This document shows, one piece after another, positions 1 to 29,421 of a stretch of DNA of 29,421 bases. Origin of the DNA: a virus; IMG/VR virus record IMGVR_UViG_3300013004_000139, positions 1-29,421 of that record; one strand, 5' to 3'. Under the pieces are notes generated by a model that was given only the letters and a program-made list of their open reading frames with translations, was not told the DNA's origin and ran no database searches. How positions within the stretch are numbered: position 1 is the stretch's first letter; the number at the start of each line of letters is the position of its first letter. The position numbers and the translations under genes are program-made.

Positions 1-340
1 AGTTCTCTAGTGTTGCCTCAGCAAAAGCAGTGTTCAGGTTAACCTGCATACCCTGCTTGTATAGCTTTGCAACGTCAAGAACCTGGTCAACCTGTACCTC
101 ACCGAAGTCAGGCTGGAACTGTAGCTCTAGACCGTTCATTGTGTAACCAACGTTACGGAAGCCAGCAGTTACGCTTGCTGTATTAGACAGGGTCTCTCTG
201 TAAGTACCTGTTGGGTTACCAACAGTTCCTTCAGCCTGGTAGGCTGGAAGGTTTCCTTCAGCTAGAACACCTGGCTCATATGTAAATAAAGCGGCGGCAC
301 CAACGATAATGTTAGTACTCTGTCCTCTTGTATATGCCAT
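1..340 (-). CDS. Major tail tube protein, C-terminus cut by window edge
   Basis: The first 113 residues are visible; the gene runs off the left edge. It starts MAYTRGQSTNIIVGAAALF and continues with a turn-rich beta pattern containing VGYTMNGLELQF, FGEVQVDQVLDVAK and NTAFAEATLEN. This pattern, with an acidic E/D-V-x-V-D-Q strand followed by a T-x-x-A-E-A-T-L segment, is typical of phage tail tube (major tail) proteins, which polymerise into the tube that conducts DNA. The start is the ATG at 338-340, preceded by an AGAGGTG ribosome site. It follows the head-tail connector genes, the usual place for the tube gene, and has its own extended -10 promoter at 391-399, which suits an abundant protein. 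The role is an inference from sequence style and position; I am fairly sure. Confidence 0.75.
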   Translation of the reverse strand, partial: MAYTRGQSTNIIVGAAALFTYEPGVLAEGNLPAYQAEGTVGNPTGTYRETLSNTASVTAGFRNVGYTMNGLELQFQPDFGEVQVDQVLDVAKLYKQGMQVNLNTAFAEATLEN

Positions 341-390
341 GTAATTCACCTCTTTTTCTTTAGAATAGTAGGCGTGTTTCCTCAAAAATA

Positions 391-399
391 AGTATACCA
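391..399 (-). promoter_or_regulatory. Extended -10 promoter for the tail tube gene
   Basis: On the minus strand the sequence reads TGG-TATACT. It lies in the 66-base gap before the tail tube gene and leaves a leader of roughly 45 bases containing the AGAGGTG ribosome site. No -35 box is visible at 16-18 bases. The same nine-base element, TGG-TATACT, occurs at 7923-7931. Confidence 0.5.
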
Positions 400-406
400 G
401 CCTATT

Positions 407-1009
407 TTAAATAATTTGTTTTGTAGCTAGTTTTGGCTCAGGAGTCCAGTCTGCACTGGTTAGTTCTGGCATTGCGTGGTAGTCATATTCAATGATAATC
501 TTGTTACCACCGTAAGTTCTGGCAGTTCCAAAGTCAATAATGTCTCTGGACTCTTCTAGCTGATATACCTTAAAATCATGGAAATAAAACATGTTGTCTA
601 TTAGGTCTGGAGACTGGACAGTTCCTAGATTTACCTGACGGTTTGAAGCCCAATTGTTAACTTCTTCTGCTGTCTCATTGCCACGATCCATAAGACGCAA
701 AACCTGCTCCTGAATCTGAACCATCTTCTCAATTGGGTTTTCTCCATTAGCATAAAAGTAGTACATAATCTGCTCACATTTTATGTGTGGAAAGTTCTTT
801 TTGTTCATCTTAATTAGTCTATCCCAGGTAGCCATAGTTCCGCCTGTGGGGAAGTATTGGGTTAGATCATTTATAGTTGATGGCAAGGTTGGAAAGAATG
901 GGGTATCTAGTCCAGTGCTATCAGCTATCTTGCTTTGTAAATACTTGTTTATCCAAAGAACTGGTGTATTTAATAATGTATCGTTAGCCAATCTTAGCCA
1001 CCCCCGCAT
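407..1009 (-). CDS. Putative tail-completion / head-tail connector protein
   Basis: A 200-aa protein not recognised with certainty. It begins with a helical stretch (WLRLANDTLLNTPVLWINKY), has a central charged helix containing NPIEKMVQIQEQVLRLMDR, and ends in a beta-rich region with KIIIEYDYHAMPEL. It sits between the HK97-gp10-like gene and the tail tube gene, where phages encode tail-terminator or tail-completion proteins, so a connector or terminator role is inferred from position. The ATG at 1009 overlaps the upstream gene by 26 bases and has only a weak GGA ribosome site. A TTG at 991, seven codons in, sits behind a G-rich GGGGGTGG and is a reasonable alternative start. Confidence 0.55.
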   Translation of the reverse strand: MRGWLRLANDTLLNTPVLWINKYLQSKIADSTGLDTPFFPTLPSTINDLTQYFPTGGTMATWDRLIKMNKKNFPHIKCEQIMYYFYANGENPIEKMVQIQEQVLRLMDRGNETAEEVNNWASNRQVNLGTVQSPDLIDNMFYFHDFKVYQLEESRDIIDFGTARTYGGNKIIIEYDYHAMPELTSADWTPEPKLATKQII

Positions 1010-1661
1010 TTGCTATCCATCGGTATCCAGTTGATACTCCTTTTGAACGGCCCATACGCTTACCTGCCGCTAAATTGTTCTTATAGGCAACTGGGTTTTC
1101 AAGGTGTGCAGCTATGCCACTTACTCTCAGAAACGCCTGTGTAAAATATTTATTAAAGAAGTTATCAAAGACTTCCTCGAATTTACCCTGAACATTTCCT
1201 CCTGGGTTTTCAATAGTCACTTCTGACTTTACGAAGACCTCTTCTCCATCCTGAACAAATCTTAATGCTTGAGCTTGCTTTGGCCTAATCTTTACTGGAA
1301 TGCCTTCTTCCATAATCTTAGCCTTATTATAAAATGGTGTGTTAGAGCCATTCTGGATTGTAGTTGACTGTCTAAAAGATGATCTAAAAGAAAGCCCTAA
1401 GTTACTGATTGAATAATCAATGTCGTATAGTCTGGCATCTGGGCTGCCTGTTTGGTTCCACTCATATACGTGATGAAGCATTGCTGGATTTGTTCTGGCA
1501 TTAGAGTCTATGTAGGTCTTTAATACTTCTAGTGTTTGCACCCCCAAAGAATGCATCAACTGTTGCTTGCCCATCTGGACACCATCCAAAAAGCCAGCAG
1601 AATAATTCATAATGTTCTTCATGTCTTTAGCAAACTGTCTGCCATCAAATCTAACTCTCAC
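984..1661 (-). CDS. HK97 gp10-like head-tail connector protein (putative)
   Basis: A 225-aa protein starting on GTG, with a four-base GTGA overlap with the upstream stop and a GGCGG ribosome site seven bases ahead. It opens with a basic N-terminus (MRVRFDGRQFAKDM) and a helical region, then carries MEEGIPVKIRPKQAQALRFV, the typical position and style of the RPKKAKALRF-like strand seen in phage neck or minor capsid proteins of the HK97 gp10 type. The family is longer here than the usual 120-150 residues because of the C-terminal extension ending in a basic segment (AAGKRMGRSKGVSTGYRW). It lies in the standard capsid-to-tail connector block. I infer a neck or tail-completion role with moderate confidence. 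Confidence 0.6.
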   Translation of the reverse strand: MRVRFDGRQFAKDMKNIMNYSAGFLDGVQMGKQQLMHSLGVQTLEVLKTYIDSNARTNPAMLHHVYEWNQTGSPDARLYDIDYSISNLGLSFRSSFRQSTTIQNGSNTPFYNKAKIMEEGIPVKIRPKQAQALRFVQDGEEVFVKSEVTIENPGGNVQGKFEEVFDNFFNKYFTQAFLRVSGIAAHLENPVAYKNNLAAGKRMGRSKGVSTGYRWIANAGVAKIG

Positions 1662-2107
1662 AGATCTACCGCCTGATTCTCTGACCTACGCACAATTACC
1701 TTGTAGTATTCAACAGATCCAAAAGGCCCCACAAACGGTTCAACAGTAGCTACTTCAAAAAGAGTTGACTTTCCTGCACGTGGACCAGCCGTTTCTAAAT
1801 AAATCTCATTAAAAAACTTATCTTTTATATTTGTAACAATAATATTTGTAATTGAGTTTTGGCTGTCTGTGCTTGAAAAACGAATGTCTGACATAACACG
1901 ACCAAGCATTACGCTGTCTTGAGTAATATTTGCATTTGGTTTTACGTCTTCTTTCCAGGCTGTCCCAGCTGAGTTAAAGTTACAAGCAATAGTCTTGTCG
2001 TGAATCCAGTTTTTCTTAACGTTTCCATATGGACCTTGGTCTACAATTGGGTAGTAAACATCTGCAAGCATTGGGAAGATAAAGGTAGTGCTTTCGCAGG
2101 TAGGCAT
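1658..2107 (-). CDS. Putative head-closure (stopper) protein
   Basis: A 149-aa, mainly beta-strand protein. It reads like a small phage head-closure protein: an N-terminal FPMLADVYYPIVDQGPYGNV segment, a central stretch on changing units or values (MLGRVMSDIRFSS), and a C-terminal strand pair ending EYYKVIVRRSENQ. Stoppers such as SPP1 gp16 close the portal channel after packaging. The ATG overlaps the upstream TAA by one base (TAATG), with GGGG eight bases ahead, so it is translationally coupled to the connector gene before it. No catalytic motif is seen. The call rests on size, beta character and its place second after the connector gene. Confidence 0.5.
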   Translation of the reverse strand: MPTCESTTFIFPMLADVYYPIVDQGPYGNVKKNWIHDKTIACNFNSAGTAWKEDVKPNANITQDSVMLGRVMSDIRFSSTDSQNSITNIIVTNIKDKFFNEIYLETAGPRAGKSTLFEVATVEPFVGPFGSVEYYKVIVRRSENQAVDL

Positions 2108-3003
2108 TATAGGACCCCAAGTCTAGTAATAGATTTAGCATACTTTGAAAGTATCTTATCTACAACAATGTTTCCTGTTCCCTCAAACATCCTCTTATCA
2201 AACTGAAGTCTAAATTGATCAGTATTGTAAGACGTAATGTACCTCTGGTAGTAATCAATTCTTCCACATTTAATGTCATCAATTAGAAGGGTTGCAGCTC
2301 TGGCAATATCTGATGGAACAGCTGGGTATCCTGACTCTAAGACAAATCTGTAGTCATATCCATTAGGGAATCCACGCAAAGGTGGAAGATTAGCATCTAC
2401 TATATCTGACATGGCTGTTGGCATAATTAGAGGGGCCTGCTCATCTCTGTTAACAATGTCTAGCATTGTCTCAGTAATAGCAGTTTTATCTTTTGTAATT
2501 TCGTATACACGGTCTGTTACTAAAACGTTATTTTCGTATACCGCCAAAATCTTCTTTGCATCCATCCACAATGGAATGTAGTCTGCCCCTAGGCCTACAG
2601 TCTCTAAGACTTTCTTCTTGTAGTAAAAACCTTCTGGGATTACTGAGTCAATAACTGCTCTAGCAATCTCTTCAAATCTAGTGTATTCTGCAATTTGAGA
2701 TGCAGTTTCTCCCAATGTTGATGGAGTGACGTATGGCCTTACGATGCTAAACACATCATCAAAAATTGTTTCTACCTCGTCTAGATCTGCAGTAATAATG
2801 ACTTGGTAATCTGTATCATACTTTGAGCTTAATGGGTATTGGATTATATCTCCAGACATTGCTGAATAGGAAAAGGTATCTTGAACCGAAAGATCAGCCA
2901 AATCAATTACGGTTACAGTTATGTCCGAATCCAGAGTAACTATACTTGGGACTTCGAAACTAATTGTTAGATTAGAATATGGCTGAGCTCTTAGAATTTC
3001 CAT
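2107..3003 (-). CDS. Putative head-tail adaptor with N-terminal beta domain
   Basis: A 298-aa protein in two parts. Residues 1-90 are beta-rich and Ig-like in style (SFEVPSIVTLDSDITVTVID; a Tyr-Asp-Thr-Asp-Tyr-Gln-Val strand). Residues 100-298 are mostly helical with a charged helix, a YDYRFVLESGYPAVPSDIAR segment, then ATLLIDDIKCG, as in gp6/gp15-type adaptor proteins that bind the underside of the portal, where helices with A-x-x-L-x-x-D are common. The N-terminal domain is an addition relative to the usual ~110-150 aa adaptor. The ATG overlaps the upstream TAA by one base. The function is inferred from gene order: capsid, small protein, adaptor, stopper. Confidence 0.5.
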   Translation of the reverse strand: MEILRAQPYSNLTISFEVPSIVTLDSDITVTVIDLADLSVQDTFSYSAMSGDIIQYPLSSKYDTDYQVIITADLDEVETIFDDVFSIVRPYVTPSTLGETASQIAEYTRFEEIARAVIDSVIPEGFYYKKKVLETVGLGADYIPLWMDAKKILAVYENNVLVTDRVYEITKDKTAITETMLDIVNRDEQAPLIMPTAMSDIVDANLPPLRGFPNGYDYRFVLESGYPAVPSDIARAATLLIDDIKCGRIDYYQRYITSYNTDQFRLQFDKRMFEGTGNIVVDKILSKYAKSITRLGVL

Positions 3004-3308
3004 TATTTACCAAAACTCCTAGCAACCTCTTCTGGAGTTGCAGACCTGACATGGCTACGTTTTAGCCATTTTTCTGCACTTGCTTTAGTTACAATATTGT
3101 AACCTTTTAAAATTTTACCTACGCCTGGCCAAGATACATTCTTGGTAGAGTGAATGGCTACTGTCTCTTTTTCTTCAACATCTGGCGTGTTTCCAGTGTC
3201 TGTTTTTCTTACTGAGTTAGAACCAATTACGTCATTGCTGTCAGAGATAACTGACACGTTTTTATTGATTTTAGGTTCAGAAGAAATGACAACATTATTG
3301 TCTTCCAT
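3003..3308 (-). CDS. Small post-capsid protein with Gly/Pro-rich C-terminal motif
   Basis: A 101-aa protein of unknown function. The first 55 residues are polar, low in hydrophobics and probably disordered. The last 45 form a compact conserved-looking module: WPGVGKILKGYNIVTKASAE, then KWLKRSHVRSATPEEVARSF. I recall similar modules after the capsid gene in actinobacteriophages, but I cannot name the family. The start is the ATG at 3308 behind a strong AGGAGG. It has its own extended -10 promoter at 3330-3338 and lies after a strong hairpin downstream of the capsid gene, so its expression is probably set apart from that of the capsid. Confidence 0.6.
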   Translation of the reverse strand: MEDNNVVISSEPKINKNVSVISDSNDVIGSNSVRKTDTGNTPDVEEKETVAIHSTKNVSWPGVGKILKGYNIVTKASAEKWLKRSHVRSATPEEVARSFGK

Positions 3309-3329
3309 TTAATAGCCTCCTAAACTTAT

Positions 3330-3338
3330 ATTATAACA
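3330..3338 (-). promoter_or_regulatory. Extended -10 promoter after the capsid gene
   Basis: The minus strand reads TGT-TATAAT, a perfect extended -10. It is followed after 12 bases by an AGGAGG ribosome site and the ATG at 3308. The hexamer at the expected -35 distance (TCCTGC) is not a match. It probably drives the connector operon 3308-407. Confidence 0.6.
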
Positions 3339-3347
3339 GATATTAGA

Positions 3348-3377
3348 AGAGGGCAGGAGCCGAAACTCCCACCCTCT
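3348..3377 (-). terminator. Strong hairpin after the major capsid gene
   Basis: On the minus strand AGAGGGTGGGAG pairs with CTCCTGCCCTCT: a 12-bp stem with two central G-U wobbles, closed by the loop TTTCGG. It begins 20 bases past the capsid stop. The bases after the stem (TCTAATATC) are not a clean U-tract, so it may act as a partial terminator or as a 3' stabiliser of capsid mRNA rather than as a full intrinsic terminator. A new promoter starts directly behind it. Confidence 0.55.
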
Positions 3378-3397
3378 CTAAAAGGTTAAGCTAAGAC

Positions 3398-4510
3398 TTA
3401 GGAGTCTGAGCTATCTGCGTCAGCGAACGCAATTGCGTCCTCTTCCTCCCACTGAATACCGAAACGTACGAATACGGTGTACTCAATGGTGTCCTTCTTT
3501 GGTACGTACTGACGGTTTACAGTGATGTCTCTCTGGAAACCCCATACACGGTTCTGAGGGAATGTAAGGTCTACATAACCTGCAGGGTAGTAAGGAACTT
3601 CCTGAACATCAACGCCTAGAACACGAGTTGTACGTGCTCCACCGAATGTCTGGCCCTGTCCATCAAGGTAAGCCTGGGTGTTAGCCTGGGTGTTACCGTT
3701 CTTTCCAAGTGCCTCAGCAATTGCATCTGACAAGGTACCGTTGTTCTTAACGATTCCCTGGAATGCATCTGTACCAGCATAGAACTTAAGATTGCTCTTA
3801 AGTGCACGGTACTTACGTGGCAATGCAGTAATAATCTTCTGCATAACCTCTGGTGTCCATGCGTTGTCAGCTACTGTTACAACAGCTTCGTGTGCATCTC
3901 CATTGGTCTTGACCTTGTTAACGAAACCATTCATAATAGATGTAAATGGGTTCGAACCAGCTCCAGTACCATTGATAGCTAGATCCTCAATGTCATTCGC
4001 AAAAGCGTTTGTCATCAAACGAACTAGGTGATCTTCAAGAGCACCACCTTCAACGTTGTCTTCTAGTGCTTCTGATGAAACTTCCCAGTCAAGACGAATC
4101 TTCTTTGTAGTCAATTCTACCTTGCTGAATGTTGCACCTGTGTTTGTGTACTCTGCGTTAGCCTGAGCTGCAGCACGAATAACACGCTCTCCTACGTTAA
4201 CTTTCTCAAGTTCCATAGAGTTAGCTCTCATCGTTACACGACGACCATCCTTGGCGAGAACTGTAGCATCCCATACGTAGTCAATAAAACGACGTGCCTG
4301 TTCAGGGCGTAGGATACCGCTTGCCGCATCACCCGAAGGATTTACGGCATTAGGACCAGTTGTAGTACCAAAGCTGGCGGTTGGAATGTTTCCGAGTGTG
4401 TTAGCACCTGGATCAGCCACTCCACCAATTCCTCCAGACGCAAATGCACCTTCGCCATTAACTTCGTTAGCACCAGCACCTGGATAGTTCTTAATAATCT
4501 CTTCCGACAT
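3398..4510 (-). CDS. Major capsid protein
   Basis: A 370-aa protein of HK97-like type. A flexible Gly/Asn-rich N-terminus (about 65 residues) precedes RPEQARRFIDYVWDATVLAK, a hallmark opening of phage capsid proteins, then EVSSEALEDN, a long helix region, LKFYAGTDAF, and a C-terminal beta part (VLGVDVQEVPYYPAG; KDTIEYTVFVRFG). It assembles the shell around the scaffold encoded just upstream. The start is the ATG at 4510, eight bases after AGGAGG. An in-frame GTG three codons earlier lies inside that ribosome site and cannot be the start. The ~65 N-terminal residues may be a cleaved propeptide, since a prohead protease is encoded next door, but they could equally remain. Confidence 0.85.
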   Translation of the reverse strand: MSEEIIKNYPGAGANEVNGEGAFASGGIGGVADPGANTLGNIPTASFGTTTGPNAVNPSGDAASGILRPEQARRFIDYVWDATVLAKDGRRVTMRANSMELEKVNVGERVIRAAAQANAEYTNTGATFSKVELTTKKIRLDWEVSSEALEDNVEGGALEDHLVRLMTNAFANDIEDLAINGTGAGSNPFTSIMNGFVNKVKTNGDAHEAVVTVADNAWTPEVMQKIITALPRKYRALKSNLKFYAGTDAFQGIVKNNGTLSDAIAEALGKNGNTQANTQAYLDGQGQTFGGARTTRVLGVDVQEVPYYPAGYVDLTFPQNRVWGFQRDITVNRQYVPKKDTIEYTVFVRFGIQWEEEDAIAFADADSSDS

Positions 4511-4535
4511 AATTGTCACCTCCTAAGTGATTTGT

Positions 4536-5105
4536 TTATCTAAATAGATCGGCAGTTTTGAGGAAACGTCCGCCCCATAGGGATTTCTCAATCTTTTCTG
4601 ACTGAGCTTCCTGTACAATCTCGCCGAGATCGCCAGACTTACGGAAAGCGGTGTCTAGCTCTACAGCGTCGACTCTCTTTCCAAATTCATTAAACTGTCC
4701 CTTGGCTTCTGCTACCTCTGTTTTTACAGAATCAATTGACTTGCTTAGTGCAGATACCTGCTCGTGTAGAGCTTTTACGGTATTTGCTAGATCGCTAAAG
4801 GCTGATGTTAGAGTACCCTGAATCTCAGTAACTGCATCTACAATTACCTGATTCGACTTAGATACCTCATCTACCTCAGATGCAGCTGCAGCCTTCATCT
4901 CGTCTTCAGACTTCATTTCGTCTTCTGACTTGGTTTCGTCTTCATCTTCCATCTTCTCTTCATCCACAGATTTCTCTTTGTCCTCAGAGTAAGACTTCTC
5001 TACTGCATCTTCGGTTGGGGCATCTGCCTCTGGAGCGACCTGTGACTCTTCTACTACCTCATCAGACTTCTCAACGATGTCTTCTGTGATTGTTTCTTCA
5101 TTCAT
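4536..5105 (-). CDS. Scaffolding protein from an internal start (predicted)
   Basis: An in-frame ATG at 5105 (residue 254 of the protease-scaffold gene) sits eight bases after a perfect AAGGAGG. Starting there gives a 189-aa protein that begins MNEETITEDIVEKSDE. It has a very acidic region with repeated K-S-E-D-E-M, an Ala patch, and then a long coiled coil (SKSNQVIVDAVTEIQG through SKSIDSVKTEVAEAKG) before a basic or aromatic end (LWGGRFLKTADLFR) likely to touch the capsid. Acidic coiled-coil proteins of this kind are phage scaffolds. Lambda does the same: Nu3 is made from an internal start in the protease gene C. That the start is used is inferred from the ribosome site. Confidence 0.6.
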   Translation of the reverse strand: MNEETITEDIVEKSDEVVEESQVAPEADAPTEDAVEKSYSEDKEKSVDEEKMEDEDETKSEDEMKSEDEMKAAAASEVDEVSKSNQVIVDAVTEIQGTLTSAFSDLANTVKALHEQVSALSKSIDSVKTEVAEAKGQFNEFGKRVDAVELDTAFRKSGDLGEIVQEAQSEKIEKSLWGGRFLKTADLFR

Positions 5106-5864
5106 AGGACTTGCCTCCTTCTTAATCTCAATTGTATTAATGCCTTTAGCACTATCAACTAAGAACTTTATCATATCTGTTTTTTCGTTATCGTTCTTCT
5201 CAACGAAACCTATATTTTGCATTGGAGCATTTGATGTAGGGCTTACCTCAGAATCGTTCTCTGACAGCATGACTATGCCAGACTCTGCATCCCAAAAAAC
5301 ATTCTCAATTGGGGTATCTAAGCTTTCGCCCTTAATCATATCTACTCCGTCAACTTTTTCGACAGATAATACATTCGCAAACTGATTTGCTGGATTATCT
5401 ACTAGAGATAATTCTACCAGATCATAGTCTTTAATAATGCGAATTTTTGAATCTATTTTCTCATCATATCCGTCATCCCACTTGTTCATCTTTCCACCGA
5501 TAGAAAAGCCTGATAGGGTTCCGTCTAGAACCTTTTCCCAAGTGTTCTGAGCACCCTTTGAGATGTATGTTGAAACATAGACTCCAGAGTAAAACTTTTT
5601 AGCTTCTGGGTCAAAATACTTATCTTCTTTAAAAGAGATCATTTTTCCAACTGCTGTTGGCTGGTGCATCTCTCGAATGTTCCCACGGAATTTAGCAAAA
5701 GCCTTTAGGCTTGCATCTGTGGTGACTATGTCTGCCTGCTTGTCTACGTTGTCAAGTGTGGCAAATCCAGAGACAACACGTCTCTCCTTGTCCACTTTAC
5801 TGAACGGCATTGATAGGCGAACGTTGTCACCCTCTGTGTCCCAATGGGCCTTTTGTATAGTCAT
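4536..5864 (-). CDS. HK97-family prohead protease fused to scaffold
   Basis: A 442-aa two-part protein. Residues 1-170 are an HK97 (U35-type) prohead protease: VSGFATLDNVDKQADIV near 31-47, H67 in R-E-M-H-Q-P, S121 in G-F-S-I-G-G, and E151 in DLVELSLVDNP, matching the His, Ser and Glu positions of the family. The linker (about 170-250) contains no motif I know. Residues 254-442 are an acidic coiled-coil scaffold. The enzyme cleaves scaffold and capsid propeptides inside the prohead. The start is the ATG at 5864 with only a weak GAGA. A TATAAT lies nine bases upstream (5874-5879) without the TG extension, which would make a nearly leaderless message. It is encoded between portal and capsid, the canonical order. 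Confidence 0.85.
   Translation of the reverse strand: MTIQKAHWDTEGDNVRLSMPFSKVDKERRVVSGFATLDNVDKQADIVTTDASLKAFAKFRGNIREMHQPTAVGKMISFKEDKYFDPEAKKFYSGVYVSTYISKGAQNTWEKVLDGTLSGFSIGGKMNKWDDGYDEKIDSKIRIIKDYDLVELSLVDNPANQFANVLSVEKVDGVDMIKGESLDTPIENVFWDAESGIVMLSENDSEVSPTSNAPMQNIGFVEKNDNEKTDMIKFLVDSAKGINTIEIKKEASPMNEETITEDIVEKSDEVVEESQVAPEADAPTEDAVEKSYSEDKEKSVDEEKMEDEDETKSEDEMKSEDEMKAAAASEVDEVSKSNQVIVDAVTEIQGTLTSAFSDLANTVKALHEQVSALSKSIDSVKTEVAEAKGQFNEFGKRVDAVELDTAFRKSGDLGEIVQEAQSEKIEKSLWGGRFLKTADLFR
5114..5120 (-). promoter_or_regulatory. Internal Shine-Dalgarno for the scaffold start
   Basis: AAGGAGG on the minus strand lies eight bases before an in-frame ATG at 5103-5105, inside the protease-scaffold gene. 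It is stronger than the site in front of the full-length gene, which argues that scaffold alone is made in excess. Confidence 0.6.
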
Positions 5865-5912
5865 GTTATCTCAATTATACTGGCTTTTTACAAAAAAGTT
5901 ATAAAATCGTTA

Positions 5913-7544
5913 CTAATTTGAAGATCTACCCTCACCAGCTGGATTTCTTCCAGATATGGTGGCTGGGCTATCTGAAGAGTTATTTGCTCTTTCAGAATCT
6001 CTTTCTCTGTTTTGTGCTGTGTTAGCTCTGGCATCTGCAGACTGTCTTGTGGACATTTCGAATGGCTCATCTCCGTCTGGACGCTGTGGCAAGCCTAGCT
6101 TTTCACGTGCCTCGTTTGGAACCATGATCTGAGTCTTTACGTAACGCTCCAGAATCTGTGACTGAGCAATCTCATCTGTGAGAGTTAACTCGTTAAACTT
6201 AAAGTCTAGAATATCGGTTTTCTCTTTAATAATTTTGCTAAGAATTTTTTCTAGGTTTGCCTGTGCTGGACGGGCTACCTGCTCTTTAAATGTACGGTCT
6301 TGAGCAAGTGCTGCTGCAATCTGAGAGGAATCCCCTCCACCAATCTTAGACAATGGAACCTGGTGAGCAACAAGAATATCATCACGGTTTCTAATACGAT
6401 ACTCGTTGAACGATGCCTCTTGAACACCCGCCTCGATTGGCTCCATTTTAAACTCGACCTTGTTGCTGTCTGTGTCTGCTGGAAGAGGGATGTATAGCGT
6501 TCTGTGAGATTGTCCTTTTAGGCTTGTCTGCAAGAATCTAAACATCTTATCTTCTGCGTCAGAGGATAGCTTAGCACCCTTTAGAGTTACGATGTATCTT
6601 GGAACACCCTTGTTTCCAAAGTAGTCAATATTGTACTGAGATGCTAGCTGGTCTCCGTGCAAAGATGAAACAGCAGACATGATATCTGGAACACCATAGA
6701 AAGTATTCAGCGGTGAGTATTCCTTGTAGTGAATAATTTCATTTGGTCTTGGGTCTCCAGTAATTGGATTTGGATTCTTTGCCCCGAAATTTCTAAAGTA
6801 AACAACCTTCTGTCCAATAATCTGGACATAACCATCACGCAATCTACGCACACGCATGGTTGTGGCTGGAATGTGTCCAATGTAGCCAATCTCTCCAGCA
6901 ACGGTTCGTCCAATTTCTAGGTATCCATTTCCAGTAGCCTGAACGTCAGTATAGAACTTTGTCATCACGTTGGTGAAAGAGTCATCACTATTAAGGCTTT
7001 CTAGCCATTCCCGCAATTCAACCTTAGCCCTCTCAATACGCTTTCTTGCTTTTTCAACTGCAGAATCGCTACTAGATGCTTCTAGCTGCATCAAAGTTCT
7101 CTTGGAAACGTGAAAGTCGTAGCCTAAGCCAACAATGTTTTCGACCTTGGCGTCAATAGCTGCGTGATTAGCAAATGAGGTATCATAGTAGTTTGCAAGC
7201 TCATATAAGTTCCAAGGTGGGGTGATGACATCAAACATTCCATAGCCATTGTGGAATACGGATCCTGGGTTTATTTCCTTAGAGGCTGATCCATTAATAC
7301 CAGTATTTCTTGCTAGAGCACTATTCTGATACCCTTGGTTTGTGGTATCTACTCCAGTAAAATCTAGGCTTTCATAGGACTTAGCAATACGGTCAGAACG
7401 CCTCTTAAAGTTTTTCTCTAGGCCTGAAAGGCTCTTTAGGTCTTCCCATTTTTTAGCAAACGGGTCTTGCTTTTTAAATACATTTTCTTCTTGCTCTAGC
7501 TCTGGAGCAAAAATTTGAATTGGGTACTGGTAGTCATCTGACAT
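5913..7544 (-). CDS. Portal protein
   Basis: A 543-aa protein that forms the dodecameric DNA channel at one capsid vertex. Recognisable portal segments in order are: WNLYELANYYDTSFANHAAI (N-terminal helix), then VENIVGLGYDF, an ATGNGYLEIGR strand, IPATTMRVRRLRDGYVQ, and IIHYKEYSPLNTFYGVPDIM followed by a hinge-helix region with the YNIDYFGNKGVPRYIVTLKG stretch. A C-terminal helical domain contains REKLGLPQRPDGDEPFEM, and the Ser/Asn-rich tail is probably disordered. The length and the Y-G-V-P-D/E segment match the common tailed-phage portal family. The ATG at 7544 has GGAGATGAG ahead, which overlaps the end of the small upstream gene, so the two are coupled. It lies directly before the protease gene. 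Confidence 0.88.
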   Translation of the reverse strand: MSDDYQYPIQIFAPELEQEENVFKKQDPFAKKWEDLKSLSGLEKNFKRRSDRIAKSYESLDFTGVDTTNQGYQNSALARNTGINGSASKEINPGSVFHNGYGMFDVITPPWNLYELANYYDTSFANHAAIDAKVENIVGLGYDFHVSKRTLMQLEASSSDSAVEKARKRIERAKVELREWLESLNSDDSFTNVMTKFYTDVQATGNGYLEIGRTVAGEIGYIGHIPATTMRVRRLRDGYVQIIGQKVVYFRNFGAKNPNPITGDPRPNEIIHYKEYSPLNTFYGVPDIMSAVSSLHGDQLASQYNIDYFGNKGVPRYIVTLKGAKLSSDAEDKMFRFLQTSLKGQSHRTLYIPLPADTDSNKVEFKMEPIEAGVQEASFNEYRIRNRDDILVAHQVPLSKIGGGDSSQIAAALAQDRTFKEQVARPAQANLEKILSKIIKEKTDILDFKFNELTLTDEIAQSQILERYVKTQIMVPNEAREKLGLPQRPDGDEPFEMSTRQSADARANTAQNRERDSERANNSSDSPATISGRNPAGEGRSSN

Positions 7545-7546
7545 TA

Positions 7547-7915
7547 TTACTCATCTCCGTAAAGTTCTATGGTCTTTTTGGCTGCCATTACTGCACCGAT
7601 ATCATTTAGCGATGGGATTAGGCCCTGCTTCATACGATCAATTTGCTCGCTATACTCTTCGTCGCTAATTCTTGCAGTTCCTGCGAAAAATACTGGAGAC
7701 CCATTTGGCTCTCCGTGATAAGCAGCTGCCTGCTTTAGCTTAGCAATTTGGTTTTCGTCACCTTTATTAGCTGGGATATTAAGAATGTTTCCGTCGCCAT
7801 CAGTAAACCACTTACCATTAGCCTTTTTCCAAACATATACCCCCCAAGAGTATCCAGTTGGTTCTACTAGTGTTACCTTGGCCTTACCAAGAGCTTCTGC
7901 GAATTTGTCTTCCAT
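7547..7915 (-). CDS. Small conserved-type protein before the portal, function unknown
   Basis: A 122-aa soluble protein. It has a beta-hairpin-like start (YSWGVYVWKKANGKWFTDGD), a Lys/Gln helix (IAKLKQAAAYHGEPNGSPVF), then R-I-S-D-E-E-Y-S-E-Q-I-D-R-M-K-Q-G and a final helix. I do not know a family. Its position, two bases ahead of the portal start and coupled to it, suggests a packaging, portal-assembly or capsid accessory role, but nothing in the sequence proves this. The ATG at 7915 lies seven bases after an extended -10 (TGG-TATACT), so the message is probably leaderless or nearly so. A GTG two codons earlier (7921) is possible but less likely. Confidence 0.65.
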   Translation of the reverse strand: MEDKFAEALGKAKVTLVEPTGYSWGVYVWKKANGKWFTDGDGNILNIPANKGDENQIAKLKQAAAYHGEPNGSPVFFAGTARISDEEYSEQIDRMKQGLIPSLNDIGAVMAAKKTIELYGDE

Positions 7916-7922
7916 AACCACC

Positions 7923-7931
7923 AGTATACCA
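7923..7931 (-). promoter_or_regulatory. Extended -10 promoter at leaderless spacing, portal operon
   Basis: The minus strand reads TGG-TATACT, then seven bases, then the ATG at 7915. A transcript starting at the usual distance from the -10 would begin at or next to the start codon. It would drive the small gene and the portal behind it. Confidence 0.5.
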
Positions 7932-7933
7932 TA

Positions 7934-10900
7934 CTATACGGCAGTAATCACCTTATTTTGCCAAGCAATGCCCTGATAGTTATTATACTCGTAGCTTGTG
8001 ACACGTAAAGGCCTGTCATCGTCAATAATGATCTTGTTTGTTCCAGTATAAGTCTTATAGATGTCCGATGGGTTGATTCCAAAATATGTAGATGAAGAGA
8101 AAACAAGGACGCCGTTCCAGGTATAATCTTCGTTCCAGAAATCCCAGTCATAGGTGTCTGGGTTATCATATTTAGCTGTATACCAGGATCTAAGGGTTTG
8201 CCTCTGTATTTCTTGAAGGTTTGTAGACTGGTACTGAGAAATGTTATTTACTAAAACTGAGCCAGTTATTCTAAAGCCTCCAGCATAAGAGTCAAAGTCT
8301 AGAATTCTTGGGAACGATATACCTAAAACCCCCCAGTCGTTTAGGGTAATTACTGGCTCTCTAACAATCTTTCCATTCCAATAAAAGGCAATTCCATTCT
8401 CAAATCTTCCAGTTCTAGCATTAATTCCATAAATTCTTGCTCTTTGACCAGTGGTATCATTTGCAACAATAAAGAACTTAATGTACGTATCTTTGCTTTC
8501 TATTTCAAAAATTTGTTCTGGAGTTGTAGGAAACTTTTCTTGGCCATACCGAATAAAAGCCTGCAAGGCAATAACTTTATAGCTTTGTGCTAAATTTTGA
8601 TTAATAGGTATAGACAGACCACGGTCTACCAAGGCATCATAATTACCTACCTTTTGAATTCCGCTATCTTTGGTGAGATACAGGTAAGGGGTGCTACCCT
8701 TATAAATTCTAAAAGGATTTCTTGATTTATAATCAAAGTAAGACCCGTACTTAAGGTATGGAAAGACGGACACCCCAAATCTTGTTCCTACTGGATTAGA
8801 GGTTCTTTCATTAAATGCCTGCGATGCATATTGCAGCTTCTTTACGATCAGTGGGCTGCTTATGGTGTCTGGAATTGACCACTCTAAATGAGTTACTAGA
8901 GATACGTCTGATATCCGAATGCCTTTTGGTGGATAGATAATAGTTCCATTAACTACTTCATACTTAGTTGTAATCCATTCTGATCCTGGAGATATTACTC
9001 CGTTTTGAGGAACAGGAGCTTTTGTAAAGTAAGAATCTTTCGATGATGGTTGATTTTTTAAGTATTGAAAAGAAACGTAAGATCTAACTAGATTTTGCTC
9101 TGTATTTCTTGTCTTGCCAGAAAAACTTTGAATTGCTGGGTAATCGATGTTAAACTGAATAAAGTCTAAATCGTAATACTTTTTATTGAAAGTATCTGAA
9201 ACGTATTGAGCAAAATATGTAAGAGGCAAGTAGTCTTCCCAATACCCATCTACAGCAATCCCCATGCTCAAAGAGCTGTCTCCTCTAAATGTTGGAATTA
9301 GGGTATAGCTAGCAATAAACTCTTTTATAAAGCTAAGGCTTATTAATGAGTCCGCCCCTGGACTAGGCCCCTCTAAAACTTCGTCATAGTCTGGATCGTC
9401 TTCAAAAAGCTCATCTCCAGCATCATACGTAATTTCTTCTGGGTATTCTTCAAAAAAGTCTTCGTAGTTGTAGTAAGTCATAAGACCACTGTTATCGAAA
9501 AGCTGTGATATCTTGTCTAGACTATACTTTGAGCAAAAACTAAAGCTGTTTATATCTCCAACAAAAGTGTTATCAAAGGTTTTGTCTCCACCAATTGATA
9601 GCGATAATCTATTTTTATTATTAAAAAATGCTGATGTTGCTTGGCCAAAACTTGTTGAAAATTTATCTAAGCTTATGCCAGCAATAACATTTCTGTTTTC
9701 TACCACAGCTGACTCAGAGTATATTTCTGTAGACTGCCCATCAACATAAAGCCTATAAATTAAGTTAGCGTCTTCTATATATACTTCTAAAAAGTTTGAG
9801 TTAGTTTTGTCTTCTATCTTAAATAATATTTGCTTCTCTTCTTGAAGCTCTGAAACCTTAAATATTCCAAAAAGTGCCTTTAGGTCTTGCCTTAAAATGT
9901 TTAATGTTTCAAATGATATGTAAGCATTTTTCCCTAAAAAGTTAAAGTATGTTGGATTGTCTGGAATGTTAGAGCCTATCCCAACTATTAAATTGTCTAA
10001 ATAGTACTCTTGAAGATCTTTTGCCCATACGTCAGCTGTTGTGCCATCTTCAAATATAGGGGTTGGAAGAGAATATTCTGGTGCGGATAAAGCATCATCC
10101 TCTACTATCAAATTTTCAACAATGGCTTGGTCCCAACGACCAATATCTGGATAAGAATAATTGCTAGTGTAATCAGCAAAGGCGTAGTCGATTAAAACAG
10201 AGGTTCCTCCGTAAGCACTATTTGCATTTTCTGGGAACTCTACTGCCTGACCGTATGCAAACCTTCTTTTAGCAACGATAGCTGGAACTAGATATGGGTA
10301 TATGGCAACACAGTCAATATCTAAAATTCCAGAGAGTGGGGCATAAAAACCAAGCCAGTCATTATTTTTTTCTACTCCTCCAACCAATACTGTTTCTTCT
10401 GCTAGAGGAACGGTTTGTGTGGAATAGGATATTGTGATAGCCTGCTCTCCGTTAATCAACAATGAGGCTGAGTTTTCCGAAACCTTAAAGTCTAGAAGCA
10501 TTGGCCTGCCCCATTCTCCAATAGGGTGAGATCCTCTTGATTCACCAACCTGAATTGTTATAAAAGGTCCATAAGCGTATATACCATCTGTAGAGCCAAT
10601 AGGACCAAATATTTTACTAGCAGTTACATCGTTATAATCGATCCTTGCCCACATTTCTGCGGTATACTCTCTATACCTTCCAGCCTCATTTAAGAATCCT
10701 TGCCCAGGAATAATTAGAGATGGTTTGACTACGTTGCTATCAAGGTTACTGATAATCCTTGTCACATTTGAAGAACCATAAACCATTGGTGCTCCAGAAT
10801 TTTTAGCAAGCATTTTGTTGTCATTAATAAAGTAGTATCCATCTAAATCTTGTAGTCCATAGGACTTTGCATCTATGGCCGAATAAGAGAATGGAACATC

Positions 10901-11539
10901 CACTGGTAGAGATTGTCCAAAAACTCCAGGGGATGTGGCCAAAAACTCTTCAGACCACTGTCCAAAAGTAATACCATTAACATAAAATTGATACTCGTTT
11001 GGCAAGCCACCATTATTAACGTGATTAATTCTTATTACTATTTTTATTGGGTTTACAGTTTGCGGTATGCTAAAGGTTTCTGAAATTAAGCTCCATTTGT
11101 TACTAATTTGAGAATCAAATTTTCTAAGAACAGGGCTAGATAATCCGTCGTGGATGTAACCAATTTCATAAGAAAGCACGAATGGATTTGCAGCAAAAAT
11201 ATAAGCACCAATAGAAAAAGTCTCTAGGTCACTGCTCATTAGCAATGGACTAATAACTCCAGAACTGGTTAGGGTTATCTGATTAGTCTGAGATACTCCA
11301 ATTATTGGCTTTACAGTAGTAGTTGAAGTAGTTGGTAGTGGTTCATTTAGGATATCTAGATTTTGTTCTTTTGTACCGTTCGAAATTGTCCAAGCATTAG
11401 CGTCTGGAGAAGATCTGTAGATATCTCTTTTTGCATTAGAGATTAAGGAAATATAGTCAGCCTGATCGTCTAACGCCCACATCGCAATAGGATGCTCGCT
11501 AAAAATTTTCTCTGCATATAGGTTAGACGGATTTGCCAT
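7934..11539 (-). CDS. Giant LamG-like virion surface protein
   Basis: A 1201-aa protein opening with MANPSNLYAEKIFSEHPIAM and then W-A-L-D-D, a start I associate with large actinophage minor structural proteins. It is almost entirely beta-strand. At least three concanavalin A/LamG-like sandwiches are suggested by the pattern of strand plus T-x-E-M-W-A-R (about residues 285-400: SASLLINGEQAITISY), by FSIGAYIF near 115, and by a third around 540-680 (ILFKIEDKTNSNFLEVYIED). A very acidic linker lies near 690-725 (EEYPEEITYDAGDELFEDD). LamG-like domains bind glycans or proteins, so a receptor-binding or capsid-surface role is likely. No enzyme motif is evident. The ATG has TGGAG nine bases ahead. 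Its place right before the head genes rather than after the tape measure is unusual. Confidence 0.65.
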   Translation of the reverse strand: MANPSNLYAEKIFSEHPIAMWALDDQADYISLISNAKRDIYRSSPDANAWTISNGTKEQNLDILNEPLPTTSTTTVKPIIGVSQTNQITLTSSGVISPLLMSSDLETFSIGAYIFAANPFVLSYEIGYIHDGLSSPVLRKFDSQISNKWSLISETFSIPQTVNPIKIVIRINHVNNGGLPNEYQFYVNGITFGQWSEEFLATSPGVFGQSLPVDVPFSYSAIDAKSYGLQDLDGYYFINDNKMLAKNSGAPMVYGSSNVTRIISNLDSNVVKPSLIIPGQGFLNEAGRYREYTAEMWARIDYNDVTASKIFGPIGSTDGIYAYGPFITIQVGESRGSHPIGEWGRPMLLDFKVSENSASLLINGEQAITISYSTQTVPLAEETVLVGGVEKNNDWLGFYAPLSGILDIDCVAIYPYLVPAIVAKRRFAYGQAVEFPENANSAYGGTSVLIDYAFADYTSNYSYPDIGRWDQAIVENLIVEDDALSAPEYSLPTPIFEDGTTADVWAKDLQEYYLDNLIVGIGSNIPDNPTYFNFLGKNAYISFETLNILRQDLKALFGIFKVSELQEEKQILFKIEDKTNSNFLEVYIEDANLIYRLYVDGQSTEIYSESAVVENRNVIAGISLDKFSTSFGQATSAFFNNKNRLSLSIGGDKTFDNTFVGDINSFSFCSKYSLDKISQLFDNSGLMTYYNYEDFFEEYPEEITYDAGDELFEDDPDYDEVLEGPSPGADSLISLSFIKEFIASYTLIPTFRGDSSLSMGIAVDGYWEDYLPLTYFAQYVSDTFNKKYYDLDFIQFNIDYPAIQSFSGKTRNTEQNLVRSYVSFQYLKNQPSSKDSYFTKAPVPQNGVISPGSEWITTKYEVVNGTIIYPPKGIRISDVSLVTHLEWSIPDTISSPLIVKKLQYASQAFNERTSNPVGTRFGVSVFPYLKYGSYFDYKSRNPFRIYKGSTPYLYLTKDSGIQKVGNYDALVDRGLSIPINQNLAQSYKVIALQAFIRYGQEKFPTTPEQIFEIESKDTYIKFFIVANDTTGQRARIYGINARTGRFENGIAFYWNGKIVREPVITLNDWGVLGISFPRILDFDSYAGGFRITGSVLVNNISQYQSTNLQEIQRQTLRSWYTAKYDNPDTYDWDFWNEDYTWNGVLVFSSSTYFGINPSDIYKTYTGTNKIIIDDDRPLRVTSYEYNNYQGIAWQNKVITAV

Positions 11540-11554
11540 AATTTCTCCAGGTAT

Positions 11555-11563
11555 AGTTTATCA
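11555..11563 (-). promoter_or_regulatory. Possible extended -10 promoter for the LamG-like gene
   Basis: The minus strand reads TGA-TAAACT, 15 bases before the ATG at 11539. The hexamer matches TATAAT in four of six positions, so it is weaker than the other members of this promoter set. Confidence 0.3.
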
Positions 11564-11566
11564 CAG

Positions 11567-12430
11567 TTAAGGGATATACGTGCTTTGACTTATAGCCCAA
11601 GACGATGTAGATGAATCATAAGTATAAACTAAAGATTCTACCCAGGTAGATGTTGCTGAGTCATATACATGAACTACTCCTTCTTTCCACTCAGAAGTTG
11701 CTGTATCGTATATCTGAATAACACCCTTGGCACCACGAACCACTATCTTTAAGTTTGTTGTGGCAGTTCCACCAGCACCAGTAGCCGTTAGAACTAGATT
11801 GTAGGTACCTCGACTATTTCTGCTGGGTGTTCCAGATATAGTTCCAGCTGAAGAGTTAAGAGATAATCCAGCTGGCAAGGATCCAGACGTAATTGAATAG
11901 CTAGTTGTGTTGCTAGCTGATAAACTTATGCTTTTTGCCTCTAACTCTATTGCATCATCGCTGCTTGGTGGTGTGCCTGAACCCCATATTGGGGCTGGAG
12001 TAAAAGATGGAAAGAATGGAAAAAATGGGAAGAATGGAAAATACGGTGGAAAGAAAGGAGGAGGAGCAACAACTGTAAAGCTAAATGATACAGATGCACT
12101 TCCAACTAGACCAACAGCATTCCAGTTTGCACTAGCAGTATAGGTTCCAGGAGAAAGGGCTTGAAAGCCTGACACAGTTCTTGGGAAAAATGGACTAGCA
12201 ACGTTTCCAGAACCAAAATCATAGCTTCTGTTTTGAGCATTTACTACCTGAACCCCTCCAACAGTAGCATCCCACCCAGCACCAGAAGATCCAAAACCAG
12301 AAAAATTAGCATTGTTATCAAGAATAGAGACTGACCAGTCTGCACCAGATCCATCGGCTCTTCCATTAACTGTTAAAGTTAATCTGGCACGGGTATTGGA
12401 GTCAGAGGTTGCTGAGCTTGCTGATGGCAT
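11567..12430 (-). CDS. Ig-like fibre/adhesin with Phe/Pro-rich linker and C-terminal repeats
   Basis: A 287-aa protein in four parts. Residues 1-120 are a Ser/Gly-rich beta domain that ends in SASVSFSFTVV. Residues 123-145 are a Phe/Pro-rich linker (PPPFFPPYFPFFPFFPFFP). Residues 175-232 form a putative-Ig (He_PIG) domain with the diagnostic SLPAGLSLNSSAGTISGTPS. Residues 236-280 are three tandem 15-residue repeats of the form G-V-x-x-x-Y-D-S-A-T-S-x-W-x-E. There is no signal peptide, so this is a virion protein, probably a fibre tip or decoration. It sits between a collagen-like fibre and the LamG-like protein. The ATG has GGTGA seven bases ahead. The Phe/Pro linker is shared with two other genes in the window. 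Confidence 0.65.
   Translation of the reverse strand: MPSASSATSDSNTRARLTLTVNGRADGSGADWSVSILDNNANFSGFGSSGAGWDATVGGVQVVNAQNRSYDFGSGNVASPFFPRTVSGFQALSPGTYTASANWNAVGLVGSASVSFSFTVVAPPPFFPPYFPFFPFFPFFPSFTPAPIWGSGTPPSSDDAIELEAKSISLSASNTTSYSITSGSLPAGLSLNSSAGTISGTPSRNSRGTYNLVLTATGAGGTATTNLKIVVRGAKGVIQIYDTATSEWKEGVVHVYDSATSTWVESLVYTYDSSTSSWAISQSTYIP
12008..12067. repeat. Phe/Pro-coding short tandem repeat
   Basis: Degenerate 9- and 12-base units of the form GGAAGAAT / GGTGGAAAGAA on the plus strand encode the F-F-P / F-P-P tract of the Ig-like protein on the minus strand. Unit lengths are multiples of three, so copy-number change would not break the frame. It is more diverged than the array at 23898-24066. 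Confidence 0.6.
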
Positions 12431-12474
12431 TTAAGTCACCAACTTTCAATAATAAGACTATAGAGCAACATAGA

Positions 12475-13437
12475 TTAAATCTTTATCCAAATGTCGCCGT
12501 TAACCATTCCTATTGTTGGGGTAGCTGTTTGTACAAATAAGGCACGATTATTGTATTTTGATGAGTTTGTTGCAGTTCCACTAAAAGTAGTTGCTGTTAC
12601 AGTCCCAGTAAAAGTTGGATCAGTCTGAACTGAAAGTGTAGATCCAGTAAGAGACAGTGGCGAGTTCACGGTATAGGTTCCTGCTGGGCCTGTGGGTCCT
12701 GCTGGGCCCTGTGGTCCAACACCTCCAGTTTGTGTCCAAGTAATATTATCTGTTCCAATAATTATTGATCCGTCTGGTCCTGTGCCAGAAGAATTCATAA
12801 TATATACTTTATCTGCAAAGGTTCCAGAAACTACAAAAACAAAATCTCCAACGTTAACATCTTGCGGAGTTGCATTATCATAATCTGTTGCTCTGGTAAA
12901 TCTCCATTTTGTTGTAGAAGATCCAGCATTTGTAAGAGTATAAATTCCGTTTTCTGAACTATTAGCTCTGCCAGTAAACAATACTCTCTGAGTTGTTGTT
13001 GGGGTTACTCCGCTTATAGCTGTAATTGCACCATTTGCATTAGCCTCAATATATGCCCCAACTCCAAAGCCTCCATCAGCTCCGACCGTTCCAGCAAAGT
13101 ATGTGCTTACTCCCGCACCAGAGTCTTCCGACAAAGTTACTACAGATTGATGAGCATTTGTTATTCCAGCTGGGCCCTGTGGTCCTGCTGGTCCAGTAGC
13201 TCCAACTAAAGAGGCTAACCACTGAGATTGGCTACCACTGTATCCGTTAGCAACAGCTAATTCATAAGCAGATTTTCCATCAAGGGATGCTAGCGAATTC
13301 CAGGCAGTAAGGCCATCGCCAATCTTAATAACGTTAGTATCAAAGGCAAATCCAACTTCTCCCACAGCCAAAACGGTATTCGCAGTAGACCACTGGAGGG
13401 CAGTACCACGTCTCTGAAGCATTCTGTATAGGGTCAT
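12475..13437 (-). CDS. Collagen-like tail fibre protein
   Basis: A 320-aa fibre. Residues 1-50 match the fibre N-terminal domain RRGTALQWSTANTVLAVGEV, then K-I-G-D-G-x-T-A-W, shared with the 673-aa fibre at 25725. Next comes SAYELAVANGYSGSQSQWLA, the motif that often precedes phage collagen. Two collagen-like G-X-Y blocks follow: residues 79-91 (GATGPAGPQGPAG) and 241-253 (GPQGPAGPTGPAG). Between them is a beta domain (about 115-235) with N-G-I-Y-T-L-T-N-A-G-S and F-T-R-A-T-D-Y-D-N, known from many phage fibres. The C-terminus is a short beta region. It trimerises in family members and carries host-recognition tips. The start at 13437 has no ribosome site and lies six bases after an extended -10, so translation is probably leaderless. 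Confidence 0.8.
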   Translation of the reverse strand: MTLYRMLQRRGTALQWSTANTVLAVGEVGFAFDTNVIKIGDGLTAWNSLASLDGKSAYELAVANGYSGSQSQWLASLVGATGPAGPQGPAGITNAHQSVVTLSEDSGAGVSTYFAGTVGADGGFGVGAYIEANANGAITAISGVTPTTTQRVLFTGRANSSENGIYTLTNAGSSTTKWRFTRATDYDNATPQDVNVGDFVFVVSGTFADKVYIMNSSGTGPDGSIIIGTDNITWTQTGGVGPQGPAGPTGPAGTYTVNSPLSLTGSTLSVQTDPTFTGTVTATTFSGTATNSSKYNNRALFVQTATPTIGMVNGDIWIKI

Positions 13438-13443
13438 AAGTCT

Positions 13444-13452
13444 ATTTTACCA
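13444..13452 (-). promoter_or_regulatory. Extended -10 promoter, leaderless, collagen-like fibre
   Basis: The minus strand reads TGG-TAAAAT, then six bases (AGACTT), then the ATG at 13437. This spacing places the transcription start on or next to the A of the ATG, and there is no purine-rich ribosome site. It shares a 74-base divergent region with the plus-strand promoter at 13461-13490. Confidence 0.55.
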
Positions 13453-13460
13453 CAAGATTA

Positions 13461-13490
13461 TTGATTTTATCGGTTTATTCATGATACAAT
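13461..13490 (+). promoter_or_regulatory. Promoter of the plus-strand oxygenase island
   Basis: TTGATT (13461-13466), an 18-base spacer, and TACAAT (13485-13490) with the TGA extension at 13482-13484. A GGAG ribosome site at 13501-13504 and the ATG at 13512 follow. It is the only promoter of the set with a recognisable -35. Its -35 lies only nine bases beyond the upstream edge of the divergent -10 at 13444-13452, so the two promoters could interfere. Confidence 0.6.
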
Positions 13491-13511
13491 TAATAGTTAA
13501 GGAGATTACTT

Positions 13512-14192
13512 ATGTCAGTTCAAATTATAGACAATTTTATTTCAGATAGTGATGCCAGGACCATTATTGATGACTTATCCCCGCATTTAGTGGATAGTGA
13601 TAGATTCGGTATGGCTGAAACCCGCTTTGAAGACTATATGGAGATCTTAAGGAATATATATGATGGTAAGCCAATTCTTGATGGCAAGATGTCTGGCCCT
13701 GGGCTTGCACTTTTTACGGACACAATAAATCGTGTTGGAAAAGAAATTAATAAATTTTATGATGTAGACGTTGTCCCTATAAACCCAATGATGGCACTAA
13801 TCTCTAAGGGTGGAGAGAATCGTGGACTTCACTGTGATGCTGTACAGCTAGACGGAAGTCCTTGGGATGACGGAAATACCTTGCTTGAAGACCTAGAATT
13901 TTCTGCACTAGTTTACCTAAACAGCTGTGGCACTGACTATACTGGAGGAGAAATATCTTTTCCAAATCAGGAATTAAAAATTAGCCCTAATTCTGGACAA
14001 ATGATTTTTTTCCGAGGAGATGTAGACCACCCACATGGAGTTGCAGAGGTAACTTCTGGAGAAAGATATGCCCTAATTTTGTTTTATGGTAGATCTGACC
14101 GTGTCAGAATTTACCTTCAATATAAAGCTGGCGAGCCTATGGGTGAAGATTTAGACTACATCCATTTACAAAAAACTTCTGACATGCTATAA
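13512..14192 (+). CDS. 2OG-Fe(II) oxygenase, prolyl-4-hydroxylase-like (plus-strand copy 1)
   Basis: A 226-aa member of the P4H-type 2-oxoglutarate/Fe(II) oxygenases, which use O2 and 2OG to hydroxylate C-H bonds. The iron ligands are H107 and D109 (GLHCDA) and H175 (HPHGVAEVTSGERY), with R185 to bind 2OG. The core strands LVYLN and TGGEISFPNQELKISPNSGQ, then the I-F-F-R-G-D turn, fit the family. An insertion of about 12 residues (DGSPWDDGNTLL) follows the HxD. The N-terminus is an acidic helix with NFISDSDARTIID, the usual family opening. Neighbours on the same strand are two small unknowns and another oxygenase. It has its own promoter and a GGAG ribosome site seven bases before the ATG. 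The substrate is unknown. Confidence 0.85.
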   Translation: MSVQIIDNFISDSDARTIIDDLSPHLVDSDRFGMAETRFEDYMEILRNIYDGKPILDGKMSGPGLALFTDTINRVGKEINKFYDVDVVPINPMMALISKGGENRGLHCDAVQLDGSPWDDGNTLLEDLEFSALVYLNSCGTDYTGGEISFPNQELKISPNSGQMIFFRGDVDHPHGVAEVTSGERYALILFYGRSDRVRIYLQYKAGEPMGEDLDYIHLQKTSDML

Positions 14193-14193
14193 T
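14185..14193 (+). promoter_or_regulatory. Extended -10 promoter for the small-gene pair
   Basis: TGC-TATAAT overlaps the last codons of the oxygenase gene. It is followed by an AGGA ribosome site (14219-14222) and the ATG at 14230. No -35 was looked for beyond the expected spacing and none stands out. Confidence 0.55.
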
Positions 14194-14229
14194 ATTCTAA
14201 AGAAATAGTCTAGAGAATAGGATATTATA

Positions 14230-14424
14230 ATGACTAAAAATGAAGTAGTCGACCAGATGGTTGAAATTGCAGAAGACTTTAATCTTTTGGCAATCGAAAA
14301 CGCTGGCTTACCAGAAGATCAAATTAAGCAAATGATTGAGCAAGTTCGGCCTCAGCTATATACAATCCAGGGTGAGATTTATGACTTCTTGCTTTCACAG
14401 GGTATTATTAAAGAAGACGCATAG
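14230..14424 (+). CDS. Small acidic helical protein, unknown
   Basis: A 64-aa protein that looks all-helical: MTKNEVVDQMVEIAEDFNLL, then a second helix with GLPEDQIKQMIEQVRP and a third ending SQGIIKEDA. No family, signal peptide or transmembrane segment is seen. The start is an ATG seven bases after AGGA, with its own extended -10 promoter. It is followed by a small gene overlapping its stop by one base (TAGTG) and then by an oxygenase, so it may belong to the same function, for instance as a chaperone or partner subunit. That is speculation. Confidence 0.6.
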   Translation: MTKNEVVDQMVEIAEDFNLLAIENAGLPEDQIKQMIEQVRPQLYTIQGEIYDFLLSQGIIKEDA

Positions 14425-14606
14425 TGATTTTTAGTTACCGTGCTACCCCAGATTTTGCACTAGCTTTTTATGAAGAAAACGGCCAGACTGTATCTTTTGA
14501 TGTAGATCTTTTTAATGCCACTCTTAGTATAGAAGCTCCTGACGAGGATACTGCAGATAAAATCAGAATGACAATTACTGATATTAGAATGTGGGAAAGG
14601 ATTTAA
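14424..14606 (+). CDS. Small protein, unknown, possibly beta-sandwich-like
   Basis: A 60-aa protein starting on GTG that overlaps the previous TAG by one base. It has alternating strands (SYRATPDFALAFYEENGQTV; SFDVDLFNATLSIEAPDE) and a short helix near the C-terminus (EDTADKIRMTITDIRMWERI). No family is recognised. Translational coupling to the helical protein before it and the oxygenase after it suggests the three are co-regulated. With only 60 residues and a GTG start, its reality is less certain than that of its neighbours. Confidence 0.5.
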   Translation: MIFSYRATPDFALAFYEENGQTVSFDVDLFNATLSIEAPDEDTADKIRMTITDIRMWERI

Positions 14607-14611
14607 TTTCC

Positions 14612-15373
14612 TTGATAGTAAAACAACTTTCTAAAGATATTTTATACATTGAGAATGTTTTTGAAAAAGCTCAGGAATTTGTGGATAAAATAGAAGAGTT
14701 TGAAAAAGATCCTGAAATGTATTCTGTAATTCCTAAATGGGAAAATTGGCATGACGGTGAACCATACCAAGATGAAGATGGAGAATGGCAAACATCTTAT
14801 CACGACCATGCAAAAGGAAAGCAAAAGCTTTTTGATTGGAACAGGTCTTCTACGCTTTTTAATAACCTTTGGCCAGTTCCAGAAGACAATTTTACAGATT
14901 ATGCTCATGAAAAAACAGGACCAGTTATTGACCTAATTCATAAACCATATCTCGAAGCCTTAAAAATTTGGTATGCAAAAACTGGTCATAATGAGCTAGC
15001 CTATGTTTCAAAAAATTATACATTAAAAAAATATAACACTGGTGGTGCCATTGGAACACATATTGACAAGAATACCGAAGACCCCCTAAGCACTATGGAC
15101 TATACTTCACTTTTTTATTTAACAGATAACTATGATGGAGGAGAGATTCAATTTCCAGACATAGATCTAACCTTAAAACCATCTGCTGGAAGTGTTTTAA
15201 TTTTTCCAACCACTCTACCACATACTGCCCTTGAGGTTTTAGGTGGAGACAAGTATTTTATTTTTATGTATATACATACAGAGTTTGGCCATACAACTAG
15301 TCTTTATGAAGAAATGGCTGCTTTAAACGGAGCAATATTAGAGTCTCGTAAATCTTCGACCACCCAGTTTTAG
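14612..15373 (+). CDS. 2OG-Fe(II) oxygenase, prolyl-4-hydroxylase-like (plus-strand copy 2)
   Basis: About 253 aa in the form I prefer, with TTG at 14612 ten bases after AAAGGA. A GTG at 14591, overlapping the previous gene by 16 bases, is the alternative and adds seven residues. With the TTG start the triad is H150 and D152 (GTHIDK), H204 (LPHTALEV) and K214 for 2OG. The core reads TSLFYLTDNYDGGEIQFPDI, then DLTLKPSAGSVLIFPTTLP, very close to the copies at 19390 and 20181. The N-terminal half (about 1-120) is a long helical extension with a charged H-D-G-E-P-Y-Q-D-E-D-G-E-W stretch unlike the minus-strand copies. It ends nine bases from the convergent methyltransferase gene, with no terminator visible between them. 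Confidence 0.85.
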   Translation: MIVKQLSKDILYIENVFEKAQEFVDKIEEFEKDPEMYSVIPKWENWHDGEPYQDEDGEWQTSYHDHAKGKQKLFDWNRSSTLFNNLWPVPEDNFTDYAHEKTGPVIDLIHKPYLEALKIWYAKTGHNELAYVSKNYTLKKYNTGGAIGTHIDKNTEDPLSTMDYTSLFYLTDNYDGGEIQFPDIDLTLKPSAGSVLIFPTTLPHTALEVLGGDKYFIFMYIHTEFGHTTSLYEEMAALNGAILESRKSSTTQF

Positions 15374-15382
15374 GCTAATCTG

Positions 15383-15964
15383 CTACAAGGTATCCCAGCG
15401 AAAAAAGTCTCTGTACTCTGAAAGAGTTACAACATTTGGATCTACCCACCAGTCTTCAAAAATAGACCTACGGACCAAAGAGTATCCTAAAGAGTCTAAG
15501 ATTTCTCTTTGTGCATCCCGAATGGATGTATTTCTCCAATACATGTTTGCATCATGCTCAAAAGTTATTACACTAAACCTATACTTATTCAGTGGCACTG
15601 CTATGAGCCCTTGTAAGGTCCAGTGACTATTTCCAACTGGCCTACCTGCAGGATCATATCCTCCGTCAATATCTACCTGAAGAAAATCTATTTGTTTTGG
15701 AAAGTTATTTTCTTCAAAATACTTAACGTAATCAAAAGATAAGGCGTCTCCCATACATGGGTTTTTTCTATTTAGATTAAACTCTGCCCTCATTGAGTCA
15801 ACTATCTCAAAAGATACACCATTCCAATCATAGTCTTTTTCTAAAAGATAAGTATTATTTCCCTTGCTATAGTGTGCTGCACCAAGCTCAACATAATAAC
15901 CATTCCTTTTTTCTTTTAAAATGTCAATAATAAACTGCTCTTCATTTGTTTTTTCATGTATCAT
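15383..15964 (-). CDS. FkbM-family-like SAM-dependent methyltransferase
   Basis: A 193-aa protein with the FkbM-type fold. Motif I is GYYVELGAAHYSKGNNTYLL (residues 22-41), the usual G-x-Y-V-E-x-G-A-x-x-x-x-x-x-N-T spacing. Also present are E42, the acidic F-E at 52-53, DFLQVDIDGG at 93-102, and FEHD at 135-138. The family O-methylates hydroxyl groups on sugars or other small molecules. At 193 aa it is short but has all the motifs. It is the last gene of the long minus-strand operon, with a four-base ATGA overlap with the oxygenase gene before it. A methylase acting on hydroxyls next to hydroxylases is a sensible pairing, but the substrate is unknown. Confidence 0.75.
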   Translation of the reverse strand: MIHEKTNEEQFIIDILKEKRNGYYVELGAAHYSKGNNTYLLEKDYDWNGVSFEIVDSMRAEFNLNRKNPCMGDALSFDYVKYFEENNFPKQIDFLQVDIDGGYDPAGRPVGNSHWTLQGLIAVPLNKYRFSVITFEHDANMYWRNTSIRDAQREILDSLGYSLVRRSIFEDWWVDPNVVTLSEYRDFFRWDTL

Positions 15965-16518
15965 TTAAATAGCTCTTTTCTTAATGTAGTTGGATCTTTT
16001 TCTGTACCACGTACAAAAACAGTTGAAAAATATCTTATGTCATCGCTTGAAACTGGTTTAGAGCCATGCAATATGTGACCACCATGGATATACAAAGAGT
16101 TTTTCTTTGGCTTAACCGTTATCCCTAAATCTGGATACTCTAGCTCACCACCATCATAATTGTCATTATAGTATAGACATAACCCATATCCAATATAGTA
16201 GTCCAAGTCTGGAATCCACTGATCAGTATGCTGGCCTATAAAATCATCTTTTTTATATCTTTGCAAAAGCATTTTTGGTGGATAGTAGTGATATGATTCA
16301 AATAAACTTTCCATCTTGGCATTTACTTTATCAAACACGGTTTCTTCTTTAAACTCTAAATTTTTTCCATACCAAAAACCTTTATCGCCGCTAGCTTCTT
16401 CAGAGAACCAAGCTTCTTCTTCTGTGCTGTTGATTATCTTATAAACCTCTTCAAGTTCTTCACCTGTTAAAAAGTCATTAATTTCATAAACATCTTTATG
16501 TAGTTTTACAATGTTCAT
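15961..16518 (-). CDS. 2OG-Fe(II) oxygenase, prolyl-4-hydroxylase-like
   Basis: A 185-aa compact copy, near the minimum size for the family. H97 and D99 (GQHTDQ), H151 (HILHGSKP) and R162 form the triad and 2OG anchor. The distal His-to-Arg spacing is 11 rather than the usual 10. Core: GLCLYYNDNYDGGELEYPDL, then GITVKPKKNSLYIHG. Its N-terminal region is short (YEINDFLTGEELEEVYKIIN). No strong ribosome site precedes the ATG at 16518, just past the dehydrogenase stop, so translation probably depends on reinitiation. The next gene (methyltransferase) overlaps its end by four bases. Confidence 0.85.
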   Translation of the reverse strand: MNIVKLHKDVYEINDFLTGEELEEVYKIINSTEEEAWFSEEASGDKGFWYGKNLEFKEETVFDKVNAKMESLFESYHYYPPKMLLQRYKKDDFIGQHTDQWIPDLDYYIGYGLCLYYNDNYDGGELEYPDLGITVKPKKNSLYIHGGHILHGSKPVSSDDIRYFSTVFVRGTEKDPTTLRKELFK

Positions 16519-16522
16519 ATTA

Positions 16523-17191
16523 TCACATAAACTTACTATTAAAGATATTGCTAACCTCTAAATGGTTAACGTTAAAATGTTTTGGCAAAGAGGCTACCCA
16601 ACGAATTGCCTCTGCCATGTCTTCTGCAGTTAGCGAGTATGGCTTGCTTTCTTCTTGTGTGTCTATTGTCCCTGGACAAATTTCAGTTACCTTAATCCCA
16701 TATTCTGGAAACTCCATCCTCATAGTATCAACCAAAGCCATTTCGCCCCTCTTGGCATTGCTATAGTTTCCTCCGCCACGAAAAGGTATCTTACCAGATA
16801 GAGATGTCACAAAAATAATTGTTGCTGATTCTGATTTCTTAAGGGCTGGAACAAATAGCTGAGAAAGGTACATTGGTCCAGAAACGTTTATTTCATAAGC
16901 AGTCTTAAAATTATCCATTGTTTCATTAATAATGTTTGTTGGACTAGCTCCACCACCTGCATTATTAACAAGAAGATCTATTTCTAGGTGTCCATACTTT
17001 TCAAAGAAAAGCTCAATCTCTTTTGGCTGAGTGATGTCAAGCCTGTATGGTTCAATATTTTCAGACTGTAGCTCTGATATTTTAGACAAGTCTCTAGATA
17101 CTGCAATGACCCTGTATCCATTTTGAGATAGCAGTTTTGTAGTTGCATAGCCAACACCTTTGCTAGCACCAGTTACTATAGCAGTTTTCAT
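16523..17191 (-). CDS. Short-chain dehydrogenase/reductase (SDR)
   Basis: A 222-aa classical SDR, an NAD(P)-dependent enzyme that interconverts hydroxyls and carbonyls. TGASKGVG (7-14) is the cofactor loop, and S-R-D at 32-34 fits NADP preference. LDIT (51-54), NNAGG (76-80), N102, S130, Y143 and K147 complete the catalytic set, with PGT at 173-175. The length, about 222, is a little short of the usual 250. The ATG overlaps the upstream stop by four bases (ATGA), placing it inside the oxygenase operon between two oxygenases. A plausible task is to oxidise an alcohol made by a neighbour or to reduce a sugar-type carbonyl. The substrate cannot be read from the sequence. Confidence 0.88.
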   Translation of the reverse strand: MKTAIVTGASKGVGYATTKLLSQNGYRVIAVSRDLSKISELQSENIEPYRLDITQPKEIELFFEKYGHLEIDLLVNNAGGGASPTNIINETMDNFKTAYEINVSGPMYLSQLFVPALKKSESATIIFVTSLSGKIPFRGGGNYSNAKRGEMALVDTMRMEFPEYGIKVTEICPGTIDTQEESKPYSLTAEDMAEAIRWVASLPKHFNVNHLEVSNIFNSKFM

Positions 17192-18039
17192 AGCTCTAAG
17201 GACTCAATCTCTTTTTTGTAGTATTCTTCAAACTCAGTCCAGAATGGAATATTATTAATGGTTGTTACGTTACTGCTATTTCTATTAAACTTAAGCCTTT
17301 GGTCTTCTAGCTGCCGCCAAATATCCTCGCCATACTTTTCCTGAAGTTTTAGCCAAAGAGGGTGTCCAGGATATTCGTATCTCCAGTAATTCCTAATTAT
17401 ATACTTTTCTCCACTAGTGATTGCTTTTACACCATGGTAATGTGGCGGTCCAGATGGAAATACTACAATATCGCCTTTTTGTGGTTTGTAGGTATAATCT
17501 TCTTTTATTATTGATGGGTCATTCTCGTCAAGGAATCTGAACATAACCTCTCCACCATCATAATCTTCGTTTAAATAACAAACAGCAGTAACACCAAACT
17601 TTAATCCAGGATTATAAGAAAACTCTCTCTGAAAGTCAGTATGATGCATCATGGCGTAATCTGGATGATTTTCTAAATTTGGAATATATTTTGCAACGTT
17701 CCACCCATCAGAAACCCAATTATCTAATGAAACATTGTTTGCTTCTACATAAAGTTTTGTAGAGTAATAGAATAAATCTTGAATTTGATTTTCAAAGTAA
17801 TAGTTTTGCCCTAGATCTCTTTCACCATATTGTTTTGAATCTTCCCATTCCTGTGGTGAAGGGAAGCTTTCAAAGGCTTGTATCCCAAGGCTGCTGCCAT
17901 CAGTCACTTTTCCAAAAGTAAACCAGTCTTTCCATTCTCTATTTTTTTCAAAATGTTCTATAAAAGCTTCACTATTCTTGATGGCATTTTTAAATACCCA
18001 AACGCTTTCATTTATTTTTTTGATGTCAAAATCATACAC
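17188..18039 (-). CDS. 2OG-Fe(II) oxygenase, prolyl-4-hydroxylase-like, with C-terminal extension
   Basis: A 283-aa copy, the longest of the minus-strand set. H133 and D135 (MMHHTDF), H202 (PPHYHGVKAITSGEKY) and K212 make the metal and 2OG site. Core: VTAVCYLNEDYDGGEVMFRF, then an insertion (DENDPSIIKEDY) before KPQKGDIVVFPSGPP. A C-terminal tail of about 65 residues beyond the fold has a charged region (EKYGEDIWRQLEDQRLKFNR). The start is a GTG at 18039 overlapping the previous stop by eight bases (GTGTATGA). It is followed by the dehydrogenase gene with a four-base overlap. Confidence 0.85.
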   Translation of the reverse strand: MYDFDIKKINESVWVFKNAIKNSEAFIEHFEKNREWKDWFTFGKVTDGSSLGIQAFESFPSPQEWEDSKQYGERDLGQNYYFENQIQDLFYYSTKLYVEANNVSLDNWVSDGWNVAKYIPNLENHPDYAMMHHTDFQREFSYNPGLKFGVTAVCYLNEDYDGGEVMFRFLDENDPSIIKEDYTYKPQKGDIVVFPSGPPHYHGVKAITSGEKYIIRNYWRYEYPGHPLWLKLQEKYGEDIWRQLEDQRLKFNRNSSNVTTINNIPFWTEFEEYYKKEIESLEL

Positions 18040-18736
18040 CGCAAGATCCCTTTTTCATGTCCATGTCATTGTGAATCCAGTGACTAGGAATCATATACTT
18101 AAATCCAGACTTTACGGTATGTGCAATGTGGTAGTATGGTGCTGACGATGGGAAGATTATAACGCTTCCAGCACTAGGTTTTACTCCAAAATCTATTTGA
18201 TTATTAGCTACTGCAACATCATAATCTAGATCTGGACTTACTACCTGATTATGATCTTCATACTCAGACAGCTTGAAGGAAATCTCTCCTCCTTCAGGAA
18301 CGTCATTTAAATACATAACGAGGGAGTATCTAAGAGTCTTATCTCCATCTAACTGGTCGTAGTGGGCTCCCATGGACGCTCCAGTGTCATATTTCTTAAT
18401 GTTAAAAACTGGGAATAGTCTTGGCTCATCCTTGTCTCCTACTGACTCAGCATAGTCTTTGCAGACAGAATAAAGAGCCTTCATGATATTGATGTAAACA
18501 TACTCCATCTTGCTTCTATATGGCTCTGCCATTTGGTTAATCTGATTAAGATCAAATGTCTGAGTTTCTCCATAGATAAACTCTTTATCATCTGAAGCTG
18601 TCCACTTTCCCCAAAGCTCACCATTTTCTGAATTATTAATTTCAGTAAGTTCGGCAATTGCTTTCATTACCTCTTCAAAGTTTTCAATGGCATCTTCATA
18701 GTAATAAACCATCTCATGTAGCATACGCTTTTCCAT
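18032..18736 (-). CDS. 2OG-Fe(II) oxygenase, prolyl-4-hydroxylase-like
   Basis: A 234-aa copy. H125 and D127 (MGAHYDQ), H203 (PYYHIAHTVKSGFKYMI) and K213 fill the active site. The strand region has an insertion of about 25 residues (SEYEDHNQVVSPDLDYDVAV) between EGGEISF and DFGVKPSAGSVIIFPSS. The N-terminus is an acidic helical domain (YYYEDAIENFEEVMKAIAEL). The ATG at 18736 follows the upstream TAA by one base and has AGAGGAATCGG further ahead. An internal ATG at residue 5 is an alternative start. Confidence 0.85.
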   Translation of the reverse strand: MEKRMLHEMVYYYEDAIENFEEVMKAIAELTEINNSENGELWGKWTASDDKEFIYGETQTFDLNQINQMAEPYRSKMEYVYINIMKALYSVCKDYAESVGDKDEPRLFPVFNIKKYDTGASMGAHYDQLDGDKTLRYSLVMYLNDVPEGGEISFKLSEYEDHNQVVSPDLDYDVAVANNQIDFGVKPSAGSVIIFPSSAPYYHIAHTVKSGFKYMIPSHWIHNDMDMKKGSCGV

Positions 18737-18737
18737 A

Positions 18738-19397
18738 TTAGTACCGATTCCTCTCGTAGTGTCCAGATTCTTTTATGAAGCCAACTAAAACATATCTAAT
18801 TGGACCATCAGAAACAGTCTCAACTCCATGCTCGTACTTTTCGTTACCTGGAAAAATTAACAAAGACTTTGGTTTTGGTCTTAGTTTTAAATCTAAATTC
18901 TTAAAGAATAGCTCTCCATCATTATAATCGTCGTTTATGTACAAAATGGCAGCATATTTTATCGATGGGTCTGTGTGCTGGTCTGTATGAGGCTTCAGCT
19001 CCACGCCAGGCTGCATTCTTTGGATAGTTGCAAAGCCACTCAAAACCAATTCTGGGTCTGTTTCTTTAACTAGGGAGTTAAGTCTATCATGAAGAATGTG
19101 GTATTCTGGGGTATTGCCAATGTTAAGGTTTTTGTCAACCCAGTTTTGCGTAATTTCAAACTTACCTTCAGCAACTAGGTTGTCAACATCATCCCTACCA
19201 AATTTTTCAAAACAAAACCGTTTTAGGTTTGACATGTACTCGACTTCCCAGTCTGCCTGGCTTGCTTCATTAATCTTGCTCCAGATAAAGTCTAGTTCGC
19301 TATCTGTCAAAAAATTTTCAATAGAAATTAGTTCGTCTGTAATTTCTTCAAACGCAACATTATTTTTATTAAGCAAACTTTTTAGACTGTTAATCAC
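18738..19397 (-). CDS. 2OG-Fe(II) oxygenase, prolyl-4-hydroxylase-like
   Basis: A 219-aa copy when started at the GTG at 19397, which lies nine bases after GAGG and overlaps the upstream stop by eight bases (GTGATTAA). Longer starts at 19430 or 19406 would run deeper into the previous gene and have no ribosome site at the right distance. H137 and D139 (PHTDQHTD), H190 (KYEHGVETVSDGP) and R201 form the site. Core: AAILYINDDYNDGELFFKNL, then DLKLRPKPKSLLIFPGN. The usual second Gly of the D-G-G-E motif is replaced (N-D-G-E). The N-terminal part holds ISIENFLTDSELDFIWSKIN, the usual family opening. Confidence 0.85.
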   Translation of the reverse strand: MINSLKSLLNKNNVAFEEITDELISIENFLTDSELDFIWSKINEASQADWEVEYMSNLKRFCFEKFGRDDVDNLVAEGKFEITQNWVDKNLNIGNTPEYHILHDRLNSLVKETDPELVLSGFATIQRMQPGVELKPHTDQHTDPSIKYAAILYINDDYNDGELFFKNLDLKLRPKPKSLLIFPGNEKYEHGVETVSDGPIRYVLVGFIKESGHYERNRY

Positions 19398-20148
19398 TAG
19401 AGCCATCCTCAAGCTTGTATGGCTTACCATCCATGTCTAACTTGTATCCATCTTTAAGCAAGTCCTGCCACTCTTTGCGTTCTACTTCTTGGGCATCTCT
19501 AATCTTTTTCATTTCCTCTGCCCAGGCATCTCTGACTTCTTGAGGATAGGCATCTTCTTCACGGTCATCCCAGAATGATCCTATAGTATATCTAACTCCA
19601 GATTCTATTAAAGTTACTTCGTGCATGTTATTAAAGCCACCATCAAATGCCGCTAACATTCCGACCTTTGGAGCTATCTCTAAATCTTGTTTTGGAAACT
19701 TTAATAGGCCTCCAGAAAAATCATCATTTAGGTAAAGGAATGCTGCATATCGACTTCTTGCAAAAGGTCCAGAGTTTCCATGCTCATCTGTATTATCAGA
19801 ATGAACTCTAGCATATGCTCCTGGCTCCCACTTTTGAGTATGATAACCTATTTCAACAATTGTTTTTGGATCTAGGTCATGAACAGAAGCTACCGCCTCA
19901 ATAATTTTAGTTTTTATTTGTGCAAAGATATCTAGTGGCAATCCAGACTCTGCTATTTCTGGGTCGCCCTCTTGTGGAAGGGTAGAAGAGTAAGACTCAT
20001 AAAAAGATATTGGCATCCAGGTAAGAGTGCCATTAGAAGCTACCTTATCTAAAACCTCTATAATCTTTGCAGATTCTTCTGGCGTTAGAAAGTTTTCATA
20101 AACTACAATATCCTTTGTAATTCTATTCTTGTTATTTAAGTTTGTCAT
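19390..20148 (-). CDS. 2OG-Fe(II) oxygenase, prolyl-4-hydroxylase-like, with Lys/Glu tail
   Basis: A 252-aa copy. H116 and D118 (ARVHSDNTDEHG), H176 (NNMHEVTLIESGVRY) and R186 form the active site. Core: AAFLYLNDDFSGGLLKFPKQ, where Leu replaces the usual Glu after Gly-Gly, then DLEIAPKVGMLAAFDGG. A charged helical C-terminal extension of about 55 residues (AWAEEMKKIRDAQEVERKEW) follows the fold. The ATG has AGGAGAAGG five bases ahead, and an extended -10 promoter lies at 20168-20176. It thus begins a second transcription unit inside the cluster. Confidence 0.85.
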   Translation of the reverse strand: MTNLNNKNRITKDIVVYENFLTPEESAKIIEVLDKVASNGTLTWMPISFYESYSSTLPQEGDPEIAESGLPLDIFAQIKTKIIEAVASVHDLDPKTIVEIGYHTQKWEPGAYARVHSDNTDEHGNSGPFARSRYAAFLYLNDDFSGGLLKFPKQDLEIAPKVGMLAAFDGGFNNMHEVTLIESGVRYTIGSFWDDREEDAYPQEVRDAWAEEMKKIRDAQEVERKEWQDLLKDGYKLDMDGKPYKLEDGSSD

Positions 20149-20167
20149 ATTACCTTCTCCTATAAAA

Positions 20168-20176
20168 ATTATATCA
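20168..20176 (-). promoter_or_regulatory. Extended -10 promoter inside the oxygenase cluster
   Basis: The minus strand reads TGA-TATAAT, about 20 bases before the ATG at 20148, with AGGAG between. It lies in the 32-base gap between two oxygenase genes. No -35 hexamer fits. Confidence 0.55.
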
Positions 20177-20180
20177 TGAT

Positions 20181-20849
20181 TTAGCTAGGCTTTTTGTGAG
20201 CCAAAATAGTCCAAAAGAATGGGACTGTGTACCTTATGCCAGAAATTATTTCTGATACGCCATGAATATAGTTCTTATCTCCAGGGAAGAAGTACGCTGC
20301 ACCAGCCTTTGGCTTAAACTGAATTCCTTGATTTGGGAAGTATAGCTCCCCACCCTCATAGTCGTCATTAATATAAAATAGTCCAGCTATATCATAGTGA
20401 GGGAAGTCATTTGGTTTTCCAGCATCTGGACCTTCGTGAAGTTCCTTGTCCGCATGTGGCATTTGAAGCTGTCCAGGCAACCATCTAACCATTGCTGGAC
20501 TAGTTGGGTTTGCGTCAACATTAAAGAAATTATCTACCTCAATTTTTAATCTTTTAACCATACCCTGAATAACCTTAGGAACTTCTGGATCAACTAGGTT
20601 GATAGTTGGGTCCGTTGCAACACGGTTAGCCCAATAGCCAGAATCATAAATTACAGTTCCATTTTCATTATAATGAGTTTCTGTAATATCCCAGGCTTCA
20701 TTATTCCTAATAAAATTATTTAGATATGATAGTTCATGATCAGTCATGAAATTTTCTAGTGTTACGATGTTGTCTGGAGAATCTCCAAAAAATCCAGATG
20801 GCGTTATTGAAACCATATCTGTTACACTCTTATTCGTTAAATCATCCAT
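20181..20849 (-). CDS. 2OG-Fe(II) oxygenase, prolyl-4-hydroxylase-like
   Basis: A 222-aa copy. H132 and D134 (QMPHADKE), H196 (NYIHGVSEIISGIRY) and R206 are in place. Core: IAGLFYINDDYEGGELYFPN, then GIQFKPKAGAAYFFPGD. An insertion of about 18 residues follows the HxD (LHEGPDAGKPNDFPHYD), as in the plus-strand copy 1. The N-terminus carries VTLENFMTDHELSYLNNFIR. The ATG has GGAGAACCCCGA ahead, with the Shine-Dalgarno overlapping the stop of the upstream unknown gene. Distances and overlaps show it is part of the operon running from 23775. Confidence 0.86.
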   Translation of the reverse strand: MDDLTNKSVTDMVSITPSGFFGDSPDNIVTLENFMTDHELSYLNNFIRNNEAWDITETHYNENGTVIYDSGYWANRVATDPTINLVDPEVPKVIQGMVKRLKIEVDNFFNVDANPTSPAMVRWLPGQLQMPHADKELHEGPDAGKPNDFPHYDIAGLFYINDDYEGGELYFPNQGIQFKPKAGAAYFFPGDKNYIHGVSEIISGIRYTVPFFWTILAHKKPS

Positions 20850-20861
20850 TTCGGGGTTCTC

Positions 20862-21587
20862 CTATTCATACTTTCGTTTTTCCCAAACATCTTTCAAGTA
20901 TACACCACCATTTGGAACTCTATACTTTTCAGAGTTTTTTATGTTCTTTTTCATAATTGATAGACCAGATTCTTTTACATACTCAGAGTCCCAGTCTTCT
21001 CTTTTGAAAGGCATCATCTGTGCATAAGGAGTGCCTGCTGGCAATACCCCTACCCACTCTTTACTGATAAAGAATGGCATTGTTCCAGGCAGATTTACCT
21101 TATCGTTATCGATTACTCCGCTAGTTGTTAAAAACGGTAGGTCATATCTGTCGTATGGCTGAGAGTAAAGGACGCTATACCCCTCTGGGACCTCTACAGC
21201 CCAATCTGGATACCACGCAAAATGTTTCTCATGATACCCTAGGGGGCCATCAAACTGAGGCATTTTCTCTCTGTTTTGAATAAAGTCTGCATATTTTAGA
21301 TCCAAAACTTTAGCAGAAATTTTTTGATTTGAGTCAAGATAGAACTCAATATCACAAGGAGTTTTGTAAACGTATCCAGTGGTTAGTATGTCGTATATTG
21401 CTGGACAAGCTTTCCAAGTTGGAACCTTTCCACCATCTGGACCAACGTAGTTTTCCCCGTGTGGATTTTTATAAAACCTGTCTGCTGAAATGTACCATTC
21501 TGGCAAACTTTTAGAGGTTGGTTTTGGGGCAGATGGAGCTTCTTCAGAAAGCCATGATCGATTTGATATAAATTTAATTTTTGGCAT
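20862..21587 (-). CDS. Conserved viral protein of unknown function, PAGTP motif
   Basis: A 241-aa protein. Segments include PSAPKPTSKSLPEWYISADR (N-terminal, Pro/Trp-rich), KHFAWYPDWAVEVPEGYSVL, YSQPYDRYDLPFLTTSGVID, and EWVGVLPAGTPYAQMMPFKR. I know similar proteins from marine and cyanobacterial phages but no assigned function. The V-P-A-G-T-P-x-A-Q turn resembles those in dUTPase-like or cupin-like beta folds, but no catalytic residue set can be identified. The ATG at 21587 has AAGG nine bases ahead and overlaps the upstream gene by 14 bases. A TTG at 21596 is an unlikely alternative. It shares the P-A-x-T-P-x-A motif with its upstream neighbour. Confidence 0.7.
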   Translation of the reverse strand: MPKIKFISNRSWLSEEAPSAPKPTSKSLPEWYISADRFYKNPHGENYVGPDGGKVPTWKACPAIYDILTTGYVYKTPCDIEFYLDSNQKISAKVLDLKYADFIQNREKMPQFDGPLGYHEKHFAWYPDWAVEVPEGYSVLYSQPYDRYDLPFLTTSGVIDNDKVNLPGTMPFFISKEWVGVLPAGTPYAQMMPFKREDWDSEYVKESGLSIMKKNIKNSEKYRVPNGGVYLKDVWEKRKYE

Positions 21588-22293
21588 TATTTTCAACCTT
21601 CATTAAAATCTTTTTAGACTCATGGTTTCCGACTGGACACTTCTTATGATCAACTGCGTCTCTATAAAAATGTGTCCATTCTCCTTTTGAGTTCATGGCC
21701 TGAGCAACTTCAGCTCGCCCTGCCATATTTTCATACCATGTATCTGTTTCGTATGGCGGCCTGCCCCCCTTAATCTCTAACTGGTATTCTTGAATTTCTA
21801 ATAAAGATATTGGTAATATTGCTGCAATAGGAGTATTTGCTGGAATTGTTATTTCAATGTTAGGTTCGGTTATCATCCAGGCAATTGGCAACTCGTTTTC
21901 TAAGACTGATGTACTTATTAGAGTAGTCATGCACTGTGCACCCCTAATGAATTGATTTGGAACTGGCATTGTTAGCAATGTAAGGTTTTCCTCATTTTCT
22001 CCAACAAAAATAAGATCTGTGTGAAAACTAATCGTTCTATTTCCACGCCTTGACATTGCATATTTTTCACCAGATAAAATCTTTACATGGTCTGGAGTTG
22101 AATCATTTATACCATCCCAAATAAAAGTAATGTCTTCTGGAAATGATATCCCCCAGCCAAGTCGATTAGATAGAGATACTGGGAAACACTGGTAAGCATG
22201 TCTATCAAAAGTTATGTCCATCCAATCACGATGCATTGGCAATTGATCAATAGAGACTAGGTTGTGCTGGGTATAGGCTGTTACTTTTTTCAC
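21574..22293 (-). CDS. DUF6065-like protein of unknown function
   Basis: A 239-aa protein. The segment PMHRDWMDITFDRHAYQCFP, then SLSNRLGWGISFPEDITFIW, matches what I recall of DUF6065, a small family scattered in phages and bacteria and often near oxygenases or other tailoring genes. PANTPIAAILPISL near residue 150 recalls the P-A-G-T-P-x-A-Q turn of the next gene, so the two may share a fold. A second part (GGRPPYETDTWYENMAGRAE) is Gly/Trp-rich. The start is a GTG whose G is the last base of the upstream TAG (TAGTG). Family assignment is from memory; function unknown. Confidence 0.65.
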   Translation of the reverse strand: MKKVTAYTQHNLVSIDQLPMHRDWMDITFDRHAYQCFPVSLSNRLGWGISFPEDITFIWDGINDSTPDHVKILSGEKYAMSRRGNRTISFHTDLIFVGENEENLTLLTMPVPNQFIRGAQCMTTLISTSVLENELPIAWMITEPNIEITIPANTPIAAILPISLLEIQEYQLEIKGGRPPYETDTWYENMAGRAEVAQAMNSKGEWTHFYRDAVDHKKCPVGNHESKKILMKVENNAKN

Positions 22294-23006
22294 TAGCTGC
22301 CTGATTCTTCATAGAATTTTGGATTATGGTATTTATCAGAGTAGTCAAGCATTGTGACAATAGAATTCTTTGTTCCCGACTGCACTGGCAAAGACTTGTG
22401 CGGATACATGTAATTAGATGGGAAAATAAACAAGTCTCCAGCTCTTGGCTTAACCTTTAGCTTTTGCAGTCTAAACTCTAGCTCTCCACCAGTATAATCA
22501 TCATTAGGATATGCAACTAAAGAAACTACACAGTTATAAGAGTATCCATGATCTGAGTGTTCCTGGAAGTGCTGGCCTGGGCCATACTTAACAAAGTTCA
22601 TTGCTTCCCAATAACGCAACTCTCCAATATTGAACCTTCTTGCATAATCTTTTACTGCTGCAACTTTTCTATCATAAAGATCTTGCCACAACTCTTGTAG
22701 CTTTTGTGACTCTGGAGAAGGATCATGCATTATGTCAGTTTTCTTATACTTAAAGTCATAACAGTCTCTGTACTCTGGCATTTTCATTCCATACCCCACC
22801 ATAGCTTCCATGTAGTTATAGTAGTTTGAGTTATCGTTAAGTACTTCTTCTAGTCTTTGGGTAATATTCATATCTGTTGGAAGAACATCATGGTATACAA
22901 ATATTCCAGGAGAAAGCTCTTCTACTGAAGACCATGTCTGTTCAGGAATCGTGTAGTAGTCCTGAATTCTTTTATTTACTACTTCAATATCTTCTGTGTT
23001 TTCCAT
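22293..23006 (-). CDS. 2OG-Fe(II) oxygenase, prolyl-4-hydroxylase-like
   Basis: A 237-aa copy. H150 and D152 (FQEHSDHGYS), H203 (MYPHKSLPVQSGTK) and K213 are present. Core: VVSLVAYPNDDYTGGELEFR, then LKVKPRAGDLFIFPSN. It pairs with the gene at 23017: both have R-D-C-x-D-F-K before the HxD, E-A-x-N-F-V-K-Y at the same distance, and a distal motif H-x-S-L-P-x-x-S-G-T-K. They form the most recent duplication in the cluster. The ATG has a GGA seven bases ahead and lies 10 bases beyond the previous stop. Confidence 0.86.
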   Translation of the reverse strand: MENTEDIEVVNKRIQDYYTIPEQTWSSVEELSPGIFVYHDVLPTDMNITQRLEEVLNDNSNYYNYMEAMVGYGMKMPEYRDCYDFKYKKTDIMHDPSPESQKLQELWQDLYDRKVAAVKDYARRFNIGELRYWEAMNFVKYGPGQHFQEHSDHGYSYNCVVSLVAYPNDDYTGGELEFRLQKLKVKPRAGDLFIFPSNYMYPHKSLPVQSGTKNSIVTMLDYSDKYHNPKFYEESGS

Positions 23007-23016
23007 TTTTTTCCAA

Positions 23017-23775
23017 TCAGTATGTTAGCTTGTTAGAGTCTTCTTGCCTATATGGGAAGAAGCGAAGACCACCCCTATCATTGTAGTCTGTCATGACTAC
23101 AACGGAGTACTTTGTCCCGCTTTTCATTGGCAAAGAAGCGTGTTCATAAATATATGTAGATGGGAAGACAAGAACGTCTCCTTGTTTTGGCTTAATCGTT
23201 AAATCAAATCTAGGAAAGTATAGCTCTCCGCCTTCATAGTCATCGTTAAGGTAGGCTACCACAGAAACTGTAGTGACGTATGCTGGACCATGATCAGCGT
23301 GAATATTGAAGTGCTTTCCAGCACCTTCATACTTTACAAAGTTAAAAGCTTCATAATAAGAAATTCCTACTCCCCAATAGCGACCGTAATCTTGAACATT
23401 TGGATGAATTGCATCAAAAATATCTTTATGCATATCATATAGCTCTGAATTTTCTGGGTCCCGTGGTCCGTAGGCACTGCTGCTAATTTTAAAGTCTACG
23501 CAGTCTCTAGCATCAGACATTACAGAATCTGATTCAGTAACCATTGCTCCATGCCACTTATATACTGGGCTAGTGCTATTTGTTAGTTTTGATTCTAAAG
23601 TATGTATGGCTGCTTTACAGCTCTCAATAGAGATTCCATTGTTGTATACATTAATCCCTAGTGCTGGATTTGAAACAGTTATGCCATTATGAGTGGTTCG
23701 TTCTGACATTCTGTTTTTGTCGGTTTCTGATCGATCTTTTGTCAACCAGTCGTTATTTCCTGAGTCTGTCTGCAT
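23017..23775 (-). CDS. 2OG-Fe(II) oxygenase, prolyl-4-hydroxylase-like, first gene of the operon
   Basis: A 252-aa copy starting at the ATG at 23775. H159 and D161 (FNIHADHGP), H212 (YIYEHASLPMKSGTKY) and K222 make the site. Core: VSVVAYLNDDYEGGELYFPR, then DLTIKPKQGDVLVFPSTY. The N-terminal 35 residues are polar and variable. No ribosome site exists; an extended -10 lies six bases before the ATG, so translation is probably leaderless. A TTG codon six codons earlier overlaps the -10 and is rejected. It starts the minus-strand operon of eight oxygenases, a dehydrogenase, a methyltransferase and two unknowns. Confidence 0.85.
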   Translation of the reverse strand: MQTDSGNNDWLTKDRSETDKNRMSERTTHNGITVSNPALGINVYNNGISIESCKAAIHTLESKLTNSTSPVYKWHGAMVTESDSVMSDARDCVDFKISSSAYGPRDPENSELYDMHKDIFDAIHPNVQDYGRYWGVGISYYEAFNFVKYEGAGKHFNIHADHGPAYVTTVSVVAYLNDDYEGGELYFPRFDLTIKPKQGDVLVFPSTYIYEHASLPMKSGTKYSVVVMTDYNDRGGLRFFPYRQEDSNKLTY

Positions 23776-23781
23776 AACATA

Positions 23782-23790
23782 ATTATAGCA
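23782..23790 (-). promoter_or_regulatory. Extended -10 promoter, leaderless, head of the oxygenase operon
   Basis: The minus strand reads TGC-TATAAT, then six bases (TATGTT), then the ATG at 23775. The 88-base gap (23776-23863) between the two genes holds nothing else that I can support; an AAGCAATGCTT pair nearby is too weak to call a hairpin. Confidence 0.6.
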
Positions 23791-23863
23791 CAAACTCTTT
23801 AAAAGTAAAACCTAAGCATTGCTTGTATTTTTAATATAGAGAAAGTCTCAGCATTAAAACTAA

Positions 23864-24667
23864 TTAGCAACGAGGTGGGCAACCGCCAACAAACCTAGGT
23901 GGGAAGAATGGGAAGAACGGTGGGAAGAACGGGAACCTAGGTGGGAAGAACGGTGGGAAGAACGGTGGGAAGAACGGTGGGAAGAACGGTGGGAAGAACG
24001 GGAAGAACGGGAAGAATGGGAAGTACGGGAAGAATGGTGGGAAGAATGGTGGGAAAAATGGTGGGGTAGTTGTGATGTCGCCAGAATATGGAGACCACTC
24101 TCCTAGACCATTTGCATTTTCTGCACGTACACGGTACTTCTGTGTAGTGCCTCCTTCTTGGGTAACTGCAGCAGAGGTACCAGAGGTATTTCCGCTTTTT
24201 GCATCATTACTCTCCCAGTAGTAAAGAGTAATAGCACTTCCACCAGCTGATGGAGCAATCCAGCTAATGTTATCCTGATTAACCTGAGTAGATACAGAAG
24301 GTGCTGAAGGAGTTCCTGGAACGGTAGTTATTGCTGCAGTTGCAGGTGGAGTAGATGCTGCTGAAGTTCCAGCTGCGTTTGTTGCAGTAACTACAAAAGA
24401 ATATGTTACATTAGAGTCAAGCTGTGTTATTGTAATTGGAGATGTGGCTCCAGTAGCAGTTCTCTCTGATGCTCCAGAACCTGTAGCTGTTACTGTATAA
24501 GAAGTTGCTGCTGGAGAATTTTCTGGTAATTCAAAAGTGACGGAGGCTGCTCCATCATTAAATGGTCTGTTGGTTCCAACGTTAGAAGCTGAAACATTGA
24601 TTGGGGCCGATGGCTCTAGAAAATCGTTTTGCTGAGATGACCGTCCGCCAACTTCTTTTTTTGCCAT
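23864..24667 (-). CDS. FN3-domain virion protein with long Phe/Pro-rich tail
   Basis: A 267-aa protein. Two fibronectin type III domains occupy about 19-113 (with SYTVTATGSGASERTATGAT, then VTYSFVVTATNAAGTS) and 116-200 (with QDNISWIAPSAGGSAITLYY, then YRVRAENANGLGEWSPYSG). Residues 202-258 are a Phe/Pro-rich tract in which F-F-P-P, F-F-P and Y-F-P units repeat, ending in V-G-G-C-P-P-R-C. Its second FN3 domain is about 70% identical, without gaps, to the one in the frameshift extension at 25255. FN3 domains are common passengers on phage structural proteins and bind weakly to surfaces. It sits directly before the oxygenase operon, and its prolines make it a candidate substrate. The start has AAGAAGGG nine bases ahead. 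Confidence 0.7.
   Translation of the reverse strand: MAKKEVGGRSSQQNDFLEPSAPINVSASNVGTNRPFNDGAASVTFELPENSPAATSYTVTATGSGASERTATGATSPITITQLDSNVTYSFVVTATNAAGTSAASTPPATAAITTVPGTPSAPSVSTQVNQDNISWIAPSAGGSAITLYYWESNDAKSGNTSGTSAAVTQEGGTTQKYRVRAENANGLGEWSPYSGDITTTPPFFPPFFPPFFPYFPFFPFFPFFPPFFPPFFPPFFPPFFPPRFPFFPPFFPFFPPRFVGGCPPRC
23898..24066. repeat. Minisatellite coding the Phe/Pro tract
   Basis: Tandem 12-base (GGTGGGAAGAAC) and 9-base (GGGAAGAAC) units on the plus strand, with at least five near-perfect 12-mers in a row near 23939-24000. On the minus strand they encode F-F-P-P and F-F-P. All units are multiples of three, so slippage lengthens or shortens the tract without a frame change. Long near-identical runs suggest recent expansion. 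Confidence 0.85.
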
Positions 24668-24700
24668 TTAATAAAACCCTTCTTTTAATCGGTATTCAAA

Positions 24701-24718
24701 CCTTATCTAATTATAAGG
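24701..24718 (-). promoter_or_regulatory. Inverted repeat overlapping a TATAAT box before the FN3 gene
   Basis: CCTTAT-AATTAG-ATAAGG is a perfect 6-bp inverted repeat, and its centre covers a TATAAT at 24710-24715 on the minus strand. The TG extension is absent. A repressor site on a promoter or a small hairpin would both fit. The remaining bases of this 92-base gap are A+T-rich and hold no other clear signal. Confidence 0.35.
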
Positions 24719-24759
24719 CATTTTTATAATGTTTTAATTATTAAAGGTTTGTTTTTTAA

Positions 24760-25206
24760 CTATTCTGGCACAATCTGGCCATTAACAATTTGTCTTCCTA
24801 TAAGGTCAAACGGATTACCGTCTATTTCTTCTGCCTGATCTGTAATATCAACAAAAGTTGGATTGCTTCCATAAACAGCAAATATCATCTGCCCCATAGG
24901 GTCGTCTATTCTAATAACAGACCTTCCAACAAAAATATTATCAACCACGTAAGCAAAAACCTTAAAAACTTCTGGATTAAGCTCTTGATATGGCTCAAGT
25001 GGCATTAAGTCTTCTGGGATATCAAAGCTTTCTCCATTCCAGATAGCACCAAGTGGTGGCATTACGCCAAGGTTTGTTGCTTCTATTACTGTTGGGTTTA
25101 ACCTAAGAGTTGTATTTAGCTTGCCATTCGAACGTACTTTTAAGATTACGCCAATTTCTTCATCAACAACCGCAGCAAACACTACTTCAGTCACTACATC
25201 ATTCAT
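24760..25206 (-). CDS. Unknown 148-aa protein between fibre genes
   Basis: A mainly beta protein of unknown function. It opens TEVVFAAVVDEEIGVILKVR and has an N-P-T-V-I-E-A-T-N-L-G-V loop, a hydrophobic strand EVFKVFAYVVDNIFVGRSVI, and a C-terminus of MIFAVYGSNPTFVDITDQAE followed by an N-G-Q-I-V-P-E end. No transmembrane helix or signal peptide is convincing. The gene has its own extended -10 promoter (25228-25236) and an AAAGGAG six bases before the ATG. Encoded between two FN3/Phe-Pro proteins, it may be a fibre component or its chaperone, but that is inferred only from location. Confidence 0.55.
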   Translation of the reverse strand: MNDVVTEVVFAAVVDEEIGVILKVRSNGKLNTTLRLNPTVIEATNLGVMPPLGAIWNGESFDIPEDLMPLEPYQELNPEVFKVFAYVVDNIFVGRSVIRIDDPMGQMIFAVYGSNPTFVDITDQAEEIDGNPFDLIGRQIVNGQIVPE

Positions 25207-25227
25207 TTTTTCTCCTTTATGTTATAT

Positions 25228-25236
25228 ATTGTAGCA
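25228..25236 (-). promoter_or_regulatory. Extended -10 promoter for the 148-aa gene
   Basis: The minus strand reads TGC-TACAAT, then a leader of about 15 bases with AAAGGAG before the ATG at 25206. No -35 box matches. Confidence 0.5.
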
Positions 25237-25254
25237 GATTTAATTTTATAAATA

Positions 25255-25731
25255 TTAGTCATCACAGAAACATGTTCCTGGTACGTAACACCAGTTACAG
25301 CTCATATAGAATCCACCATTACCATCAGCAGCCATCGCACAGCAATTACATCCTGAACACGAAGGCTGGAAGGACGGGAAGTACGGGAAATACGGTGGGA
25401 AGAACGGTGGGAAGAACGGTGGCGTTGTTGTTATTTCATCAGAATACGGTGACCAGTTGCTCAAAGCAACTGCATTTTCTGCACGAACACGATATGCCTG
25501 ACTTGTAGAACCTTCTTGTGTAACAGTTACAGAAGTATTAGTCGTAAATCCGCTCTTGCCGTCAGTGCTTTCCCAATAATATGTATCAATTGGACTACCG
25601 TTGCCGTCTGGGGCTATCCAACTAACAGTATCCTGGTTAATGTCAGTAGTCACAGTTGGTGCCAGAGGTGTTCCTGGAACAGTTATGCCCTCTGGGGCTG
25701 ACGAAGCAGGGGAACTATTATCCCCTAGGCT
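25255..25731 (-). CDS. -1 frameshift extension: FN3 + Phe/Pro + Cys-rich tail of the 673-aa fibre
   Basis: This stretch is open in the -1 frame relative to the fibre gene and continues straight from its last codons. A shift on TTTAAAA would replace the terminal A-stop with S-L-G-D-N-S-S-P-A-S-S-A-P-E-G and then the FN3 domain, giving an 830-aa product. The FN3 homology with the protein at 23864 begins at T-V-P-G-T-P, about ten residues before the only candidate start (GTG at 25653). That start has no ribosome site and would truncate the domain. After FN3 come PPFFPPFFPPYFPYFP, then a Cys-rich end with eight cysteines (CSGCNCC, then MSCNWC, then TCFCDD), possibly metal-binding or disulfide-rich. 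An independent short protein or a broken gene remain possible, but frameshifting fits best. Confidence 0.65.
   Translation of the reverse strand, partial: SLGDNSSPASSAPEGITVPGTPLAPTVTTDINQDTVSWIAPDGNGSPIDTYYWESTDGKSGFTTNTSVTVTQEGSTSQAYRVRAENAVALSNWSPYSDEITTTPPFFPPFFPPYFPYFPSFQPSCSGCNCCAMAADGNGGFYMSCNWCYVPGTCFCDD
25367..25422. repeat. Short Phe/Pro-coding tandem repeat
   Basis: Units GGTGGGAAGAAC and GGGAAGTAC-like on the plus strand code for F-F-P-P / Y-F-P on the minus strand. The units match those at 23898-24066 closely, so the two arrays probably share an origin by duplication. Confidence 0.7.
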
Positions 25732-25737
25732 TTTAAA
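25708..25737 (-). promoter_or_regulatory. Programmed -1 ribosomal frameshift signal
   Basis: On the minus strand GAT TTA AAA GCC TAG ends the fibre gene. The heptamer T-TTA-AAA (25737-25731) fits the X-XXY-YYZ slippery rule in exactly the right phase. After a four-base spacer a perfect 6-bp hairpin follows: AGGGGA, loop TAATAGT, TCCCCT (25726-25708), overlapping the stop codon. A slip re-pairs the tRNAs on TTT and AAA and reads AGC CTA GGG onward into the FN3 frame. The spacer is at the short end of known cases. This is a sequence prediction; no efficiency can be given. Confidence 0.65.
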
Positions 25738-27746
25738 TCGCCGTAAGCAATCCAGCTGTTTTCTGCACGTTTTAGAATTGTTGCAGAAGACCAGCGAGTT
25801 CTAAGCTTAAGACCTGGTGTTGAGTTTACAGTAACTCCATCAGCTCCAGCAATTGTTACCTCACCAGTACCAGTTCCAAGAATATCCATAGACGCACCTA
25901 CTGGCCAAGCCAAGGTTGCATTTAGGGGAATTGTAAAGGTAGTTGCTGAAGATGAGTTCATTTCTACAATACCGTCTCTTAGATCTAGGTCATCTAATGT
26001 GTAACTTGCAGTCTTTTCTACAAACTCAGTAAGTGATGGAACACCAGCTTTTGTCTGGGTACCGTCAGTAAATACTACTCCAGCAGCCTTAATATTGTTT
26101 AGCTCTAGGTCATCTAGAGAACCTTCACCAAAAGCAACTGTAGTTGCTGGCTCTGTCTCTACACCCTTAAATAGCTTCCAAGTGTTTTCAGATACGTCTC
26201 TTACGATACCTGCATGTTGAGCTGTTCCGTCATTGTAACCAACTACAAGACCTAGGTCTACAGTATTTACTGCATTTGTGTGAGCAATCTGAACTAGGTT
26301 ATCTTCAATTGTAATGCTGGTAGCAGATGCTATGAATTCTGTACCGTTTACAGTAAGGTTTCCGTCTACAACTAGATTTCCATCCATCTCTACGTTGCCT
26401 GTAAAGGTGGCACCAGCAAGGCTTGCCTTAGCATCCAGAGCTGTCTGAGTAGCTGTAGAAACTGGCTTGTCTGCATCTGAGGTATTGTCTACGTTGGCTA
26501 GGCCCACGTGAGTCTTGGTAACACCAGAAACTGTTCCAGTGAAGGTTGGTGATTCAAGTGGAGCCTTGGCATCTAGAGCAGTCTGAGTTGCTGTTGATAC
26601 AGGCTTTGCTGAATCTGCAGTATTGTCAACATCACCAAGACCAACCATAGCTTTAGTAACACCAACAACAGTTCCCGTAAAGGTAGGGTTGGCAGTTGGA
26701 GCTTTAGCATCAATCTGAGTCTGAATTGCTGAAGTTACTCCATTAAGGTGTCCAAGCTCAGCAGATGATACATCTCCGATTGAGGTTGTTGATGGTAGAA
26801 CTACTGTTCCAGTAAATGTTGGGGCATTAGTAGGTGCCTTTGTTCCAACGTCAGTAGTCAGGTTTCCTAGATCAGAAGTAAGTGTTCCAACATCGGTTGA
26901 CAGGGTGTTAAAGCTAGAAGTTAGGCTAGTAAGGTCTCCAGCTACATCATTAATTTCCCCAGATAGAGTGGATGTGTTAGTAGCAAGGTCTGTTTCTAAA
27001 CCGTCAGCCTGTATAACCAAAGCGGCAACAGCATCATCTAAGTCACTAACGGCATTTGTTAGGACTCCATCAGCGGCCTCTAGAGTAGCCGATAATGAGG
27101 CTAGCTCTCCATCTACATATCCCTTATTGGCTGCGTGGAAAGTTGTTGTTGGCTCTCCTGAAAGAGTAAGAGCTCCAGTCATGGTGTCTCCAGACTTACT
27201 TACCTTTGCTCCAATAGCTGTAGTAACAGTTGATGCATAGCTAGCGTCATCATTAATAGCTGCTGCAAGCTCATTAAGAGTATTTAGAGTTGATGGAGCA
27301 GCATCAACAAGTCCAGAAACTGCTGAAGCAATTCTGCTGGTTATAGTATTTCCGCCAACACCAGTTACAGTTGCATCTCCAATAAGAGCAGTAACATATG
27401 AGTTATCTGCTTTTGCATCTAAACTTGTTCCAATTGTTGAAATAAAGTTTGGGTCATCACCTAGAGCAGCAGCTACCTCATTTAATGTATTTAAAAGATT
27501 TGGGGCACCATCAACAAGGCTAGAAATTGCTTGACCTACATAGGCTTCTGTGGCATAGTCTCCTAGCTCACCTGCTAGGTCATCTGAATTTACGAAGTAA
27601 GCGAGGTCGTCCCAAAAGTTGACATCGTCACCTACTTTAAACTTGCCAGTGTCGGTTTCAAATCCGATTTCTCCAGCCGCTAGCCTTGGGTTTGCGTCTG
27701 TCCACTGCTGTGCAGTGCCTCGTCTTTGCTGCATTCTAGTTGCCAT
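25725..27746 (-). CDS. Large tail fibre protein (zero-frame product)
   Basis: A 673-aa fibre. Residues 1-50 form the fibre N-terminal module (QQRRGTAQQWTDANPRLAAG, then K-F-K-V-G-D) shared with 12475. Two copies of the LVDGAPNLLNTLNEVAAALG motif lie near 75 and 145. A long Asp/Thr-rich coiled-coil region (about 220-300) precedes repeats of the form K-A-P-x-x-x-P-T-F-T-G-T-V, the second and third followed by V-D-N-T-x-D-x-x-K-P-V-S-T-A-T-Q-T-A-L-D. The C-terminal half has the D-G-N-L-x-V-D-G-N-L-T-V-N-G-T strand and a tip domain that ends WIAYGDLKA. Such fibres are trimeric and receptor-binding. The last codons hold the slippery sequence. Start: ATG with AAGGAG. Confidence 0.8.
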   Translation of the reverse strand: MATRMQQRRGTAQQWTDANPRLAAGEIGFETDTGKFKVGDDVNFWDDLAYFVNSDDLAGELGDYATEAYVGQAISSLVDGAPNLLNTLNEVAAALGDDPNFISTIGTSLDAKADNSYVTALIGDATVTGVGGNTITSRIASAVSGLVDAAPSTLNTLNELAAAINDDASYASTVTTAIGAKVSKSGDTMTGALTLSGEPTTTFHAANKGYVDGELASLSATLEAADGVLTNAVSDLDDAVAALVIQADGLETDLATNTSTLSGEINDVAGDLTSLTSSFNTLSTDVGTLTSDLGNLTTDVGTKAPTNAPTFTGTVVLPSTTSIGDVSSAELGHLNGVTSAIQTQIDAKAPTANPTFTGTVVGVTKAMVGLGDVDNTADSAKPVSTATQTALDAKAPLESPTFTGTVSGVTKTHVGLANVDNTSDADKPVSTATQTALDAKASLAGATFTGNVEMDGNLVVDGNLTVNGTEFIASATSITIEDNLVQIAHTNAVNTVDLGLVVGYNDGTAQHAGIVRDVSENTWKLFKGVETEPATTVAFGEGSLDDLELNNIKAAGVVFTDGTQTKAGVPSLTEFVEKTASYTLDDLDLRDGIVEMNSSSATTFTIPLNATLAWPVGASMDILGTGTGEVTIAGADGVTVNSTPGLKLRTRWSSATILKRAENSWIAYGDLKA

Positions 27747-27790
27747 TAAAAACTCTCCTTCAGGGTGGGTTTACCCAATTGATTCTTGTT

Positions 27791-27817
27791 TAATTATAAC
27801 AGGTTTTATTATAATTA
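27791..27817 (-). promoter_or_regulatory. Extended -10 promoter inside a perfect inverted repeat
   Basis: TGT-TATAAT on the minus strand (27793-27801) lies in a perfect 9-bp inverted repeat, TAATTATAA (minus 27817-27809) and TTATAATTA (27799-27791), with a 9-base loop. The leader continues with a GGGT-AA-ACCC short stem and an AAGGAG ahead of the ATG at 27746. The repeat could be an operator for a dimeric regulator. Being A+T-rich, it could also be chance. Confidence 0.5.
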
Positions 27818-28270
27818 ATTAAAGTTGTCTATTGCAATTCCGCCAGAAAGTGTGTTTAACCAAACAGTCGTAAGCGGAGTTCCTGCGTCTACACCAGTTC
27901 CTTGTGGGCTATTAAAACTTCCGCCATCAAGGAATGTTGTGACAATCAAACCATTTCCATCAATAGATGTGTCGTGGATGTGATCAGGAATACTAAGTGT
28001 ATCATCAATTGTAGCAATTGTCATCCAACTACCACCATAGTACACGTTAACTCTTTCGACTAATGTGTCGAACCATAGGTCTCCATTAGAAGCATTTTCT
28101 GGTGGAGTTAATCCTGTAGGAATACCCCCAGTTGCTGCGTCTACATAGGCTTTTGTTGCTAAATGACCAGATGCCGTAGGAGTGGCTCCAGAAACAGTTC
28201 CATTAATGACAGCATCGCCGTTTACCTGTAAACCATTTTTGACCTTAAAGTCTTTATTTACTGTAGCCAA
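27815..28270 (-). CDS. Short tail-fibre-type protein
   Basis: A 151-aa protein beginning ATVNKDFKVKNGLQVNGDAV, then L-A-T-K-A-Y-V-D-A-A, an N-terminal signature I know from phage fibres. A WFDTLVERVNVYYGGSWMTI segment and D-D-T-L-S-I-P-D-H-I-H-D-T-S follow. The small size suggests an accessory or adaptor fibre rather than a full receptor-binding protein. The start is a TTG at 28270 with GGAG five bases ahead; no ATG or GTG makes better sense. It lies 27 bases after the truncated fibre, which is probably in the same transcript, and before the 673-aa fibre. Confidence 0.65.
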   Translation of the reverse strand: MATVNKDFKVKNGLQVNGDAVINGTVSGATPTASGHLATKAYVDAATGGIPTGLTPPENASNGDLWFDTLVERVNVYYGGSWMTIATIDDTLSIPDHIHDTSIDGNGLIVTTFLDGGSFNSPQGTGVDAGTPLTTVWLNTLSGGIAIDNFN

Positions 28271-28297
28271 TCCTACTCCATCCTATCTTGTTTTAAA

Positions 28298-29421
28298 TTA
28301 AGCGACTAGTGTTCCAACAACAGTAACATCTGAGTCATTATTAGCAGTTGTTACACGTAGTCTGACGTCAGTGCCAGAAACATCTGCAGAGATAGTAGAT
28401 GCAGAACCGTTGGTTCCAACAATTGCATACTCTGTAATTGCTATATTGTCTGATGTGTCTAGTGTTAGCAATACCTTGGAAATTTCTGTGTGAGTTCCGT
28501 AAGCAACCTTTACCAAGTATTCTGCTGAACGGTAGTCAGCCTTAGCAAAAGCGTGAGCAGTTACAGTGCTTGCAGTTGCAACAGCAACTGTAGCAGCTAC
28601 CTGAGTAGCAACAGAGTTAATGTCTATTTCTGTAAAGTTAGGAACTACAGCCTCTAGAGCAGATACAGCACGTGCATCTGTAAAGTAAAGGTTTGTTGCA
28701 CCCTCTGTAAGGTCATCAGTATCTGAATCTGCAACACCGTTTTCTGCTGTAATTACAAGACCAGTCTCGTCACCAGTAATAGTGATGTTGGTCAGGCTTG
28801 CACCAGTTAGAAGGTTAGCTGCAGATGTCTTTGCACGAACGTCAGTGTGGTAAAGGTTGTTTGAACCCTCTTCAATGTCGTCTGTGTCAAGAGCACTAAT
28901 TGCATTTGTAGCAAAAGATTCAGCATTAGTCTGTGCTGTTGAAGCAGAACCTGCTGCATCGTAGTTGATTGCAAGGCCATCTGCGTAGTCTTCTGCTGCG
29001 GCTTGTGCTGCTGCTGCTGCACCATACATATCGTATGCTGCAACTGTTGCTGCAAGTGCTGCTGCATCAAAGTCTGATATGTCTGCTGCATCAAGACCAG
29101 TTACGGAAATTGTTGCTCCTGTAATGTCAATGTTTGCACCAGCGGTTAGCTCATCCTGCTTACCAGCAGCAATGTCCTGTAGGTCACCAATAACGTCTGG
29201 GTTATCCTGCAGTGCAGCTGCTAGCTCGTTTAGAGTGTCCAGAAGTTCTGGAGCTCCATTAACAAGTGCTGCAATTTCCGCATCTGCATAAGCCTTGGCA
29301 TCAACCTCTGCCTGGTCAGCGTAAGCTTCGTAAGCAGTTGTAATAGCAGTTTCACGAGTGTCAGTATAAGCCTTGGCATCAACCTCTGCCTGGTCAGCGT
29401 AAGCTTCGTAAGCAGTGGTGA
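28298..29421 (-). CDS. Large tail fibre protein, N-terminus cut by window edge
   Basis: The frame is open from the right edge to the stop; the last 373 residues are visible and the gene starts outside. It begins in Ala/Tyr/Asp-rich 26-residue tandem repeats (AYEAYADQAEVDAKAYTDTR), followed by ALVNGAPELLDTLNELAAAL, a motif shared with the 673-aa fibre. A linker with S-V-T-G-L-D-A-A-D-I-S-D-F leads to two units with N-N/T-L-Y-x-T-D-x-R-A (YHTDVRAKTSAANLL; YFTDARAVSALEAV) and a beta C-terminal domain ending TVVGTLVA. The ATG at 29029 is internal, not the start. The function is host binding or fibre shaft by analogy. Confidence 0.8.
   Translation of the reverse strand, partial: TTAYEAYADQAEVDAKAYTDTRETAITTAYEAYADQAEVDAKAYADAEIAALVNGAPELLDTLNELAAALQDNPDVIGDLQDIAAGKQDELTAGANIDITGATISVTGLDAADISDFDAAALAATVAAYDMYGAAAAAQAAAEDYADGLAINYDAAGSASTAQTNAESFATNAISALDTDDIEEGSNNLYHTDVRAKTSAANLLTGASLTNITITGDETGLVITAENGVADSDTDDLTEGATNLYFTDARAVSALEAVVPNFTEIDINSVATQVAATVAVATASTVTAHAFAKADYRSAEYLVKVAYGTHTEISKVLLTLDTSDNIAITEYAIVGTNGSASTISADVSGTDVRLRVTTANNDSDVTVVGTLVA
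29288..29416. repeat. 78-bp tandem repeat in the edge fibre
   Basis: A 51-base stretch at 29288-29338 recurs identically at 29366-29416, a period of 78 bases or 26 codons. It encodes the Ala/Tyr/Asp coiled repeat. The array probably continues past the window edge. Confidence 0.85.

Follow-up and report, generated by a model that had tools for sequence, protein, structure and literature searches.

The window (the whole 29,421-nucleotide stretch of viral DNA analysed here) holds ten intact reading frames resembling prolyl 4-hydroxylases (P4H) within the span 13512-23793. In a Pfam profile search all ten matched PF13640 (2OG-FeII_Oxy_3; E 9e-6 to 7e-14). The weakest, 15961, fell exactly on the curated cut-off of 27 bits (27.0 bits), and a genome-wide PF13640 search scored nine copies, with 15961 absent from that output. 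Oxygenases 1 (13512..14192; HCD107/H175/R185; PF13640 E 4e-11) and 2 (14591..15373; HID157/H211/K221; 1e-11) lie on the plus strand. The minus strand carries oxygenases 3 (15961..16518; HTD97/H151/R162; 9e-6; dN/dS 0.12-0.16), 4 (17188..18039; HTD133/H202/K212; 1e-11; dN/dS 0.11-0.12), 5 (18032..18736; HYD125/H203/K213; 3e-9; dN/dS 0.04-0.12), 6 (18738..19430; HTD148/H201/R212; 1e-10; dN/dS 0.10), 7 (19390..20148; HSD116/H176/R186; 5e-8; dN/dS 0.04-0.08), 8 (20181..20849; HAD132/H196/R206; 1e-6; dN/dS 0.05), 9 (22293..23006; HSD150/H203/K213; 7e-14) and 10 (23017..23793; HAD165/H218/K228; 1e-12; dN/dS 0.06-0.09). Oxygenase 8 is fused to DUF6065 in the relative L119, and oxygenase 10 to a putative glycosyltransferase in L092.

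Every copy keeps HxD, the distal His and an Arg/Lys 10-11 residues further on. The same ligands recur across 343 viral homologues (His in 341, Asp in 340, distal His in 331, Arg/Lys in 331). In the 17188 copy the iron ligand motif is HTD (133), not HPD (125), and MxYHxD is kept in its orthologues. A sequence-only reading of this DNA had described ten intact paralogues with these residues, the Arg/Lys about ten positions on, and had expected all to score to the family; both points hold for ten of ten. The ten ORFs lie where it placed them, except that the second begins at 14591 rather than 14612.

Pairwise identity among the copies has a median of 23% (range 18-38%), and the copies fall into separate clades, as had been expected earlier. 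We estimated dN/dS against orthologues, using the orthologous array L051 for nine copies (0.04-0.16) and another relative for 14591, and obtained 0.04-0.18 overall. Oxygenase 1 has orthologues in L051 and L337 (dN/dS 0.11-0.13); those of oxygenase 2 lie outside L051, at 80% and 69% identity in L424-L426 (dN/dS 0.11). A value above 1 for oxygenase 2 against L426 was set aside as most likely an artefact of codons out of register, the L426 frame being intact throughout. Since every value used is below 0.2, and so not near 1, none of the ten copies is decaying, as the sequence-only reading had held. Chance is excluded as the origin of the ten-copy observation. Together these data support the ten genes as active-looking P4H-like oxygenases of separate clades under purifying selection.

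The 22293 copy was modelled with AF2 (pLDDT 91) and the other nine were compared by alignment. The model adopts a double-stranded beta-helix fold, and its best PDB match is 3gze (Z 20.5, rmsd 2.1 over 173 aa), an algal P4H with a (Ser-Pro)5 peptide. The leading structural matches were 3gze, 6f0w, 4iw3, 2jig and PHD2; judged from the model, the nearest structural relatives of this copy are prolyl hydroxylases acting on peptides. A role in DNA modification (Tet_JBP) was also considered and rejected, the Pfam matches to it being sub-threshold only.

Proline-rich and partner genes beside the array

The array is flanked by a minus-strand fn3-domain protein (23864..24667; fn3 E 1.3e-8; minor-tail-protein PHROG E 7e-6), our candidate for the main substrate. 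It carries a C-terminal (P)P-[F/Y/R]-F tract (tail aa 202-259; hereafter PFFP) and a GGCPPRC end. Within the tract the prolines hardly vary and the following residue does (F/Y/H/S/R); orthologues of the protein precede the array in relatives. This proline/phenylalanine tail was absent from the sequence-only reading. Three other minus-strand products may be further substrates, the first two of them also PFFP proteins: a short protein with a PFFPPFFPPYFPYFP tract and a Cys-rich end (25255..25653), a structural-region protein with an internal PPPFFPPYFPFFPFFPFFP tract (11567..12430), which is kept in its 83% identical L051 orthologue, and, possibly as a separate substrate, a tail-fibre-like protein (12475..13437; PHROG tail matches) with collagen-like GPQGPAGPTGPAG stretches.

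Four further minus-strand genes lie among the oxygenases. The 21574..22293 product is a DUF6065 protein (PF19541 1e-25, 91.2 bits against a cut-off of 26.6), probably accessory; its AF2 model (pLDDT 91) has a dUTPase-like beta-clip fold, with dUTPases as best PDB matches (Z 8.7). A second DUF6065-like protein (20862..21596; PHROG 7084) has no Pfam match and aligned with the DUF6065 set in hhalign (97.7%, E 2e-12). The short-chain dehydrogenase/reductase (16523..17191; adh_short 9e-40) noted earlier is real; the O-methyltransferase noted with it is a weak FkbM-like match at 15383..15964, below cut-off (Methyltransf_21, E 0.009), and two orthologues of that ORF gave no match. The dehydrogenase (18 related arrays) and the FkbM-like ORF (11) are optional rather than general partners. 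The partners that do recur generally in relatives are the DUF6065-like pair, at 127 loci, and the fn3-PFFP protein, at 105. Genes of PF11397, the family of the Skp1-hydroxyproline GlcNAc-transferase, occur in 11 of 50 related records against 1 of 50 controls, often between the PFFP gene and the array; among the window ORFs searched, no glycosyltransferase was found, PF11397 included. Further oxygenases, among them Asp/Asn-hydroxylase-like ones, are present in some relatives.

Linkage of the array to a proline-rich tail

The 22293 clade served as query in the search for relatives. The clades of the window recur, with their order kept, in dozens of uncultured phages, in arrays of up to 11. Arrays of 4-11 P4H are common in this phage group, so the ten-copy array is not exceptional, contrary to what had been claimed; a few arrays hold a clade two or three times over. 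Simple dosage does not explain the copies, since the clades and their gene order are both preserved across phages. Of the earlier suggestion of ten substrates or positions rather than dosage, the rejection of dosage stands, and the data favour one main substrate class over ten substrates. Megablast gave no match to the window among isolated phages, and 50,697 phage records held no match for the PFFP protein or DUF6065.

A blind search for PFFP recovered PF13640 genes in 106 of 120 records (P4H in 91 of the 120 loci and 15 elsewhere in the record). In control records, PF13640 was found in 3 of 50 contigs, as single copies only, and P4H in 0 of 198 loci; loci with collagen-like (119 loci) and RRGTA-fibre sequence served as control loci. 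Conversely, PFFP was present in 71 of 80 loci holding one P4H type, and eight of the nine P4H loci lacking it are cut at or near a contig end. The PFFP gene and its nearest P4H share a strand in 71/71 cases, with PFFP upstream in 63/71 and a median gap of 59 bp. Eight contigs from bacterial genomes matched PFFP, three of them with P4H (L328, L330, L334), and these three are probably viral contigs inside MAGs; most of the remainder were judged to be low-complexity ORFs that are out of frame or unrelated. P4H count correlated with repeat number (raw rho 0.58); with relatedness-corrected contrasts the correlation was weak (r 0.29-0.34, p 0.02-0.04), and we therefore do not treat it as main evidence.

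Close relatives carry the same fn3 protein with an FGFSPF tail, and these lack the array (a median of 1 P4H, compared with 6). At least two P4H lie near 47 of 49 PFFP-tailed fn3 genes and near 1 of 18 FGFSP-tailed ones (PFFP against all other tails, Fisher p 3e-12). With a third tail type, APPGFF, arrays are back (5-6 P4H). Proline-poor or proline-free tails have 0 P4H, and the proline-free NFYNYS tail has none within 73 kb. FGFSP tails also hold proline, yet accompany one P4H. Across about four tail switches, tail type matches the presence or absence of the array in 70 of 74 loci and the other four break the rule; the swapped state is seen in relatives whose portals are 91-97% identical.

Candidate substrate and rival explanations

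The ordered array adjoins the PFFP tail and in nearly every case is absent where a different tail takes its place, so the most likely role of the enzymes is to decorate the tail protein of the phage itself. We consider it quite probable that the ten genes encode peptidyl prolyl-hydroxylase-type 2OG/Fe(II) oxygenases modifying the phage's own low-complexity proline/aromatic tail protein or proteins, above all the fn3-(P)PFF protein at 23864-24667. The evidence read from sequence comprises the enzyme family, intact active sites, selection, the ordered orthologous array, the two-way PFFP linkage and array loss on tail swap. We infer that the reaction would be proline hydroxylation, the tail its substrate, labour divided by position and the protein part of the virion. 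Action on virion proteins is probable, and position- or context-specific enzymes are the likely reason for the many copies. Association is not proof of substrate, and tail and enzymes could form a module for another reason.

A more specific picture, which we put forward tentatively, is a position-specific multi-enzyme assembly line building hydroxylated, in some phages glycosylated, extensin-like virion material, with tail type and enzyme set swapped as a module. During infection the structural fn3-PFFP protein would be made, and differently specific enzymes would hydroxylate prolines in distinct (P)P-x-F contexts of the tract. The new hydroxyls might then, in some relatives, be decorated by sulfotransferases and by glycosyltransferases of GlcNAc or DXD type whose genes lie at the same place, giving a hydroxylated, sometimes glycosylated, extensin-like virion tail.

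The same tail protein might instead be modified at another residue (Phe/Tyr neighbours, Asn, Lys or Arg), as in other superfamily members. PF13640 includes lysyl and other hydroxylases, LH3 is among the sequence matches, and there are the Asp/Asn-hydroxylase-like and other oxygenases of some relatives; but the nearly invariant tract residue is proline, the structures matched best are those of prolyl hydroxylases with peptides that contain proline, and the proline-free NFYNYS tail lacks P4H, so we regard this as unlikely. It also seems improbable that the main targets lie elsewhere in the virion, for instance in the collagen-like fibre (12475-13437), with PFFP adjacency arising from a shared tail-gene location. 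P4H enzymes classically act on collagen, the fibre sits 75 bp from P4H 13512, and in the marine virus AG-345-F15 a collagen-like fibre lies 38 bp upstream of a P4H. Unlike in the collagen P4H system, however, a Gly-X-Pro partner is not general here: collagen-like ORFs occur in only 13 of 80 P4H loci, against the 71 with PFFP, the 119 collagen-selected loci are without P4H, and arrays vanish along with the PFFP tail. As the window holds one collagen-like fibre, a minor collagen-type role is possible, and 13512 and 14591, outside the conserved core, could target another protein such as this fibre.

Auxiliary genes directed at the host, altering its 2-oxoglutarate/nitrogen metabolism or hydroxylating its proteins, have been proposed for 24 genes of cyanophage S-SCSM1 (PMC9602691), and a bacterial P4H acting on EF-Tu is known (4iw3). 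Such a role gives no reason to expect a strict link with a single structural gene, or loss on tail swap, and host-directed genes need not track tail type; we rate it very unlikely here. Recent duplicates retained for dosage or by neglect would fit the tandem layout and the few arrays in which a clade is represented two or three times, but the 18-38% identity, the orthologous clades and order common to many phages, and the low dN/dS of all ten copies leave this explanation next to no weight.

Relation to known hydroxylase systems

The candidate tail-modifying enzymes share with algal P4H (3gze/2jig) the fold, the metal and 2OG ligands and a peptide-binding enzyme type, and pair a proline-rich low-complexity candidate substrate here with extensin-type cell-wall substrates there. 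They differ in identity (22%), in forming arrays of up to 11 paralogues and in a candidate phage substrate with Phe instead of Ser. In the Dictyostelium Skp1 pathway a P4H is followed by a hydroxyproline GlcNAc-transferase (PF11397), and P4H genes stand beside PF11397 genes in several relatives; there the target is one proline of one cytosolic protein, whereas here it would be a repeat tract, and most relatives lack PF11397. The Chlorella virus PBCV-1 P4H (5c5t; Z 17.7) is likewise virus-encoded and of P4H fold, but it is a single gene of a eukaryotic virus, which lacks an ordered array linked to a particular tail type. Hydroxyproline has been reported in PBCV-1 viral proteins (Eriksson 1999, as cited in PMC9301287).

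The nearest relatives in isolated phages are cyanophage 2OG-Fe(II) oxygenases (PHROG 61; about 31% identity). Many of these lie among replication genes, unlike the array here; in S-SCSM1 some copies flank tail-fibre genes, one with RQP/FR repeats. The 24 S-SCSM1 genes are not in one array and were read as host metabolism genes (PMC9602691). Phage prolyl-hydroxylase genes are plentiful in waters, and their use has been termed cryptic (PMC9301287). The literature searched offered nothing relevant on DUF6065, FFPPFF in phages or phage P4H with proline-rich tails. Through its close linkage, in both directions, with a single kind of structural tail, the array points to a concrete candidate substrate, and a small set of peptides and recombinant enzymes would be enough to test the question. 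If the proposed tail modification is correct, an oxygen-dependent post-translational modification would join bacteriophage virion assembly, and the arrays would be a natural source of divergent prolyl hydroxylases whose specificities lie close together. The portal protein is 48% identical to those of Streptomyces phages, which suggests a possible actinobacterial host.

An intact and ordered oxygenase array

The window, an entire IMG/VR record of 29,421 bases, is a genome fragment. Phage head genes (major capsid 3398, protease 4536, portal 5913) occupy its left part, and next come minus-strand genes of tail type. The oxygenase region is bordered by tail genes at 12475-13437 and at 23864-29419. 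As the sequence-only reading had reported, ten prolyl-4-hydroxylase-like (P4H) ORFs are present here (13512-23793) and all are intact; each reaches or exceeds the curated cut-off of PF13640 and retains the HxD motif, the distal histidine and an Arg/Lys 10-11 residues further on. In the 17188 copy the ligand, judged from orthologues, is HTD at 133. The four active-site positions are nearly invariant among 343 viral homologues. The set had also been called exceptional, which proved wrong: about 35 loci carry four or more copies.

A second phage, L051, has nine of the ten copies in unchanged order; their proteins are 72-95% identical to those of the window, and dN/dS is 0.04-0.16. The tenth, 14591, has orthologues at 80% and 69% in other phages, away from the array, and a dN/dS of 0.11; the eight minus-strand copies give 0.05-0.12 against L351, and 13512 gives 0.13 against L337. 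The expectation of separate clades was borne out in a tree of 305 viral homologues, where eight copies each fall in their own clade of 9 to 70 members, 13512 groups with its L051 orthologue and 14591 stands alone. Where a locus has at least four copies (about 35 loci), clade order is mostly constant (23017, 22293, 20181, (17188), 19390, 18738, 18032, 15961), with a DUF6065-like gene pair near the 22293 clade. These comparisons indicate that the array is an old, ordered set and not a product of recent duplication. Two small ORFs without a family match (14230-14606) lie upstream of 14591; their homologues adjoin the 14591 orthologue in locus L424 and the 13512 orthologue in L051.

A proline-phenylalanine neighbour

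Directly before the array in transcription order lies a gene missed by the sequence-only reading (23864-24667, minus strand), encoding an fn3 protein that ends in PPFFPPFFPPFFPYFPFFPFFPFFPPFFPP... plus a Cys-containing end (the PFFP tail). Two further PFFP proteins are encoded at 25255 and 11567. Presence of the PFFP protein in the virion is predicted from its position amid tail genes and from a weak match to a tail protein.

We scanned 2.9 million viral contigs using PFFPPFFPPFFP as sole query, blind to oxygenases. At least 120 PFFP loci emerged; of the 120 listed, 91 held P4H homologues (1.08 Mb; 340 P4H ORFs at E 1e-3, 334 at 1e-8), and for 15 of the 29 loci without a local P4H, PF13640 was found elsewhere in the record; IMG/VR records are fragments, per-record counts understate, and related records are not independent. 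Control loci chosen by collagen-like or RRGTA fibre patterns had P4H in 0/198, and 50 whole control contigs held three P4H genes, all single copies. Conversely, a search with the 22293-type P4H found a PFFP ORF at 71 of 80 loci; in eight of the other nine, the first P4H was at or near a contig end. The PFFP gene shares the strand of the nearest P4H in 71/71 cases and lies upstream in 63/71; the median distance between the two is 59 bp. Arrays tend to be larger where repeats are more numerous (rho 0.58, n=48), but this association is only weak once contrasts are applied (p 0.02-0.04).

A 54.9 kb contig (L507) of a near-identical phage, with a 100% identical fn3 N-terminus, stops inside or near the PFFP tract, and assembly breaks at such tracts may conceal the module in short-read data. 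A second phage type with a P4H after a proline-rich fibre is the marine single-cell virus MH319751.1 (4461-6696), where 38 bp separate a single P4H from the GPP collagen-like fibre upstream of it. In cyanophage S-SCSM1 (4084-5349), seven 2OG oxygenase genes flank a short tail fibre that contains RQPR/FRVP repeats.

Tail exchange among relatives

Relatives were chosen without selecting for tail or P4H, first as the 80 nearest by portal and then by the fn3 N-terminal domain, for which one query came from the window and a second from an FGFSP-tailed phage. Three of these loci (L428, L431 and L433) have portals 91-97% identical to that of the window and the same fn3 protein in the slot, with the tail FGAFGFSPFGFSPF. 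The P4H array is absent from all three, and its place is taken by one short P4H and two genes without a Pfam match.

Counts were made across 71 distinct loci with 5 kb or more of downstream sequence. Of 49 PFFP-tailed fn3 proteins, 47 had at least two P4H genes nearby (median 6), as had 1 of 18 FGFSP-tailed ones (median 1). In L605, one of the two exceptions with a PFFP tail, six PF13640 genes lie on the opposite side. Two loci of the 'other' class have (APPGFF)n tails with five and six P4H genes, and those with NFYNYS and VPVYGFTP tails have none. Mapped on the fn3 tree, tail type changes about four times; with the count widened to 14 kb, tail and array agreed in 70 of 74 loci (53 with the array, 17 without). 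Proline is present in both PFFP and FGFSP tails, yet the latter come with few P4H genes. The covariation of tail and array, while still a correlation, is the strongest evidence for an action of the enzymes on the tail. The array, an ordered set of prolyl-hydroxylase-like enzymes, would most likely hydroxylate the proline-aromatic tail of the phage itself. Virus-encoded P4Hs with structural substrates are already known, and a tail-linked ordered array would be a variant of these.

FGFSP tails are accompanied, where PFFP phages carry the array, by two related genes without a Pfam match (L428:3244-3897, L431:4647-5360, L451:4322-5011 and paralogues; motif PHKFFERFLDNDL / PQKFFExYLDNNL), possibly tailoring enzymes of that tail. 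Many swapped-tail fn3 proteins (L428:1821-3185, L442:1632-2813, L574, L556, L600:9974-11275) have a domain after the repeat, which starts CIASxTKI, ends FIAGxII(C/HN) and resembles a Hint/intein-like domain (Pfam Intein_splicing at E 0.049 only).

Predicted chemistry and partner genes

We modelled the 22293 copy with AlphaFold2 (30 sequences, pLDDT 91). Its leading PDB match by VIA-align was 3gze, an algal P4H with a (Ser-Pro)5 peptide (Z 20.5, rmsd 2.1, 173 residues). Further prolyl hydroxylases ranked next, among them P. putida P4H/EF-Tu, PHD2 and the PBCV-1 enzyme. In sequence, the closest proteins of solved structure were Bacillus P4H and lysyl hydroxylase LH3. Together these matches make chemistry on peptidyl proline the likely predicted activity.

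The commonest array partner, at 127 loci, is the DUF6065-like pair, which in the window lies between copies 8 and 9 (21574-22293 and 20862-21596). The two proteins are mutually related (hhalign 97.7%), the fold of the DUF6065 protein resembles that of dUTPases (Z 8.7, rmsd 2.8 over 122), and a single ORF at locus L119 joins DUF6065 to a 20181-type P4H. We suggest a putative accessory role for the pair.

In some relatives (L373, L375, L378, L379, L388), PF11397 glycosyltransferase genes separate the PFFP gene from the array, and PF11397 was found in 11/50 long records versus 1/50 controls. We take the Skp1 GlcNAc-transferase to be a PF11397 member. The hydroxyproline pathway of Skp1 has been described (PMC3515798). 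Sulfotransferases occur at loci L389 and L405. Among those ORFs of the window that were searched, none of the PF11397, DXD-type glycosyltransferase-like and sulfotransferase genes seen in relatives was found. In L092 (5522-7075), a DXD-type glycosyltransferase-like domain (below cut-off) is fused to a 23017-type P4H; this putative fusion directly follows the PFFP gene, and a separate homologue of the putative glycosyltransferase occurs at four other loci (L063, L577, L613, L618).
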